Below, piece by piece: positions 1 to 64,000 of a stretch of DNA of 64,000 bases. The DNA is from Tistrella mobilis KA081020-065 (GTDB lineage Bacteria > Pseudomonadota > Alphaproteobacteria > Tistrellales > Tistrellaceae). Under the pieces are notes generated by a model that saw only the letters and a list, made by a program, of their open reading frames with translations, searched no databases and was not told where the DNA came from. The first letter of the stretch is position 1; each line of letters begins with the position of its first letter. A program made the translations under genes and the position numbers. The stretch covers positions 625,001 through 689,000 of the forward strand of contig NC_017958.1 of the NCBI RefSeq assembly GCF_000264455.2. Direction: 5' to 3'.

Positions 1-1
1 G

Positions 2-847
2 GTCTTCGTGATGTCGGACATCACGTCGCTGAAGCGGCGCGAGCGCGACCTTGCAACCGCCATGCATGCAGCCGAGGCGGCCAGCCGGGCCAAGACCGAA
101 TTTCTGGCCAATATGAGCCATGAATTCAAGACGCCGCTCAACGCGGTCATCGGCTTCACCGATATGGTCATGCAGGGGGCGGCCGGCCCGCTGAACGAGC
201 GGCAGCGCGAATATCTGGGCCATGTCCGCGACGGCGGCAACCGTCTGCTGTCGCTGATCGACGACATCCTGGAAATGGTGCGCGCCGATCGCGACGGGCT
301 GAAGGCGGCACCGCTGGACCTGGACCGGCTGGTCGCAGCTGCGGTCACCGACGCCGAACGCGCCGCCCGCGAGGCCGATGTCACACTGGCCCGGCTGGAG
401 CTGGATCTGCCGGTACATGGCGCGATCCGCGGCGACCGGCGCCTGCTGCGCCGTGCGATCGATGCACTGCTGTCGAATGCGATAAAGTTCACGCCGGCAG
501 GCGGCCATATCACCGTCAGCCTGCGCAACACCACCCTGCCCCATCCGGAAGGCAGCCCGATCGCCGGGGTCGAGGTGAGCATCGCGGATACAGGTATCGG
601 CATCGCTCCCGAACAGATCGAACGGGTGCAGCAGCCCTTCGTGCAGATCGACAGCAGCCTGGCCCGCCGTTACGAAGGCGCCGGGCTGGGCCTGCCGCTC
701 GCCCGGCGATTCGTCGAGGCCCATGACGGGCAGTTGAGCCTGAACTCCGCCCCCGGCCTCGGCACGGAAGCCCGGATCTGGCTGCCGCTCGCCAGTGCCG
801 AACCCGAGGCGGCATCGGCAACGCGGCTGCGGATCGCCGCGCGCTGA
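2..847 (+). CDS. Sensor histidine kinase, C-terminal part (cut by window start)
   Basis: The reading frame is open to the window edge; the first residues (VFVMSDITSLKRRE) look like the end of a PAS/PAC sensor domain, so the first GTG/ATG codons near base 8 are not the real start. Counting from that GTG, the HisKA H-box SHEFKTPLNAVIGF puts the phospho-accepting His near residue 38. A HATPase_c domain follows, with N-box (ALLSNAIKFTP), G1 (ADTGIGIAP) and G2 (GAGLGLPLARRF) motifs. It should autophosphorylate and pass phosphate to a response regulator; neither the regulator nor the input domain is visible here. It is closely similar in layout and wording to the kinase encoded head-on to it, whose stop codon lies 12 bases away. 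Confidence 0.9.
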   Translation, partial: VFVMSDITSLKRRERDLATAMHAAEAASRAKTEFLANMSHEFKTPLNAVIGFTDMVMQGAAGPLNERQREYLGHVRDGGNRLLSLIDDILEMVRADRDGLKAAPLDLDRLVAAAVTDAERAAREADVTLARLELDLPVHGAIRGDRRLLRRAIDALLSNAIKFTPAGGHITVSLRNTTLPHPEGSPIAGVEVSIADTGIGIAPEQIERVQQPFVQIDSSLARRYEGAGLGLPLARRFVEAHDGQLSLNSAPGLGTEARIWLPLASAEPEAASATRLRIAAR

Positions 848-859
848 GCGCGCCCCCGC

Positions 860-2293
860 TCAGCTCTCTTCCCGCCCGCTCTCTGCGGGCAACGGCAGCA
901 GGATCACCGCCTGCGTCCCCTGCCCCGGCTCGCTGAACAGGTTCAGCCGCCCGCCATGGGCCTCGACCAGCCGGCGGGCCAGCGGCAGCCCCAGCCCCGT
1001 CCCTTCGAAGCGGCGCGAGAAGCCGGCATCGAGCTGAACGAAGGGCTCGAAAGCCCGCTCGATCTCGCCGGGGGGCATGCCGATGCCATCATCCGCGATC
1101 TCGATCCGTATCCCGCCGCCTCCCTCTTGACCGCTCCCCTCGTGCCCAGCCCCTTCCGGCCCAGCCCCTTCCTGCCCGACATCCACCATCCGCCGCGCGG
1201 TGATCGTCACCCAGCCGCCCGGCTCGGTGAACTTGATCGCATTGGAGAGCAGGTTGACGATCACCTGCCGGATGCGGACCTCGTCAACCACGGCAGGCAA
1301 GGCCGGCGGGTCAACATCGAGCGACAGCGTCAACCCGCCCTGATCTGCCTTGGGCTGCAGCATGCGCACGGTGGAGCGCAGCAGCCGGGCGAGATCCAGC
1401 GGCCGGGGATCGAGCGGCAGGGCCGCCGCCTCGGCGCGGCTCAGATCCAGGATGTCGTTGATGACGCTCAGCAGATGGGTGGCGCTGTCGCGGATATCGC
1501 CCATGTATTCGCGCTGCCGGTCCGACACCGGGCCTGCATAGCCCATCAGCAGCATGTCGGTGAAGCCGATCACGGCGTTCAGCGGCGTGCGAAGCTCGTG
1601 GCTGACATTGGCCAGGAAATCGGTCTTGACCTTGTTAGCCCGTTCGGCCGCATCACGGGCGGCAGCAAGCGCCGCTTCACGCGCCTTGATCGCGGTTACG
1701 TCGGAATAGAGCGACAGCAGCCCGCCGTCATGCGTCGGGCTTTCGCGCACCATCAGCCAGCGGCCGTCCGCCATGCGTATCTCGAACCGGCCACGCCCGC
1801 GGGCGCGCATCTCGCGCCGGCGCCGGCCCCAGGCCTCGGCCGTCTCCCCCATGGTATCGATGATGCCGCGCTCCAGAACGTCACGGATCAGGGCCTCGAA
1901 GGCCATGCCTGGCGCGAGTTGCGGGGCACCTGCGCCCAGCATCTCCTGATAGCGGATGTTGCTGATGATATAGCGGTCATCCGGCCCGCAGAGCAGCAGG
2001 GCGTCGGTCATGGAATTCAGGGCGTCGAGCAGGCGCGCCTCGCTTGTCCGACGCACCCGTTCCGCCGCCTCGGCCCGAGCCAGATGGCGCCGGGCGATGG
2101 ACCGCTCCCGCCGGACCAGCATGGCCAGAACCACGATCATGGCGCCGAGGCCGAGCAGCATGGCGGCTACAGCAGCCGGGCCGGGCGTGATCATGCCACT
2201 GCCCACGGCAAGCGCCACGGCAGCCGCGGCGATCCCGAGCGCGATCAGCCCGCGGGTGAGGCCTCCGCCGGATTCCTTGTCCCACTGCTCCAC
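860..2293 (-). CDS. Membrane PAS-domain sensor histidine kinase
   Basis: A 477-residue kinase starting with GTG (GAGGGAT Shine-Dalgarno on the minus strand). Two N-terminal membrane helices (about residues 14-35 and 40-60) lead into a short charged linker, a PAS domain (about 85-205), HisKA with His232 in SHELRTPLNA, and HATPase_c (about 325-470) with NLLSNAIKFTE, ADDGIGMPP and GTGLGLPLARR. The very short periplasmic loop suggests that sensing happens in the membrane or in the cytosolic PAS domain. Between the N-box and G1 box, four Gly/Glu-rich pentapeptides encoded by 15-bp repeats are inserted. No cognate regulator lies beside it. The family assignment is secure; the signal is unknown. Confidence 0.93.
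   Translation of the reverse strand: MEQWDKESGGGLTRGLIALGIAAAAVALAVGSGMITPGPAAVAAMLLGLGAMIVVLAMLVRRERSIARRHLARAEAAERVRRTSEARLLDALNSMTDALLLCGPDDRYIISNIRYQEMLGAGAPQLAPGMAFEALIRDVLERGIIDTMGETAEAWGRRRREMRARGRGRFEIRMADGRWLMVRESPTHDGGLLSLYSDVTAIKAREAALAAARDAAERANKVKTDFLANVSHELRTPLNAVIGFTDMLLMGYAGPVSDRQREYMGDIRDSATHLLSVINDILDLSRAEAAALPLDPRPLDLARLLRSTVRMLQPKADQGGLTLSLDVDPPALPAVVDEVRIRQVIVNLLSNAIKFTEPGGWVTITARRMVDVGQEGAGPEGAGHEGSGQEGGGGIRIEIADDGIGMPPGEIERAFEPFVQLDAGFSRRFEGTGLGLPLARRLVEAHGGRLNLFSEPGQGTQAVILLPLPAESGREES
1118..1177 (-). repeat. Four 15-bp tandem repeats inside a kinase gene
   Basis: Four consecutive 15-bp units (1163-1177, 1148-1162, 1133-1147, 1118-1132 on the minus strand) encode GQEGA, GPEGA, GHEGS and GQEGG. 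The two units at 1148-1177 differ by one base. The insert falls in a surface loop of the ATPase domain and keeps the frame, so its length could vary without breaking the protein. Confidence 0.85.
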
Positions 2294-2466
2294 GGGCGAT
2301 CCCTCATTCTGCTGCGGCGGTCCTGCTTGTTGTCATTCGTGACCGTCCGCCCTCAACTCCACCCGCTCGAAGCCGCGGGGTCAAGCACCGAGCGTGGCCG
2401 CATCATCAGCGCTTGCAACGCGCCGCCACAGGCAGTACAAACCGCGTCGACCGCATACGGGATCCC

Positions 2467-2542
2467 GGGGCCGTAGCTCAGCTGGGAGAGCACCTGCTTT
2501 GCAAGCAGGGGGTCAGGGGTTCGATCCCCCTCGGCTCCACCA
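2467..2542 (+). tRNA. tRNA-Ala (TGC)
   Basis: A complete cloverleaf of 76 nt including an encoded CCA. The acceptor stem GGGGCCG/CGGCTCC has the G3-U70 pair that marks alanine tRNAs; the D arm is GCTC/GAGC; the anticodon stem-loop is CCTGC-TTTGCAA-GCAGG with anticodon TGC; the T arm is AGGGG-TTCGATC-CCCCT. It lies 117 bases before purU on the same strand. Confidence 0.97.
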
Positions 2543-2658
2543 ATTCCGTCGCGTCAGAATGTCTCAGCAGGGGCCGACCGCACACGCGGCCGGCCTTTTT
2601 CGTGTCTGCCCCCGCCGTCCCTGCCCCACGCCGTCCCCGAACGGAGCCCGACCACGCC

Positions 2659-3516
2659 ATGCCCGTGCCCAGCCCCACCCACGTCCTGACCATCACCTGC
2701 CCCGACATCGTGGGCCTTGTGGCGGCCGTGTCCGGCTTCCTGTCCGGGGAAGGCGTGTTCATCAACGAGAGCGCCCAGTACGGCGACCCGGAAACCCAGA
2801 CCTTCTTCATGCGGGTGGTGCTGTCGGTCCCGGGCGATGGCGATGGTGCGCTGGGGGTGCGCTTCGCCGAGGTTGCGCGCCGGTTCGCCATGCGCTGGAC
2901 GCTGCACGATCTGCGCCGCCGGCCGCGGGTGCTGATCTGCGTGACCAAGGCGGGCCACTGCCTGAACGACCTGCTGCACCGCTGGCACAGCGGCCTGCTC
3001 CCGATCGAGGTGGCAGGCGTGATGGGCAATCACGACAGCCTGCGCCATCTGGCCGACTGGCACAACGTGCCCTTCCACCACCTGCCGGTGACCGCCGCGA
3101 CCAAGGCGGACCAGGAACGCGCCCTGCTCGACCTGATCCGCACGCTGGATGTCGAGCTGGTGGTGCTGGCCCGCTACATGCAGATCCTGAGTCCGACGCT
3201 CTGCCAGGCGCTGTCCGGCCGCTGCATCAATATCCATCACAGCTTCCTGCCGGGCTTCAAGGGAGCCCGGCCCTATCATCAGGCCCATGCCCGCGGCGTG
3301 AAGCTGATCGGCGCCACCGCCCACTACGTGACGACGGATCTGGACGAGGGCCCGATCATCGAACAGGCGGTGGAACGGGTGGATCACACCCACACGGCCG
3401 AAGAACTGGTGACCATCGGCCGCGACATCGAGACGGTTGTCCTGGCGCGCGCCGTACAGTGGCACGTGGAGCGCCGGGTGCTGATCAATCACCACAAGAC
3501 GGTGGTCTTCCGCTGA
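2659..3516 (+). CDS. purU: Formyltetrahydrofolate deformylase
   Basis: Hydrolyses 10-formyl-THF to formate and THF, balancing one-carbon units. The 285-residue protein has an N-terminal ACT domain (THVLTITCPDIVGLVAAVS) followed by a formyltransferase-fold domain with the signature INIHHSFLPGFKGARPY and the TTDLDEGPIIEQ segment that carries the catalytic Asp. The start at 2659 is chosen because the ACT domain begins there; extending the frame upstream would run through the tRNA gene. Length matches the family (about 280-290 residues). It appears to be a single-gene unit after tRNA-Ala. Confidence 0.95.
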   Translation: MPVPSPTHVLTITCPDIVGLVAAVSGFLSGEGVFINESAQYGDPETQTFFMRVVLSVPGDGDGALGVRFAEVARRFAMRWTLHDLRRRPRVLICVTKAGHCLNDLLHRWHSGLLPIEVAGVMGNHDSLRHLADWHNVPFHHLPVTAATKADQERALLDLIRTLDVELVVLARYMQILSPTLCQALSGRCINIHHSFLPGFKGARPYHQAHARGVKLIGATAHYVTTDLDEGPIIEQAVERVDHTHTAEELVTIGRDIETVVLARAVQWHVERRVLINHHKTVVFR

Positions 3517-3658
3517 ACAAACGCCCCGCGGTACCGCAGGCTGTGTGACGCATGCAGCTTTTGCTTGCCGCGGGTCACCCCCACCCGGCTAAACTGGCAG
3601 AACCAACGGCCGGTCCCGCAGAGGTCGGGACGCTCCGCCTGGGGAGGCGGAGGGCCGG

Positions 3659-4678
3659 ATGAATGCCGGAAACAGCGGCAATACGGGGGTAACGACATCC
3701 ATGATTTCTCTGGGCAAGCGCGCCGGCGCACGAAAGCTGGCGGGGCTGGCAATGGCCGCCGCGATCACCATTGCGGCACCGGTGGCGGCCAAGGCCGAAC
3801 AGTTCGTCAACGTGCTCACCGGCGGTACCAGCGGCGTGTACTACCCGCTGGGCGTGGCACTCTCCAAGATCTACGCCGACAACATCCCGGACGCCCGCAC
3901 CTCGGTGCAGTCGACCAAGGCGTCGGTCGAGAACCTGAACCTGCTTCAGGCCGGCCGCGGCGAGATCGGTTTCGCGCTGGGTGATTCGGTGGGCCTCGCC
4001 TGGGCGGGCGACACCGAAGCCGGTTTCAAGGGCAAGCTCGACAAGCTGCGCGCCATCGCCGCCATCTATCCCAACTATGTTCAGATCGTGGCCAGCCAGG
4101 ACAGCGGCATCAAGACGCTCGCCGATCTGAAGGGCAAGCGCATCTCGGTCGGCGCGCCGCGCTCGGGCACCGAGCTGAATGCCCGCGCCATTCTGGGGGC
4201 GGCCGGTCTCAGCTATGACGATCTGGGCAAGGTGGAATACCTGCCCTTCGGCGAATCGGTCGAGCTGATGAAGAACCGTCAGATCGACGCCACCCTGCAG
4301 TCGGCCGGCCTGGGCGTCGCCTCGATCCGCGACCTCGCCACCAGCGTGCCGATCACCATCGTGGCCGTGCCCGCGGATGTGGTGGAGAAGATCGGCGATG
4401 CCGCCTATCAGGCGACCGAAATCCCGGCCGGCACCTATGACGGCCAGACCGAGGCGGTGCCGGCGGTGGCCATCCGCAACATCCTGGTGACCCATGCCGA
4501 GGTGCCGGATGCGCTGGCCCACGAGATGGCGAAGCAGATGTTCACCCATCTCGACACCATGGTCGCGGCCCATGCCGCCGCCAAGGCGATCTCACTGGAT
4601 GGCGCGACCAAGGGTCTGCCCATCCCGCTGCACCCGGGTGCCGAGGCCTATTATCGCGAGGCCGGCGTCCTGAAGTGA
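3659..4678 (+). CDS. TAXI-type TRAP transporter solute receptor
   Basis: A periplasmic binding protein of the TAXI family that delivers an organic anion to the fused permease encoded next. The export signal (AGLAMAAAITIAAPVAAKA, cleavage near AKA-EQ) is followed by the family opening FVNVLTGGTSGVYYPLG; later motifs include SVGAPRSGTELNAR and the C-terminal LHPGAEAYYREAGV. The start at 3659 has a GGAGGCGGAGGG ribosome site 6-8 bases upstream; a second candidate, ATG 3701 (MISLGKR), would give a more typical short signal peptide. 339 residues from 3659. The substrate cannot be read from sequence; many relatives carry dicarboxylates or amino acids. Confidence 0.93.
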   Translation: MNAGNSGNTGVTTSMISLGKRAGARKLAGLAMAAAITIAAPVAAKAEQFVNVLTGGTSGVYYPLGVALSKIYADNIPDARTSVQSTKASVENLNLLQAGRGEIGFALGDSVGLAWAGDTEAGFKGKLDKLRAIAAIYPNYVQIVASQDSGIKTLADLKGKRISVGAPRSGTELNARAILGAAGLSYDDLGKVEYLPFGESVELMKNRQIDATLQSAGLGVASIRDLATSVPITIVAVPADVVEKIGDAAYQATEIPAGTYDGQTEAVPAVAIRNILVTHAEVPDALAHEMAKQMFTHLDTMVAAHAAAKAISLDGATKGLPIPLHPGAEAYYREAGVLK

Positions 4679-4691
4679 CGGAACCCGAGGC

Positions 4692-4740
4692 GGCCGGCCG
4701 GCGATTCATGCATGCCAAGGCATGCAGTTCCCGGCCGGCT
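4692..4740 (+). promoter_or_regulatory. Stem-loop between TRAP receptor and permease genes
   Basis: GCATGCC (4710-4716) and GGCATGC (4719-4725) form a perfect 7-bp hairpin. It is flanked by GC-rich arms built on CCGGCCGG (about 4693-4702 and 4731-4738) that can extend the structure. There is no T-run, so it is more likely an mRNA-stabilising or attenuating element that keeps receptor levels above permease levels than a full terminator. Function is inferred. Confidence 0.5.
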
Positions 4741-4778
4741 TCCCGTGTCGACACGCCTGTCTCGGGACATCCACGCAC

Positions 4779-6911
4779 ATGACCGCATCGACCGTCCGGC
4801 CCGCCGACGAGGCCCGGCATCAGGGCCATGACCACCTCCAGGATCACAGCTTCGAGGCGGGGCCGATGCATGCGCCCCTGCCCGACCGGACCCAGGGCCT
4901 CGGCCGGGCCATTTTCCTGGTCGCCGTAATCTTCTCGGCCTTCCAGATCTACACCGCCGCCTATACGCCGCTGTCGAGCCTGGTGGTCCGCTCGATCCAT
5001 GTCGGCTTCCTGCTGCTTCTGGGCTTCATGATCACCGCCGCGCACCGGCCGAAAGGGTCGGCGCTGCGCTGGATCGATCTCGGCCTCGGCATCGTCGGCT
5101 TCGCGCTCGGCCTCTATCACTGGATCTTCGAAACCGACATCCTGCTGCGCGCCGGCGATCCGTCGATGACCGACATCGTGCTCGGCTGCGCAATGGTCCT
5201 GCTGGTCTTCGAAGCCGCCCGCCGGGCGATGGGCATCGCGCTGCCGATCATCTGCGCGCTGTTCCTGTCCTATGCGATCTTCGGGCATCTGCTGCCCTCG
5301 CCGCTCAATCATCGCGGCTACGGTTTCGATCAGGTGGTCGACCAGATGTTCCTCGGCACCGAAGGCATCTTCGGCATCCCGATCCTAGTCTCGTCGACCT
5401 ATATTTTCCTGTTCATCCTGTTCGGCGCCTTCCTGGAACGCGCCGGCATGATCATGCTGTTCTCGGACGTCGCCATGGGCACCGTCGGCGGCGCCCGCGG
5501 CGGCCCGGCCAAAGTGGCGGTGGTCTCGTCCGCGCTGATGGGCACGATCAACGGCTCGGGCGTCGCCAATGTGGTGACCACCGGCCAGTTCACCATCCCG
5601 CTGATGAAGCGGTTCGGCTATCGCCCCGCCTTTGCCGGTGCGGTCGAAGCGACGTCGAGCATGGGCGGCCAGATCATGCCGCCGGTGATGGGCGCGGTGG
5701 CCTTCATCATGGCCGAGACGCTGAACGTCCCCTATATCGACGTGGTCGAAGCGGCGCTGATCCCGGCCCTGCTCTATTTCACCACCGTGCTCTGGATGGT
5801 GCATCTGGAAGCCGGCCGCCTGAACCTTTCCGGCCTGCCGCGCGCGGAACTGCCGGATCCACTGGCGGCAGTGAAGGCGCGCTGGCACCTGATCATCCCG
5901 CTGGCCATCCTGGTCTACCTGCTCTTCGCCGGCTACACTCCGCTGTTTGCGGGCACGGTGGGGCTGGCGCTGACCGCGGTGCTGATCCTGGGCGCGCCGA
6001 TCTCGGGCCTGCTGCCGGCCATGCCGCTCCGCATCCTGTTCTGGGTGGCGATCGGCCTTGCCACCGCCGGCTTCTTCCACTGGGGCATCGACGTCATCGC
6101 GGTGGTGATCCTGGCGCTGGTGGTGGTCTGCCTGGCGATCAAGGGGCTCCGCTCCACGGTCGACATGATGGTCCAGGCCCTGGCCGACGGCGCCCGCAAT
6201 GCCCTGGGCGTCGGCATCGCCTGCGCGCTGGTCGGCACGATCATCGGCGTGATGACCCTGACCGGCCTCGCCACCAACTTCGCCCGGGTGATCATCGAAG
6301 TCGGCGATCAGAGCCTGTTCCTGTCGCTGGTGCTGACCATGCTCACCTGCCTTGTGCTGGGCATGGGCATTCCGACCATCCCCAACTACATCATCACCTC
6401 GTCGCTGGTCGGGCCGGCACTGCTGGAACTGGGCGTGCCGCTGATCGTCAGCCACATGTTCGTGTTCTATTTCGGCATCATGGCCGATTTGACGCCACCG
6501 GTGGCGCTGGCGGCCTTCGCGGCCTCGCCCATTGCCAAGGCGAGCGGGCTCAAGATCGGCGTGAACTGTCTGCGCATCGCCATCGCCGGTTTCGTGGTTC
6601 CGTTCATGGCGGTCTACACCCCGGCGCTGATGCTTCAGGATGGCGGTCCGATGGCCCAGGCGATCGGCTACTGGCCGGCGGTCGGCTATATCGTCCTCAA
6701 GGCGGTGATCTCGATGGGGCTGTGGGGGGCCGCCAGCATCGGCTTCCTGGCCGGACCGCTTGCCTGGTGGGAACGGCTGCTCGCCGCCGTCGCCGCTTTC
6801 ATGCTGGTTGCGGCCCTGCCGGTCACCGATGAACTGGGTCTCGCCCTCGCCGCCCTGGTCGTCGGCCAGCATCTGCTGCGCCGCCACATGGCGCGGCGTG
6901 CTGCATCATGA
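4779..6911 (+). CDS. TRAP transporter fused permease (DctQM type)
   Basis: A 710-residue inner-membrane protein in which the small (4-helix) and large (DctM-like) TRAP subunits are fused, as is usual for TAXI systems. The N-terminal quarter has four hydrophobic helices; the rest carries DctM features such as ALMGTINGSGVANVVTTG, SSMGGQIMPPVMGAVAF and GMGIPTIPNYIITSSL. It uses an ion gradient rather than ATP to import the substrate bound by the upstream receptor. I chose ATG 4779 (MTASTVRP) over the in-frame 4722, which lies in the intergenic stem-loop. Its stop overlaps the next start (ATGA, 6908-6911), showing translational coupling. Confidence 0.93.
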   Translation: MTASTVRPADEARHQGHDHLQDHSFEAGPMHAPLPDRTQGLGRAIFLVAVIFSAFQIYTAAYTPLSSLVVRSIHVGFLLLLGFMITAAHRPKGSALRWIDLGLGIVGFALGLYHWIFETDILLRAGDPSMTDIVLGCAMVLLVFEAARRAMGIALPIICALFLSYAIFGHLLPSPLNHRGYGFDQVVDQMFLGTEGIFGIPILVSSTYIFLFILFGAFLERAGMIMLFSDVAMGTVGGARGGPAKVAVVSSALMGTINGSGVANVVTTGQFTIPLMKRFGYRPAFAGAVEATSSMGGQIMPPVMGAVAFIMAETLNVPYIDVVEAALIPALLYFTTVLWMVHLEAGRLNLSGLPRAELPDPLAAVKARWHLIIPLAILVYLLFAGYTPLFAGTVGLALTAVLILGAPISGLLPAMPLRILFWVAIGLATAGFFHWGIDVIAVVILALVVVCLAIKGLRSTVDMMVQALADGARNALGVGIACALVGTIIGVMTLTGLATNFARVIIEVGDQSLFLSLVLTMLTCLVLGMGIPTIPNYIITSSLVGPALLELGVPLIVSHMFVFYFGIMADLTPPVALAAFAASPIAKASGLKIGVNCLRIAIAGFVVPFMAVYTPALMLQDGGPMAQAIGYWPAVGYIVLKAVISMGLWGAASIGFLAGPLAWWERLLAAVAAFMLVAALPVTDELGLALAALVVGQHLLRRHMARRAAS

Positions 6912-7378
6912 CCACCGCGGCCACCCTCGGCCTGTGCATTGCACTGGCCGCGGGCGGCCCGCCGCTCACCCGTCTGCCGGCCGATCCCGATGCCGCGCTC
7001 GACCGCTTCACCCTCGCCTGGACCCATTCGGTGGAGCGCATCCGCTGGCGCGAGGATTGGATCATCGGCCAGGACGGCCGCCTGCATGCCGGCGAGGCCG
7101 CGATAGAGGGCAGCGGCGCCGGCATGGAACCGCCCGATGATGCCCGGCTGATCGACGGCCACTGGGTCTACACCCCGCATCTGCCGCCGCAGGAGGCGCT
7201 GACGCTCGCCAACTCCACCATGACCGGGCCGCACGAGATCTGTATCGCCGGCAGCTGCCGCAGCCTGTTCGATCTGGCACCCGCCGCACGCGACCGGCCG
7301 GTGCGCCTGTTCCCATGTCCGGGCGATGCGCTATCATCGGTCGACATGACAGCACCGGAGGCGGGAACCGCAAGATGA
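6908..7378 (+). CDS. DUF1850 protein of TAXI-TRAP operon
   Basis: A 156-residue protein with a short hydrophobic N-terminus (LGLCIALAAGGPP) and the DUF1850 pattern: FTLAWTHSVERIRWREDW, then GAGMEPP and the Cys-containing ICIAGSCRSLFDL near the C-terminus. The family is commonly encoded beside TAXI-TRAP permeases and is thought to be exported; its biochemical role is not known. The gene is coupled to the permease by a 4-base overlap and overlaps the next gene the same way (ATGA at 7375-7378), so the four genes probably form one operon. Confidence 0.85.
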   Translation: MTTAATLGLCIALAAGGPPLTRLPADPDAALDRFTLAWTHSVERIRWREDWIIGQDGRLHAGEAAIEGSGAGMEPPDDARLIDGHWVYTPHLPPQEALTLANSTMTGPHEICIAGSCRSLFDLAPAARDRPVRLFPCPGDALSSVDMTAPEAGTAR

Positions 7379-8676
7379 TGGAGGGTCTGCGCCAGCGGAT
7401 CTGGACACGGCTGCGCCAGACGCTGTGGTTCCAGCCGGCCCTGGCCTCGGCACTCGCGGGCTTCTGGGTGGTGCTTGCCATCATCGGCGGGCCGCTGCTG
7501 TCAGGCATGGACGATCTGCCGATTCCCGACAAGGACACCATCGTCGAACTGCTGAAGATGGGCGGCGGCAGCCTGCTCACCATCGCCACCGTCACGCTGT
7601 CGGTGCTGATGGTGGTGCTGAACGCCGCCGCCGGCCAGGCCTCGCCCAGGGCCCTGCCGGGGCTGATGTCCGACCGCATGACCCATCGGGCGCTGGCCGC
7701 CTTCATCGGCGGCTTCGTCTATGCGGTGACGGGCGTGGTGGTTCTGGGTCTCGGCCGCGATGGCGACGGTGCGCGGCTGTTGATCGGCGCGGGCGGGCTG
7801 CTCACGCTCTGCCTCGCCCTCTACCGCATGGTGCTCTGGTTCCACCACATCGCCGATCTTCTGAAGCTGTCGAGCATGATCGACCGCATCTTCCGGACCG
7901 GCGACCAGGCGATCGAGACCTACCGGGCCACACCGGCCTATGGGCTGCGGCTTCAGCCGGCCGCGATGCCGGCGCTGAACGGACCGGGTCTGGTGCCGCT
8001 CTATCCGCGCCTGACCGGACATCTGCGTCTGATCGACGTCGCCCGTCTGGCCGGCGCTGCCGAAGCGCACCGGCTGTCGGTGATCATCTGCCACAGGCCC
8101 GGCACGGCCATGCACCCGCAGAAGCCGATGGCGATGATCCGCCCCCATGACGGCCGCCCGATCGACGAGGCCCTTCGCAATATCCTGATCGGCTGTTTCG
8201 ACATAGGCCGCGACCGCACAGAAGAACAGGACCCCCTGCTCTGCCTGGAACTGCTGTGCGAAACCGCCTGCCGGGCGCTGTCGCCCGGCATCAACGATCC
8301 GGAGACGGCCATCATCTGCCTGGACCGGCTGGAATCCCTGCTGACCGGGCTGGTCGCCCGGCCCGCCGATGCCGATGCCCCCGCCGATACCGAAGGGCTG
8401 GGGCGCGGTGCGGCCCATGTGGTGCTGCCGCCGCTGCCGCTGGATCTGGTTCTCGACCGGGCCCTGATGCGCATCGCCCGTTGCGGCGCCGACGCGGTGG
8501 AGGTTTCCTGTCATCTGCTGCAGGTGCTGGAGGCGATCGTGCGCAATGCGCAGACCGAGGCCGATGCCGATGTCGCCCGCGCCGCCGCGATCAGGGCCCA
8601 TGCCCATGCGGCGGCAGCCCTTGCCACCATCCATGATCGGGATCGGGCGGATGCGGCCCTTGCCGCCATCCCGTGA
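7375..8676 (+). CDS. DUF2254 membrane protein
   Basis: 433 residues. About four transmembrane helices lie in the first 180 residues (ALASALAGFWVVLAIIGG; GGSLLTIATVTLSVLMVVLN; AALAAFIGGFVYAVTG-like; LLIGAGGLLTLCLALY), followed by a soluble domain with SPGINDPETAIICLDRL, a characteristic DUF2254 motif. Function is unknown. I chose ATG 7375, which overlaps the stop of the DUF1850 gene and has a GGAGGCGGG ribosome site at about 7357-7365; the frame extends upstream to 7315 but without support. Whether it has any link to TRAP transport or is simply co-transcribed cannot be told. Confidence 0.82.
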   Translation: MMEGLRQRIWTRLRQTLWFQPALASALAGFWVVLAIIGGPLLSGMDDLPIPDKDTIVELLKMGGGSLLTIATVTLSVLMVVLNAAAGQASPRALPGLMSDRMTHRALAAFIGGFVYAVTGVVVLGLGRDGDGARLLIGAGGLLTLCLALYRMVLWFHHIADLLKLSSMIDRIFRTGDQAIETYRATPAYGLRLQPAAMPALNGPGLVPLYPRLTGHLRLIDVARLAGAAEAHRLSVIICHRPGTAMHPQKPMAMIRPHDGRPIDEALRNILIGCFDIGRDRTEEQDPLLCLELLCETACRALSPGINDPETAIICLDRLESLLTGLVARPADADAPADTEGLGRGAAHVVLPPLPLDLVLDRALMRIARCGADAVEVSCHLLQVLEAIVRNAQTEADADVARAAAIRAHAHAAAALATIHDRDRADAALAAIP

Positions 8677-8718
8677 CCCCGACACCGGCTTCCCCCCGTC
8701 TCCTGAAAGGCAGTACGA

Positions 8719-9216
8719 ATGAGCGCCCCCCACGATCATGATCACGGCCCAAATCACAGCTCTGGCGACGACTGGCGCCATACCGGCGTGCAGGTCATCG
8801 CCGGCGACCAGCTGGACCCGAACACCGCCCAGACGCCGGGCATGTCGCGCGCCACCGCCATCAACCATGCCCGCACCGGTGCCAACAAGATCTGGGCCGG
8901 CACCGTCACCATCCAGCCCGACGCCAAGACCGGCGCCCATCATCACGGCGCGCTGGAAAGCGTGATCTATGTCGTCCGCGGCCGCGCCCGCATGCGCTGG
9001 GGTGACCGGCTGCAGTTCACCGCCGAGGCGGGGCCCGGCGACTTCATCTATGTGCCGCCCTATGTGCCCCACCAGGAAATCAACGCCGCGGCCGACGAGC
9101 CGCTGGAATGCGTGCTCGTCCGCTCGGACCAGGAGCCGGTGGTGGTTAATCTCGACATCGAGCCGGTGGAAAAGCCGGAAGCGGTGAAGTGGATCGATCC
9201 CATCCACCGCAGCTGA
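8719..9216 (+). CDS. Cupin-domain protein
   Basis: A 165-residue single cupin barrel. Cupin motif 1 is visible as TGAHHHGALESVIYVVRGRARMRWGD (metal ligands HH and E), motif 2 as GPGDFIYVPPYVPHQEIN. The N-terminus is His-rich (PHDHDHGPNHSS), which could bind metal. Such small cupins include isomerases, dioxygenases and binding proteins; the sequence does not decide between them. It is 42 bases downstream of the DUF2254 gene and convergent with the SDR gene (15-base gap between stops). Confidence 0.85.
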   Translation: MSAPHDHDHGPNHSSGDDWRHTGVQVIAGDQLDPNTAQTPGMSRATAINHARTGANKIWAGTVTIQPDAKTGAHHHGALESVIYVVRGRARMRWGDRLQFTAEAGPGDFIYVPPYVPHQEINAAADEPLECVLVRSDQEPVVVNLDIEPVEKPEAVKWIDPIHRS

Positions 9217-9231
9217 ACCACCAAAGCCTGA

Positions 9232-9978
9232 TCAGACCGCCGACCAGCCGCCATCGACCAGATGGGCGCTGCCGGTGACGAAGCCGGCCTCGTCCGACAG
9301 CAGGAAGCAGGTGAGCGCCGCCACCTCTTCCGGCGTGCCCAGCCGGCCGATCGGATGCTGCCGGACCAGATGCCGGCGCGCTTCGGGCTCGACATGGGCG
9401 ATCAGCGGCGTGTCGATGAAGCCGGGGCAGACCGCGTTCACCCGCACGCCCTGCGCCGAATATTCGACCGCCGCCGTCTTGGTCAGCCCGATCACCCCAT
9501 GCTTGGCGGCGACATAGGCGGCGGAGCCGGCAAAACCGTTCAACCCCAGGATCGAGGCCATGTTGACGATGGCCCCGCCGCCGGCCGCCAGCATCGCCGG
9601 GATCTCGGCATGCATGGCATAGAAGACCCCGTTCAGGTTGACGTCGATCACCCGGCGCCAGCCGGCGATGCTGTAGGCGCCGACCGGTCCTTCGGCACCG
9701 CCGATGCCGGCATTGTTGACCGCCAGATGCAGGCCGCCGAAGCGGGTCACGACATCGGCGACCAGACCTGCCACCGCATCGGGATCGGCCACGTCGACCG
9801 CAAAGGCCGCCACCTCGACACCGGCATCGCGCAACTCCGCCGCCAGGGCTTCGGCCGCATCCGCCTTCAGGTCGGCAAGCGCGATCCGGGCACCGCCTGC
9901 ACCAAGCCGGCGCGCAATGGCGGCACCGATACCGGATCCGGCACCCGTAACGAGGGCGATACGGCCGTCGAAGGTCAT
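9232..9978 (-). CDS. SDR-family oxidoreductase
   Basis: A classical short-chain dehydrogenase/reductase of 248 residues. The cofactor motif TGAGSGIG lies at the N-terminus, NNAG in the middle, the catalytic Ser in NMASILG, and YVAAK gives the catalytic Tyr and Lys. The C-terminal VTGSAHLVDGGW is typical of the 3-oxoacyl-ACP-reductase/2,3-butanediol-dehydrogenase-like branch. An acidic residue after the second beta strand (LADLKAD) suggests NAD(H) preference. The substrate is unknown. It stands alone on the minus strand, convergent with the cupin gene. Confidence 0.92.
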   Translation of the reverse strand: MTFDGRIALVTGAGSGIGAAIARRLGAGGARIALADLKADAAEALAAELRDAGVEVAAFAVDVADPDAVAGLVADVVTRFGGLHLAVNNAGIGGAEGPVGAYSIAGWRRVIDVNLNGVFYAMHAEIPAMLAAGGGAIVNMASILGLNGFAGSAAYVAAKHGVIGLTKTAAVEYSAQGVRVNAVCPGFIDTPLIAHVEPEARRHLVRQHPIGRLGTPEEVAALTCFLLSDEAGFVTGSAHLVDGGWSAV

Positions 9979-10079
9979 GAGCGATCTCCTGAAGGGGCGG
10001 TTGGTCCGGAACCGGCCGGCGTGAACGGATCTTTCACCGCAGCCGTGACAGGCTTCGCTTGTTACGGTGTCTGTGCAGG

Positions 10080-10322
10080 ATGATGACCGTGGTGAAACAG
10101 GTCAACCCCGACGCGGAAGACCGACCTGGCGTCCAGGCGATGCGGCTGCGTTGCGACATCGCCCGGCTGCGGCCGGTCACCATCAGCATCGGGATCGCCC
10201 CCTGCCCGCCCGGTTCGGGCCGTGACGACATCGCTCGCGCGGAGCTGATCGCCCTGGCCGATCGGGCGCTTTATGCCGCCAAGGCCGCCGGCCGCAACCG
10301 GGTGGTGACCGCAAGGCGGTAG
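10080..10322 (+). pseudogene. Remnant of a diguanylate cyclase (GGDEF C-terminus)
   Basis: An 80-residue frame matching only the last third of a GGDEF domain: RPVTISIGIAP, then LIALADRALYAAKAAGRNRVV, which is the standard end of such domains. The catalytic GGDEF loop and everything before it are missing, so it cannot make c-di-GMP. The first 20-25 residues do not resemble the family. I read it as a decayed gene fragment; a small expressed protein is possible but unsupported. Confidence 0.6.
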
Positions 10323-10426
10323 CGGGCTTGATCGCGGACCACGGTCGCGGGACACTGCCCCGATAAACCCGGACGTCAGATGCCGGACCGGATATGTGAG
10401 GGGGAGGAGGCCGCCCGCGGCGGATC

Positions 10427-13400
10427 ATGGACAGCTGGCTCGTGCTCGCCCTGTCGCTGGGCTATCTCGCCGTCCTGTTCGCCATCGCCTGGCAGGGCGA
10501 TCGCGTGGCGGCGCGCCGCGGCGGCACGGCCGCACGTCGCGCGCCTCTGCTCTACGCCCTCAGCCTTGCGGTCTACTGCACCTCGTGGACCTTCTATGGC
10601 GCCATCGGCCGCGCGGCCACCGGCGGCTTCGATTTCCTGTCGATCTATGTCGGCCCGATCCTGATGATCGGTCTCGGCTGGCCGATCCTCGCCAAGATGG
10701 TGCGGGTGGCCAAGGCCGAGAACGTCGTGTCGATTTCCGATTTCATCTCGGCGCGCTACGGCAAAAGCCGGGTGCTGGCAGCGCTGGTCACCGCGATCGC
10801 GGTGGTCGTGGTGCTGCCCTATTTCGCCCTGCAGCTCAAGGCGATCACCATCAGTTTCGAGGCCCTGGCCGGAAACCCCTTCGCCGGCACGGTCATGCCC
10901 GACCTGCCCGGGCGGACCACCCTGCTGGTCACCGTGATCATGGCCGCCTTCGCCATTCTCTTCGGCGTGCGCACCATCCATGCCAACGAGCATCATCCGG
11001 GGTTGATGAGTGCGATTTCGGCCGAATCCCTGGTCAAGCTGGCCGCCGCCCTGATCGTCGGCGCCGCGATCACCGTGGTGGTGGCGGGCGGGCCGGTCTC
11101 TCTGGTCGGCACCGCGCTTGCCGACCCGGCACTCGCCCATATGCTGGAACCGCGGCTTGGTCTCAGCTGGTGGGCGATGACCCTGCTGTCGGGCTTCGCC
11201 ATCCTCTGCCTGCCGCGCCAGTTTCATGTCGCGGTGGTCGAGAACACCCATGTCGGCGACATCCGCACCGCGGCCTGGCTGTTCCCGGCCTATCTGATCG
11301 CGATCAACCTGTTCGTGGTGCCGGTCGCGATGGCGGGGCTGCTGCTCTTCGCCGGTGCCGATGTCAATGCCGACACCTTCCTGGTGACCGTGCCGCTGGC
11401 GATGGGAGAGCCCGGCCTCGCCCTGCTCGCCTTCATCGGCGGGTTGTCGGCCGCCACCGGCATGATCGTGGTCGGCGCGGTTGCGCTCAGTACCATGGTC
11501 TGCAACGATCTGATCGTGCCGGCGCTGATGGCACTGCGTCCCGGCTCCCGCCGGCTCAGGGACAACCCCACCCGCATGCTGCTTCTGGCCCGCCGGCTGG
11601 CGGTGATCGGCATCCTGGCGCTCGCCTATATCAACTACCTGCTGCTCGGCAGCACCTTCCCGCTGGTCACCTTCGGCCTGGTGTCTTTTGCCGGCGTCGC
11701 ACAATTCGCGCCGCCCCTGCTGCTCGGCCTGTTCTTCCGCCAGGTCACCAAGGCCGGCGCCATCGCCGGTCTGGTCGCAGGCTTCGCCGCCTGGGTCGCC
11801 ACCGTGCTGCTACCGTCCTTCGCCGAGGCCGGTGTGGTCGCCGGCAGCCTGCTGCACGATCTTCTGTTGCGGCCCGGCTGGATCAGCATCGACGACATCA
11901 CCAGCGTGCATGATCTGGACGTGCTCTCGGGCGGGGCGCTGGCCAGCCTGGCGCTCAATCTCGTGGTGCTGCTGGCGGTGTCGCGGTTCACCCGCCAGTC
12001 GGATCTGGAGGCGCGGCAGGCGGAACGTTTCGTCTCCATGCGCCACGAGCTGGGCGAACGGCGGGTGCACCCGCGCGGCGCGACCCTGGCCGATCTGCAC
12101 GAACTGGCCGCACGCTATGTCGGCCGCACGCGCGCCGATGCCGCCTTCGCCGACCTCGCCCAGGCCCGCAACCCTCATACCGACGGCTTCGACGCCGCAC
12201 CGCCGCTGCGCATCGACCAGGAAGCGGTGCAGGCGACCGAATGGCTGCTGGCCGGCGCCATCGGCTCGGCCTCGGCCCGGGTGGTGGTGGCCAGCCTGCT
12301 CGCCGACCGGCGTCTGTCGCGTTCCGACGCCCGCAGCATCATCGACGAGGCCTCGCGCGCGATCCTCGACCAGCACACCCTGCTGCGCTCGACGATCGAA
12401 AATGTCGGCAAGGGCATCTGCGCCTTCGACCGCGACTTCCGGATCCTGGTCTGGAACCGGCGCTTCCTCGACATGCTCGACGTCCCGGAAAGCCTGATCA
12501 CCGTCGGCACGCCCTTGTCCGACATTGTCGACCATCTCCATGCCCGTGGCGAATTCAGCCATGACCGCGAGATCGTCACCCTGCTGCGCCGGTACGATCC
12601 CGATCTGCGCGGCCGGCCCGACATGTATCAGCGCATCCGCCCCGACGGCACGGTGCTGGAGGTTACCTCCAACCCGCTGCCCGATGGCGGCTTCGTCGCC
12701 GTGTTCAACGATGTAACCGAACGCCATCGTGCCGCCGAAGCGCTGCGCGAAGCCAATGAGGGGCTGGAGCGCGGCATCGCCGAACGCACCGCCGATCTCG
12801 CCGACGCCAAGGCCGAGGCCGACCGCGCCAACCGTGCCAAGACCCGCCTGCTGGCGGCGGTCAGCCATGATCTGCTCCAGCCGCTGCACGCCGCCCGGCT
12901 GTTCATCTCCGCCGCCCGCGACCGCGGCAATGATCCGCTGGTCGGTCAGGCCGATGCAGCACTCCGCTCGGTCGAGCAGCTGTTAGGCGACCTGCTCGAC
13001 ATCACACGGCTCGATACCGGCGTGGTCAAGCCCAGCCGCGGCGCGGTGGTGGTCGACGAGGTGCTGCGGCCGCTGATCGGCGAAATGGTCGTGGTCGCCG
13101 CCCGCCACGGGCTGAAACTGGTTCACGTCCCCTGCTCGGTCACCGTCGAGACCGATGCCGTGCTGCTGCGCCGGATTTTGCAGAACCTGATCGGCAATGC
13201 GCTGCGCTATACCCGCAGCGGCCGGGTTCTGGTCGGCTGCCGGCAGCTGGGCGACCGGCTGCGGATCGAGGTCCACGACACCGGCCCCGGCATCCCGCCT
13301 GAAAAACAGGCCGAGATCTTCCAGGAATTCCGCCAGCTCGACGGCGGGCCGGGGGACCGCGACAAGGGGCTGGGGCTGGGCCTGTCGATCGTCGAGCGGC

Positions 13401-13924
13401 TGGCGGCGATCCTCGGCCACCGGGTCGGGCTGCGTTCCACCCCCGGCCGCGGCAGCTGTTTCTCGGTCGAGCTGCCGGTGAGCGAAAGCCGCGCCCTGGC
13501 GCGGCGCGTGGCACCAGAGACCCGCGGCGGCGGCTTCGACGGTACGCTGGTGCTGTGCATCGAAAACGAGCCCGCGATCGCGGAAGCCATGACCGCCCTG
13601 CTCGGCGGCTGGTCCTGCGAGGTGATCTGGGGCACAACTGCCGAAGCCGCCCTCTCGGCACTCGGCGATCGGCGCCCCGACATCGTGCTGACCGATTATC
13701 ACCTGGACCACGGCCTGAGCGGTCTCGACGTGCTCGCCGGCCTGCGCACCCGCTTTGGCGCAGACTTGCCCGCCGCCGTCATCACCGCCGACCGCAGCGA
13801 TGCCGTCCGGCGTGCGGCCGAGGCGGCCGACTGCCGCATCGCCTATAAGCCGCTGCGCCCGGGCGCACTCAGGGCGCTGATCGCGCATATGGTCGCGAAG
13901 GGAAGAAGCCGGGCCGCCGAATGA
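10427..13924 (+). CDS. crbS: CrbS-like SSS-transporter hybrid sensor kinase
   Basis: 1165 residues in the order: a sodium:solute symporter (SLC5) domain of about 13 helices (1-510), a linker, PAS (about 645-760), a coiled coil, HisKA with the atypical H-box AAVSHDLLQPLHAARLF, HATPase_c (NLIGNALRYTR, DTGPGIPP, GLGLGLSIVERL) and a C-terminal receiver (LCIENEP..., phospho-Asp in IVLTDYHLDHG). This layout is that of CrbS/MxtR, which with a LuxR-type partner controls acetate use (acs) in other proteobacteria. Here the LuxR regulator is convergent, 18 bases beyond the stop. Start: ATG with GGAGG about 20 bases upstream, which is weak. The family is firm; the acetate role is inferred from known homologues. 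Confidence 0.92.
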   Translation: MDSWLVLALSLGYLAVLFAIAWQGDRVAARRGGTAARRAPLLYALSLAVYCTSWTFYGAIGRAATGGFDFLSIYVGPILMIGLGWPILAKMVRVAKAENVVSISDFISARYGKSRVLAALVTAIAVVVVLPYFALQLKAITISFEALAGNPFAGTVMPDLPGRTTLLVTVIMAAFAILFGVRTIHANEHHPGLMSAISAESLVKLAAALIVGAAITVVVAGGPVSLVGTALADPALAHMLEPRLGLSWWAMTLLSGFAILCLPRQFHVAVVENTHVGDIRTAAWLFPAYLIAINLFVVPVAMAGLLLFAGADVNADTFLVTVPLAMGEPGLALLAFIGGLSAATGMIVVGAVALSTMVCNDLIVPALMALRPGSRRLRDNPTRMLLLARRLAVIGILALAYINYLLLGSTFPLVTFGLVSFAGVAQFAPPLLLGLFFRQVTKAGAIAGLVAGFAAWVATVLLPSFAEAGVVAGSLLHDLLLRPGWISIDDITSVHDLDVLSGGALASLALNLVVLLAVSRFTRQSDLEARQAERFVSMRHELGERRVHPRGATLADLHELAARYVGRTRADAAFADLAQARNPHTDGFDAAPPLRIDQEAVQATEWLLAGAIGSASARVVVASLLADRRLSRSDARSIIDEASRAILDQHTLLRSTIENVGKGICAFDRDFRILVWNRRFLDMLDVPESLITVGTPLSDIVDHLHARGEFSHDREIVTLLRRYDPDLRGRPDMYQRIRPDGTVLEVTSNPLPDGGFVAVFNDVTERHRAAEALREANEGLERGIAERTADLADAKAEADRANRAKTRLLAAVSHDLLQPLHAARLFISAARDRGNDPLVGQADAALRSVEQLLGDLLDITRLDTGVVKPSRGAVVVDEVLRPLIGEMVVVAARHGLKLVHVPCSVTVETDAVLLRRILQNLIGNALRYTRSGRVLVGCRQLGDRLRIEVHDTGPGIPPEKQAEIFQEFRQLDGGPGDRDKGLGLGLSIVERLAAILGHRVGLRSTPGRGSCFSVELPVSESRALARRVAPETRGGGFDGTLVLCIENEPAIAEAMTALLGGWSCEVIWGTTAEAALSALGDRRPDIVLTDYHLDHGLSGLDVLAGLRTRFGADLPAAVITADRSDAVRRAAEAADCRIAYKPLRPGALRALIAHMVAKGRSRAAE

Positions 13925-13942
13925 CCTCGGCTACGGGTGATG

Positions 13943-14596
13943 TCAGCTGCCCGCCGTCTCGACCTCGGTCGCATGCAGCGCCAGCCGGCCGGCCAGAATG
14001 GCGGCCTGGGTGCGGCTCACCACGCCCAGGCGACGCAGGATCACCGTGACATGGGCCTTCACCGTGGTTTCGACCACGCCCATTTCATAGGCGATCTGCT
14101 TGTTGAGCTTGCCTTCGGCAATGCCGGCCAGCACGCGCAGCTGCTGAGGGGTCAGGCCGGCGATGCGGTCGGCGACGTCGACATCCTCGGCCGTGTCGGC
14201 TTCGTCGGTGTCCGGCTGCCAGATCTGGCCCTCGATCACCGCCCGGATCGCGGCACCCAGCCGGTCGACTGGGGCCGATTTCGGCACGAAGCCCGAGGCG
14301 CCGTACTGCATCGCGCGGCGGATGGTGGCCGCATCCTCCATCGCAGAGACCACGATCACCGGGATGGCGGGATGTTCGTTGCGCAGCAGCATAAGCCCGA
14401 TCAGCCCGTTCATACCCGGCATGTGCAGGTCCAGAAGCACGCAGTCCACCGCGTCGTCATGGGCCAGCGCCGTCTCGACCGTCGAGAAATCCGAGGCTTG
14501 CATGGTCTCGCTACCGGGCAGGCTGTCGGCCACCGCCTGGCAGAGTGCCGCCCGCATCAGCGGATGATCGTCGGCGATCAGGATCCGATACGACAT
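13943..14596 (-). CDS. crbR: LuxR/NarL-type response regulator (CrbR-like)
   Basis: 217 residues: a receiver domain (ILIADDHPLMRAAL; phospho-acceptor Asp in CVLLDLHMPGMNG; Lys in VPKSAP) followed by a LuxR helix-turn-helix (LTPQQLRVLAGIAEGKLNKQIAYEMGV...KAHVTVILRRLGV). It is the natural partner of the convergent SSS-type sensor kinase. CrbR relatives activate acetyl-CoA synthetase genes; no such gene is in this window. The two stops are 18 bases apart. Confidence 0.93.
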   Translation of the reverse strand: MSYRILIADDHPLMRAALCQAVADSLPGSETMQASDFSTVETALAHDDAVDCVLLDLHMPGMNGLIGLMLLRNEHPAIPVIVVSAMEDAATIRRAMQYGASGFVPKSAPVDRLGAAIRAVIEGQIWQPDTDEADTAEDVDVADRIAGLTPQQLRVLAGIAEGKLNKQIAYEMGVVETTVKAHVTVILRRLGVVSRTQAAILAGRLALHATEVETAGS

Positions 14597-14706
14597 GTCC
14601 CGCCCTCCCCTCGGGTCCCGGGCATCCGGCTGCGTTGGCCGTACCCTTATGAGGCAGGATCATGCGCAAGTTTCTGTCCGACGCAAGGCCGGTCTGCATA
14701 TGAATT

Positions 14707-14734
14707 GAAACGGGCAGCCGAAGCTGCCCGTTTC
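14707..14734 (-). terminator. Hairpin terminator after the MHS transporter gene
   Basis: A perfect 12-bp stem (GAAACGGGCAGC/GCTGCCCGTTTC) closed on the minus strand by a TTCG tetraloop, 55 bases past the MHS gene stop. The T-run is short (TTTC then AATTC), so termination may be partial, but the stem is very stable. Confidence 0.75.
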
Positions 14735-14788
14735 ATGATACCCCATTCGCGGGTGCAGCACGCACCCTTGGGCTGTATGTTGCGCCGC

Positions 14789-16507
14789 TCAATCGTGCTG
14801 GTAGATGTCCACAGACTTCGTGTCCCGGACGAAGAGCACGCCGATCACCAGGGTCGCCGCCGCGATGACGATCGGGTACCAGAGGCCCGAATAGATGTCG
14901 CCGGTAGCCGCCACGATGGCGAAGCTGGTGGTGGGCAGGAAGCCGCCGAACCAGCCATTGCCGATGTGATAAGGCAGCGACATCGAGGTGTAGCGGATCC
15001 GGGTCGGGAACATCTCGACCAGCATCGCCGCGATCGGGCCATAGACCATGGTCACGTAGATGACCAGCACGGTCAGCAGCACGATCAGCATCACATGGTT
15101 GACCCGGGCCGGATCGGCCTTGGCGGGGTAGCCGGCCGCGGTCATGGCATCGCCAAGCGCCTTGTTGAAGGCGGCGCCGGCGGACTGCGGGTCGACCGGG
15201 GCGGCGTGGCTGCCGCCACCATGCAGGTTGACCTCGGTCTTCCCCGTGGCGCCCGATGCATCGTAGCTGTCGATCACCACATCGCCGACGCGGACCTGGG
15301 CGATGGTGCCGGCGGGGGCGGCCTCGTTGCTATAGGGCGCGCCCTTCTTCACCAGGGCCGACTTGGCGATGTCGCAGCTGCTGGTGAATTTGGACGTGCC
15401 GACCGGGTTGAACTGGAAGCTGCAGCTCTCCGGATCGGCATAGACCACGATCGGCGCGCTGGCCACGGCCTGTTCCAGCGCCGGATTGCCGTAATGGGTC
15501 AGGCCCTTGAAGATCGGGAAATAGGTCACAATCGCCAGCGCCAGGCCGACCATGATGATCGGCTTGCGGCCGATGCGGTCCGACAGGCTGCCGAAGATCA
15601 CGAAGAAGGGGGTGCCCAGCAGCAGGGCGGCGGCGATCATCAGGTTGGCGTCCTGGGGATCGATCTTCAGGGTCTGCTGCAGGAAGAACAGGGCATAGAA
15701 CTGGCCGGTGTACCAGACCACCGCCTGACCGGCGACCAGGCCGAACAGCGCCAGCAGGACGATCTTGAGGTTCTTCCAGTTGCCGAAAGCCTCGGTCAGC
15801 GGCGCCTTCGAATGCTTGCCCTCTTCCTTCATCTTCTGGAAGACCGGGCTTTCGTTCAGCATCATCCGGATCCAGACCGACACGCCGAGCAGCACGATCG
15901 AGATCACGAAGGGAATGCGCCAGCCCCAGCTTTCGAAGGCCTCGGCCGACATCGACAGGCGGCAGCCCAGGATGACCAGCAGCGACAGGAACAGGCCCAG
16001 CGTCGCCGTGGTCTGGATCCAGGCGGTATAGGCACCGCGGCGGCCGTTGGGGGCATGTTCCGCGACATAGGTCGCGGCCCCGCCGTATTCGCCGCCCAGC
16101 GCCAGACCCTGCAGCAGGCGCAGGATGATCAGGATCACCGGTGCTGCCATGCCGATCGTGGCATAGTTCGGCAGGATGCCCACGATGAAGGTCGAGGCAC
16201 CCATGATCAGGATGGTGACGAGGAAGGTGTATTTGCGGCCGATCAGGTCACCCAGGCGGCCGAAGACCAGCGCACCGAAGGGACGCACGGCGAAGCCGGC
16301 GGCGAAGGCGAGCAGCGCGAAGATGTAGGCCGCCGTCTCGTTCACGCCCGAAAAGAACTGTTTGGCGATGATCGCGGCGAGCGAGCCATAGAGATAGAAA
16401 TCGTACCACTCAAACACGGTTCCCAGCGAGGAGGCGAAGATAACCTTCTTCTCCTTGCTGGTCATGGGTGCGGCCTTGCCCGTATCCGCCATGGATATGT
16501 TGGCCAT
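14789..16507 (-). CDS. MFS transporter, MHS (metabolite:H+ symporter) family
   Basis: A 572-residue inner-membrane proton symporter. The opening KVIFASSLGTVFEWYDFYLYG is the MHS hallmark; the loop between helices 2 and 3 shows RPFGALVFGRLGDLIGRKYTF, and the central repeat FGSLSDRIGRKPI. A region of about 115 residues with two Cys (about 355-468) is inserted between helices in the second half and is probably periplasmic; this size is unusual for ShiA/ProP but occurs in some MHS proteins. The start MANISM at 16507 is set by a strong GGGAGGA ribosome site. Likely substrates are organic acids or osmolytes; not resolvable here. Confidence 0.92.
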   Translation of the reverse strand: MANISMADTGKAAPMTSKEKKVIFASSLGTVFEWYDFYLYGSLAAIIAKQFFSGVNETAAYIFALLAFAAGFAVRPFGALVFGRLGDLIGRKYTFLVTILIMGASTFIVGILPNYATIGMAAPVILIILRLLQGLALGGEYGGAATYVAEHAPNGRRGAYTAWIQTTATLGLFLSLLVILGCRLSMSAEAFESWGWRIPFVISIVLLGVSVWIRMMLNESPVFQKMKEEGKHSKAPLTEAFGNWKNLKIVLLALFGLVAGQAVVWYTGQFYALFFLQQTLKIDPQDANLMIAAALLLGTPFFVIFGSLSDRIGRKPIIMVGLALAIVTYFPIFKGLTHYGNPALEQAVASAPIVVYADPESCSFQFNPVGTSKFTSSCDIAKSALVKKGAPYSNEAAPAGTIAQVRVGDVVIDSYDASGATGKTEVNLHGGGSHAAPVDPQSAGAAFNKALGDAMTAAGYPAKADPARVNHVMLIVLLTVLVIYVTMVYGPIAAMLVEMFPTRIRYTSMSLPYHIGNGWFGGFLPTTSFAIVAATGDIYSGLWYPIVIAAATLVIGVLFVRDTKSVDIYQHD

Positions 16508-16816
16508 GTATCCTCCCTGCAACGTGGCGTTGCTCAGACGTTTTCTGCGTTGGAAGACGCTGCCTGACGCCGATCCTGAAGCAGGGCCGTTCCCGCGGAC
16601 CCGGATGCTTCGATCTTCCCCATCGCCCGTCAGGCCGGTCGATGATGGAACGATGCGCCGCGCGGCCGAAGGACGCAGCCCCGACCTTGGTCGGGGTGAG
16701 ATCTGATACAGGGCATTGAAATGAAAGAAGAATTTTTGTGCGCCGCAACATATCGTCGCACCGCAGCGCACAAGCTGCCTGCCTGAGCATTCACCCGGCG
16801 ATTGTGTCACGCCCGC
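16508..16816. other. 309-bp gap upstream of the MHS gene
   Basis: No gene seen. It holds the quasi-palindrome CCCCGACC-TT-GGTCGGGG (16679-16696), a candidate operator or leader hairpin for the MHS gene. It also has an 8-bp inverted repeat TTGTGCGC/GCGCACAA (16736-16743 and 16766-16773) followed on the minus strand by a T-rich stretch, which could terminate the hydrolase transcript. Confidence 0.45.
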
Positions 16817-17770
16817 TCAGGCGCCGGCATCGATCCAGTCGACCAGAAGCCCGGCAAGTGTGTCGGAATTGTCGTCCATCATCGGCATGTGCGAATTGCC
16901 GCGGATGCCCATGGCCGGCAGATCCATCAGGGTTGCCGCAACTCCGGCCGCCCTCAGCTGATCCACATGGCTGCGGGTGGTGGCGGCCAGATCCGCCCAG
17001 AACGGCGTCTCCTCGACGAAATCGCCCAGCATCAGCAGGCGCCGCTGCGGTCGGCCATCGGGGCCCAGGGGCGACCAGCCCTCGGGCAGGGCCGGCATGC
17101 CTGACGGTTCGATGCCGATACAGCCGCGGACGAGGTCGGGGCGCGCGGTCGCGGCGGCATGGGTGAACCAGCCGCCCTGGCTGTGCCCGACCAGGATGCA
17201 GGGGCCGACGGTTTCGATCACCGCGATCAACGCCGCCAGCGCCTGGGGCGCCGTCGACAGCCAGCGCGGCACATGGTTGCGGCAGAGGTCGTCGAAACCT
17301 GCCAGCGGGAAGCGTTGCCCCGGAAAGGGGCGGCGCGCCGCCATATCCGCAGCAGCGCCCAGCCGATAGAGCGTCCAGGCCTGTTCATCGGTGCGCATGA
17401 TCGCACGGCCGGCCCAGTGCCCCTCCACCGCACACCACCCGGCGCGGCCGCGCTCCACCCCGTCAACGACATGGGTGGTGAACCCGGCCTGAACGAAACG
17501 GGTCAGCCAGCCGGGCCGGCCATCGGGTGTCGTCTCCCACATCGATCCGGTCAGCGCACCGCCATGAACCAGCACCAGCGGCAGCGCGCCCGGCCGGGCG
17601 TTGCGCGGCACGAAACTCTGGACATAGGCCTGATCGGCGAAGACCGCGCCATTGGGATCATGGATGAAATCCGGGGTATCGGCCGAGAAATTGATCCGCT
17701 CGGGTGCTGCATCCCGGGTGACGACCCGCCCGCCGCCGCAGCGAAAGCTGCGGAAGCAGGCGAGATCCAT
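16817..17770 (-). CDS. Alpha/beta hydrolase (esterase-like)
   Basis: 317 residues. An oxyanion-hole strand (LPLVLVHGGALTG) precedes a long insert with many aromatic residues, then the nucleophile elbow GHSQGG (Ser) and a C-terminal GNSHMPMMDDNS with the likely catalytic His. It belongs to the broad Abhydrolase_6 group; the natural ester or lactone is unknown. The frame continues upstream antisense-free into the neighbouring gene, but homology-like sequence begins near MDLACFRS (start 17770), 20 bases after the stop of the substrate-binding-protein gene, so the two are probably co-transcribed. Confidence 0.83.
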   Translation of the reverse strand: MDLACFRSFRCGGGRVVTRDAAPERINFSADTPDFIHDPNGAVFADQAYVQSFVPRNARPGALPLVLVHGGALTGSMWETTPDGRPGWLTRFVQAGFTTHVVDGVERGRAGWCAVEGHWAGRAIMRTDEQAWTLYRLGAAADMAARRPFPGQRFPLAGFDDLCRNHVPRWLSTAPQALAALIAVIETVGPCILVGHSQGGWFTHAAATARPDLVRGCIGIEPSGMPALPEGWSPLGPDGRPQRRLLMLGDFVEETPFWADLAATTRSHVDQLRAAGVAATLMDLPAMGIRGNSHMPMMDDNSDTLAGLLVDWIDAGA

Positions 17771-17790
17771 CTCGTGGCCTCGGGCCTCGG

Positions 17791-19023
17791 TCACTTCGCC
17801 ACCAGCGGGCAGGCGCTTTCCGACAGCGGCCAGACCAGCTGGTCGCCGGGGATGGTCGCCACGATGTCGAGATAGTCCCAGGGGCCTTTGGATTCGGCCG
17901 GTGCCTTCACACGGGCCAGATACATGTCGCGCACCACCCGGCCATCTTCGCGCAGCCGGGCATTGCGGCTGTAGGGATCGTCGATCGGCAGCGCGCGCAT
18001 CTTCGCCGAAACCGCATCGGCATCGGTGCCACCCACGGCATCCACCGCCTTCAGATAGTGCAGCACCTCGCCATAGACGCCGGCCTGAAGCATGCCGGGC
18101 ATGGCGCCCACCCGCTCCATATAGCGCTTCGACAGCGCCCGCGCGCGGTCGTCGACATCCCAGTAGGACGGCGTGGTGAGATAGGTGCCCTGCGCCGCCT
18201 GCAGCCCCAGCCCGTGGATGTCCGACAGCATCAGGATCAGGGCCGCCAGCTTCTGGCCGCCCGCGACCAGACCGAATTCCCCGGCCTGTTTGATGGTGTT
18301 GATCGTATCGCCGCCGGCATTGGCGATGCCCACCACCTTCGCCCCCGAGGCCTGGGCCTGCAGCAGGTAGGACGAGAAATCGGGCGTGGCCAGCGGATGA
18401 AACACCTCGCCCACCACCTGGCCGCCGGCTCCGGTGACAACGGCGGCTGCATCGCGGGCGAGCTGATGGCCGAAGGCGTAATCCGAGGCGATCATGAACC
18501 AGCTGTCGCCGCCGGCCTTCACCACCGCTCCGGCCGTGCCCCGGGACAGGGCATAGGTGTCGTAGGTCCAGTGCACGCCATAGGGTGAGCAGGACTTGCC
18601 GGTCAGCGCCGGGGTGCCGGCGCCCGAGAACAGCACCATCTTCTTCTTTTCGCGGGCGATTTCCTGCACCGCCAGCGCCACGGCCGAATTGGGCACGTCG
18701 ACGATCACGTCGACCCCGGCCTGATCGAACCATTCGCGCGCAATCGACGAGCCGAGATCGGTTTTGTGCTGATGATCGGCCGAGATCACCTCGACCGGGC
18801 GGCCGGCAACCTTGCCGCCCATGTCTTCGACCGCCAGCCGCGCCGCCTCGACCGAGCCCTTGCCGGTCGCATCGGCGGTCACGCCGCCGAGATCGGTCAG
18901 CACGCCGATCCGGATCGGCTTCATCTCATCCGCCGCGGCCTGCCCGGCCACGGCCATCAGTCCCGCCACCACGGCCAGGACCACCGCCAGGCGGCCGCCG
19001 GCCGCCTTGCTCTTGTTCCGCAT
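17791..19023 (-). CDS. ABC transporter substrate-binding protein (LivK-like)
   Basis: A 410-residue periplasmic binding protein of the branched-chain amino acid/amide family. The Sec signal (RLAVVLAVVAGLMAVAGQAAA, cut before DEMKP) leads into IRIGVLTDLGGVTADATGKGS, the standard first strand and loop; Periplasmic_binding_6-type motifs follow (SCSPYGVHWTYDTYA; FGHQLARDAAAVV). No liv permease or ATPase genes are adjacent, so it is an orphan component. Coupling with a hydrolase suggests import of an ester or amide breakdown product; that is inference. Confidence 0.9.
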   Translation of the reverse strand: MRNKSKAAGGRLAVVLAVVAGLMAVAGQAAADEMKPIRIGVLTDLGGVTADATGKGSVEAARLAVEDMGGKVAGRPVEVISADHQHKTDLGSSIAREWFDQAGVDVIVDVPNSAVALAVQEIAREKKKMVLFSGAGTPALTGKSCSPYGVHWTYDTYALSRGTAGAVVKAGGDSWFMIASDYAFGHQLARDAAAVVTGAGGQVVGEVFHPLATPDFSSYLLQAQASGAKVVGIANAGGDTINTIKQAGEFGLVAGGQKLAALILMLSDIHGLGLQAAQGTYLTTPSYWDVDDRARALSKRYMERVGAMPGMLQAGVYGEVLHYLKAVDAVGGTDADAVSAKMRALPIDDPYSRNARLREDGRVVRDMYLARVKAPAESKGPWDYLDIVATIPGDQLVWPLSESACPLVAK

Positions 19024-19178
19024 CTGGTTTCCTCCCGCTCCGGCGCCATGGCGCCGCGGGCTTCAGGGCGCAGAGGCCCGGCCCGTTCTTGTGTGCTCGG
19101 CTTGTGTGGTCGGGCATCTCGCGCCGGGTCGCCGATCTGCTATCGTGCGGAGCGCTGATGCCATGGGGAGCATAATCC

Positions 19179-19190
19179 TCCCATATGGGA
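19179..19190. promoter_or_regulatory. Palindromic candidate operator (MarR)
   Basis: TCCCATATGGGA is a perfect 12-bp palindrome in the divergent gap between the binding-protein gene and the marR gene. It overlaps a second inverted repeat, GGGAG(N7)CTCCC at 19166-19182. Position and symmetry fit autoregulation by the MarR protein. Confidence 0.5.
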
Positions 19191-19238
19191 CGAATTGTAA
19201 ACCCCCGCCAGACCAGGCTGCCACCAGGAGGCCCGCCC

Positions 19239-19751
19239 TTGCCCCGTCCGCCGAAGACCCCCGCCGACATGGAGGAGACGGCCCCCCTCGTCCGCGATCT
19301 GAAACTCTTCGGTCTGTTCGACACGGTGCCGATCCGCCAGGCCTATCGCCTGGCGTTCCTGACCAATTTCTACCGGGCACCGCTGCTGCGCCGGATCGAG
19401 CAGGAACACGGGCTGACCCGCCCGGAATGGACGATCCTGATCTGTCTCAGCCACCAGGACGGGCTGAACCCGCGCGACATCTGCGATTTCACCGAACAGC
19501 CGCGCAACAATGTCAGCCGCGGCGCCGCCCTGCTGGAGGCCAAGGGCCTGATCACCCGCGGCCCCGACCCGGAGGATGCCCGACGCGCGCTCCTGCACCT
19601 GACGGAGACCGGCCGCGCCCTCTACGCCCGGCTGATGCCGTTGTTTCAGGCCCGCGAGGCCGAAATGCTGGCGGTGCTGAGCCCCGAGGAACGCGCGCAG
19701 CTCGACCATCTGCTGACCCGGCTGACGGCGGAGCTGCCGGTCTGGCGGTGA
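19239..19751 (+). CDS. MarR-family transcriptional regulator
   Basis: A winged-helix regulator, 170 residues from the TTG at 19239. That codon is preferred because a perfect AGGAGG (19226-19231) sits 7 bases before it; the upstream in-frame ATG 19185 lies inside the palindrome, and ATG 19269 has no ribosome site. Core motifs: LTRPEWTILICLSHQDGLNPRDIC (helices 2-3), NNVSRGAALLEAKGLITRGPDPEDARRALLHLTETGR (recognition helix and wing with the Asp-Arg pair). It probably controls the divergent binding-protein/hydrolase genes. Ligand unknown. Confidence 0.85.
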   Translation: MPRPPKTPADMEETAPLVRDLKLFGLFDTVPIRQAYRLAFLTNFYRAPLLRRIEQEHGLTRPEWTILICLSHQDGLNPRDICDFTEQPRNNVSRGAALLEAKGLITRGPDPEDARRALLHLTETGRALYARLMPLFQAREAEMLAVLSPEERAQLDHLLTRLTAELPVWR

Positions 19752-19832
19752 CCCCGCAGCCCGCATCCTCCGGAACCGATGGCGACGGCGCCGGTTGCTC
19801 CCCCAAACCGCAACCTGCAACGGAGCCCCCCG

Positions 19833-20165
19833 ATGACCCGGATCACCCCTGAGATGCAGCGCTGCATCGATGCCTGTCTCGCCTGCTACCAGTCCTGCCT
19901 GGGCACGGGCATGGGCCATTGCCTGGAAAGCGGCGGCCGCCATGTCGCGCCCGAACATTTCCGCCTGATGATGGCCTGCGCGGAAATCTGCCGCACCTCG
20001 GCGCATTTCATGCTGACCGGCACCCGCCACCACCGCCATGTCTGCCGCGAATGCGCCGAGATCTGCCAGGAATGCGCCCGCAGCTGCAACGACCTGGACG
20101 GCATGGAGGCCTGCGCCGCAGCCTGCCGCCATTGCGCCGAGCGGTGTCTGGCGATGGCGGCGTGA
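19833..20165 (+). CDS. Four-helix-bundle copper-binding protein (Csp-like, DUF326)
   Basis: A 110-residue protein with about 17 Cys and many His residues spaced as CxxxC along helices: CIDACLACYQSC, MACAEICRTSAHF, CRECAEICQECARSC, CAAACRHCAERC. This is the pattern of the cytosolic Csp copper-storage family, which packs Cu(I) inside a helical bundle. No signal peptide is seen, so a cytosolic location is expected. The start at 19833 follows CGGAG by about 8 bases. It lies 81 bases after marR and could share its transcript. A hairpin terminator follows. Confidence 0.9.
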   Translation: MTRITPEMQRCIDACLACYQSCLGTGMGHCLESGGRHVAPEHFRLMMACAEICRTSAHFMLTGTRHHRHVCRECAEICQECARSCNDLDGMEACAAACRHCAERCLAMAA

Positions 20166-20503
20166 GGATCACGTCATCTCGCCAGGTGAGATAAATATCG
20201 TTCAGAGATGAAGAAGGCCCGGGCGGTTTCTGCTGTCCGGGCTCCTTCACCGTCAATCAGCAGCAGTGCCGAAATTTTGCATCGGACTTCTGCTGATTCA
20301 TCTGGTCAATTTTTTCGACGTGATCTAAATTTATATCTTCGTTAACTTGTGATAATAGAAAGTAATCGCTTTCATATTATCAATTTAATATATACAATTT
20401 TTGCGAGTATTCAAAGTGATACAAGAGCACATTCTGCCCCCTTTGAACCATTCCCTGACACTGATCAACTTCCCACTAACGGCAACTACGCTCAGAGCGT
20501 ATA
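20166..20503. other. AT-rich intergenic patch
   Basis: No gene seen. After the csp terminator, about 20,280-20,440 is strikingly AT-rich against the GC-rich surroundings, with runs such as AATTTAATATATAC. It directly precedes the toxin-antitoxin pair and probably holds its promoter; the composition suggests imported DNA. Confidence 0.7.
20213..20248 (+). terminator. Hairpin terminator after csp gene
   Basis: GAAGGCCCGG (20213-20222) pairs with CCGGGCTCCTTC (20237-20248) with one bulge, 48 bases past the csp stop. There is no clear T-run, so strength is uncertain. Confidence 0.5.
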
Positions 20504-20773
20504 ATGTGGCGCACGCGGTTTGAGTGGGACGACGCCAAGCACAAGAAGAACCTGCGAGATCGTGGCTTTGGTTTTGACCAGGCCGCCAGGATCTTCTCCG
20601 GCCACGTCGTCGAATGGCTCGATGACCGCTTCACCTATGGTGAGGACCGCATCTGCGCCCTGGGTATGGTCGACGGCCGACTTTATTGCATTGTCTACAC
20701 CATGAGGGGTGACACGATCCGGATCATCTCCGCCCGCCTCGCCACCAGAAGGGAGCAGTCGCTATGGCCATAA
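20504..20773 (+). CDS. brnT: BrnT-family toxin
   Basis: An 89-residue protein with the BrnT signature: FEWDDAKHKKNLRDRGFGFDQAARIF near the N-terminus, then DRFTYGEDRICALGMVDGRLYCIVYT and the C-terminal RIISARLATRREQ. BrnT is a RelE-like ribonuclease that slows growth when its antitoxin is degraded. The stop overlaps the antitoxin start by 10 bases (20764-20773), so the two are translationally coupled. The gene sits at the edge of an AT-rich patch. Confidence 0.88.
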   Translation: MWRTRFEWDDAKHKKNLRDRGFGFDQAARIFSGHVVEWLDDRFTYGEDRICALGMVDGRLYCIVYTMRGDTIRIISARLATRREQSLWP

Positions 20774-21111
20774 CCCGCATGACGCTGGACGAGATCATGT
20801 CTCGACCTGCCGAGGTGGATCAGGCGAAGATAGATGCCACCACCGAAGCCGACCTCCGCCGGCATATGATCGAAGACGGACAGGATCCGGACGCCCCTCT
20901 CGACACCCTCCGTTTCCTGAACCCACGCGACGTCCGCCGCCGGTTGGGCATGACCCAGAAGCAGTTCGCGGACGCCCTGCATATCCCTCTGGGGACCCTG
21001 CGCAACTGGGAACAGGCCCGGACGGCGCCAGATCCGGCCGGGCGTGCCCTGATGATCATCCTGCAACGCGAACCCGAAGCGGCCCTGCGCGCTCTCCGGC
21101 AGTCTGCGTGA
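20764..21111 (+). CDS. Helix-turn-helix antitoxin of BrnT
   Basis: A 115-residue protein with a C-terminal XRE/HigA-like helix-turn-helix (RLGMTQKQFADALHIPLGTLRNWEQ) and an acidic N-terminal region likely to clamp the toxin. The usual BrnA antitoxin is a shorter ribbon-helix-helix protein, so this is a variant pairing. It should bind its own promoter and repress the operon. Overlap with brnT and the shared strand support the role. Confidence 0.82.
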   Translation: MAITRMTLDEIMSRPAEVDQAKIDATTEADLRRHMIEDGQDPDAPLDTLRFLNPRDVRRRLGMTQKQFADALHIPLGTLRNWEQARTAPDPAGRALMIILQREPEAALRALRQSA

Positions 21112-21255
21112 CCTGTACTCTCGCCGAAGGTTCTTGCGGGATCGCAGATGCTCCCGAGTCAGTGACCCTGCGCCGGGCATACGGCAACATCACCTCGCCG
21201 CCTCCGGGTCCGAGATGAGAATATCGAACCCTCGCCGGCCTGTCGGATCAAAAAG

Positions 21256-21295
21256 AAAAAGGCCTGACCAGCAGACAAGCCGGTCAGACCTTTTT
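21256..21295. terminator. Bidirectional terminator between TA operon and tRNA
   Basis: AAAAAGGCCTGACC and GGTCAGACCTTTTT form a long stem with one unpaired position on each arm, giving T-runs on both strands. It can stop the toxin-antitoxin transcript (plus) and the tRNA transcript (minus). Confidence 0.85.
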
Positions 21296-21297
21296 CC

Positions 21298-21318
21298 GAT
21301 CACACCGGAAGTGTGATC
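21298..21318 (-). terminator. Hairpin immediately 3' of the tRNA gene
   Basis: GATCACAC/GTGTGATC, a perfect 8-bp stem with a 5-base loop, 4 bases past the encoded CCA on the minus strand. It probably acts together with the adjoining terminator or in tRNA 3'-end processing. Confidence 0.55.
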
Positions 21319-21322
21319 CGAT

Positions 21323-21397
21323 TGGTAGCGAGGGAGGGATTTGAACCCCCGACCAAGGGCTTATGAGTCCCCTGCTCTACCACTGAGCTACCCCGCC
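21323..21397 (-). tRNA. tRNA with CAT anticodon (Met, elongator type)
   Basis: 75 nt with an encoded CCA. Acceptor GGCGGGG/CCTCGCT (G1-U72 and G5-U68 wobbles), D arm GCTC/GAGC with a short loop, anticodon loop CTCATAA, T arm GGGGG-TTCAAAT-CCCTC. The acceptor and loop fit an elongator tRNA-Met; tRNA-Ile2 (CAT read after lysidine modification) cannot be wholly excluded. The top pair of the anticodon stem is an A-G mismatch. Confidence 0.88.
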
Positions 21398-21473
21398 GCA
21401 ATGCGTTGGTGCCGGTTCGTCTTCGGCGCCGCCGCTCAGGTGGGCGTGAAATAGCGGATCGGCGGGCGGGTTG

Positions 21474-22292
21474 TCAAGGGGCGGTGTGACGGTTTTTGGC
21501 AGGCTGGTCCCCGATCGCGGTCGTGGCGGTCAGGCCGTAGAGGCGGGCCGCGGCGGCCGCGTCGTCGAGGATGGGCGGCAGGCGGTCGCGCAGGCCGCGA
21601 TACGCCGCCCGGGCCTCGTGGCGGGTATGGGGCCAGTCGCTGCCCCAAAGGATGCGGTCGGGGCCAAGCCGCTGCGCCAGCCAGGCAACATGGCCGTCCA
21701 CCGCCACCCGGCTGCGATAGGGCGCGCTCGCCTTGACATGAACCCCGTGATCCGACGGCAGGGCGGCCAGGGCCTGAAACCAGGGCTCGACGGCCGGGTC
21801 CGCCGCCTCGGGCAGGCCCAGATGGTCGATCACCAGCCCGTCCACCGCCATGGCGAGCGGCGCCAGAACCGGCGCCAGACGGCTGCTTTCCAGCTGGATT
21901 TCCAGATGCAGCCCGGCATCGCGCATGCCCCCCAGAAAGCGCCGCACCTCCGGATCGGCCGGGTCGGGCACGGAGGCGCCCGCCACCAGGTTCCAGCGCA
22001 GGCCACGGATGCCGGCTGCCGCCAGAGCTTTCAAACCAGCCGCGGGTGTGTTCGTCTCGACCACGGCCACCCCGGCGAAGCGGCTGCGGTCCAGCCGTTC
22101 CAGCGCGTCCAGCATCATGCGGTTGTCGGTCCCGAGGAAGCTGACCTGAACGATCACCCCGCCCTTCAGGCCATGCGCCGCCAGCAGATCGAGCCAGTCC
22201 ACCAAGGGCGCCGGCCGGTCGGGCAGATAGCGCACGCGGCCGACGGCCGCCACCTGGTCGTAGACATGAACATGCGCATCGAAACCGATCAT
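21474..22292 (-). CDS. Amidohydrolase-2 family metal-dependent hydrolase
   Basis: A 272-residue TIM-barrel hydrolase. The metal motif DAHVHVYD lies at the N-terminus; RGLRWNLVAG, LVIDHLG and the C-terminal ILWGSDWPHTRHE match the family of 2-pyrone-4,6-dicarboxylate lactonase (LigI), 4-sulfomuconolactonase and related lactonases. The start at 22292 (MIGFDAHVH) is set by GGAGG 4 bases upstream. It is divergent from gntR-tctCBA with a shared operator, so it probably opens a lactone derived from an aromatic or sugar acid taken up by that transporter. The exact substrate is not determinable. Confidence 0.88.
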   Translation of the reverse strand: MIGFDAHVHVYDQVAAVGRVRYLPDRPAPLVDWLDLLAAHGLKGGVIVQVSFLGTDNRMMLDALERLDRSRFAGVAVVETNTPAAGLKALAAAGIRGLRWNLVAGASVPDPADPEVRRFLGGMRDAGLHLEIQLESSRLAPVLAPLAMAVDGLVIDHLGLPEAADPAVEPWFQALAALPSDHGVHVKASAPYRSRVAVDGHVAWLAQRLGPDRILWGSDWPHTRHEARAAYRGLRDRLPPILDDAAAAARLYGLTATTAIGDQPAKNRHTAP

Positions 22293-22308
22293 CTCGCCTC
22301 CATCATAT

Positions 22309-22324
22309 AGTTCTATATAGAACT
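22309..22324. promoter_or_regulatory. 16-bp palindromic operator, GntR candidate
   Basis: AGTTCTATATAGAACT is a perfect palindrome, 17 bases before the hydrolase start and 56 bases before gntR. HutC-type GntR regulators bind such sites, and its AT-rich character stands out. It probably controls both divergent units. Confidence 0.75.
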
Positions 22325-22379
22325 GGTTGACCTGAGGGGTCAAAGGGTTTAGGCAGGAAGGCAGAGGGAGACCAGACCG

Positions 22380-23111
22380 ATGCTGAAACAGTCCATGCCG
22401 TCCGATGAGCGGCTGCCGGCCTATCTGCGCCTGCGTGACGAGCTGGCGGCCCGCATCGCCGCCGGGGAATGGGGCCCCGACCGTGCGCTGCCGTCGGAAA
22501 ACGCGCTCGCCCGCGATCACCGGCTGTCGGTGGGCACCGTGCGCAAGGCCGTGCAGCAGCTGGTCGATGAAGGCCTGCTGGAGCGCCGCCAGGGCTCGGG
22601 AACCTATCTGCGCAAGCCCGCCTTCGACGCGACGCTGTTCCGCTTCTTCCAGATGCAGGGCCCGGGCGAAGATGCCCGCAGCATTCCGAAAAGCCAGCTG
22701 ATCACCCGGGTGCGGATGACGGCACCGGATGCGGTCGCGGCGATTCTGAGCACAGCCGATACCATCCGCATCGAACGCGTCCGCTCGCTCTCGGGCCGGC
22801 CGATCCTGGCCGAGGAGATCTATATCCGCGCCGATCGTTTCGAGGGGTTGGAAAGCCTGCCCGCGGGCGAACTCGGCCCCCTGCTCTACCCCGTCTATTA
22901 CGACCGCTTCGGGGTCTTCGTGGCGCGCGCGATCGATGATGTGAGCTTCGGCCAGGCCGACGCCACCACGGCCGCCCTGCTCGGCATTGCCGAAGGCGCG
23001 CCCGTGGCCTGTATCGAGCGCACTGCCTTCACCATCGACGGCACCGCCGTCGAATGGCGGATCGCCCGCGGCGACGCCCTGAATTTCCGCTACCGCAGCC
23101 GGATCGGCTGA
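22380..23111 (+). CDS. GntR/HutC-family transcriptional regulator
   Basis: 243 residues: an N-terminal winged helix (YLRLRDELAARIAAGEWGPDRALPSENALA; LSVGTVRKAVQQLVDEGLLERRQGSGTYL) and a C-terminal UTRA ligand domain (about 95-240; RIERVRSLSGRPILAEEIYI and VACIERTAFTIDGTAVEWRIA). It should sense a small carboxylate and release the palindrome at 22309-22324. It lies first in a plus-strand unit with tctCBA, 114 bases ahead of tctC. Confidence 0.93.
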   Translation: MLKQSMPSDERLPAYLRLRDELAARIAAGEWGPDRALPSENALARDHRLSVGTVRKAVQQLVDEGLLERRQGSGTYLRKPAFDATLFRFFQMQGPGEDARSIPKSQLITRVRMTAPDAVAAILSTADTIRIERVRSLSGRPILAEEIYIRADRFEGLESLPAGELGPLLYPVYYDRFGVFVARAIDDVSFGQADATTAALLGIAEGAPVACIERTAFTIDGTAVEWRIARGDALNFRYRSRIG

Positions 23112-23225
23112 CCCGCCGGTTCCCCCGCCGCAGACGCCTGCCCGCGGATGCGCCCGCGGTGCAGGCCCGGCCGGACATATCCGGAAGCCGCCACAGAGAA
23201 GACCAACGTCCAGGGAGGGACGACA

Positions 23226-24182
23226 ATGAAGACGCTCGTGACCACGGCCGTCATGGCCGGCCTGCTCGCCACCACCTCGCTCGCCGTCGCTGCCTATCCC
23301 GAACGGCCGATCGAGATGACGGTGCCGGCGCCCGCCGGCGGCGGCACCGACACCGCCGCCCGCAAGCTCGCCACCATCCTGGAAGAGAAGCTCGGCACCA
23401 GCATCGCCATCCTGAACGTGGCTGGCGGCGGCGGCGCGGTCGGCGCCACCCAGTTCCTGCGCGCCAAGCCCGACGGCTATGCCCTACTCGCCACCTGGAA
23501 CAGCCCGCTGACCACGGTGCCGCAGGTGCAGAAGGTCGCCTATGACGCGGCCAGCTTCACGCCGATCGCCTCGACCTCGGAAACCGCCTATACGCTCTGC
23601 GTCAAGGCGGATTTCCCGGCCGCGACCGGCGCCGACTTCCTGGCGGAACTGGCCGCCCATCCAGACAAATACACCTATGGCAATGACGGCATCGGCGGCA
23701 CCATGCAGCTCGCCGCCGAGCGGATCTTCCAGGCCAAGGGCGTGAAGGCGGTGGCCATCCCCTTCGGCGGCGCCGGTGAAACCCTGCAGAACTTCCTGGG
23801 CGGCCATGTCGACATCTATGGCGGCTCGATCTCGCCGGTCATCCCTTACGTCCAGTCGGGAGAGGCCAAGTGCCTGATCGTCACCTCGGCCGCCCCGGTC
23901 GCGGCCCTGCCCGATGCCGCCGGCCTCGCCTCTCTGGGTCTCGGCAGTGAAGAGACCCTGCTCTGGCGGGCGATCATGGGCCCGAAGGACATGGATCCGG
24001 CCACGGTCGAGACCCTGACCAAGGCGATCCAGGAGGCGGTGAACACGCCTGAATATGTCGCGTTTCTGGCCACCCGCGGCGAGATCCCCAATGTCGTAAC
24101 GGGTGAGGCGCTGGCGGCCCGGCTGCAGGGCGAATACGACGCCCTTGCCCGTGTGGCCAAGGCGCTGGGCCTGGGCAACTGA
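23226..24182 (+). CDS. tctC: Tripartite tricarboxylate transporter binding protein
   Basis: 318 residues, of the Bug/TctC family of periplasmic receptors. Signal peptide MKTLVTTAVMAGLLATTSLAVAA, then YPERPIEMTVPAPAGGGTDTAARKLA, the family's ligand-loop opening, and GGAGETLQNFLGGHVD in the second lobe. The start follows a clear GGGAGGGACGACA ribosome site. It captures the substrate for TctAB; the context of a LigI-like lactonase suggests a pyrone or polycarboxylate. Confidence 0.94.
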   Translation: MKTLVTTAVMAGLLATTSLAVAAYPERPIEMTVPAPAGGGTDTAARKLATILEEKLGTSIAILNVAGGGGAVGATQFLRAKPDGYALLATWNSPLTTVPQVQKVAYDAASFTPIASTSETAYTLCVKADFPAATGADFLAELAAHPDKYTYGNDGIGGTMQLAAERIFQAKGVKAVAIPFGGAGETLQNFLGGHVDIYGGSISPVIPYVQSGEAKCLIVTSAAPVAALPDAAGLASLGLGSEETLLWRAIMGPKDMDPATVETLTKAIQEAVNTPEYVAFLATRGEIPNVVTGEALAARLQGEYDALARVAKALGLGN

Positions 24183-24183
24183 G

Positions 24184-24621
24184 ATGGAGCGGCGGCAGGA
24201 CGTCGTCCTCGGCCTCGTCCTCGCCGCCCTCGGCGGGTTCGCGGGCCTCGAGGCCTCAGGCTATCGCGGCGCCTCGGGCCACTATCCCCTGGCACTCGGG
24301 ATCGTGCTTGCAGCGCTTGGTCTGGCCCTGGCCGTCCGTGCGGCGGTCCGGGGCAGCCGGAAGCCGCGCCCGCTGGCCATCCACGCCCCCAGGCTGATCG
24401 GCACCAGCGCCATGGGCGCCGCCTATCTGGCACTCGTGCCGGTGCTCGGCTTCTACACCGCCTCGGCGCTCGCGGTCGCGACCATGCCCGTGGCGCTCGG
24501 CCTGCGCCGGCCGGTGCTGGTCGCGCTTGGCACCATCATCTTCACCGCAGCGGTCTGGCTGGTGTTCTCGATGGTGCTGAACAAGCCGCTGCCGCCCGAA
24601 ATCTGGTTCCGCCCCGGCTGA
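24184..24621 (+). CDS. tctB: TctB small membrane subunit
   Basis: 145 residues with four hydrophobic helices (VVLGLVLAALGGFAGLEA; YPLALGIVLAALGLALAV; LIGTSAMGAAYLALVPVLGF; LVALGTIIFTAAVWLVFSMV) and the ending KPLPPEIWF typical of TctB. It begins 1 base after tctC stops. It pairs with TctA to form the membrane part of the transporter. Confidence 0.92.
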   Translation: MERRQDVVLGLVLAALGGFAGLEASGYRGASGHYPLALGIVLAALGLALAVRAAVRGSRKPRPLAIHAPRLIGTSAMGAAYLALVPVLGFYTASALAVATMPVALGLRRPVLVALGTIIFTAAVWLVFSMVLNKPLPPEIWFRPG

Positions 24622-24636
24622 GGTTTCCGCACCCCC

Positions 24637-26130
24637 ATGGACATCATCCTCCAGATCCTGTCGGGCGTGTTCGCGGCCGGCCCGCTGCTCGCCATGCTCG
24701 GCGCCTCGCTGCTCGGTGTGTTCATCGGGGCGCTGCCGGGGCTGAACCCGGTCATGGCCATCGCCCTGCTGCTGCCGCTCACCTATTCCATGGACCCGCT
24801 GGTGGCACTTGGCATGGTCGCCGGCATCTATAACGGCTCCATGTATGGCGGCGCGATCCCGGCGATCCTGCTGCGCATCCCCGGCACCCCTGCCGCCATC
24901 GCCACCACCTTCGACGGCTTCCCGATGGCGGAGCGGGGCGAGGCGGCCAAGGCGCTCAAGATCGCCTGCTGGTCCTCTGCCATCGGCGGCACCGCCTCGG
25001 CGATCGCGCTGATGACGCTCGGCCCGCTGCTTGCCCGCGGCACGCTCTATTTCGGCCCGGCGGAATATTTCTGGATCGCCATGTTCGGCATGGCCTCGGT
25101 CGGCGTGATGGTCGGGCGCGACGCGCTGAAGGGCCTCATCGCCTCGGTGCTGGGGCTGCTGCTGGGAACGGTCGGGCTCGACCAGCTTTCGGGCAGCTCG
25201 CGCTTCACCTTCGATCAGCCCTGGCTGCTGGGCGGGCTGGACCTGATCGTGATCCTGGTCGGCCTCTACGCCCTGCCGCCGGTGCTGCAGCTGGCAGAGG
25301 CCGCGGATCTCAAGGGCCTGCCGGCCAGCGCGCTCCGCCTCGCCCGCGTCCGGCTCGGCCGCGCCGAGGTGCTGGCCCTGGTGCCGACCTGGATCCGCTC
25401 GTCGCTGATCGGCATCGCGGTCGGCATTCTGCCCGGCGCCGGCGGCAACATCGCCGCCTTTCTGTCCTACAACGCGGCCAAGAACCGCGCCCGCGACCCC
25501 GACCGTTTCGGCAAGGGCGCGCCCGAGGGCGTGGCGGCGGCCGAATGCGGCAACAATGCCGACAATGCCGCCTCGATGATCCCGGCGCTCACCCTGGGCA
25601 TTCCGGGCAATGTGGTGGCGGCCCTGGTGCTGGGCGCGCTGCTGATCCACGGCCTGCAGCCGGGCCCGCAGCTCTTCCACCAGGCGCCGGATCTGGTCGG
25701 CGGCTTCATGGTGCAGATGCTGATCACCTCGGTGCTGATCCTGCTGGTGGGCGGCGCCGCAGCCACGCGGGTCTTCGCCCAGGTCCAGCGCCTGCCGGGG
25801 GTGATGCTGGTGCCGACCATCCTGGTGCTGATGGCGGTGGGCGTCTATGTCATCAACGGCCGGGTGGTGGATCTCTGGCTGATGTTCGGCGCAGGCCTTG
25901 CCGGCTATCTGCTGGAGAAGCTGGAGGTGCCGCTCGCCCCCATCGTGCTCGGCATGATCCTGGGCCCGATGGCGGAACAGGGGGTGCGCCGCGCCCTGCT
26001 GATCGGACGTGGCGACCCCCTGCACCTGGTGTCGAGCCCGCTGTCGATGATCATCGCCGCGGCGACCGTGGGCTTCATTCTCTGGCCGCTGCTGCGGCGC
26101 CTGAAGCCCACACGCCGCAGCGACCGTTGA
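24637..26130 (+). CDS. tctA: TctA large membrane subunit
   Basis: 497 residues with 10-12 helices. Family signatures are strong: GALPGLNPVMAIALLLPLTY, YNGSMYGGAIPAILLRIPGT, IGILPGAGGNIAAFLSYNAA and ECGNNADNAASMIPALTLGIPG. It forms the translocation pathway of the TctABC system and is driven by an ion gradient. It starts 15 bases after tctB. The last gene of the GntR-controlled unit; its stop is 4 bases from the convergent lipoprotein gene's stop. Confidence 0.94.
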   Translation: MDIILQILSGVFAAGPLLAMLGASLLGVFIGALPGLNPVMAIALLLPLTYSMDPLVALGMVAGIYNGSMYGGAIPAILLRIPGTPAAIATTFDGFPMAERGEAAKALKIACWSSAIGGTASAIALMTLGPLLARGTLYFGPAEYFWIAMFGMASVGVMVGRDALKGLIASVLGLLLGTVGLDQLSGSSRFTFDQPWLLGGLDLIVILVGLYALPPVLQLAEAADLKGLPASALRLARVRLGRAEVLALVPTWIRSSLIGIAVGILPGAGGNIAAFLSYNAAKNRARDPDRFGKGAPEGVAAAECGNNADNAASMIPALTLGIPGNVVAALVLGALLIHGLQPGPQLFHQAPDLVGGFMVQMLITSVLILLVGGAAATRVFAQVQRLPGVMLVPTILVLMAVGVYVINGRVVDLWLMFGAGLAGYLLEKLEVPLAPIVLGMILGPMAEQGVRRALLIGRGDPLHLVSSPLSMIIAAATVGFILWPLLRRLKPTRRSDR

Positions 26131-26134
26131 CGCC

Positions 26135-26713
26135 TCAGGGCTTCAGCTTCTCCTGACGCGACAGAAGATCACGCAGGGTCGACTGCTGGCGGTCGAGATT
26201 GCGGATCTGGTCGCGCAGGCTGCGACGCTCGTCATCCTTCTGCGCCTTCTGGAGCTTGCGCTCCAGCTCGTTGATCCGGAAGTCGTTGTTCTGGATGTCG
26301 CGCCGGGTTTCCGACACCTTCAGACCATCACGAAGCGCCCGCTCGAAGGCGGCACCCTGCGGCTGGCCGCGGCAGACATCGCTCTTCCAGGAATTGCCGT
26401 CCACGCCCTCTTCCCAGCCGCGGGCCGGGGTGCAATAGGTCTTGATGCCCTGATCCCAGCCGGCCCGCCAGGCGGCGGCATTCGGGCGCACACCCGCCTT
26501 GGCGCAGTCGCTGGTATAGCTTGCGATCGTGTCCTGATCCTCGCCGGCGGCGCCGTCGGCATAGCCGGTGCGCTGCCAGTCGGCCACGCGGCACTCATCC
26601 TCGCTCATGCTGGCGCAGGCAGACACGACCAGCGGGGCGGCCAGCAGGGCAAGCAGGATCAGGCAGCGCCTGATCAGCCTGGCGGGGGTGAAGAAAGTCC
26701 GGGCATTCATCAT
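26135..26713 (-). CDS. DUF2799 lipoprotein
   Basis: 192 residues. An N-terminal lipoprotein signal with lipobox VSAC (Cys near residue 33) is followed by a DUF2799 region (CRVADWQRTGYADGAAG; AWRAGWDQGIKTYCTPARGWEEG; YxxG-type pairs) with four further Cys. The last 60 residues form a charged coiled coil (NELERKLQKAQKDDERRSLRDQ). It should be anchored to the inner or outer membrane facing the periplasm. Function unknown. ATG 26713 and 26710 are adjacent, so the start is uncertain by one codon. Confidence 0.85.
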   Translation of the reverse strand: MMNARTFFTPARLIRRCLILLALLAAPLVVSACASMSEDECRVADWQRTGYADGAAGEDQDTIASYTSDCAKAGVRPNAAAWRAGWDQGIKTYCTPARGWEEGVDGNSWKSDVCRGQPQGAAFERALRDGLKVSETRRDIQNNDFRINELERKLQKAQKDDERRSLRDQIRNLDRQQSTLRDLLSRQEKLKP

Positions 26714-26851
26714 CGGTGCAGCGTCTTCCAGGGCATCGTCCCCCGACCGGGGCCGGTCGCGGGCGGCAGGGCCCGCAGCGCGCTTATAGCACCGCATCCG
26801 ATGCCCGGCACCTGCCCGGCCGCCCGGGGGCAAACCGCTGTCAACCTGCCG

Positions 26852-28006
26852 TCAGGCGGCAGCGACCTGCCTGTCGACAGCGCCGGTGATCCAGCCGCCG
26901 CCCAGCACCCGGTCCCCCTGATAGAACACACAGGCCTGGCCCGGGGCCACCGCACGCTGCGGGTCGTCGAATACCACCCGGGCCGTCAGCCCGCCCGCCG
27001 CATCGGCCGTCACCGTCAGCCGGGCCGCTGCCGGCTCGACGGTCGAGCGGATCCGCGCCTGGATGCGCAGCCCCTCTGCCGGCGGCAGATCGCCCTCGCC
27101 CAGCCAGTGCACGTCATGCACCGCCACCTCGTGGTGGCCCAGAAGATGGCCCGGCCCCACGATCACCCGCCGGCGCACCGCATCCAGCCGCACCACATAA
27201 AGCGGCTCAGGGCCGCCGCGATCGAGCTTCAGCCCGCGGCGCTGGCCGATGGTGTAGCGATAGACGCCTTCATGCGCGCCCAGCACCTCGCCGGTCACCG
27301 CATGGACGATCTCGCCCGGGGCCTCGGCGGCCGGGGCGAGCTTGCGCACGGTTTCGGCATAGCGGCCAGACGGCACGAAGCAGATGTCCTGGCTGTCGGG
27401 CTTGGCGGCAACCACCAGACCGTATTCGGCGGCAAGCGCCCGCACCTTCGGCTTTTCCATGTCGCCCAGCGGGAAGCGCAGCCGGGCGAGCCGTTGCTTG
27501 GTGATCGCGAACAGGAAATAGCTCTGGTCGCGGGCCGGGTCGCGGCCGCGCAGCAGGGCCGGCCCGCCATCGGCGCCCGTGGTCAGCCGGGCGTAATGGC
27601 CGGTGACCAGCAGGTCGGCATCCAGGTCGAGGGCTGTGTCGAGCAGGTCGCGGAACTTCACCCGCTCGTTGCAGCGCACGCAGGGGATCGGCGTCTCGCC
27701 GGCCAGATAGCTCTCTGCGAAATCATCGATCACCGCAGTGCGGAAGCGCTGCTCGTAATTCAGCACGTAATGCGGGATGCCGAGCTTTTCCGCCACTGCC
27801 CGGGCATCGCGGATGTCGCGGCCGGCACAGCAGGCGCCCGCCTTTTCCACCGCCATGCCGTGATCATAAAGCTGCAGGGTGACACCGACGACGTCATAGC
27901 CCTCGGCCTTCAGCATCGCGGCCGTCACCGAGCTGTCGACGCCGCCCGACATGGCGACCACCACCCGCGTGGCGGCGGCGGGCTTGTCGAGGCCGAGGCT
28001 GTTCAT
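26852..28006 (-). CDS. mnmA: tRNA-specific 2-thiouridylase
   Basis: 384 residues. Catalyses 2-thiolation of U34 in tRNA-Lys, -Glu and -Gln. The PP-loop ATP site is [15 protein letters not shown]; the two catalytic Cys lie in [11 protein letters not shown] and [11 protein letters not shown]; the C-terminal part has the usual barrel regions ([22 protein letters not shown]). Length and motifs match the family. It is a core housekeeping gene, which matters for judging what kind of replicon this is. It is followed 54 bases upstream on the same strand by tenA. Confidence 0.96.
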
Positions 28007-28060
28007 CTGACGTGTCTTTCCTTGAGCCGGTATCGGACGGCAGGAGGCCGCCGCATGCCT

Positions 28061-28783
28061 TCAGATGTCGGTCGCGCGGGCGGCCGCGTCCAGTCCCATT
28101 TGCCAGAACGCGGCTTCCAGGCGGCCGGCAGCGGCGAAAAGTCCGGTCAGGGCTGGCAGCCGCGCCTCGGCGCCGCGCTCGCGCCAGACCCGGTCGATCT
28201 GGTCGGCGGCGGCCCGGGCGATCGCCAGATACTCGTCACCCGAATAGGCCTCGATCCAGTCGCGATACGCGTCGCCTTCGGGCAGTGCCACCGCCGCCGC
28301 CTTCAGGCGCAGCCCGATCTCGCCATAACCGACCACGCAGGGCGACAACGCCACCAGCAGGTCGAGCAGGTCGCCCTTCAGCCCGGCATCGATCACGAAG
28401 CGGGTATAGGCGATGGTCGGCAGATCCTCGGGCGTCGCCGCCATCTGCGCTTCCGTCAGCCCCCAGCCGGCGCAGGTCCGGACATGCAGCTTCATCTCGG
28501 TATCGGTCAGCCCGCGCAGGGTCTCGGCCGCGGCGCGCATGTCGTCCAGCGTCTCGGCCTTGAAGGCGGCGAGCGCATAGGCCCGTGCGAACTGGATCAG
28601 GAACAGATAGTCCTGGATCAGATAATGCCGGAAGGCCGGCCGCGGCAGGTCGCCCCGGCTCAGCCCGCGCACGAAATCATGGCCGATATAGGCCTCCCAG
28701 TCGGTGCGGGTCAGATCGCGCAGCCGGGCGATCAGCCCGTCTTCGGCGAACAGGCCATGGCCGGCCGGCAGGTCGTCGAGCAT
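28061..28783 (-). CDS. tenA: TenA-family thiaminase II/transcription-like enzyme
   Basis: 240 residues of all-helical TenA fold. LRDLTRTDWEAYIGHDFVRGLSRGDL and FRHYLIQDYLFLIQFARAYALA are the family's first helices; the catalytic Cys sits in ALSPCVVGYGEIG, with Tyr and Glu nearby and a C-terminal Glu/Tyr segment (DWIEAYSGDEY). TenA hydrolyses aminopyrimidines to salvage thiamine. No TPP riboswitch is seen upstream. It is directly upstream of mnmA on the minus strand. Confidence 0.93.
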   Translation of the reverse strand: MLDDLPAGHGLFAEDGLIARLRDLTRTDWEAYIGHDFVRGLSRGDLPRPAFRHYLIQDYLFLIQFARAYALAAFKAETLDDMRAAAETLRGLTDTEMKLHVRTCAGWGLTEAQMAATPEDLPTIAYTRFVIDAGLKGDLLDLLVALSPCVVGYGEIGLRLKAAAVALPEGDAYRDWIEAYSGDEYLAIARAAADQIDRVWRERGAEARLPALTGLFAAAGRLEAAFWQMGLDAAARATDI

Positions 28784-28885
28784 TCCGGATCTCCTCTGGG
28801 CGGTGCGGCAGGAGGCAGGGCCCGCAGACTAGCTGCGCCAGCCACGGCTGGCCAGCCCCGGACTGGACATCCCGGCCATGCGAAA

Positions 28886-28910
28886 ACGCCGCCGGCAGAA
28901 CCGGCGGCGT
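28886..28910 (-). terminator. Hairpin terminator after the ferredoxin gene
   Basis: Perfect 10-bp stem ACGCCGCCGG/CCGGCGGCGT with a 5-base loop, 37 bases past the ferredoxin stop; on the minus strand it is followed by TTTTCG. A good intrinsic terminator. Confidence 0.8.
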
Positions 28911-28946
28911 CCTCAAGATATCGAATGCCAGAACGCGCGGTCCCGA

Positions 28947-29279
28947 TCAGTCGATCAGCGCGTTGTGGACTTCCGTCGGCAGCGAGACGGTCAGGCCGTC
29001 CAGCTCTTCGGTGATGATGATCTGGCAGCCGAGGCGCGAGGTCTTGGTCAGCCCCCAGGCGAGGTCGAGCATGTCCTCTTCCTCTTCCGCCGCGTCGGGC
29101 AGACGCTCGAAATCCTCGGGTGCCACGATCACATGGCAGGTGGAGCAGGCCAGCGAACCCTCGCAGGCGCCCTCGATGTCGATACTGTTGCGGTGGGCGA
29201 TCTCGAGGATCGACAGGCCGACGGGCGCCTCGACTTCGCGGCGGTTGCCGTCACGCTCGATGAAGGTGATCTTGGGCAT
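28947..29279 (-). CDS. Adrenodoxin-type 2Fe-2S ferredoxin
   Basis: 110 residues. Cluster ligands are arranged C-x5-C-x2-C in [14 protein letters not shown] with the fourth Cys in RLGCQIII, the pattern of ISC-type Fdx. The acidic stretch [14 protein letters not shown] is the usual partner-docking helix. It passes electrons for Fe-S assembly or to P450/oxygenase partners. The start is at [12 protein letters not shown], where the ferredoxin fold begins; codons upstream look noncoding. It lies 250 bases from an A-type carrier gene on the same strand. Confidence 0.93.
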
Positions 29280-29529
29280 CGCGTTTCTTCTCTCGTCCCT
29301 CGTGTCCGCCGCACGGACCCGGACGGGCTCCACGCCCGCGGCGGCAAGCTCGCTCGGCTTCGTTGAACCGCATTCCATCGCCGAGGGCAAGCCCGAAACT
29401 CTCCGAGCCCGCGGGCACTTGCGCCTGCGACCATCGCCAGACTATGCCGGATCTTCCGGATATTCAACCTGTAGTGAATGATCCGTTCTCAACTCAACTT
29501 GTGCTAAGCGCCGTCCGGCAGGAAGGCGA

Positions 29530-29862
29530 TCAGACGTGGAAGCTCTCGCCGCAGCCGCAGCGACCCTTCTCGTTCGGGTTCCGGAATACGAAACCGGCCT
29601 GAAGCTTGTCCTCTTCCCAATCCATCTCGGTGCCGATCAGGAACAGGATCGCCTTGGGATCGATCAGGATGCGGACGCCCTTCTCCTCGATCACCTCGTC
29701 ATGCTTGGCGACGTCATCGGCCATTTCCATGGTATAGGCGAGCCCCGAACACCCGGCGGTCTTCACGCCCACCCGGATGCCGACCACACCCTCCTTGTCG
29801 GCCATCAGACCGCGCAGCCTGTCGGCGGCGGCATCGGTAATGCGCAGTGCCGGCATGGGCAT
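29530..29862 (-). CDS. A-type Fe-S carrier (IscA/ErpA family)
   Basis: 110 residues with the three conserved cluster Cys (KTAGCSGLAYTMEMAD and RCGCGESF). It accepts Fe-S clusters from scaffolds and hands them to target proteins. Start: MPMPALRIT at 29862 behind a near-ideal AGGAGGT ribosome site. Proximity to the ferredoxin gene supports an Fe-S role; no iscSU or suf genes are in the window. Confidence 0.93.
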   Translation of the reverse strand: MPMPALRITDAAADRLRGLMADKEGVVGIRVGVKTAGCSGLAYTMEMADDVAKHDEVIEEKGVRILIDPKAILFLIGTEMDWEEDKLQAGFVFRNPNEKGRCGCGESFHV

Positions 29863-30169
29863 CGGCTGGACCTCCTTGCTGTGACCTGCATGCGACGGCC
29901 GCGAACGAAACCGATACGTTCCGGACCGTCTGACCTTCGCCCCCGACGGATTCCGGGCGACGCGGCCTTTGAACTCTAACATAATCGCTCGCCCGCCGGA
30001 TGAAAGAGGGCAAGATCCCCATCTCCGGCAGAGGGGCCATGCCTCATCGGCATTCCAGGCTGCATTCAGCTGCGGATCATTCCGTCCGCCCGCCAGCATC
30101 ACCGCACCAATACCGGCCGACGCGGCAGTTCTGCCGCGCAACGGCCGGCACGACCGGGACCGAAGCCAC
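29863..30169. other. 307-bp divergent gap before the RND operon
   Basis: No gene seen. The inverted repeat CGCGGCAG-TT-CTGCCGCG at 30121-30138 lies 32 bases before the RND adaptor start. It could be a repressor site or a leader hairpin. No TetR or other local regulator gene is adjacent. Confidence 0.5.
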
Positions 30170-31342
30170 ATGACCGACCGACGCCACCCGATCCGCAGGC
30201 CACTTCGTGCCCGTCCCGCCGCCGCGGCCATTCCCGTCCTGGCAGCCGCGCTTCTGACCATGCTGCCGGTGCCGGGCATCGGAGCGGCCTTTGCCCAGGG
30301 CGCTCCGCAGGGCATGCCGGTCGAAGCAGCCAAGGCCCGGCTGGAACCGTTCGCCGAGACCATCACCGTCGCCGGCGGGCTGGAGGCGGTACAGGCGATC
30401 GACGTCGCCTCGGAAATCACCGGCCGGCTGTCGGCGATCGAGGTGGCCGATGGTGCCAGGGTGAAGGCCGGCCAGGTGCTGTTCCGCCTGGACGACGCCA
30501 TCGCCCGCACCGTGCTGGCCGAGGCCCAGGCCTCGATCGAGGTCAACCGCCGCAATGCCGAACGCGCCCGCGACCTTGCCCGCCGCGGCGCCGGCACGGC
30601 CCGTGCCAGTGACGAAGCCGAGGCTGAGCTGCTGATCACGCAGGCCCAGGTGCAATCGGCAAAGGTGCAGCTGGAAAAGACCGTGATCACGGCCCCCTTC
30701 GACGGCATCGCCGGTTTCCGTCAGGTCGATCTGGGCGCCTATGTCTCGCCCGGCCAGACCCTGACCACGCTGGACGACATCGACCCGATCCGGGCGGTGT
30801 TCCGCCTGCCCGAACGTTTCGCGGGCTCGGTCCATCCCGGGACGGCGGTGACGGTGGAGGTGGAGGCCTTCCCCGGCGAGCGCTTCCCCGCCCGGGTGGC
30901 GGCAATCGACCCCAGGCTCGACCCGGGCGGCCGCAGCCTGGCGGTGCGCGCCGAGATCGACAATGCCGACGGCCGGCTCAAACCCGGCATGTTCGCGCGC
31001 ATCACCGCGGTGCTGAACGAAATCGGCGATGCGCTGATCATTCCCGAACAGGCCATCGTGCCCGGCCGTGACGGGCCTTTCGTCTACAAGATCGTCGACG
31101 GCAAGGCGACGCCGCAGCCGGTCACCATCGGTGCGCGGCGCGTGGGCGAAGTGGGGGTGACCAAGGGTCTCGCCGATGGCGACCTGATCATCACCGCGGG
31201 TCAGATCAAGATCGGCCCGGGCATGCCGGTGATGCCGCTGCCGACCGGCGCCGATCCTTTCGCCGAGCCCGCCCCCGGTGCCGGCGCCTCCGGATCGGAT
31301 GCCGCCGCCCCGGCTGCCGCTGCCCCGGCGTCCGGCGGCTGA
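30170..31342 (+). CDS. RND efflux periplasmic adaptor (membrane fusion protein)
   Basis: 390 residues. An N-terminal export signal (AAAAIPVLAAALLTMLPVPGIGAAFA) precedes the first lipoyl half (IDVASEITGRLSAIEVADGARVKAGQVLFRLDD), a coiled-coil hairpin, the second lipoyl half (TVITAPFDGIAGFRQVDLGAYVSPGQ) and beta-barrel domains. It links the inner-membrane pump encoded 21 bases downstream to an outer-membrane channel. No outer-membrane factor gene is present. The Ala/Pro-rich tail is probably disordered. Confidence 0.92.
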   Translation: MTDRRHPIRRPLRARPAAAAIPVLAAALLTMLPVPGIGAAFAQGAPQGMPVEAAKARLEPFAETITVAGGLEAVQAIDVASEITGRLSAIEVADGARVKAGQVLFRLDDAIARTVLAEAQASIEVNRRNAERARDLARRGAGTARASDEAEAELLITQAQVQSAKVQLEKTVITAPFDGIAGFRQVDLGAYVSPGQTLTTLDDIDPIRAVFRLPERFAGSVHPGTAVTVEVEAFPGERFPARVAAIDPRLDPGGRSLAVRAEIDNADGRLKPGMFARITAVLNEIGDALIIPEQAIVPGRDGPFVYKIVDGKATPQPVTIGARRVGEVGVTKGLADGDLIITAGQIKIGPGMPVMPLPTGADPFAEPAPGAGASGSDAAAPAAAAPASGG

Positions 31343-31363
31343 TCGCGGAGAGGACAGAGCCTT

Positions 31364-34300
31364 ATGAAACTCTCCGATATCTGCATCCAGCGACCGGTCT
31401 TCGCGACCGTGCTGAGCTTCGTGGTCCTGCTGCTGGGCCTGGTCGCCTATGACCGGCTGTCGGTCCGCGAATATCCCAACATCGACCCGCCGGTCGTGAA
31501 TGTCGAGACCACCTATCCGGGCGCCAGCGCCCAGATCATGGAAAGCCAGATCACCCAGATCCTGGAAGACAGCCTGTCGGGCATCGAGGGGATCGACTAC
31601 ATCACCTCGATCAGCCGCCAGCAGCAGAGCCAGATCACCCTGCGCTTCAAGCTGGACCGCGATCCGAGCGATGCGGCCGCCGATGTCCGCGACCGCGTGG
31701 CGCGCGTCCGCGGCCAGCTGCCCGACGAAATCGACGAGCCGATCATCGAGAAGGTCGAGGCCGACGCCCAGCCGATCATCTATCTCGCCTTCTCGTCCGA
31801 CCGGCATTCGCCGCTGGAGCTGTCGGACTATGCCGACCGCTACGTCAAGGACCAGCTCCAGATCCTGACCGGCGTGTCTCAGGTGATGATCTTCGGTGAG
31901 CGGCGCTATTCGATGCGCATCGCGCTCGACCCGATCCGCGTCGCCGGCTACGGACTGACGATCCAGGAGATCGAGGCGGCGCTGGCCGCCCAGAATGTCG
32001 AAATCCCGGCCGGCACGATCGAAAGCGCCGAGCGCGAATTCACCGTGCTCTCGGAAACCGATCTGCAGCGCCCCGAACAGTTCAACGCCATCGTGCTCGC
32101 CGAGCGCGACGGCCATCAGATCCACCTCTCCGATGTCGGCCAGGCCTTCATCGGTGCCGAGGCGGAAGACAGCGCCGCCCGCTTCAACGGCAAGCCCGCC
32201 GTGGCGATGGGTGTGGTCAAACAGGCGACCGCCAACCCGCTCGACGTCTCGGCGGCGGTACGCACGCGCATCCCCGAGATCATCGAGAACCTGCCCGAGG
32301 GCATGCGGGTCGACGTCGCCTATGACAGCTCGGTCTTCATTCAGGAATCGATCAACAATGTCTACGACACCATCATCGAGGCGGTGGTGCTGGTCATCCT
32401 GATCATCTTCCTGTTCCTGCGCTCGCTGCGCGCGACGCTGGTGCCGCTGGTGACCATTCCGGTCTCGCTGATCGGCGCCTTCTTCATGATGTATCTGCTG
32501 GGCTTCACCATCAACACGCTGACCCTGCTGTCGCTGGTGCTCGCCATCGGCCTGGTGGTCGACGACGCGATCGTGATGCTGGAGAACATCTTCCGCCATA
32601 TCGAGGCGGGCATGTCGCCGATGCGCGCGGCCTTCAAGGGCAGCCGCGAGATCGCCTTCGCAGTCATCGCAATGACCATCACGCTTGCCGCTGTCTACAT
32701 GCCGATCGCCTTCCAGACCGGCACCACCGGCCGGCTGTTCACCGAATTCGCCCTCACCCTGGCCGGCGCCGTGCTGATCTCGGGCTTCGTGGCGCTGACG
32801 CTGACGCCGATGATGTGCGGCGTGCTGCTGAAGCACCAGACCAGCCACGGCCTGTTCTACCGGATCATCGAGGGTTTCCTGAACGGCCTGACCCGCGGCT
32901 ATCGGGCAACGCTCAAGGGCGCGCTCAAGGTCCGGCCGCTGATCCTGCTGATCGGTCTGGGCGTTGCGAGCGGCAGCTTCTTCCTGCTCAAGGCCCTGCC
33001 GGAAGAGCTGGCCCCCTACGAGGATCAGGGTTTCCTGATCGGCTTCCTGATCGGCCCCGAGGGCGCGACGCTCGACTATACCGAGCGCTATGCCCGCGGG
33101 CTGGAGGGCATCTATGCCGGCATCCCCGAGGCCGAGACCTATTTCGTGGTTGCCGGCTTCCCGCTGAAATCGCAGGGCATCAGCTTCGTGAAGCTCAAGA
33201 ACTGGGCGGATCGCGAACGCAGCGCCTCCGAGATTGCAGCCTCGGTGATGCCCTCGATGTTCGGTGGCCTTCCGGGTGTGATGGCCTTCCCGATCCCGCC
33301 CGCCCCGCTCGGCCAGGAAATCGGCGAAAAGCCGGTGCAGTTCGTGGTCCAGTCCTCGCTGCCCTATGAACAGCTGGGCGCGCTGGTCGACAAGATCGTC
33401 GCGCGGGCGATGCAGAACCCCGGGCTGCAGAATGTCGAAACCGACCTCAAGCTCAACCGGCCGCAGCTGACCGTCTCGGTCGACCGGGCCAAGGCCGCCG
33501 ATCTCGGCATCGGCGTCGACGTGATCGGCCGGACGCTGGAAACCGCCCTCGGCGGGCGTCAGGTCACCCGCTTCAAGCTGCATGGCGACCAGTATGACGT
33601 GATCATCCGCCTGGATGATCGCTACCGGGCGACGCCGTCGGATCTGAGCGCGATCTATGTCCGCTCGGCCACCGGCGACATGGTCCAGCTCTCGAACCTG
33701 GTCAAGGTGACCGAGACCGTGGCGCCGCAGGGGCTGAACCACTTCAACCAGCTGCGCTCGGTCACGGTCGATGCCAATCTGGCGCCGGGCTATGCGCTGG
33801 GTGACGCCCTCACCTTCCTCGACCAGGTCGCGCGGGAGGAACTGGGCGGTCAGGCGACCACCGACCTGTCGGGCCAGAGCCGCGAATTCCGCGACAGCGC
33901 CTCCAGCCTGGTGATGACCTTCGTGCTGGCGCTCGGCTTCATCTTCCTGGTGCTTGCCGCCCAGTTCGAAAGCTGGCGCGACCCGTTCATCATCATGCTG
34001 ACCGTGCCGCTCTCGATCACCGGCGGCCTTCTGGCGCTGTACCTCTCGGGCGGCACCTTCAACATCTACAGCCAGGTCGGCGTGGTCACCCTGATCGGCC
34101 TGATCACCAAGCACGGTATCCTGATCGTCGAATTCTCGAACCAGATCCGGCGCGAGGGCCTGTCGCGCAGCGATGCGGTGGTCGAGGCGGCGGTGCAGCG
34201 CCTGCGCCCGATCCTGATGACCACCGGTGCGATGGTGCTGGGCACGGTGCCGCTGGCACTCGCCACTGGCGCCGGCGCCGAAAGCCGCCAGGATATCGGC

Positions 34301-34462
34301 TGGGTGATCGTCGGCGGCCTGCTGGTCGGCACCTTCTTCACCCTGTTCGTGATCCCGACGGTCTATACCTATATCAGCCGCCGCGACATGAAGCCGATCG
34401 TCGAGGCGCCGAGCGATGCCGAACTCGCCGCCGAGGGAGCCCAGGGCCATGTTGCCCACTGA
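31364..34462 (+). CDS. RND efflux permease (AcrB/MdtB-like)
   Basis: 1032 residues. The N-terminal KLSDICIQRPVFATVLSFVV and TTYPGASAQIMESQIT are typical HAE1 openings. Proton-relay Asp residues are present in helix 4 (GLVVDDAIVMLENIFRHIE); two large periplasmic loops flank twelve helices, and the sixth-helix repeat region contains GVVTLIGLITKHGILIVEFSN. A proton-driven drug or lipid pump. It forms an operon with the adaptor and overlaps the phosphopantetheinyl transferase start by 14 bases, tying the pump to the natural-product locus. Confidence 0.95.
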   Translation: MKLSDICIQRPVFATVLSFVVLLLGLVAYDRLSVREYPNIDPPVVNVETTYPGASAQIMESQITQILEDSLSGIEGIDYITSISRQQQSQITLRFKLDRDPSDAAADVRDRVARVRGQLPDEIDEPIIEKVEADAQPIIYLAFSSDRHSPLELSDYADRYVKDQLQILTGVSQVMIFGERRYSMRIALDPIRVAGYGLTIQEIEAALAAQNVEIPAGTIESAEREFTVLSETDLQRPEQFNAIVLAERDGHQIHLSDVGQAFIGAEAEDSAARFNGKPAVAMGVVKQATANPLDVSAAVRTRIPEIIENLPEGMRVDVAYDSSVFIQESINNVYDTIIEAVVLVILIIFLFLRSLRATLVPLVTIPVSLIGAFFMMYLLGFTINTLTLLSLVLAIGLVVDDAIVMLENIFRHIEAGMSPMRAAFKGSREIAFAVIAMTITLAAVYMPIAFQTGTTGRLFTEFALTLAGAVLISGFVALTLTPMMCGVLLKHQTSHGLFYRIIEGFLNGLTRGYRATLKGALKVRPLILLIGLGVASGSFFLLKALPEELAPYEDQGFLIGFLIGPEGATLDYTERYARGLEGIYAGIPEAETYFVVAGFPLKSQGISFVKLKNWADRERSASEIAASVMPSMFGGLPGVMAFPIPPAPLGQEIGEKPVQFVVQSSLPYEQLGALVDKIVARAMQNPGLQNVETDLKLNRPQLTVSVDRAKAADLGIGVDVIGRTLETALGGRQVTRFKLHGDQYDVIIRLDDRYRATPSDLSAIYVRSATGDMVQLSNLVKVTETVAPQGLNHFNQLRSVTVDANLAPGYALGDALTFLDQVAREELGGQATTDLSGQSREFRDSASSLVMTFVLALGFIFLVLAAQFESWRDPFIIMLTVPLSITGGLLALYLSGGTFNIYSQVGVVTLIGLITKHGILIVEFSNQIRREGLSRSDAVVEAAVQRLRPILMTTGAMVLGTVPLALATGAGAESRQDIGWVIVGGLLVGTFFTLFVIPTVYTYISRRDMKPIVEAPSDAELAAEGAQGHVAH

Positions 34463-35309
34463 CGATCCGGCCCCCATTGGCCAGCCCGACGGTGGCCCCG
34501 GGGTCGACCTTCTGGTCATGACCCTTGATGCCACCGATCCGGAGGTCGCCGCCCGACTCGCCCCGCTTCTCGACGACGAGGAGCGGGCGCGGGCCGCGCG
34601 CTTTCATTTCGACCGCGACCGCCGGACCTATATCGCCGCCCATGCCCTGGTCCGCTCGGTGCTGGCGGTGCGGACCGGTATCGCCCCGGCCCGGCTCCGC
34701 TTCACCGCCGGTGCCCGCGGCAAGCCCGAACTGGCGGCCGGGCAGATGCCCGTTCTGGCCGACGGCCGGCCGGCGCTGCGCTTCAACCTGTCGCACACCC
34801 GCGAGGCGGTGGCGGTGGCGGTCACCACCGATCCGGCCTGCGCTGCCACCGATCTCGGCGTCGATGTCGAGGCCGCCGACCGGCTGGGCGATTACGATGC
34901 CCGCATTGCCCGTAGCTTCTTCGCGGAAGATGAGGCGGCAGCACTCGAAGCCCTGCCCACGGCGGCAGACCGTGCCCGCCGCTTCCTCACCCTCTGGACG
35001 CTCAAGGAAGCGGTGATCAAGACCACAGGCCAGGGGCTGTCGCAGAAACTCTCGGGCTTCAGCATCCGCTTTCCCGCCGGCTGGCCGGCCGAGGGGCTGC
35101 TGCCCGATATCGAAGCCCGCGATCCCGCCCCGCCCATGGGCCTCACCTGGCATCTGAGCCATCGGGAACTGCCGCCTGCAGACGGGCGCGGGGGCCTGCA
35201 TCTGGCGGGCGCCCTGCTCGCGCCCGTCAGGCAGCCCCGGCCCCGCTGGCGGCTGCACCGGGTGACAGCGGCGATGCTGCCCCGGCTTCATCTGCAAGCC
35301 GCCGGCTGA
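34449..35309 (+). CDS. Sfp-type 4'-phosphopantetheinyl transferase
   Basis: 286 residues. Transfers phosphopantetheine from CoA to a Ser in carrier domains, which all the NRPS carriers here require. Motifs: RFNLSHTREAVAVAV (His for CoA), LGVDVEAAD (Mg ligands), and FLTLWTLKEAVIKTTGQGLS (catalytic Glu/Lys). I chose ATG 34449, preceded by GAGGGAG, within the RND gene's last codons. Its last 83 bases overlap the convergent antiporter gene. It is the only PPTase in the window and the natural activator for the NRPS. Confidence 0.93.
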   Translation: MLPTDDPAPIGQPDGGPGVDLLVMTLDATDPEVAARLAPLLDDEERARAARFHFDRDRRTYIAAHALVRSVLAVRTGIAPARLRFTAGARGKPELAAGQMPVLADGRPALRFNLSHTREAVAVAVTTDPACAATDLGVDVEAADRLGDYDARIARSFFAEDEAAALEALPTAADRARRFLTLWTLKEAVIKTTGQGLSQKLSGFSIRFPAGWPAEGLLPDIEARDPAPPMGLTWHLSHRELPPADGRGGLHLAGALLAPVRQPRPRWRLHRVTAAMLPRLHLQAAG

Positions 35310-36960
35310 AAGCGCGCAGGATCATGCTGCGGGCGATCTCTTCGGGATCGGTCACCACCTCCAAATGGCCCTGTGCCGCCAGATAGGCGGCCTGATCGTC
35401 ATCCTCGGCCCGGGCGACCACGATCAGCCCGGGATTGGCCGCCAGCGCCTGGCCGACCACCTGGCCGGCCTCGAAACTGCGCGAGATCATCACGAACATC
35501 ATCCGCGCCCCCGCCAGATTGGCGGCCTTCAGAATGTCGGGCGCCGCGGCATTGCCCTGGACGCATTCGATGCCGCGCTTCGCCAGATCGGCGGTGCGGC
35601 CGGGCAGATCCTCGATCACCAGAAACGGCAGATCGCGCGCTTCGAGTTCGGCACAGATCCGCCGGCCGACCTGGCCATAGCCCACCACCACCGCATGATC
35701 GGCCAGCGTCGTCGGCACCGGCGGCAGGTCGGGCGCATCTTCGGGCCGGGCCGGCGGCAGCATCGGTTCGGTCCGCGCGCGCCAGATGTCGATCGCCCGG
35801 AAGAGCAGCGGGTTGATCAGGATCGACAGGATGGCCCCCGCCAGAATGAAATCCTGCCCCTCGGCCGGCATCAGCCCCTGGGACACGCCCAGCGCCGCCA
35901 GGATGAACGAGAACTCGCCGATCTGGGCAAGGCTGGCCGAAATGGTCAGCGCCGTACCCCGGCCATGGCCGAAGGCCCGCACGATGCCATAGGCGGCCAG
36001 CGACTTGCCCAGGACGATGATGACCAGCGTCGCCGCCACCGGCAGGGGGTCCTCGATCAGGATCGCCGGATCGAACAGCATGCCGACCGAGACGAAGAAC
36101 AGCACCGCGAAGGCATCGCGCAGCGGCAGCGATTCCTCCGCCGCCCGATGGGACAGGGTCGATTCGCTCAGCACCAGCCCGGCAAAGAAGGCGCCGAGGG
36201 CAAAGGAGGCCCCGAAAATCTCCGAGGCGGCGAAGGCGACCCCCAGGGCCAGGGCCAGGACGCACAGCCGGAACAGCTCGCGTGAGCCCATATGCGCCAC
36301 CTGGTGCAGCACCCAGGGCACAACGCGCCGGCCGATCAGCAGCATCACGGCCACGAAGACCACCACCTTACCCAGCGTGATCGCCACCGTGGCCGCGATC
36401 TCCGGGAGCGACGGCGCGCCGCGGCCCTCGGCGGTCATCAGGGCACCGAAGGCCGGCACCAGCACCAGGGCCAGCACCATCGCCAGATCCTCGACGATCA
36501 GCCAGCCCACGGCGATCCGGCCGCGTTCGGTCTCGATCAGCCGGCGCTCCTGAAGCGCCCGCAGCAGCACCACGGTGCTTGCCACCGACAATGCGAGGCC
36601 GAAGACCAGACCGGCCGTGATCGTCCAGCCGAGCGTCAGCGCCATCCCCAGCCCGAGCAGCGTCGCCAGCCCCATCTGGGCAACGGCACCGGGCAGAGAG
36701 ATCCGCCGCACCGACATCAGATCCTTGACCGAGAAGTGCAGCCCCACCCCGAACATCAGCAGGATCACCCCAAGTTCGGCCAGTTGCGGCACCAGCTTCT
36801 GATCGGCGACATAGCCCGGCGTCGCCGGCCCGATCGCCACGCCGGCCAGCAGATAGCCGACCAGCGGCGAAATCTTCAGCCGCTGGGCGATCGCCCCCAG
36901 CACGAAGGCGAGGCCCAGACCGGCGACGATGGTGGTGACGAGGGGCAGGTCGTGATGCAT
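35227..36960 (-). CDS. CPA2 cation:proton antiporter (KefB/YbaL type)
   Basis: 577 residues: a 12-helix Na/H-exchanger domain (about 1-385; SPLVGYLLAGVAIGPATPG, VLLMFGVGLHFSVKDL, FGASFALGAFFAGLVLSES) and a C-terminal RCK_N/TrkA-N domain (HAVVVGYGQVGRRICAELE) that binds a nucleotide and gates transport. It exchanges K+ or Na+ for H+. The start MHHDLP at 36960 fits the family; the frame extends upstream but without homology. Its Ala/Gly-rich last 27 codons overlap the end of the PPTase gene on the other strand. Confidence 0.93.
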   Translation of the reverse strand: MHHDLPLVTTIVAGLGLAFVLGAIAQRLKISPLVGYLLAGVAIGPATPGYVADQKLVPQLAELGVILLMFGVGLHFSVKDLMSVRRISLPGAVAQMGLATLLGLGMALTLGWTITAGLVFGLALSVASTVVLLRALQERRLIETERGRIAVGWLIVEDLAMVLALVLVPAFGALMTAEGRGAPSLPEIAATVAITLGKVVVFVAVMLLIGRRVVPWVLHQVAHMGSRELFRLCVLALALGVAFAASEIFGASFALGAFFAGLVLSESTLSHRAAEESLPLRDAFAVLFFVSVGMLFDPAILIEDPLPVAATLVIIVLGKSLAAYGIVRAFGHGRGTALTISASLAQIGEFSFILAALGVSQGLMPAEGQDFILAGAILSILINPLLFRAIDIWRARTEPMLPPARPEDAPDLPPVPTTLADHAVVVGYGQVGRRICAELEARDLPFLVIEDLPGRTADLAKRGIECVQGNAAAPDILKAANLAGARMMFVMISRSFEAGQVVGQALAANPGLIVVARAEDDDQAAYLAAQGHLEVVTDPEEIARSMILRAFSRRLADEAGAASPLSPGAAASGAGAA

Positions 36961-37197
36961 GCGCGGCCGGGTCTCCGGAAAAGCTGAGCGGAAGAATGAG
37001 GGGCAGGCGAAATCGGGCCGTGAAACACCAGACGCAGACATGCGTCATCGGCCACGAAGGTTGAAGGAAGGGATCAGGGTGACGGGGAGCCGCGGATGAA
37101 AGCCGCTCATCCCGGTATATGGCGCAGCCCTTGACGGTTCAAGAACCTCACCCGATTTTTGCGGAGAGTCTGCCCCGTCCACGAAGGCCGCCCCCGT

Positions 37198-37629
37198 ATG
37201 CCCCAGCCCCTCCCGCATGGCCCGCACGCTGCCGGCCGGCAGCGCCTGCTGCCGATGCTGCTGGCGCTGCTCGCCCTGTTGTGGACGGCGGGCGCGGTGG
37301 CGGGTGCGGTGCCGCAGCTGCCGGCCCCGCGGGATGCCGCCGGCCAGCCCGGCACGATCGGTACCGCCACGGGGTCCGGCACACCCTTCATCCTGCCGCG
37401 CGATGCCGGGCCGGTGCTTCTGGCCGATCACGGCCGCCAGCCCATGGGCTTGCCCGCCGCGGGCGGATCGGCCCTTCCCCCACCGGCCGTCCCCATCCCC
37501 GGCCACCGCCTCGCCCCCCGGCGCCGGCACCTTGTGGCAGAACCGCAGGATCGGATACGGCCCCGCCGCTTCACCCGCCCCGCCGTCCGCGCCCCGCCTG
37601 CGGGCCGGGGCCGCATCGCTGCCGTCTGA
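37198..37629 (+). CDS. Small Pro-rich exported protein (uncertain)
   Basis: 143 residues from ATG 37198. A hydrophobic segment (LLPMLLALLALLWTAGAVAGA) resembles a signal peptide or anchor; the rest is rich in Pro, Gly and Arg without recognised domains. It precedes secDF on the same strand by 137 bases. No homology recognised. Supported only by the signal-like segment; other frames are also open here, so it may not be real. Confidence 0.35.
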   Translation: MPQPLPHGPHAAGRQRLLPMLLALLALLWTAGAVAGAVPQLPAPRDAAGQPGTIGTATGSGTPFILPRDAGPVLLADHGRQPMGLPAAGGSALPPPAVPIPGHRLAPRRRHLVAEPQDRIRPRRFTRPAVRAPPAGRGRIAAV

Positions 37630-37766
37630 CCGGCCGCCGCGGCCCGCATATCACCGACATCTCCACATCATCGAGACATCCCGTCCCTCCGGATCTGGCG
37701 GATGCCGGCGCCACTGCGCGCGGCCGCCCCGGTGCGGCCGTGCGGGCCCCTATGGAGACCGGTTGA

Positions 37767-40103
37767 ATGCGCACATCGCGCTGGCTGATCCTGACCTATG
37801 CCCTGATCATTCTGGCGGGGCTGTCCGCAGCCCTGCCCAACCTGCTTAACCCCGACCAGAGGGCAGCACTGCCCGGCTGGCTGCCGTCGAAAGCCGTCAC
37901 CCTCGGCCTCGATCTCCGCGGCGGGTCGCAGCTGGTGCTGGAGGTCGACGCCTCCGCCCTGCTCAACGATCCCAGGCTGACCGAGGCGGAGCGCGCCGAA
38001 CGGCTGAATGCCGCCCTGACCCAGAGCCTCGAAATCGTCCGCACGCGCATCGACCAGATCGGCGTCGCCGAACCCTCGGTCCAACGGGTCGGCGACGACC
38101 GGATCATGGTCCAACTGCCCGGCGTGCAGGATCCGGCCCGGATCCGCACCCTGCTCGGCAGCACGGCGAAACTCGGCTTCCATATGCTGGCCGATCCGCC
38201 GGCCGCCGGAACCCGCCCGGCACCCGGCGCGCTGTTGCTGCCCATGCAGGACGAACGCGACGGCAGCGGCGCACCGCGAAAGCTGGCGGTTCAGGCGCAG
38301 CCCGCGCTCGACGGTGACCGGCTGGCCGATGCCCATGCCGGCTTCGATCCACGCAGTGGCGAGCCGGTGGTCAATTTCCGCTTCGACGAGGCCGGCGCCC
38401 GGCGCTTCGCCGAGATCACGACGCAGAATGTCGGCCGCCCCTTCGCCATCGTGCTCGACGGCCGGATCCTGAGCGCCCCGGTGATCCGCGAGCCGATCAC
38501 CGGCGGCGCGGGCCAGATCAGCGGCCGGTTCTCGGTGGCCGAGGCGGGCGTGCTCTCGGCCCTGCTCCGCGCCGGCGCCCTGCCCGCCCCGCTCAAGGTG
38601 ATCGAGGAACGCAGCGTCGGCCCCGATCTGGGCGGAGACGCGATCCGTGCCGGCATCATTGCCGGCCTGGCCGGCTTCGCGCTGGTCTGCGGCTTCATGG
38701 TGGTGCTCTATCGTGGTTGGGGGATGATCGCGAACCTGGCCCTGCTGCTCAACGTCGCCCTGACCCTGGGTGCGCTCTCGGCACTCGGCGCCACCCTCAC
38801 CCTGCCGGGAATTGCCGGCATCATCCTGGGCCTCGGGCTTGCGGTCGACGCCAATGTGCTGATCAACGAGCGCATCCGCGAGGAAACCCGCCGCGGCCGC
38901 AATGCCCGGGCCGCCCTCGATGCCGGGTTCAAACGGGCCTATGCGACCATCGTCGATTCCAACGTCACCAGCCTGATCGCCACCCTGCTGCTGTTCCAGT
39001 TCGGCAGCGGCCCGGTGCGCGGTTTCGCCGTCACCATGGCGCTCGGCATCCTCATCTCGATGTTCACCGCGGTCACCGTGGTCAGGATCGTCATGACCTG
39101 GGTCCTGGACCGGCGCGGCGCGCTCCGCTCATCCACGGCCAGGCTGGAAATCGAACCGCTGATCCGGCTGATGCCGAAAGGCGACACCCGGATCCGCTTC
39201 ATGCGCGCCCGCTTTGCTGGCATCGCGGTCTCGGCCGTGCTGTCGCTCGCCTCGATCGGGCTGTTCCTCTCGCCCGGGCTCAATTACGGGGTAGACTTCA
39301 AGGGCGGCATCCAGATCGAGGCCGCGACCCATGCCGATCCGGGCCGCCTGCGCGAGCGGCTGGACGGGCTGGGGTTGGGAGAGATTACCCTCCAGCAGAC
39401 CGGCAGCGACGGCGTCCTGGTCCGGGTGGCGCGTCAGCCCGGCGATGATGCCGCTCAGACCACAGCAGTCGAAACGCTCAAAACGGCGATCCGGGATGTC
39501 GACCCCGCCGCCGGCATCGAGCGGGTCGATGTGGTGGGGGCCAAAGTCAGCGGCGAGCTTGCCACCGCCGGCGTGCTGGCGGTGGTGCTCGCCGGCCTCG
39601 CCATGATGGTCTACATCTGGTGGCGCTTCGAATGGCCCTTTGCGGTGGGGGCCATCGCGACGCTGGTGCTCGACATCACCAAAACGATCGGCTTCTTCGC
39701 CCTTACCGGCATCGATTTCAACCTCACCGCCATCGCCGCCCTGCTGACCCTGATCGGCTATTCGGTCAACGACAAGGTCGTGGTCTACGACCGGATGCGC
39801 GAGAACCTGCGCCTGCACCGCACGCTGTCGCTGCGCGAGATGATCGATCTTTCGATCAATCAGACGCTGACCCGCAGCCTTTACACCTCGGCGACCGCCT
39901 TTCTCGCCATGCTGCCGCTGGCGATCTGGGGCGGCAGCGCGGTGGAGAGTTTTGCCGTGCCGATGGTGTTCGGCATCGTGGTCGCGGCATCGTCCTCGGT
40001 GTTCATCGCAGCTCCCATCCTGCTGTTCCTGGGCGAACCGATGCGCCGGCGCAGCCGGTCGGCCCTGACCGCGGAGGAGGCAGCGACCGCAACCACCGGA
40101 TGA
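37767..40103 (+). CDS. secDF: SecD-SecF fusion, protein translocase accessory subunit
   Basis: 778 residues fusing SecD (about 1-455) and SecF (about 470-765). SecD features: KAVTLGLDLRGGSQLVLEVD, LEIVRTRIDQIGVAEPSVQR, and GLGLAVDANVLINERIREE in helix 4. SecF features: GLNYGVDFKGGIQIEA and TLIGYSVNDKVVVYDRMRENL. It uses the proton gradient to help Sec-exported chains leave the channel. Many alphaproteobacteria have separate secD and secF with yajC, so this fused copy, without yajC, beside a natural-product locus may be an additional copy. Confidence 0.93.
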   Translation: MRTSRWLILTYALIILAGLSAALPNLLNPDQRAALPGWLPSKAVTLGLDLRGGSQLVLEVDASALLNDPRLTEAERAERLNAALTQSLEIVRTRIDQIGVAEPSVQRVGDDRIMVQLPGVQDPARIRTLLGSTAKLGFHMLADPPAAGTRPAPGALLLPMQDERDGSGAPRKLAVQAQPALDGDRLADAHAGFDPRSGEPVVNFRFDEAGARRFAEITTQNVGRPFAIVLDGRILSAPVIREPITGGAGQISGRFSVAEAGVLSALLRAGALPAPLKVIEERSVGPDLGGDAIRAGIIAGLAGFALVCGFMVVLYRGWGMIANLALLLNVALTLGALSALGATLTLPGIAGIILGLGLAVDANVLINERIREETRRGRNARAALDAGFKRAYATIVDSNVTSLIATLLLFQFGSGPVRGFAVTMALGILISMFTAVTVVRIVMTWVLDRRGALRSSTARLEIEPLIRLMPKGDTRIRFMRARFAGIAVSAVLSLASIGLFLSPGLNYGVDFKGGIQIEAATHADPGRLRERLDGLGLGEITLQQTGSDGVLVRVARQPGDDAAQTTAVETLKTAIRDVDPAAGIERVDVVGAKVSGELATAGVLAVVLAGLAMMVYIWWRFEWPFAVGAIATLVLDITKTIGFFALTGIDFNLTAIAALLTLIGYSVNDKVVVYDRMRENLRLHRTLSLREMIDLSINQTLTRSLYTSATAFLAMLPLAIWGGSAVESFAVPMVFGIVVAASSSVFIAAPILLFLGEPMRRRSRSALTAEEAATATTG

Positions 40104-40185
40104 CAGGTCATCCCTCCTGAGGTATAGCGGTCGCATCCGGCCCGGATGCGGCCGCCCATGCCGACGACACCGAAGGAGGGGTTTC

Positions 40186-40971
40186 ATGCAGCCCACCGCC
40201 TCGCGCTGGGTCCAGCCCGGCCAGGATCGATGGCTCACCGGTCCCGCCGGCCGAAGCGCCGCGCCCTGGCGGCTGCTCTGCATCCCCCATGCCGGCGGCG
40301 GCGCCAGCGCCTTCCGCCCCTGGGAGGCGTTCACCGGCCCGGATGTCGAGCTTCTGGTCGCCCAGCTGCCGGGCCGCGAAAGCCGTTTTCCCGAACCGGC
40401 GCTCGACCGGGTGGCACCGGTGGTCGACGGGCTGGCCACCGCCCTCGGCCGTCTTGCGCCCAAACCGACCCTGATCTTCGGCCACAGCATGGGTGCGATG
40501 ATCGGCTATGAACTGGCCGCCCGGCTGGTGGGTGAGGCCTCGCCCCATGCACCGCGCACGCTGATCGTCTCGGGCCGCACCGCCCCCGGCTCATCCAGCA
40601 CCTTGGGCGATCTGCTCGGGCTGGACGATGCCGGCTTCGCAGATGCACTTGCCGCCCGCTATGACGGTATCCCCGCCGCCCTGCTCGCCGATCGCGAATT
40701 GATGGCCGTGTTCCTGCCGACCCTCAGGGCCGATTTCCGGATGGTCGCGGAATATCGCCCGGATCCTGCCGCCTGCCCGCGCCTGCCCTGCCCGATCCTG
40801 GCGCTGGGTGGCGCCGACGACATTCATGCCGCCCCCGAACGGCTGACCGCCTGGCAGGATTTCACCACCGCCGGCTTCATGCGCGAGATCTTTCCGGGCG
40901 GGCATTTCTACCTGGCGGCCGATCCTGCCTGGGTGGTTGCGCGCGTGCTGGCCGCGCGCAGCATGGTCTGA
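40186..40971 (+). CDS. Type II thioesterase of NRPS/PKS systems
   Basis: 261 residues of alpha/beta hydrolase fold. CIPHAGGGASAFRPW is the family start; the nucleophile Ser is in GHSMGAMIGYE, the Asp in GGADDIHAAP, and the His in FPGGHFYLA. Such enzymes remove wrong or stalled groups from carrier domains. It lies in the same locus as the PPTase and NRPS genes, though about 9 kb away on the same strand. Its stop is 4 bases from the convergent SPFH gene's stop. Confidence 0.93.
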   Translation: MQPTASRWVQPGQDRWLTGPAGRSAAPWRLLCIPHAGGGASAFRPWEAFTGPDVELLVAQLPGRESRFPEPALDRVAPVVDGLATALGRLAPKPTLIFGHSMGAMIGYELAARLVGEASPHAPRTLIVSGRTAPGSSSTLGDLLGLDDAGFADALAARYDGIPAALLADRELMAVFLPTLRADFRMVAEYRPDPAACPRLPCPILALGGADDIHAAPERLTAWQDFTTAGFMREIFPGGHFYLAADPAWVVARVLAARSMV

Positions 40972-40974
40972 GGC

Positions 40975-42426
40975 TCAGCCCCCCGCGCCCGCGACCCTGG
41001 CGCCGCCCACGGGCGGGGCGGTTTCAGGAACGACGCCATAGGGCCCGAACCCCGCCGGCCCATAGGGCGTGGTCACGGCACCCGTGCCGCCACCGATGCC
41101 CAGCCAGCGGCTCAGCTGTTCCAGGGTCACCGGCTCACCCGGCAGGAAGCCCTGGCGCACGGCGGTGGGCGCCGGCTGGGGCGAGGCAGGCTGCACCGGG
41201 GTCGCCGGCGCCGTCTGATGCTCGGGCGTGGTGGTTTCCGGCACCATGGCCCGGCCGACCGAGGCGGTGCCGGCGGGCACGCCTTCGACGACCGCCTCGC
41301 TCTCGCCGCTATCCATGCGCGGCCCTGATTTCGGGCCGCCAGCCGGCGCGGGAGCCGCACCTGTCTGATTGAGCGGTTCCGAACCGACCGGCCGGATCTC
41401 AGCCGTGCCCGTATCCACGTCGCCCACGATGACCGGCTGGCCGGCACCGCCATCGGCAGCCTGGGGCGCGCCCGTGGCGCCGGACGTCGTCGCCGCGCGG
41501 GCGCCATTGCTGTCGATGCCGCCCAGGATCAGCGGCATGCCACCCGAATCCTTGTTGCCGATCACCACCACCTTGGCATTGGTCGACTGGGCGAGCTGCA
41601 CCGAGGCATTGATGCCGAGCCAGGTGAGATAATCCGGAATTTCCGAGGCGCCGACCCGATCGAACAGCATGCGGATACCTTCGCCTTCGATCCGCTTGCG
41701 TTCGGCTTCCTTCTGCTCGGTCGCCAGGCGGTAATCATATTCCAGCTGACGCTGATACTGCTCGACCTTGCGCTCGATCGCCTGGGCAACCCGCTCGGGC
41801 AGATGGATCGCCTTGATCAGCACGTCCTGCAGTTCGATCAGATCGATTCCGGGTTGGCTGTAATAGTTGCCGCGCAGGAAATTCGACTTCACGCCTTCAT
41901 AGATCTCGTTCTGCACGATGGTGCGCAGGTTCGAATAAAAATCCTCGGCCGTGTACTGCGAGATGCGCGCCCGGGCCACCGATCCGACTTCCGGGATAAT
42001 GATCTTGTGCAGATATTCCGGGCCGACATTCTTGTGCAGGATGCCGACATATTCCTGGTTCACCCGGTAGCGGAACGAAATGGTGGTCGCGACCGTCAGA
42101 CCGTCTGCGGTGATCGCATCATAGGTCTGGGTCACGGTCTGGAAGCGGACGTCATAGATCTCCAGCCGGTCCCAGGGCCAGATCACCTGCAGCCCTTCCC
42201 CCGTGGGGTTCTCGACATCGGTCCCGCTGAAACGGTGCCAGACCACCCCGGCATGACCGGCCGGCACGGTGATGAACATCGCCGGCCAGAACAGGATGAC
42301 GAGCGCACCAAAGATCAGCACGGAGAGCGTCAGCGACCAGAGATGGCGGCGGAGCCAGCCGCCGATCCGGCCGAACAGCCCGGGACGCTCCGGCTCGTCG
42401 GTCATGTCCATATCGGCGACCGTCAT
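40975..42426 (-). CDS. SPFH-domain (stomatin/prohibitin) membrane protein
   Basis: 483 residues. One membrane helix (SLTLSVLIFGALVILFWPAMF) then an SPFH domain (about 55-270: VPAGHAGVVWHRFSGTDVEN, GLTVATTISFRYRVNQEYVG, YLTWLGINASVQLAQS), with a coiled-coil part rich in Glu/Arg and a Pro/Ala/Gly-rich tail of about 150 residues. These proteins form ring- or cage-like membrane microdomains. The start overlaps the ABC exporter's stop (ATGA, 42423-42426), so the two are translated together. Its work with the exporter is inferred from this. Confidence 0.88.
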   Translation of the reverse strand: MTVADMDMTDEPERPGLFGRIGGWLRRHLWSLTLSVLIFGALVILFWPAMFITVPAGHAGVVWHRFSGTDVENPTGEGLQVIWPWDRLEIYDVRFQTVTQTYDAITADGLTVATTISFRYRVNQEYVGILHKNVGPEYLHKIIIPEVGSVARARISQYTAEDFYSNLRTIVQNEIYEGVKSNFLRGNYYSQPGIDLIELQDVLIKAIHLPERVAQAIERKVEQYQRQLEYDYRLATEQKEAERKRIEGEGIRMLFDRVGASEIPDYLTWLGINASVQLAQSTNAKVVVIGNKDSGGMPLILGGIDSNGARAATTSGATGAPQAADGGAGQPVIVGDVDTGTAEIRPVGSEPLNQTGAAPAPAGGPKSGPRMDSGESEAVVEGVPAGTASVGRAMVPETTTPEHQTAPATPVQPASPQPAPTAVRQGFLPGEPVTLEQLSRWLGIGGGTGAVTTPYGPAGFGPYGVVPETAPPVGGARVAGAGG

Positions 42427-44111
42427 GCCGGGTCCTCCCCATCTTCGTCTTCAATACGAGCGTCGTCTTCAATACGGGCATCTCGGTTGTCGACGATCCT
42501 GACCACGCGCCCCTCCTCCATCGCCACCCGACGGTCGGCAACGTCGAAATAGCGGTCGTCATGGGTGATGGCGATCACCGTCTTGCCGCGCGCTTTCAGC
42601 ATCGGCAGCAGTTCCCGGTAGAACTTGCGCCGGAACTGCGGGTCCTGATCCGCCGCCCATTCGTCGAGCACCAGCACCGGCCGGTCCTCGATCATCGACA
42701 CCATCAGGGCCAGACGCTTGCGCTGGCCGCTCGACAGGTCGATCGTATCGAACAGGTCACCCTGAAGCGCTACCTTGCCGCCCATCTCCATCAGCTTCAC
42801 CAGCGCGTCAAACTCGGCCACATCCGGCGGTTCGATGCCATAGAGCCTGCGGAAGAGATGGTAGTCGGCGTAGATCGCCGAAAACAGCGAACGATAGGTT
42901 TCGAAAGAGCCGCGGGTAACCGGTTTTCCATCCAGCCGGATCATGCCCCTGTCGGCATGATAGAGGCCGAGCAGCAGGCGGATCAGGGTCGACTTGCCCG
43001 AGCCGTTGCCGCCGGTCACGAAGATCAGCTCGCCCGACCGGATGGTCAGGTCCACCGGCCCCACCCCGAAGGACACGCCGCCGACCGGGGCATAGGCAAA
43101 GGCGACCCCGTCCAGCCGGATCTCCTCGAACGAGGTCAGGGTCTGGGGCGGGGTGGCGGCCACCTCGGATGCGGCGACGATCTCGCGCAGCACCCGGTCC
43201 ATGCGCATCAGATTGTCCGCGGCGGCATTGGCCATCGCCATCATAGGCACGGCCTGAATCACCATGCTGAGCGGGCCCACGATGAACAGGATCGCCGTCG
43301 CCGTGCGCACCACCGCCTCGGGCTCGGTATTGCCGAAGCTCGGCACCACGAACACCACCAGGCCCAGCAGCAGGAAGATCATCGTCTGGCCGAAGACGAA
43401 TTCATTGCCCGACTTCACCTGCATATCGGCCTTGGCATCACGGGCCTCGATCGACACCCGCGCCATGTCGCGCAGCAGGGCATCGCGGCGTGCCGACGAC
43501 AGCTTCACCTCCTTGAAGCCGTCGAGCACGTCGCGCATGCTTTCGAAAACCTGGTTTTCCTTCATCATCGCAGCCGGATACCGGTTGCGCAGGTCGATCA
43601 GCCGCCGGATGACCAGAAACACCGCAATCGCGATGAAGCCGGTGCTCAGCCAGAAGGCGGTGCGGTCGGTGATGAAGATGTAGATCATCGCCAGCCCGAC
43701 CAGAATCACCGACTGTGCGGCGATCACCAGCAGGTTGGCGGCCTGGGATATCGTCTGGGTATCGCGGATGACGCTGGCGAGGATGTTGCCCCGCCCCACC
43801 TGTTCCAGCGGCAGAAGATCGGATCGCGAAACCGCATCGATCAGGCTGCTGCGCTGACGATGGATGATCTCCTCCACCTCGGTGGCGGTGATCTGCATCA
43901 TCCGGCGCTGGCTCAGCACATAGATCGCCACCACGATCACAAACAGCGCCACGGTCCGCAGGTCGAGCGCGTCTTCGTAGAGCCCGGCGGAATTGTTGAT
44001 GATCGCCATCACCAGCGCATTGCTGACACCGGCGAGCGCGGCGATGAACAGGAGGGTCGCCGGCTTCGCCGTCAGGTCGCGGCGAATAAGCTCGATCAAG
44101 GGCATCGTCAC
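42423..44111 (-). CDS. Cyclic-peptide-type ABC exporter (SyrD/PvdE-like)
   Basis: 562 residues: six-helix membrane half (about 1-310) fused to an ATPase half (about 330-545). Walker A GGNGSGKSTLIRLL, signature LSSGQRKRLALMVS, Walker B PVLVLDEWAAD, H-loop ITHDDRY. The layout is that of the cyclic peptide/siderophore exporter family that moves NRPS products across the inner membrane. It forms a translationally coupled pair with the SPFH gene and is probably an export route for the peptide made by the neighbouring NRPS. Confidence 0.93.
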   Translation of the reverse strand: MTMPLIELIRRDLTAKPATLLFIAALAGVSNALVMAIINNSAGLYEDALDLRTVALFVIVVAIYVLSQRRMMQITATEVEEIIHRQRSSLIDAVSRSDLLPLEQVGRGNILASVIRDTQTISQAANLLVIAAQSVILVGLAMIYIFITDRTAFWLSTGFIAIAVFLVIRRLIDLRNRYPAAMMKENQVFESMRDVLDGFKEVKLSSARRDALLRDMARVSIEARDAKADMQVKSGNEFVFGQTMIFLLLGLVVFVVPSFGNTEPEAVVRTATAILFIVGPLSMVIQAVPMMAMANAAADNLMRMDRVLREIVAASEVAATPPQTLTSFEEIRLDGVAFAYAPVGGVSFGVGPVDLTIRSGELIFVTGGNGSGKSTLIRLLLGLYHADRGMIRLDGKPVTRGSFETYRSLFSAIYADYHLFRRLYGIEPPDVAEFDALVKLMEMGGKVALQGDLFDTIDLSSGQRKRLALMVSMIEDRPVLVLDEWAADQDPQFRRKFYRELLPMLKARGKTVIAITHDDRYFDVADRRVAMEEGRVVRIVDNRDARIEDDARIEDEDGEDPA

Positions 44112-44214
44112 CGGGCGGAACTCGGTCTTGGGCGGGAAAGTCGTGCCCGGGCCTCAGACCCGGGAAGAGGAGCGCGGCGTGCCCGGCCGGGTCCGCGACG
44201 CAGCACCTTGCGGC

Positions 44215-44427
44215 TCAATGGCGTTTCGTCTTGCGCGCCACCACGGGGCGTGCCGGCTCGCGCGGGCGTGTCGCATAGAGCAGCAGCAGCATCACGAAGG
44301 GGGTGACCAGCAGCGACAGCAGGAACGAGACGACGAACCCCGGTTTGCGGCCGGCGCCGCACAGCCCGACCATCACCGACATCACGACATAGATGGTGGG
44401 GAGCAGCAGGCCCATGGTCGGCGGCAT
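44215..44427 (-). CDS. Small two-helix membrane protein
   Basis: 70 residues with two hydrophobic stretches (MGLLLPTIYVVMSVMVGL and GFVVSFLLSLLVTPFVMLLLLYA), a Cys-Gly turn between, and a basic tail. No family recognised. GAGAGGA precedes the start by 9 bases. It lies between the DUF697 gene and the ABC exporter on the same strand, so it may belong to their transcript. Confidence 0.6.
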   Translation of the reverse strand: MPPTMGLLLPTIYVVMSVMVGLCGAGRKPGFVVSFLLSLLVTPFVMLLLLYATRPREPARPVVARKTKRH

Positions 44428-44550
44428 CGGGATGGTCCTCTCGGTGCACTGGTCGTCGGACGACCTGGTGGGTCGTCATGCGGCAGGCGCCGCCCGCCCC
44501 GCCCCGCAGATGCGGTGACGGAGGCAGACGGCGATCGTGGTCGACGGCAA

Positions 44551-45123
44551 TCACGACGCCTTGGTGGCGGCGGGCTTGGCCTCGGTCTTGGTGTCGGCAG
44601 CGGCCTTGGCAGCCTCGACGGTGGACGGCGCATCGGCCTTGGCGGCCTCGAATTCGGCCTTGAAGTGCTCGCGCAGCTGATCCGGGTTGAAGTTCAGCAG
44701 CGTGCCGCCGGTCTCGAAGTGCTGGATGAACACCCGGCCGATGGCATAGGTCACGGCATAGGAGACGGTGGGCGAAACCGCGAGGCCGATGACGGTACCG
44801 ACCACCGGCACCGACTTCACCAGGCTGGCGACGCCACCGACCAGGCCGGCCGCGGCGGTGCCGGGGACGACGGTGTTGGCCAGCGAGCCGATGATCGCCT
44901 TGGCGCGGTTCTCGCTGAACGGCACGTCATAGAGCTTCGACAGCTCGTAGATCATCTTCACCTGCACGCCCGTGACCAGAGCGACGTCGAGCAGGGGGAA
45001 AGGCAGCAGGCCGGCGCCCGCGCCCCAGAGCGCGCAACGCTTGACCAGCGCGCGCGCATCGTCGGCGCGCAGCTCGGGGGTGTACTCTTCGGCGGGAGCA
45101 GCCGTCACTTCGGCGGTGGACAT
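44551..45123 (-). CDS. DUF697-family membrane-associated protein
   Basis: 190 residues. The core (about 25-130) has helices with LLPFPLLDVALVTGVQVKMIYELSKLY and VVGTVIGLAVSPTVSYAVTYAIGRVFIQHFETGGTL, matching DUF697/YcjF-like domains often linked to small GTPases. The tail is an Ala/Lys/Glu-rich helix. Function unknown. ATG 45123 is taken as start; ATG 45138 is in frame. The 250-bp gap upstream holds no gene I can support. Confidence 0.8.
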   Translation of the reverse strand: MSTAEVTAAPAEEYTPELRADDARALVKRCALWGAGAGLLPFPLLDVALVTGVQVKMIYELSKLYDVPFSENRAKAIIGSLANTVVPGTAAAGLVGGVASLVKSVPVVGTVIGLAVSPTVSYAVTYAIGRVFIQHFETGGTLLNFNPDQLREHFKAEFEAAKADAPSTVEAAKAAADTKTEAKPAATKAS

Positions 45124-45373
45124 CGATCGCATCCTCATCCAGGGGCCCGGACCAGTCTTGCCGGGATCGGTCGGTGGGTCGAAAGGGGAAGGGAGGACAG
45201 CCCGTCATGGGAAAGCGCCGTACGGGCAGGGTCGCCCGTATCCTGCTGCTGATCCATGCAGAGCCTGCCATTCTTCCTCTGAAACGCCAACGGAATTCCC
45301 GGAGACATCCGGTTCCGCGGGCGGTACGCCTCCGGACCGGCCTCCACCGGCAGAGCTGTCACACCCTGCGCGG

Positions 45374-48300
45374 TCATGAGGCCGGCCGATCCTTCAATCT
45401 CTGCTGAAGCAGCGCATCGGGCGATGGCGGTTCCACCAGCACCTTCCGCCGCTTCCGCGAGATCAGAGTATAAACCGCAGGTATGACGAACAGCGACACG
45501 AACGTACCAAAGGTCATGCCGCCGACGATCACCCAGCCCAGTTCGCGGCGCCCGCCGGCGCCGGCGCCGGTGGCGATGGCCAGCGGCACCGCGCCCAGCA
45601 CGGTGGCGATCGTGGTCATGATGATCGGCCGGAGCCGGGTTTCGGCCGCCTCGATCACCGCCTCGGTCCGGTCGCGGCCGGCATCGCGCAGCTGATTGGC
45701 GAATTCGGTGATCAGGATGCCGTGCTTGGCGATCAGGCCGATCAGGGTCACGAAGCCGATGAAGCTGTAGATGTTCAGCCCGCCGCCGGTCTCGCTCAGG
45801 GTGAAGATCGCACCCGCCACCGCCAGCGGCGCGATGGCCAGCACGATCACCGGGTCGCGGAAGCTTTCGAACTGGGCGCTCAGCATGAAGAAGATGAACA
45901 CCAGCGCCAGCAGCAGCACCAGACCGGCCGAGCCGCTTTCCTGCGAAGCCTTGGCGGCATCGCCGGCCAGCACCGGCTTCATGCCAGGCTGCAGCACCTC
46001 GCCCATCAGCGGCATCAGAGCCTGGAAGGCTTCGGCCAGCTGATGACCGGGGGCGACCGCCGCCGTGAAGGTGGCCGAGCGCAGCCCGTCTGTGTGCTCC
46101 AGCGTGTCGGCGCCGACTGTGCGGTGCAGTTCCACGAAATCGCGCAGCGGCAGCGGATCGACGCTCTTGCCGCGGATTTCCAGCGTGTTGATCGTCTCCA
46201 CCTGGCCCCGCCATTCGGGCGGCAGGTCGATGATCACCTTGTAGAGTTCGCCGCGGTTGGTGAAGGTGGAAACCGGGTTGCCACCAAGCGCCGCCTGCAG
46301 CGTGTCGCCGAGCGCGGTTGCCGTCACCCCCTGCTCGCCCGCGCCGTCGCGGTCCAGCGTCACCTCCAGCTGCGGCCGGTCCAGCTCCAGGCTGGAGGCC
46401 GGGTCCGCGATCGACGGCAGATCGCGCGCCTTCGTCACCAGCCGGTCCATGGTCCGGGCCAGATCGTCATAGCTGCCGGTGGTGGTGATCATCAGCTGGA
46501 TCGGCCGCGAACTGCCGCCGCCACCCAGCGGGCTGACCTGCAGAACATCGATCCGCAGGCCCGGGATCGCCGCCAGCAGCGGCTTCAGCGCATCGCCGAT
46601 TTCGGTGGCGCTGCGGCTGCGCTCCCCCCAGGGCTTCAGCAGCAGATAGGCATTGGCCGCAGACGGCTTGGGGCTGCCGAGCAGGGTGAGGACGCCGGTC
46701 GCCTCGGGCACGGTTTTCAGCACCGCCTCCACCCGGGCGATCTGATCCTGAAGATGATCGAGAGTCGAGGTACCGCGCGCCTCGATATCGAACAGGATAT
46801 AGCCCTGATCCTCGACCGGCGCGAAGGCGAAGTTCAGCCGGCTGGTCGCCGAGAAGCCGACATAAAGCGCGGCGATCACCCCCAGCAGCACCAGCCAGCG
46901 CCGGTGCAGCAGCCAGCCCAGCAACCGGGCATAGGCGCGGGCCAGCGCCTCGGTCGCCCGTTCCACCCGGCGGGCATAGCCGTGTTCGGCCCGTGCGCCG
47001 ATCAGCCGCGCGCACATCATCGGCGACAGCGTGCGGGCGATGAAGCCCGAGATCAGCACGGCCCCCGCCAGAGTGAAGGCGAATTCCCGGAACAGCATGC
47101 CGATCTGGCCGCCGACCAGGCCGATGGGCGCGAAGACCGCCGCCAGCGTCAGCGTGGTCGCGATCACCGCGAAGCCGATCTCGCGGCTGCCCAGGAAGGA
47201 TGCGGTGAAGGCATCCAGCCCGTCATCGACATGGCGCTGGACGTTTTCGATCTCGACGATCGCATCGTCGACCACCAGGCCGATCGCCAGCACCACCGCC
47301 ATCAGGGTCAGGGTGTTGATACTGAAATCCATCGCCGCCATCAGCCCCAGCGTGCCCAGCAGCGACAGCGGGATGGTCACCAGCGCGATGGCGCTGGAAC
47401 GCAGCGAGCCGAGGAAAATAACCACCACGCCCAGCACCAGGGCGACGGCGATCGCGATCGTCTCGAACACCTCGTGCACCGAAGCGTCGATATAGATCGT
47501 GCTGTCAAAGGCGATCTCGAGCCGGAAACCGCCGGGCAGGCCGGCCTGCAGGGCCGGCAGCTCGGCCTTCACCAGCCTGGCGATGTCGAGCGGATTGGCG
47601 GTGCTCTGCGGCACGATGCCGACGGCCACCACATCGCGGCCGTTGAAGCGGATGGCATTGTCCAGGCTTTCCGGCCCCACCTCCGCCCGGCCCAGATCGG
47701 AGATGCGAACCAGATAGCCCGGCTCGGCGCGCACCACCAGCCGGTCGAATTCGGCCGCGGTCGACAGCGCCCCTTCCACCACCACATCGGTGCGGTCGGT
47801 ACGGGTGCGGATTTCGCCGCCGGGCACGTCGGCATTCTGGGCGACGATCGCCGCCCGGACATCGCCGATGGTGATGCCGTAAGAGGCCAGGCGGATCGGG
47901 TCGAGCACGATGCGGATGGCATAACGCCGCTCACCCAGCAGCGTCGCCTGGGCCACGCCGTCCAGCGCCGCGATCCGCGGCAGCAGCAGGCGATTGGCGG
48001 TATCGCTGATCTCCAGCGCATCATGGCTGTCGCTCGCCACCGTCAGGAACATGATCGGCTGGGCGTCGAGCGATTGCTGCGCCACCACCGGCGCCCGCGC
48101 CGCCTGGGGCAGCGTGTCGGTCAGCGGCGCCACCTTGTTGCGCACCTCGTTGGCGAGCAGCAGCCCGTCCAGCCCCAGGCGGAACTGGATCTGGACCAGC
48201 GACATGCCGGCGCGGCTCTGCGAGGTGATCTGCTGCACGCCCGAAATGCCCGAAACCGCCTGTTCGATCGGCGTGGTCAGCTGGCGCTCGACCTGCTCGG

Positions 48301-48467
48301 CCGCCGCCCCCGGACTAGACGGTGGTGATGGTGACATAGGGGAAATCCATCGCCGGCAGCTGGCGGATGGACAGATGGTTGAGCGCATAAAGCCCCAGCA
48401 GCGCCAGGATCAGGTTGATCACGATCGCGAAGACCGGCCGGCGGATGCAGAGGTCGGAGATCAGCAT
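45374..48467 (-). pseudogene. RND efflux permease with a single-base frameshift
   Basis: The intact gene should encode about 1030 residues starting at ATG 48467 (MLISDLCIRRPVFAIVINLI). After 50 codons the frame meets a stop: GTC TAG TCC GGG, where homologues read V-Y-P-G. Removing one G near 48315 restores VYPGAAAEQVERQ and an open frame to 45374. The rest is a full HAE1 pump: helix-4 GLVVDDAIVEIENVQRH, GFVTLIGLIAKHGILITEFAN. The ATG overlaps the adaptor stop (TGATG). Either a real inactivating mutation, a programmed shift, or a sequencing error. Confidence 0.82.
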
Positions 48468-49600
48468 CAGCCGCCCCCGTCCGCCGGCACCGGATCGATC
48501 CGCATGCCGTCCTCGACCTTGAACTGGCCTTCCACGATCACCGGCGTACCCGCATCGAGCCCGGTCACAATCTCGACCGTGCCGCCATCGCCGTCGGCAC
48601 CGATGGTCACCGGGCGGCGGATCGCCTTGCCGTTGTCGGCCACATAGACGTAGTCGCCCGAGAGCGACGACATCACCGCCGGCCGCGGCACCAGTACAGC
48701 GCCCTCGCGGCTGTCGAGCAAGAGATCGACATTGACGAACAGGCCCGGATGGATCGGCCGGCCGCCGATTTCGGCCTGGGTCAGCTCGGCACGGAGCAGG
48801 ATGCTGCGGCTGTCGGGTTCGATCGAGGGATCGACCAACGTCACCCGCCCCTGGATGGGGTCGGGGCCCAGGCTCTGGGACGAGAGGGTGACCGGCAGGC
48901 CGGTCTTCAGCCGGGGCAGAAGTTTTTCCGACACCCGGAACGTCACCCGCAGGCGAGAGCGATCCTCGACCGTCAGCGCCTCTTCACCGGGGGAAAGAAA
49001 GCTGCCGACCTCGATCTTGCGGGTGCCGGCGACGCCGTCGATGGGTGCGCGCAGGGTGAGCAGGTCGAGCTGGGTCTGCTTCACCTCCAGCGCCGCCCGC
49101 GAGGCCGCGACCGCCGCCCGCGACTGGTCGATATCGGCGCGGGATTTGGTGCCCCGGCGGCCCAGTTCTTCGTCGCGCTTCAGGTTCTGGGCGTCCAGCG
49201 CCGCGGTCGCCCGGGCGCTTGCAAGCTCGGCCTCGGCCACGCGCTGGTCCAGCCGGACCAGGGGCTGGCCCTGCTTCACCGCCTCCCCCTCGCGGAACAG
49301 CACGGCGACGACATGGCCGCCGGATTGCGGCGACAGCACGATGCGTGCCACCGGTTCCACCGTGCCGAAGGTGATCAGGCGATCATAGGCCGTGCCGCGG
49401 CCGGCCTTGGCCACGCCCACCTTCATCGCCGGCGCCGCCGGGGGCTGCTGGGGCGGCGTGGCGGCGGTTCCGGCCACGGCCGGCCCTTTCGTCGCCCCCG
49501 GCGCAGGCACGCCGGGCACGAGACCGGCCTGCCACGCCCAGCCGGCGGCACCGGCCAGGCCTGCAACGATCACCAGCGTGATCCAGCCTCTCGCCCTCAT
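48467..49600 (-). CDS. RND periplasmic adaptor of the frameshifted pump
   Basis: 377 residues. An N-terminal anchor (WITLVIVAGLAGAAGWAWQAGL), lipoyl halves (RIVLSPQSGGHVVAVLFREGEAVKQGQPLVRLD and LTLRAPIDGVAGTRKIEVGSFLSPG), a hairpin rich in Ala/Arg, and barrel domains. The start MRARGW at 49600 is chosen for the anchor; upstream frame looks noncoding. Stop and the permease start share a base (TGATG), so the pair is an operon. It is divergent from the NRPS genes across a 340-bp gap. Confidence 0.9.
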   Translation of the reverse strand: MRARGWITLVIVAGLAGAAGWAWQAGLVPGVPAPGATKGPAVAGTAATPPQQPPAAPAMKVGVAKAGRGTAYDRLITFGTVEPVARIVLSPQSGGHVVAVLFREGEAVKQGQPLVRLDQRVAEAELASARATAALDAQNLKRDEELGRRGTKSRADIDQSRAAVAASRAALEVKQTQLDLLTLRAPIDGVAGTRKIEVGSFLSPGEEALTVEDRSRLRVTFRVSEKLLPRLKTGLPVTLSSQSLGPDPIQGRVTLVDPSIEPDSRSILLRAELTQAEIGGRPIHPGLFVNVDLLLDSREGAVLVPRPAVMSSLSGDYVYVADNGKAIRRPVTIGADGDGGTVEIVTGLDAGTPVIVEGQFKVEDGMRIDPVPADGGG

Positions 49601-49940
49601 CCCACTCCCCTGCTGCGGCGCAATAGACCGCGAACGGTCACTGGTCCGGGATGGAGGGTGACACGACATGGCATCACCTGTCTACCGGACCGCAACCAAA
49701 AATCCACTTGCACGGGAATATCTCCCGGCCTACCAATGGGCGCAACTTCATGGGCACCGAAACTGTGGCAGAATGCACCGCACCGGATCCCATGGTCATC
49801 GATAGCAGGATCTGCGTCCGCCTTCACCTCTGCGCCGTCCGGCGATAAACGACCATCGACCGGAACACCCCCTCGCAGGTTGCTGCATCGCCAGGACAGC
49901 GCCTATCATCGCTCGATCACCAGCGGAATGAAGACTGCCG
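49601..49940. other. 340-bp divergent gap between RND adaptor and NRPS genes
   Basis: No gene seen. It is less GC-rich than its flanks and must hold the promoters for the NRPS (plus) and RND (minus) units. The short inverted repeat CGGGA-ATATC-TCCCG at 49713-49727 is a possible regulator site. No clear -35/-10 pair stands out, and no regulator gene is adjacent. Confidence 0.5.
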
Positions 49941-52900
49941 ATGACCGCGCCACATTTCATCGCACATCAAAACATCTGGCTGGATGAGCGGCTGAATACC
50001 GGACCGGGCTCATATCACATCGGTGGATATGTTGAACTCCGTGGTCCTCTGGATATCGATATCTTCGGCGCGGCACTGAAGGCGGTGGCGGCTGCACATG
50101 CCGGCCTGCATATGCAACCGGTGCCCGAAGGAGACGGTTTTCGTCTTCTCGCATACCAAGACACCTTCTCGTCACCTGTCAGCGTCGATCTGTCGCAGGA
50201 GGGAAATCCTGCGGCAGCTGCGAACGCCTGGATGGCGGCGGATTTCCGCCGGATGTTTCCGGCCGGCGCCCCCCTGTTCAGGTGGGGGTTGATACGCCTC
50301 ACCGCCGACCGCCATTTCTGGACCAAGACCTATCACCATCTGATCGTCGACGGCCACGCGATCTCGCGGATCGTGCAGGATGCCGCACATGCATACACCT
50401 CGCTGCTTGCCGGCCGCGTCCCCGGCCTCGCCGGCAGCGATCCGCTGGCGATCGGTGATCCGCTTGCAGGCGACGGCGTGTCGGCGCGGCACCACTGGTC
50501 GACGGTTCTGGCAGCGGCCCCGCCGGTGCTCAACCCGGTACCGCCCCTGCCACCCCCGGATCTCGGCCCGCCGGATCTCACCCCGCCGGAGCCCGGCATG
50601 CCGGGCCGGCGAACCCGGATCGGGCTGGAGCGCGGGGTCTATGATGGCCTCGCCCGGCTTGCCGCACAGGCCGGCGCCGGCCTGCCGCAGCTGCTTCTGG
50701 TGCTGGCCTCTGCCGCCCTGCTCCGCCGGGCGGGGCGGGATGCTCTGGTCGCCGGCCTGCCGGTCGCCAACAGGCCGACCGCCGCCCACAAGGCGGCCGT
50801 CGGCCTGTTCGCCACCATGCAGCCGGTCATCGTTGCGATCGATGCCACCGACCGCCCGCTCGATGTCGCAGCCGCTCTGGCCCGCAGGATGCGCAGCGCC
50901 TATCGCCATCGCAGCATCGCCTTTGCCGAACAGGCGGCGATGCTGGCGGCGGTGCGCGGCCGGGGCACGCCCGCTTTCGATCTCACCCTGTCTTTCGAGC
51001 CGCACGACTACGACGCCCGCTTCGGCCCGGTGACGGCGACCGCCCATACCCTCTCCACCGGGCGAGAGCCGCATCCGCTCTCGATCTTCGTGCGCGACTA
51101 TCATGACGGTGCCGCCGTCACCGTCGATCTGGACTGGCGCAGCGACGTTTTCGCCGCCGACGACATCCCGGCCCTGATCGCCCGCTTCAACCGGCTCTGC
51201 CGCAGGCTCCTCGACCAGCCTCAGGCCAGCCTCGGCCGGCTCGACCAGCCGGATACCGAAACCCTCGTCCGGCTCAGACGCCTGGGCTGCGGCCGGCCGC
51301 CACGACCGGGCGATCTCGCACCGCTCGCCGATACGATCGCGGCCCAGGCCGCCGCCACCCCCGCAGCCCTCGCGGTGGTCGATGCCGCGACCGGGGATCG
51401 TCTGGACTATCAGACCCTCGTCGCCTGCGCCGGCCGCCGCGCGGCCGCCCTTCAACGCGCCGGTGGCGGCCCCGAAAGCGTGATCGGCCTTGCCCATCCT
51501 TCGGGGATCGAGGCGGTGATCTCGCGGCTCGCGGTCTCGATGGCAGGCGCCGCCTGGCTGCCGCTCGATCCCGAGGATCCCCCTGCCCGCCGGGCGACGA
51601 TGCTCGATCAGGCCCGTCCCCTGCTGGTGCTGGACGACCAGTCGGCCCGCGCTCTCGACCTGACCGTTGCCGCCGATGCCCGGCCGGCAGCATGGCCGGT
51701 TCATCCCGAACAGCTCGCCTATCTGCTGTTCACCTCGGGCTCGACCGGCACGCCCAAGCCCGTCGCCGTCCCGCACCGCGCCCTGGCCATGCACATGGCC
51801 TGGATGGGCCGGCGCTATCCGCTCGGCCCCGACGACGTCGTCCTGCAGAAGACCCCGGCCGGTTTCGACGCCTCGATCTGGGAGTTTCTGGCGCCGCTGA
51901 TGGCCGGTGCGCGGCTGGTGCTGGCGCCAGCCGGCAGCCATCGCGACCCTGAGATGATCGGGCGGCTTTGCGCAGATCACGGCGCCACCATCCTGCAGGC
52001 CACGCCGACCCTGATCGACGCGCTGGCCGCAGGCGGGGCGCTCGCCCGTGCCGGCCGGCTGCGCCGCCTGTTCGCGGGCGGCGAGATCCTGGGCCCGGCG
52101 ACCATCGCCGCCGCCCGGGCAGCGCTGCCCGCCGATGCCGTCCTGATCAATCTCTACGGCCCTACGGAATGCTGTATCGACGCCTCGGCCGCCGACATCC
52201 CGGCGGATCTGCAGGGGGCGGCGCCGCTGGGCGATCCGGTTGACGGCGCCAGCCTGCAGGTGATCGATGCCGCGGGCGACCCGGTCGGCCCGGGGGTCGC
52301 CGGTGAACTCGCCATCGGCGGCCTGGCCGTCGGCCGTGGCTATCACGGCGATCCGGTGCGCACCGCGTTCGCCTTCCGCCCCGACCCCGAGGCGAAGGCG
52401 CCGGGCGCCCGCCGCTATCTGACCGGCGATCGCGTCCGCCGCACGGAACGGGATGCCCTGCTGGCGCTGGGCCGGATCGACGGCCAGATCAAGCTGGCCG
52501 GCCGGCGGATCGAACCGGGCGAGATCGAAGCCGCGCTGATGGTCCATCCCGCCATCGCCCAGGCGGGCGCAGCCCTGCTGCCGGCGACCGACGGCGCCGC
52601 TCCCCGGCTCGGCGCCTGCATCGTGCTCCGCCCCGGCCATCCTGCCCCGGCCCCCGACGAGCTGCGCCGCCATCTGGCGGCCCGCCTGCCCGCCGTGCTC
52701 CACCCTGCGATCGTGACCTCCGCCGACCGGCTGCCGCTGTCGCGTTCAGGCAAGCTCGACCGCCGGGCTCTTGGCAAGGCGATGGCCGACGAGGTACCGG
52801 CCACCGCCGCCCGCACCCGCCTCGACGGCCCGCTCCAGGCCGAAATCGCCGCGATCTGGGCCGAAGTGCTCGACCTGCCGATGCCCGGATCCGCCGATGA

Positions 52901-55900
52901 TTTCTTCGCCCTTGGCGGCCACTCGCTGAAGGCCATGCAGGTGGCGACGCGGCTGCGCGCGGTGTTCGATGTCGAAATCGGCCTGGAAGAGCTGTTCGAC
53001 CATCCCCGCCTCGACGATCTGGCGGCACTCGTCGCCGCCCGGCGCCGGGATGCCCCTGCGGACCCCGGCCCCGTGCTCGACATCCTGCCGGTCCCGGCCA
53101 GCGGCCTCTGCCCGCTGTCGTCTGCGCAGGAGCGGATCTGGTTTCTGGCCCAGTGGCCGGATGGCGCCGTCGCCTACAATATGGCGATGGCGGTCCGCAT
53201 CGACGGCCCGCTCGACGTCGCAGCCTTTGCCGAGGCCGCGGCCGTGCTGCCCGATCGCCATCCGATGCTGCGCACCTGCTTCGCGGCCCCCGACGGCGTG
53301 CCGCTTCAGCGGGTCGACCCTGAGGCACGGCTGGTGCTCGCGACCCGCGATCTCAGGGATCTCGATCCCGCGGCACGCGATGCGGCGGTGACCGAGGCCG
53401 CCGCCCGCGACGCAGCCACGCCCTTCGACCTGACCCGGGCGCCGCTGCTGCGGCTGACCCTGCTGCGGCTCGCCGATGACGCCCATGTCCTGCTGGTCAA
53501 CCTGCACCACATCGCCGGCGACGGCTGGTCGGGGCAGATCGTGCTGGAAGAGCTGACCGCCCTTTATGCCGCCCGGATCGGCGCCGGTCCCGATCTGCCG
53601 CCGGCGCCCGCGCTCACCTATGCCGATGTCGCCGACTGGCAGCGCCGCCGCCTGAACGAGGCCGAAGCCCGCCGCCAGCTCGACCATTGGCGGGGGGTGC
53701 TGACCGACCCGCCGGTGCTGGACCTGCCGACCGACCGGCCGCGGCCGCCGGTGGTCTCATCGGACGGCGGCTGCCTTGTCCGCGACCTGCCTGATGATCT
53801 TCTGGTGGATCTCCGCAGGCTTGCGGCAGGCGCCGGCTGCACGCCCTTCATGGCCATGACCGCCCTGTTCGGCCTGCTGCTCGGCCGCATGGCCGGCCAG
53901 GACGAGGTCGTGATCGGCACGCCGGTCACCAACCGTCCGGACCGGCGGCTGGAGGATCTGGTCGGCTTCTTCACCAACACCCTGCCGCTCAGGCTGGATC
54001 TGAGGGGGGCCGATCTTCCCGCCCTGCTCTCCCGCACCCGCGCCACCTGCCTCGCCGCCTTCGACCATCCGGACCTGCCCTTCGAGCGCCTGGTCGATGC
54101 CTTCGCGCCCGAACGCAGCCTGGCCCATACACCGCTCTTCCAGGTGATGCTGGCCTGGCAGCTGGCCGGCGCCAGCCGGCTGGAACTGCCGGGGCTTGCC
54201 GTCAGCCGGCTTGCCCCCGCCTTCACCGCCGCCAAATTCGACCTGATGCTTTCGGTCGAAGAGACCGGCCGGTCGATGTCCTGGCGCTTCGACTATCGCG
54301 CCGAGCTGTTCGAGCCCGAGACGATCGCCCTGATCGCCGACCGGCTTATCGCCCTGATCCGCGCCGCCGCCCGTCATCCGGCAGCGCGTCTGCCGGAACT
54401 CTTCGAAGTCCCGGTTCCGACAGTGCCGACGCCCCCCGCGCCCGCATCCGATGTCGTCGACCTCATCCTCGCCCGTCTCGACGCCGATCCCGGCCAGATC
54501 GCGCTGGTCGATGCGGCCACGGGCATCAGCCTTTCCGCCGCAGAACTGGCAGCCCGCGCCCGCCGCCGTGCGGCGGGGCTGGTCGCGGCCGGCATCGGCC
54601 CCGATCGCATCGTCGCCCTCGCCCATCCCCGCGGGGCCGAGCTGGTGGTGTCGATGCTGGCGGTGGCGATTGCCGGCGGTGCCTGGCTTGCCCTCGACGA
54701 GGACGAGCCCGAGGCGCGCCGGGCGCTGATCCTGGCGACCGCCGCCCCCGATCTGGTGCTGGATGCCGACGGCGCCGCCCGGATCGATGCCGCCGCCGGC
54801 GATCATCCGCTGCCGGCCGGCGTCCGCCATCCCGACCGGCTGGCCTATCTGCTGTTCACCTCGGGCTCCACCGGCACGCCCAAGCCGGTGGCCGTGCCGC
54901 ACCGCGCGCTCGCCCGGCACATGGCCTGGATGAACCGCAGCTTCCCGCTCGACCCCGCAGATGCCGTGCTTCAGAAGACGCCCACCGGCTTCGACGCCTC
55001 GGTCTGGGAGTTCCAGGCACCGCTGATGACCGGCGCCCGGCTGGTGCTGGCCCCTGCCGGCAGCCATCGCGCGCCCGAGACCCTGGGCAGGCTGGTCGAC
55101 GCCCATGGCATCACCATTCTTCAGGCAACCCCGACTCTGGTCGATGCGCTGGCGGCCACGGGCGCCCTCGCCCGCGGCCAGCAGCTGCGCCGGCTGTTCA
55201 TCGGCGGCGAAGCGCTGGGTACCCCCACCATTCGCGCCGCGCGCACCGTGCTGCCGTCCGGCTGCGCGATCATCAACCTCTACGGCCCCACCGAATGCTG
55301 CATCGATGCCACCGCCTGGGTCGCGGACGGTCTGCCCGCGGCGGGCACGGCGCCGCTGGGGGCGGCGATCGACGGTGTGCATCTCATGGTGCTCGACCGC
55401 ACCGGCCGTCCCGTCCCGCCGGGCATGCCGGGCGAACTCGCCATCGGTGGCGAGACCGTCGGCCGCGGCTATCACGGCGATCCGGTGCGCACCGCGCTCG
55501 CCTTCCGTCCTGACCCGGCGGCCCCCCGCCCCGGTGCCCGCTGCTATCTGACCGGCGACCGGGTGCTGGTCGATGCCCGCGGCCGGCTGCGCTATCAGGG
55601 CCGGATCGATGCCCAGATGAAACTCCGCGGCCAGCGGATCGAGCCGGGCGAGATCGAGGCGGTGTTGAGCGCCCATCCCGCCATCGCCCGCGCCGGGGTG
55701 ACGGTGGTGAGCGCCGAGGGCGGCGAGACCCTGGTCGCCTGGCTGACCTGCCATCCGGGAAGCGTTTTGCCTGCCGCCGAGGTGCTCCGCCGCCATGTCG
55801 CCCGGCATCTGCCGATCCACATGATCCCGGCGCGCTTCGTTGCAACCGATGCCCTGCCGCTCACCGCCTCGGGCAAGCTCGACCGCCGGGCGCTGACCGC

Positions 55901-56312
55901 CCGGCCGCTGCCCGACGCCGACCGCCCGGCCGGCAGCGATGCCCCGGCCAGCCCGGTCGAGATCCTGATTGCGGAAATCTGGGCTGAGGTGCTGGACCGG
56001 CCGGTCATCGCGCGCAGTGACGACTTCTTCGCCCTTGGCGGCCACTCGCTCAAGGCCGTGCGCATGCTCGCCCGGCTGAACGAGGCGCTGCCGGTGGAGG
56101 TGCCGCTGCGCACCGTGTTCGAGAACCCGACCGTGGCGACGCTTGCCGCCGCCCTGGGCGCCCTGACCGATGCGGCACTGGCCGGAGATGACGATCTCGC
56201 CGCCCTGCTGGCCGAAATCGAGGCCCTGACCGGGGCAGAGGGGCCCGAGGTAGATGGGCCCGGGACAGATGGGCCCGAGGCCGAAACCTTTCCGGATACC
56301 GCCGCCCAATGA
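49941..56312 (+). CDS. didA: NRPS, two modules: C-A-T-C-A-T (Gln-Gln predicted)
   Basis: 2123 residues. C1 (about 1-430; HHLIVDG near 131), A1 (about 455-945; FTSGSTGTPKPVAVPHRA near 596), T1 (DDFFALGGHSLKAMQ, Ser near 994), C2 (about 1050-1480; HHIAGDG near 1188), A2 (about 1500-1985; A3 motif near 1637), T2 (GGHSLKAVR near 2032). Both A domains give the same ten-residue pocket, read by me as D-A-W-Q-F-G-L-I-D-K, which I recall as Gln. A C domain at the very start with no preceding module suggests an acyl-loading (starter) C. No epimerase, so L residues. The four-base ATGA overlap couples it to the next gene. The didA assignment rests on the Gln-Gln-lactate-Pro order, known for didemnin. Confidence 0.88.
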   Translation: MTAPHFIAHQNIWLDERLNTGPGSYHIGGYVELRGPLDIDIFGAALKAVAAAHAGLHMQPVPEGDGFRLLAYQDTFSSPVSVDLSQEGNPAAAANAWMAADFRRMFPAGAPLFRWGLIRLTADRHFWTKTYHHLIVDGHAISRIVQDAAHAYTSLLAGRVPGLAGSDPLAIGDPLAGDGVSARHHWSTVLAAAPPVLNPVPPLPPPDLGPPDLTPPEPGMPGRRTRIGLERGVYDGLARLAAQAGAGLPQLLLVLASAALLRRAGRDALVAGLPVANRPTAAHKAAVGLFATMQPVIVAIDATDRPLDVAAALARRMRSAYRHRSIAFAEQAAMLAAVRGRGTPAFDLTLSFEPHDYDARFGPVTATAHTLSTGREPHPLSIFVRDYHDGAAVTVDLDWRSDVFAADDIPALIARFNRLCRRLLDQPQASLGRLDQPDTETLVRLRRLGCGRPPRPGDLAPLADTIAAQAAATPAALAVVDAATGDRLDYQTLVACAGRRAAALQRAGGGPESVIGLAHPSGIEAVISRLAVSMAGAAWLPLDPEDPPARRATMLDQARPLLVLDDQSARALDLTVAADARPAAWPVHPEQLAYLLFTSGSTGTPKPVAVPHRALAMHMAWMGRRYPLGPDDVVLQKTPAGFDASIWEFLAPLMAGARLVLAPAGSHRDPEMIGRLCADHGATILQATPTLIDALAAGGALARAGRLRRLFAGGEILGPATIAAARAALPADAVLINLYGPTECCIDASAADIPADLQGAAPLGDPVDGASLQVIDAAGDPVGPGVAGELAIGGLAVGRGYHGDPVRTAFAFRPDPEAKAPGARRYLTGDRVRRTERDALLALGRIDGQIKLAGRRIEPGEIEAALMVHPAIAQAGAALLPATDGAAPRLGACIVLRPGHPAPAPDELRRHLAARLPAVLHPAIVTSADRLPLSRSGKLDRRALGKAMADEVPATAARTRLDGPLQAEIAAIWAEVLDLPMPGSADDFFALGGHSLKAMQVATRLRAVFDVEIGLEELFDHPRLDDLAALVAARRRDAPADPGPVLDILPVPASGLCPLSSAQERIWFLAQWPDGAVAYNMAMAVRIDGPLDVAAFAEAAAVLPDRHPMLRTCFAAPDGVPLQRVDPEARLVLATRDLRDLDPAARDAAVTEAAARDAATPFDLTRAPLLRLTLLRLADDAHVLLVNLHHIAGDGWSGQIVLEELTALYAARIGAGPDLPPAPALTYADVADWQRRRLNEAEARRQLDHWRGVLTDPPVLDLPTDRPRPPVVSSDGGCLVRDLPDDLLVDLRRLAAGAGCTPFMAMTALFGLLLGRMAGQDEVVIGTPVTNRPDRRLEDLVGFFTNTLPLRLDLRGADLPALLSRTRATCLAAFDHPDLPFERLVDAFAPERSLAHTPLFQVMLAWQLAGASRLELPGLAVSRLAPAFTAAKFDLMLSVEETGRSMSWRFDYRAELFEPETIALIADRLIALIRAAARHPAARLPELFEVPVPTVPTPPAPASDVVDLILARLDADPGQIALVDAATGISLSAAELAARARRRAAGLVAAGIGPDRIVALAHPRGAELVVSMLAVAIAGGAWLALDEDEPEARRALILATAAPDLVLDADGAARIDAAAGDHPLPAGVRHPDRLAYLLFTSGSTGTPKPVAVPHRALARHMAWMNRSFPLDPADAVLQKTPTGFDASVWEFQAPLMTGARLVLAPAGSHRAPETLGRLVDAHGITILQATPTLVDALAATGALARGQQLRRLFIGGEALGTPTIRAARTVLPSGCAIINLYGPTECCIDATAWVADGLPAAGTAPLGAAIDGVHLMVLDRTGRPVPPGMPGELAIGGETVGRGYHGDPVRTALAFRPDPAAPRPGARCYLTGDRVLVDARGRLRYQGRIDAQMKLRGQRIEPGEIEAVLSAHPAIARAGVTVVSAEGGETLVAWLTCHPGSVLPAAEVLRRHVARHLPIHMIPARFVATDALPLTASGKLDRRALTARPLPDADRPAGSDAPASPVEILIAEIWAEVLDRPVIARSDDFFALGGHSLKAVRMLARLNEALPVEVPLRTVFENPTVATLAAALGALTDAALAGDDDLAALLAEIEALTGAEGPEVDGPGTDGPEAETFPDTAAQ
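56238..56282 (+). repeat. Three 15-bp tandem repeats at the NRPS C-terminal linker
   Basis: Units 56238-56252, 56253-56267 and 56268-56282 share GATGGGCCCGAGG-type sequence and encode EGPEV, DGPGT and DGPEA. They fall after the last carrier domain, in the stretch likely to reach the next subunit. Confidence 0.8.
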
Positions 56313-59300
56313 GCACGCTCCCGCCCGATACGCCTGCCGGCCGCAGCCTGCTTGACCGCATGGCCGCCCTCAGCCCCGCCCAGCGCGCGGCGCTGAAGCA
56401 GCGTCTGGCGGCCCGCGACGGGGCTCCGGCAGCACCTGCAACGGCCGTCGCTGCGGAGACATGGCCCGAGGTCGGCGCACAAGCCCCGCTTTCCCCCGCC
56501 CAGATGCGCTTTCTGTTCCTGGCCGAAGACGAGGCCGGCGATGCCCAGGCCATGTCGCTGATGCTGCGCATCGATGGTCCGCTCGATGCCGACCGGCTGG
56601 CGGCGGCGGTCTCGGACATCGTCACCGCCCAGGCGGCGCTGCGCTGCCGGATCCTGAAAACCGCCCGGGCCCCGGTGCAGGAGGTGCTGCCCGCCCCCGC
56701 ACCGGCCGAAGCACTGCCGGTCGTCCAGATCGCACCGGCGGAGGATGCCGATGCCGCCCTGGTTGCGGCGGGCCTCGCCCTCGGCCACGAAAGCTTCGAT
56801 CTCGCCGTCGGCCCACTCGCCCGCTTCCGCCTGTTTCGCTGTGCGCCGGATCTGCATGGGCTGGGGGTGGTGCTGCACCACATCGTGGCCGATGGCTGGT
56901 CGGCCGGGCTTTGCCTCGCCCTGATCCAGGACGCCTATGCCCGGCGGATGGCCGGCCGGCCGCCGGCACCGCCGCCCGCGCGTTCCGCCTTCGACGAAGC
57001 CCGGCGTCTGGCCGATCTGGCAGCCGGGGAAGCGCATCGCCGCCGTCTCGACCAATGGGTCGACCGTCTGGCCGGTGCACCGCGACGGCTGATGCTGGAT
57101 GGCGGACCGGGAGAGCCGGGCCCCGCCCGGCATCTGCCCTTCCGGATCAACCCCGCCCAGGCCGAAGCCCTGGCCGGTCTCAGCCGGCGCGTGCCCGGTG
57201 CCACGGTCTTCACCGCCCTGCTCGCCGCCTGGGGCGCGGTGCTCGGCCGGTTCACCGATCAGGGCGACACCACGATCGCGGTCGCGGTCGCCAACCGCCC
57301 CGATCCGGCGCTCGACCGCACGATCGGCGAATTCGCCGATCTGGTGGTGCTGCGGCTCGCCACCGCCGACGATCCGGGCGTGGACGCCCTGCTCACCCGC
57401 ACCCGCGACGCGGTGATCGACGCCCAGGCCCATGACGGCATCACCCTCGCCCAGATCATGGAAGCGATCGACCGCCGCCATGGCGCCGGGGCCCGGCCGG
57501 CGATCGATGCCGCCTTCAGCTTCCTGAACGTGCCGGCGCCTGCGGCCGACGCCCATGGCCTGCGCTTCCGGCCGCTGCCACTGCCGGCCGACCGGCTGGA
57601 TTTCGCACTCTATCTGACGGCGCACGAAGATCCTGCCGGCGGACTGGCGGGATCGCTGGGCTTCCGGCCTGATCTCGTGCCACCGGCGCTCGCCGCCGCA
57701 CTCGCCGACGCTTTCGGGCTGGTCGTCGACGCCATCAGCCTGGACGGCAGCCTGCCGGTCTCGCGCCTGGCCCTGACGACCGAACCCGCCGGCGACGATC
57801 TGCCGGTGGTCACCGGCCCCGATGGCCGGCTGCATCTGGCGCCCGTGGGCCTGCCGGGCCGGCTTCTGCCCGGCCCCGACCGCGCGCGGCGGCTCTCCGA
57901 CGGCCGGCTGCGGCTGCTGCCCGGCATCGACGGCGCACTGCGCCGCGGCACTGCGCGGGTTCATCCGGCCGCGGTGGAAGCGGCGCTGCGCCGCCTGCCC
58001 GGCGTGCTCGATGCGGCGGTCTGGACCCGCATCGCCACCGATCACGAGGCCCGTCTGGTCGCGGCGGTCGCGACCGGCATTCCGTCGATCGAGCCTGCGG
58101 GTTTCGCGGCCGGGCTCGTGGACGCGCTGCCGCTGCTGCTCCGCCCGGATGCCGTCCTGCCGGTTCATGCCATCCCGCGCGATGCCGAGGGCCGGCCCGA
58201 CCGCGCCGCCCTCGACCGGCTGGCCGTGCCCGCGGCCCCGCACCGGACGGATCAGGCGGCCCTGGTCTGGGTGGAGGCGCCGGCCCCCGCTCTGCCGCGC
58301 CTGCCGCTCGACAGCCTGCCCGGCACCGCCGGAGCGGCGGATGACGCGGGCTGGCTGGTGCCGGGCGACCCGCCGCCTCGGGCGCTGGCCGATGGGGGGC
58401 CGCTGGTTCTGCCCGCCGATGCCCCGCGCACGCTGGATGCCGCCCTGATCGCAACCGCCGCCCGCCATCCGGGGCGCGGCATTCTGCATGACGACGGCCG
58501 CGGATCGCCACGGCTTCAGGATTATGCCGGGCTTCTGGCGGCCGCCCGCCGCACGCTCGGCCGGCTTCAGGCAGAAGGCCTGCGTCCGGGCGACCGGGCG
58601 GTGCTGGTCTTCGCCGACCTTCCCCGTCATATCGAGGCGCTCTGGGCCTGCATTCTGGGCGGCATCCGGCCGGTGACGGTCGCCGTACCCCATGCCGCCG
58701 GCGATGCCGTCGCGGCCAAGCTTTCGGGCACCCATGCGCATCTGGGCGCGCCGCCGGTGCTGACCGATACCGACACCCGCGATCATCTGAGCCGGATCCT
58801 GCCCGACGCCCGGATCCTGGTCGCCGCCCCCGACACCGATACGCCTGACGGGGTTCCCCATCCGGCCACCCCCGACGATGTCGCCTTCATCCAGCTCTCC
58901 TCGGGCTCGACCGGTGTGCCCAAATGCATCCAGGTCACCCATGGCGGGGTGATCGCCCATGTCTTCGGCCAAGTCGCCGCCTGGGGGCACGGGCCCGACG
59001 ACGTGTCGATGAACTGGCTGCCCTTCGACCATGTCGTGCCGATGCTGACCTGCCATCTGAAGGACACGGTGCTCGGCCGCCAGCAGATCCAGGCCCCCAC
59101 CGCGGCGGTGCTGGACCGGCCGCTGCTCTGGCTCGATCTGATCGAACGCCACCGGGTGACGCTGGCCTGGGCGCCCAATTTCGCCTTTCGCCTGGTCGCC
59201 GACGCCCTGTCGCGTGAGACGGGGCGGCGGCGCGACCTGTCTTCGATCCGCTGGTTCATCAATGCGGGCGAACAGGTGACTGCACCGGTGGTCGCCGATG

Positions 59301-61699
59301 CGCTGGCGGCCATGGTGCCGCATGGCCTGCGTCCTGGCGCGGTTCGCAATGAATTCGGCATGGCCGAACTCTGCACGGTGATGACCGGCGGCATCGACTT
59401 CACCGCAGACGGCGCCTGCCGCCATGTCACCGCCGGATCGCTGGCCGGCCGGCTGCGCGCCGCCGCGACGCCCGGCCCCGGCACGGTCAGCTTCGTCGAT
59501 GCCGGCCGGCCGATCCCTGGTGTCGCGATCCGCATCGCCGATCCCGACGGCGCCACCTGCCCGGAAGGCGTGATCGGCCGGCTTCAGGCGCGGGGTGCCG
59601 TCACCACCCCCGGCTATATCGACAACGCCGCCGCCAATGAAGCGGCCTTCGCCGATGCCGGCTGGTTCGACACCGGCGATCTGGGCTTCATCGCCGATGG
59701 CCGCCTGGTGCTGACCGGCCGGCTGAAAGAGATGATCGTCGTCTGCGGCGCCAATCACTATGCCCATGACGTCGAAGACGAGGCCGGCCGCGCGGCGGGG
59801 GTCGCCGCCACCTTCGTCGCCGCCACCGCCGTCGACCGCCCCGATCTCGGCACCGAAGGGATCGCCGTTTTCTACGTGCCCGAGGCTTGTCTGGCCGAGA
59901 TCGGTTCCGCCGATGATGCCGGCCCGCGCCGCGCCGAAATCGCCGAGATCACCGCCCGTCTCGCCCGCCGGCTCGGCATCGCACCCTCGGTGGTGGTGCC
60001 GCTGGAGCGGGCCGATTTCCCCAAGACCACCAGCGGCAAGATCCAGCGCACCGCCCTGCGCCACCGGCTGGAAGCGGGCGATTTCGATGCCCGGCTTGCC
60101 GCCCTCGGCCTCACCCCGGGCCGCGATCGGGGGCCGGGCCTGCCCGACTGGTTCCTGGAGCCGGGGGATGCCCCCGCCCCGCCGCTTGCCGGCGCCCCGC
60201 GGCTTGGGCTGATCGAAGACCGCCTGCCGCGCGGCATGGCGCTGGCCGATGCCATCGACCGCCGGCGCGCGCTACTGGCCCGTCTGGCCGGCCAGACTGT
60301 CGAGCTGGTCACCGTGACACCCGCCGGCGACGTCACCGCCGCCGCGGTCGATGCCTTCACCGCCGCCGCGGCCGAGGAGCTGCCCGGCCTGCATCTGCGT
60401 CGGATCGTCATGGCCGACGGCACGCCCGAAGCGCTCATCACCGACGAGATTGCCCGTGGCACCCTGCCGGTGGTCCACCTCGCGGCCGGCGGCCGCACCC
60501 GGCCGGTGCTGCACCCGGCGCGGCTCGCCCCCGACACCCCTGCCCAAGGTATCGCCCCGGGGCAATCCTGGCTGGTCACCGGCGGCCATGGCGGGCTTGG
60601 GCGGGCCCTGATCCGCCACCTGCTCGATCGCGGCGTGGCCTCCGTCACCGTCATCGGCCGGCACATGGCGACGGCGGATGACCCGCGAGTCCATGCCCTG
60701 TCGCTCGATCTTGCCGCCGCCGATGCCGGCGCGCGGCTTGCAGTCCTCGGCCGGTTCGACGGCATCGCCCATCTGGCGGGGCTCTATCGCGAGCGGCCGG
60801 CGGCCGAAGAAGACGGCAGGGCGGTGGCCGAGCTGGCGGCGCCCAAGACCGGCATGCTGCCGGCGCTTGCCCGCCTGCTGCGGGATGACGGGCTGCTGAT
60901 CGCCTTCTCCTCCGTCGTGGCCCATCTGCCGGCGGCCGGCACCGCGGCCTATGCCGCCGCCAATGCCGCCCTCGAAGCCGAAGCCGCTGCGCTGCGCCGG
61001 CCCGGCGGGCCACACCTCGTCACCATCGCCTGGACGAATTGGGACGGGCCCGGCATGGGGGCGGCCGTCACCGGTGCCGCCGGCCTCGCCCGCGGCCGCG
61101 GCCTGCTGCCCATCCCGCCCGCCGACGGTCTGGCCAGCCTGGATGTCGTGCTGGCCGCCGGCCTCACCCGCGCGGTGATCGGCGCCGATCGCCGCCATCC
61201 GATGATCGCGGCCCGTTGCATCGATCCGGAACTGTCCCCCGCCCGCGCCCGCGCGGTGCTGCTGGTGGCAGGTGAGACGGCTGCCCCGGCGACGCTCCGC
61301 CGGGCCGAAGACATCTTCGGCACCCCTGCCGGCCCCGGGCTCCGCCATGTCGACCATCTGCCGGAAAGCGACGACGCCCTTGTGGTCCTTGCCGCCGGCG
61401 GCGACACCATCGCGGCCGTGGCACCCCGCACGGCGACCGAAACCGCGCTCGCCGCGATCTGGTCGGAACTGCTGCCGGCACCGGTCGCCGGCATCGATGC
61501 CGATTTCTTCGCCGCCGGCGGCCACAGCCTGCTCGCCGCCCGGATCGTCACCCGGATCAACGACCATTTCGGCCTGCACCTTACCCCGGCCGCGCTGTTC
61601 GATGCCCCGACCATCCGGGCGCTGGCGGCGCATGTCGACGGCGTTGCGGCGCCCGGCCCGGCCGGGGCCGACGAGGATTTCGAGGAGGGCGCCCTGTGA
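56309..61699 (+). CDS. didB: NRPS module C-(partial A)-AMP ligase-KR-T, hydroxy acid module
   Basis: 1796 residues. A helical N-terminal docking-like segment (LLDRMAALSPAQRAALKQRL), C (about 55-485; HHIVADG near 189), then about 490-700 resembling only the C-terminal subdomain of an A domain (RLSDGRLRLLPGIDG...VHPAAVEAALRRLPGVLDAAVW). Next a full AMP ligase (about 740-1260; QLSSGSTGVPKCIQVTHGG near 863) unlike amino-acid A domains and closer to acyl-AMP ligases, a ketoreductase (TGGHGGLG near 1423; SSVVAHL; Tyr near 1546) and T (GGHSLLAARIV near 1736). Activation of a keto acid and reduction on the carrier would insert a hydroxy acid such as lactate, giving an ester bond. The acidic tail DEDFEEGAL may dock to the next subunit. 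GTGA overlap with the next gene. Confidence 0.88.
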   Translation: MSTLPPDTPAGRSLLDRMAALSPAQRAALKQRLAARDGAPAAPATAVAAETWPEVGAQAPLSPAQMRFLFLAEDEAGDAQAMSLMLRIDGPLDADRLAAAVSDIVTAQAALRCRILKTARAPVQEVLPAPAPAEALPVVQIAPAEDADAALVAAGLALGHESFDLAVGPLARFRLFRCAPDLHGLGVVLHHIVADGWSAGLCLALIQDAYARRMAGRPPAPPPARSAFDEARRLADLAAGEAHRRRLDQWVDRLAGAPRRLMLDGGPGEPGPARHLPFRINPAQAEALAGLSRRVPGATVFTALLAAWGAVLGRFTDQGDTTIAVAVANRPDPALDRTIGEFADLVVLRLATADDPGVDALLTRTRDAVIDAQAHDGITLAQIMEAIDRRHGAGARPAIDAAFSFLNVPAPAADAHGLRFRPLPLPADRLDFALYLTAHEDPAGGLAGSLGFRPDLVPPALAAALADAFGLVVDAISLDGSLPVSRLALTTEPAGDDLPVVTGPDGRLHLAPVGLPGRLLPGPDRARRLSDGRLRLLPGIDGALRRGTARVHPAAVEAALRRLPGVLDAAVWTRIATDHEARLVAAVATGIPSIEPAGFAAGLVDALPLLLRPDAVLPVHAIPRDAEGRPDRAALDRLAVPAAPHRTDQAALVWVEAPAPALPRLPLDSLPGTAGAADDAGWLVPGDPPPRALADGGPLVLPADAPRTLDAALIATAARHPGRGILHDDGRGSPRLQDYAGLLAAARRTLGRLQAEGLRPGDRAVLVFADLPRHIEALWACILGGIRPVTVAVPHAAGDAVAAKLSGTHAHLGAPPVLTDTDTRDHLSRILPDARILVAAPDTDTPDGVPHPATPDDVAFIQLSSGSTGVPKCIQVTHGGVIAHVFGQVAAWGHGPDDVSMNWLPFDHVVPMLTCHLKDTVLGRQQIQAPTAAVLDRPLLWLDLIERHRVTLAWAPNFAFRLVADALSRETGRRRDLSSIRWFINAGEQVTAPVVADALAAMVPHGLRPGAVRNEFGMAELCTVMTGGIDFTADGACRHVTAGSLAGRLRAAATPGPGTVSFVDAGRPIPGVAIRIADPDGATCPEGVIGRLQARGAVTTPGYIDNAAANEAAFADAGWFDTGDLGFIADGRLVLTGRLKEMIVVCGANHYAHDVEDEAGRAAGVAATFVAATAVDRPDLGTEGIAVFYVPEACLAEIGSADDAGPRRAEIAEITARLARRLGIAPSVVVPLERADFPKTTSGKIQRTALRHRLEAGDFDARLAALGLTPGRDRGPGLPDWFLEPGDAPAPPLAGAPRLGLIEDRLPRGMALADAIDRRRALLARLAGQTVELVTVTPAGDVTAAAVDAFTAAAAEELPGLHLRRIVMADGTPEALITDEIARGTLPVVHLAAGGRTRPVLHPARLAPDTPAQGIAPGQSWLVTGGHGGLGRALIRHLLDRGVASVTVIGRHMATADDPRVHALSLDLAAADAGARLAVLGRFDGIAHLAGLYRERPAAEEDGRAVAELAAPKTGMLPALARLLRDDGLLIAFSSVVAHLPAAGTAAYAAANAALEAEAAALRRPGGPHLVTIAWTNWDGPGMGAAVTGAAGLARGRGLLPIPPADGLASLDVVLAAGLTRAVIGADRRHPMIAARCIDPELSPARARAVLLVAGETAAPATLRRAEDIFGTPAGPGLRHVDHLPESDDALVVLAAGGDTIAAVAPRTATETALAAIWSELLPAPVAGIDADFFAAGGHSLLAARIVTRINDHFGLHLTPAALFDAPTIRALAAHVDGVAAPGPAGADEDFEEGAL

Positions 61700-64000
61700 C
61701 CGCCACCGACCTGCTCGCCCGCGTCGCCGGTGCCGGCATCCAGCTCTGGTCCGAGAATGGCGAGCTGCGCTTCCGGGCACCGAAAGGAGCGCTGACCCCG
61801 GAACTGCGGGCCGAGATCGGGGCGCGCCGCGCCGAGTTGATCGCGCTTCTGGCCGAGGCAGCCGCCGTCGCCGCGGCGGATGACCGCGACCCGCTGCCCT
61901 CCTTCCGGCCTGAACTGGATGATGAGATCCCGCTCGCCCCCGGTCAGGCCCGCTGGTGGTTCCTCGACCGGCTGGGCGCCGATCCGAGGGCGGCGCTGAT
62001 CACCGCGGCGCTCGATCTCAGGGGCTCGCTCGACATCGCCCGCCTGGCCCGGGCCTTCGCCGACATCGCCCGCCGCCATCAGCCGCTCAGGACCGCGATC
62101 CTCGATCATCAGGGCACGCCGCGCGCCGTGCTCCGGCCGGTGCCCACGGCCTGGCCGCTGCCGGTGACCGATGCCGCCGACGACGCCACGGCCGATGCGA
62201 TGGCGCGCGAGATTGCCGCCCGGCCGATCGATCTGGCGGACGGGCTCAACCTCCGCACCGCGCTCCTCCGCCAGGCGCCCGATCATCACCGACTGGTGGT
62301 GGTGCTGCACCATGCCGCCGCCGATGGCTGGTCGCTGGGCGTGCTGCTCCACGAGGTGCAGGTTCTGTATGACGGCGGCACGCTGCCGCCGCTCCGCCGC
62401 AGCTATGCCGAGGTGATGCAGGATCAGGCGCGGATCCGCGCCGCCGATCTCGATGTCTGGCGCAAGCTGCTGGCCGATCTGCCGCCGGCGTCCGATCTCG
62501 TTCTGCCCGGGCATCCCGAGCCGGCCGGGGACGACCCGGTGATCCGGCGGCGTCTTTCCCCAGAGACGTCGGCCCGGCTCGACGCCCTCGGCCGCGGGCT
62601 GGGCGTCACCCCCTTCATCATCCTGACCGCGGCCGCCCAGATCCTGATCGGCCGGCTGTCGGGCAGCCACGACTTCGCCCTCGGCACCCCGGTTGCCAAC
62701 CGGCCCGATGCCGATGCCGAGGCGCTGATCGGCTTCGTCACCAACACGCTGGTGCTGCGCGCCGCCCTCGGCCGGGCGCGCACGGTGCGCGAGCTGCTCA
62801 CCGCCATCCGCGGCGACACCCGCGACGCGCTCGCCCACCAGTCGCTTCCCTTCGACCGGCTGGTCGACGCGCTGGGCATTGCCCGCACCGGCACCGACAA
62901 CCCGCTCTTCCGGGTGCTGGTCGCGGCCGGCGCCGCCGATCTGCCGGCGCCGGGGCTGGGCGGTCTCGACGTCGCCATTCTGCCCGCCCCGGCCACGAGC
63001 ACCCGGCTCGACCTTGAAATTCACGGCCATGCCGGGCCCGAGGGCTTCGATCTGGCGGTCACTTTCGATCCGACCCGGATCGGCCGCACCGCTGCCACCG
63101 ACCTGCTGGACCGGCTGGGTCTGATCCTGGACGGCATGGCGACCCGCCCCGATGAAGCCTGGGCCGACCTGCCGATCCTGACCGCGGCCGAGGCCGCCCG
63201 CATCGATGCGGCGGCCCGCGGCGCCGCCATCCGCCACCCGCGGGTGCTGGACGAAATCCTGGCCCGCGCGGCCGAGGCTCCCACGGCACCGGCTTTGATC
63301 GACGCCCATGGCAGCCTCGATCGCCGCCGTCTGATCGGCCGCGCCGCCGCGCTCGCCGGGCAACTCGGCGCCGTGCAGGGTGCACCGGTGGGGTTGATGC
63401 TCGGCCGCGGTCAGGCCCATGGCATCGGCCTGCTGGGCGCCTGGCTTGCCGGTGCGGGGGCCATGCCGCTCGATCCCGAGCTGCCGGATGCCCGGCTCGC
63501 GACCATGATCGCCATCGCGGAACCGGCCGCGATCGTCGCCGATGCGGCAGAGATCGACCGGCTGCGCCGGCTGACCGACCGGCCCGTCCTTCCTCTGCCG
63601 GAGGCCACCGCCGAAACCCGGCCAGTCGCGACATCGCCCGACGACCTCGCCTATCTGCTCTTCACCTCGGGCTCGACCGGCACGCCCAAGGGGGTGCGAG
63701 TCGCCTGGCGCACGCTCGACCAGCTGATCGGCTGGCACCGGGCCCGCCATCCCGTGCCCGCCCGCACCCTCGGCTTCGCGCCGCTCGGCTTCGACGTCTC
63801 GATGCAGGAAGCGGCCCTTGCCTGGGCCGAGGGCGGGACGCTGGTCACCGCCGACGAGGCCACCCGCCGCGACCCGGCGGCGCTTGCCGCCTTCATCTCG
63901 CGTCACGACATCGCCCGGCTGTTCCTGCCGGTGGTGATGCTCCATGCGCTGGCCGACCATCTGGCCGACCATCCCGACCGGACCCCCACCTCGGTGCAGA
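61696..64000 (+). CDS. didC: NRPS, TubC docking-C-A (Pro predicted), cut by window end
   Basis: Starts with GTG inside the previous stop (GTGA). An open frame of 768 codons to the window edge. Residues 1-50 form a TubC-type N-terminal docking domain (LLARVAGAGIQLWSENGELRFRAPKG). C domain about 70-495 with HHAAADG near 205 and TPVANRPD, GFVTNTLVLR. The A domain begins near 520 with LLFTSGSTGTPKGVRV near 655; FDVSMQE gives pocket residues D-V-Q, the start of the proline code, and IARLFLPVV is compatible. The carrier and any later modules lie outside. The Pro call is partial because the rest of the pocket is not in the window. Confidence 0.85.
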   Translation, partial: MTATDLLARVAGAGIQLWSENGELRFRAPKGALTPELRAEIGARRAELIALLAEAAAVAAADDRDPLPSFRPELDDEIPLAPGQARWWFLDRLGADPRAALITAALDLRGSLDIARLARAFADIARRHQPLRTAILDHQGTPRAVLRPVPTAWPLPVTDAADDATADAMAREIAARPIDLADGLNLRTALLRQAPDHHRLVVVLHHAAADGWSLGVLLHEVQVLYDGGTLPPLRRSYAEVMQDQARIRAADLDVWRKLLADLPPASDLVLPGHPEPAGDDPVIRRRLSPETSARLDALGRGLGVTPFIILTAAAQILIGRLSGSHDFALGTPVANRPDADAEALIGFVTNTLVLRAALGRARTVRELLTAIRGDTRDALAHQSLPFDRLVDALGIARTGTDNPLFRVLVAAGAADLPAPGLGGLDVAILPAPATSTRLDLEIHGHAGPEGFDLAVTFDPTRIGRTAATDLLDRLGLILDGMATRPDEAWADLPILTAAEAARIDAAARGAAIRHPRVLDEILARAAEAPTAPALIDAHGSLDRRRLIGRAAALAGQLGAVQGAPVGLMLGRGQAHGIGLLGAWLAGAGAMPLDPELPDARLATMIAIAEPAAIVADAAEIDRLRRLTDRPVLPLPEATAETRPVATSPDDLAYLLFTSGSTGTPKGVRVAWRTLDQLIGWHRARHPVPARTLGFAPLGFDVSMQEAALAWAEGGTLVTADEATRRDPAALAAFISRHDIARLFLPVVMLHALADHLADHPDRTPTSVQ

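Follow-up and report, generated by a model that had tools for sequence, protein, structure and literature searches.

At this locus, a gene for an SPFH protein overlaps the gene for an ABC exporter of the 'cyclic peptide' type close to an NRPS line. The question is whether this coupling is peculiar to the locus or belongs to the exporter, and what an SPFH protein could do there.

Gene organization beside the NRPS line

The window, i.e., the whole 64-kb stretch of DNA that was analysed, carries the following features in the region concerned:

40186–40971, plus strand: type II thioesterase, 261 aa (PF00975, 139.8 bits, E 2.1e-40)
40975–42426, minus strand: SPFH protein, 483 aa (PF01145, 97.1 bits; cut-off 23.6)
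42423–44111, minus strand: ABC exporter, 562 aa, permease fused to ATPase (TIGR01194, 321.6 bits; cut-off 286.2)
42423–42426, minus strand: ATGA, four bases common to the exporter stop and the SPFH start
44215–44427, minus strand: 70-aa protein with two hydrophobic segments (translation, hydropathy)
44551–45138, minus strand: DUF697 protein, 195 aa (PF05128, 50.6 bits; cut-off 27.7)
45374–48388, minus strand: RND efflux pump (PF00873, 817.7 bits; 97% identity in Tistrella genome G001)
48467–49669, minus strand: periplasmic adaptor (membrane fusion protein) of the RND pump (TIGR01730, 232.8 bits)
49941–56312, plus strand: bimodular NRPS with two C, two A and two T domains, fitting DidA of the didemnin line
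56309–61699, plus strand: NRPS with C, A, KR and T domains, fitting DidB
61696–64000, plus strand: next NRPS of the line (TubC docking domain, C, A), continuing beyond the window

The four-base overlap, the adjoining type II thioesterase and the two small proteins, on which the sequence-only reading had been built, were all confirmed. The exporter scored over the curated cut-off of TIGR01194, and the SPFH protein showed both a Band_7 match over the cut-off and the SPFH fold, as expected of SPFH/Band 7 members. The DUF697 gene may alternatively begin at an ATG located at about 45123. The 70-aa protein gave no match in a Pfam search; its ORF was found to be conserved (87% identity in G001), and the longer overlapping ORF at 44108–44554, which had no family match, was dropped as a gene. 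All four genes from SPFH to DUF697 are kept in a second Tistrella species with low dN/dS (SPFH 0.16, ABC 0.08, DUF697 0.22 and 70-aa 0.17).

DidB is presumably responsible for keto acid loading and reduction, and a KR-bearing module is taken here to follow DidA in the didemnin line. The NRPS genes from 49941 onwards fit this line owing to their DidA/DidB architecture and to a CAAX-protease (Rce1-like) gene, the single match in the genome, lying ∼6 kb past the far end of the NRPS line and containing all seven DidK residues (D203, E204, R208, F233, H237, H274 and N278; 7/7 in L008:10243–11283 at a constant offset of 14). DidA is described as a bimodular NRPS (PMC10811503). The thioesterase, with 93% identity to its counterpart in G001, is probably the didJ product of the same paper. 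No didemnin exporter is named in the parts of PMC10811503 at hand, and the literature search found no experiment on the exporter of the window or its SPFH protein.

Distribution of the SPFH, DUF697 and exporter genes

A survey of 84,980 species with SPFH alone as the query, scanned with two short SPFH peptide patterns, yielded 77 loci; divergent SPFH members are missed owing to these patterns, and the 77 include L091 (29% identity, E 5e-14), which may not belong. An exporter was present at 68 loci, DUF697 at 68 and both at 63, in several phyla. The profiles behind these counts, for SPFH, DUF697 and exporter alike, were built from the surveyed loci themselves, 'exporter' meaning at least 150 bits with such a profile and not a TIGR01194 score, and the exporter and DUF697 entries of L033 and L087, which have no complete SPFH ORF, were set by hand. 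The coupling of SPFH and exporter held, but the module is three-part, DUF697 being as constant as the exporter.

Exporter and SPFH genes were direct neighbours at 40 of the 77 loci (Azospirillum accounting for 20 of the 40), and four-base overlaps were found elsewhere at two Delftia loci, in a Pseudophaeobacter MAG and in a Rhodospirillales MAG. The distance between the two genes was 7–8 kb in Thalassospira, Fodinicurvata and Pleomorphomonas and tens of kb in G398 and G167. Assembly-line genes (NRPS, hybrid or PKS) were located within 10 kb at 26/77 loci, corresponding to 18 of 42 lineage labels typed from record titles, with two of the 26 (L040 and L047) resting on an A-plus-T gene cut at the locus end. 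The other 51 loci, many of them on short contigs, showed no assembly line within 10 kb. Second SPFH copies in Azospirillum G060, G062 and G063 lie ∼6–10 kb from NRPS/PKS domain matches. A condensation domain was absent from four of the 14 module-bearing genomes examined (G059, G067, G068 and G070). The neighbourhood search proposed in the sequence-only reading thus returned the exporter at most loci, and it also returned, in part, what had been named there as counting against a link with NRPS clusters, i.e., the module in genomes lacking them.

In the same-species genome G072, compared over window positions 33.0–52.5 kb, this block is absent and the SPFH gene is absent too; across the Tistrella genomes G000, G001 and G072, the presence of SPFH and DUF697 goes hand in hand with that of the block and of the beginning of didA. 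A plasmid collection, from which records of the window's own genome were possibly excluded, contained no close copy of this block. These data bear on the suggestion that the module is a general lipid or peptide exporter with a substrate unrelated to the assembly line, co-located through shared islands, didemnin being exported by an RND or other pump. The main Azospirillum paralogue, which in the examined genomes has no assembly line in its vicinity, and the Thalassospira profundimaris module, located away from NRPS genes, would agree with it, as would the two further TIGR01194 exporters of the window's own genome and a second RND pump within the window. However, the module is found repeatedly next to assembly lines of the NRPS, PKS and hybrid kinds, across different phyla, and is missing along with the block in G072, and this explanation is considered very unlikely.

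Exporter tree and genome co-occurrence

The exporters were placed in a tree of 111 rows, inferred by a quick method that flagged its long branches. Each locus contributed no more than two exporters, each with at least 500 bits and about 480 aa, and 25 near-copy or duplicate loci (L009, L012, L013 and 22 others) were excluded. An exporter was labelled linked if SPFH or DUF697 lay inside its fetched window. The label changed five times on the tree against a mean of 36.9 in shuffles, and 40 solitary exporters formed one clade (SH-aLRT 100). The exporter of the window is placed outside this clade, with L165 as the nearest row (support 94), and is in no starred set. L051 and four rows of L204, all five of them linked, are placed beside the solitary clade, and G023 has a TIGR01194 exporter outside it with neither SPFH nor DUF697 in the fetched window; a search of the G023 genome with the SPFH protein of the window gave no match.

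SPFH was found in 8/8 tested genomes with a linked-type exporter, five of them from one genus, and in 0/7 genomes with the solitary type only, these being a sample of roughly thirty; counted by genus, the figures were 4/4 and 0/6. Chance neighbourhood of functionally unlinked genes, which has nothing in its favour except the ordinariness of each family, is hardly credible and is already contradicted by this co-occurrence, by the 63 loci with all three parts and by the low dN/dS values.

The exporter of the window shares family and architecture with the SyrD/PvdE/YojI type (TIGR01194) but differs from the solitary clade, which has no SPFH or DUF697 in its fetched windows, by P257 and by a two-residue insertion at positions 47–48. 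In a comparison of 64 linked with 40 solitary rows (L193, the four of L204, L088 and L051 excluded), P257 was the only column invariant among linked rows, counting those having a residue there, and different in the solitary clade. On the fold topology assumed here, both features are predicted to lie at outer helix ends.

From the survey, the reverse view from the tree, the genome co-occurrence and G072, one branch of the 'cyclic peptide' exporters seems to have SPFH and DUF697 as its regular partners. The coupling is real, conserved and repeated in NRPS, PKS and hybrid loci, but this locus is not where it is novel, as it characterises much of the TIGR01194 tree. The sequence-only reading stated that SPFH scaffolds are not a standard part of NRPS export loci, and the literature search found no paper that states the coupling as a general part. 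Two related cases were found. The legend to a figure of the palmerolide (pal) PKS-NRPS cluster of Candidatus Synoicihabitans palmerolidicus lists an ABC transporter, called SyrD-like, and a Band7 stomatin-like protein (PMC8739492, PMC8636102), a pair as seen here; the parts of these papers at hand propose neither a function for Band7 nor a general association, and the string 'DUF' has zero occurrences in PMC8739492. In the second case, proximity labelling placed a paraslipin (SPFH) near the balhimycin exporter Tba, and a microdomain was proposed (PMC11960670). There too an SPFH protein is near a natural-product ABC exporter, although Tba, as presented in the part at hand, is an actinomycete glycopeptide exporter. 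Besides these papers, nothing relevant was found on SPFH/DUF697 with NRPS, and a term search of two delftibactin papers gave no matches.

SPFH and DUF697 could instead protect the inner membrane of the producer or control exporter turnover, with no role in transport. The relatives HflK/C enclose the protease FtsH, and the two proteins adjoin chemically diverse assembly lines (NRPS, PKS), as protection or quality control would allow. Against this, the partners track one part of the exporter tree and not product class, and they are lacking in the 40 solitary exporters, some of which have NRPS genes within their fetched window. Such a role is possible but unlikely.

Predicted topology of the SPFH protein and a candidate export unit

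The SPFH protein consists of an N-terminal membrane helix within about residues 29–54, the SPFH domain, a long helix (211–257) and a disordered tail from about residue 290. The AlphaFold model of the monomer showed pLDDT of at least 90 at 207 residues. Foldseek matched it to prohibitin, HflK/C, stomatin and QmcA, the first three with a probability of 1.00, and the matches include the cage formers HflK/C-FtsH and aquaporin 1-bound stomatin. The hydrophobic segment was present in 52/52 aligned homologues (52 of 53 ORFs, the second copy in L016 being excluded), and the positive-inside signal was modest, the N-flank being more positive in 30 of the 52. With an N-in single helix, the SPFH domain is probably periplasmic.

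Flotillins carry the flotillin C-terminal family in addition to Band_7. In the SPFH protein, Band_7 was the sole Pfam match up to E 0.001, and the flotillin C-terminal family was not found. A membrane microdomain organising synthesis or export had been suggested from the sequence alone. For a microdomain that gathers megasynthases and exporter, and so couples synthesis to export, speak the Tba-paraslipin proximity and the microdomain proposal of its authors, given in the part of PMC11960670 at hand, as well as SPFH loci rich in assembly lines. The synthases are cytoplasmic, however, and the SPFH domain is probably not, the lack of a flotillin C-terminal match beside Band_7 also speaks against it, and the module is found in genomes without condensation domains. 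A synthesis scaffold was therefore set back as quite unlikely; since the N-in single helix would place the SPFH domain in the periplasm, a scaffold in the cytoplasm is a poorer fit than a cage around the exporter. Like HflK/HflC, for which solved entries with FtsH reveal a membrane client in the complex, the protein has its SPFH domain behind an N-terminal helix. It differs in that its own client would be an ABC exporter and in having one SPFH gene, a long disordered tail and a DUF697 partner, and its ring or cage is proposed from the family, one monomer having been modelled.

The chances are about even, in our view, that the genes at 40975–45138 encode a composite inner-membrane unit of ABC exporter, SPFH protein, DUF697 membrane protein and 70-aa membrane protein, with an SPFH cage, which exports didemnin. 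The SPFH subunits, each with one helix and a periplasmic domain, would form an HflK/C-like ring or cage enclosing the exporter, which would deliver didemnin or its acyl-polyglutamine prodrug into the chamber, near the membrane esterase DidK. The neighbouring RND pump and its adaptor would possibly provide the outward leg of export, and the amphiphilic product would never be set free in the membrane. The DUF697 and 70-aa proteins may keep the complex intact or adjust the membrane around it. The DUF697 model is all-helical (pLDDT 83) and had no match in the PDB by fold at E ≤0.001; hence, no function could be read from its fold. In a didK mutant, the prodrug remained intracellular according to the part of PMC10811503 at hand, and export may therefore follow cleavage and not precede it.

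The trio found next to the didemnin genes recurs at other natural-product pathways, and this recurrence suggests a kind of export machine that has had no name so far. More tentatively, SPFH and DUF697 could be indispensable components of a second kind of cyclic-peptide/polyketide exporter, with an SPFH chamber over the exit, maturation by DidK and hand-over to the RND pump; in that case, some members of a textbook exporter family would work as multi-protein machines in several phyla. Export of natural products from Gram-negative producers is poorly known. If the module is an export route, it would provide candidate export genes for didemnin and many uncharacterised clusters, and SPFH, DUF697 and exporter together would mark cryptic clusters across phyla. 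It would also offer a bacterial system for addressing a long-standing question, namely the role of SPFH cages towards a defined client.

Genetic organization of the didemnin locus

The SPFH gene is the last in a series of six minus-strand genes that are read toward lower coordinates, beginning with an RND adaptor gene.

Genes at the locus (window positions, strand, product)
48467-49669, minus, RND adaptor
45374-48388, minus, RND pump
44551-45138, minus, DUF697 protein
44215-44427, minus, 70-aa protein with two hydrophobic segments
42423-44111, minus, ABC exporter
40975-42426, minus, SPFH protein
40186-40971, plus, type II thioesterase
37767-40103, plus, SecDF
from 49941, plus, NRPS genes

The exporter and SPFH genes have ATGA in common, and three bases separate the SPFH gene from the convergent thioesterase gene; the sequence-only reading was correct in describing a four-base overlap next to a thioesterase and two small proteins. 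Upstream (29969-34462, plus strand) there is another adaptor with an RND pump, giving two RND systems near the didemnin genes. The fused SecDF, which adjoins the thioesterase, may be an additional copy associated with the cluster, as a stretch with 70% identity to it occurs elsewhere in the congeneric genome G001 and also in G072, a genome of the same species as the source.

Judged from sequence, the NRPS genes are the didemnin line. The first protein has C, A and T domains, two of each; the second has C, A, KR and T domains, and a TubC docking domain opens the third. DidA has been described as a bimodular NRPS (PMC10811503). DidK, a CAAX protease homologue, takes off the acyl-polyglutamine prodrug part, and a didK mutant retained the prodrug in the cell (PMC10811503). 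The sole Rce1-like match in the source genome (NC_017958.1:735405-735677) is located ∼6 kb past the last gene with NRPS domain hits, and its protein has 7/7 of the residues examined in DidK (PMC10811503). The stretch from the last NRPS gene to didK includes genes for TIR-domain, MazG_C and Nmad2 proteins (L008:4824-9527, fetched locus), an unusual set for the flank of the cluster and one that resembles defence genes. The flanks were reported to hold 19 ORFs, including eight transporters and eight hypothetical proteins, and the thioesterase DidJ and DidK were tested; the abstract, introduction and results of that paper make no separate mention of the exporter and SPFH (PMC10811503).

The block including the didA start was present in G001 with 89-91% DNA identity, and dN/dS was low for all module genes in this comparison. 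G072 showed no long close match to 33.0-52.5 kb of the window, its best-scoring matches being 68-77% identical and <1 kb; just two strong TIGR01194 exporters were found in it, and an SPFH of this kind was absent, the one hit scoring 21 bits. In three genomes the module is present or absent together with the didemnin block.

Distribution of the module and its neighbours

An alignment of four SPFH proteins, run against a collection of 84,980 species with the exporter not considered, retrieved 77 loci. Neighbour families were scored with profiles made from clustered ORFs of these loci. An exporter of this kind was found in 68/77 and a DUF697 protein likewise in 68/77, with both in 63 and neither in four, showing a conserved gene set. 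The exporter directly adjoins the SPFH gene in 40 loci, half of them from Azospirillum. Alphaproteobacterial loci included those of Azospirillum, Thalassospira, Pleomorphomonas, Fodinicurvata, Caenispirillum and Reyranella; others came from Delftia and from MAGs or strains of Rhodocyclaceae, Magnetococcales, SAR324, Myxococcota, Bacteroidota, Verrucomicrobiota, Lentisphaerota and Treponema. Solute-binding families (NMT1_3, ABC_sub_bind, SBP_bac_3 and SBP_bac_11) were repeatedly seen near the module in different genera and may belong to it as well.

Solute-binding-protein genes near the module (fetched loci)
L019:2564-3808
L018:3086-4483
L018:5154-6203
L013:6943-7704
L078:12389-13867

Assembly-line genes, i.e., NRPS condensation, adenylation-plus-carrier or modular ketosynthase genes, are frequent neighbours, occurring inside the 10 kb flanks at 26/77 loci (18/42 lineage labels). 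Pfam confirmed a hybrid C-A-T-KS-AT-T gene adjoining SPFH in Pleomorphomonas, modular PKS genes at the Rhodobacter MAG, Oligosphaera and Caenispirillum loci, and a CmlA-type hydroxylase and PPTase in Delftia. Whole-genome positions were taken in 14 genomes, 13 of them picked for no assembly line within the flanks. In Caenispirillum and Pseudophaeobacter, SPFH shares a contig with NRPS and PKS hits; in Azospirillum brasilense, A. canadense and A. doebereinerae, a second SPFH copy is 6-10 kb away from hits of this type. The main Azospirillum paralogue had no NRPS/PKS hits nearby, and the condensation domain was absent genome-wide in 4/14 genomes; hence the module, common at assembly-line loci, is not confined to these. 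A neighbourhood search of the kind proposed in the sequence-only reading found the pair recurring, partly beside assembly lines but also in genomes lacking condensation domains, and that reading had described one instance of a wider module.

At L021:6768-14226, the main Azospirillum paralogue, SPFH is placed between two exporters; in the related L013, a NAD_binding_4 (male sterility type) protein comes next. Two Thalassospira profundimaris loci (L018 and L034) keep the SPFH/DUF697/exporter block with NRPS genes missing, and G059, the genome of L018, has no condensation domain. Four other Thalassospira loci have NRPS genes beside the block.

Association with one part of the exporter family

TIGR01194 exporters were found in 41/299 Pseudomonadota genomes at E 1e-85 or better and in 6/115 genomes of the same class as the source at 1e-75; SPFH or DUF697 was present in 7/54 windows fetched around exporters. 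The exporter tree comprised 111 rows, 60 linked (SPFH or DUF697 within the fetched window) and 51 unlinked, and five changes of the linked label sufficed, compared with a mean of 36.9 after shuffling. A single, solitary clade (support 100) unites 40 unlinked exporters, among them the two other exporters of the source genome. Ten of the remaining 11 were placed among linked exporters; they belong to seven genomes, each of which carries such an SPFH gene at another position. SPFH was found in 8/8 tested genomes with a non-solitary exporter (these seven and G175) as against 0/7 holding only solitary exporters, or 4/4 against 0/6 by genus. The eleventh, on a long branch, is from G023, a genome with no match to the window's SPFH and an exception to the pairing. 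Five linked rows (L051 and L204) were placed beside the solitary clade. These results tie the module to one part of the exporter tree.

Only one column, P257, is invariant in linked exporters yet differs in the solitary clade; it follows predicted helix 5. The loop after helix 1 carries a two-residue insertion (47-48). With the usual exporter topology, both would face the periplasm.

Structural models and proposed function

The SPFH model, mostly confident over residues 20-250, matched entries of prohibitin, HflK/C, stomatin, erlin, QmcA and flotillin, among them those of HflK/C-FtsH complexes and of aquaporin 1-bound stomatin. An N-terminal hydrophobic segment was present in each of the 52 aligned homologues; its N-side flank was the more positive in 30/52, which weakly suggests a periplasmic SPFH domain. 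The DUF697 model was all-helical, with no match in the PDB. In the mechanism that we propose, SPFH would form a cage around the exporter, which would move didemnin or its prodrug, either before or after cleavage by DidK; the product would be handed over to the RND pump, and DUF697 would assist.

No statement of a general SPFH-exporter-assembly-line association was found in searches of the open-licence literature. Comparable to the present locus, the palmerolide cluster combines a SyrD-like exporter with a Band7 stomatin-like gene, named in a figure legend without interpretation there (PMC8739492, PMC8636102). Similarly, a paraslipin, of the SPFH family, was reported near the balhimycin exporter, and a microdomain was proposed (PMC11960670). 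The arrangement is real and repeated, and it is coupled more firmly to one part of the exporter family than to NRPS.
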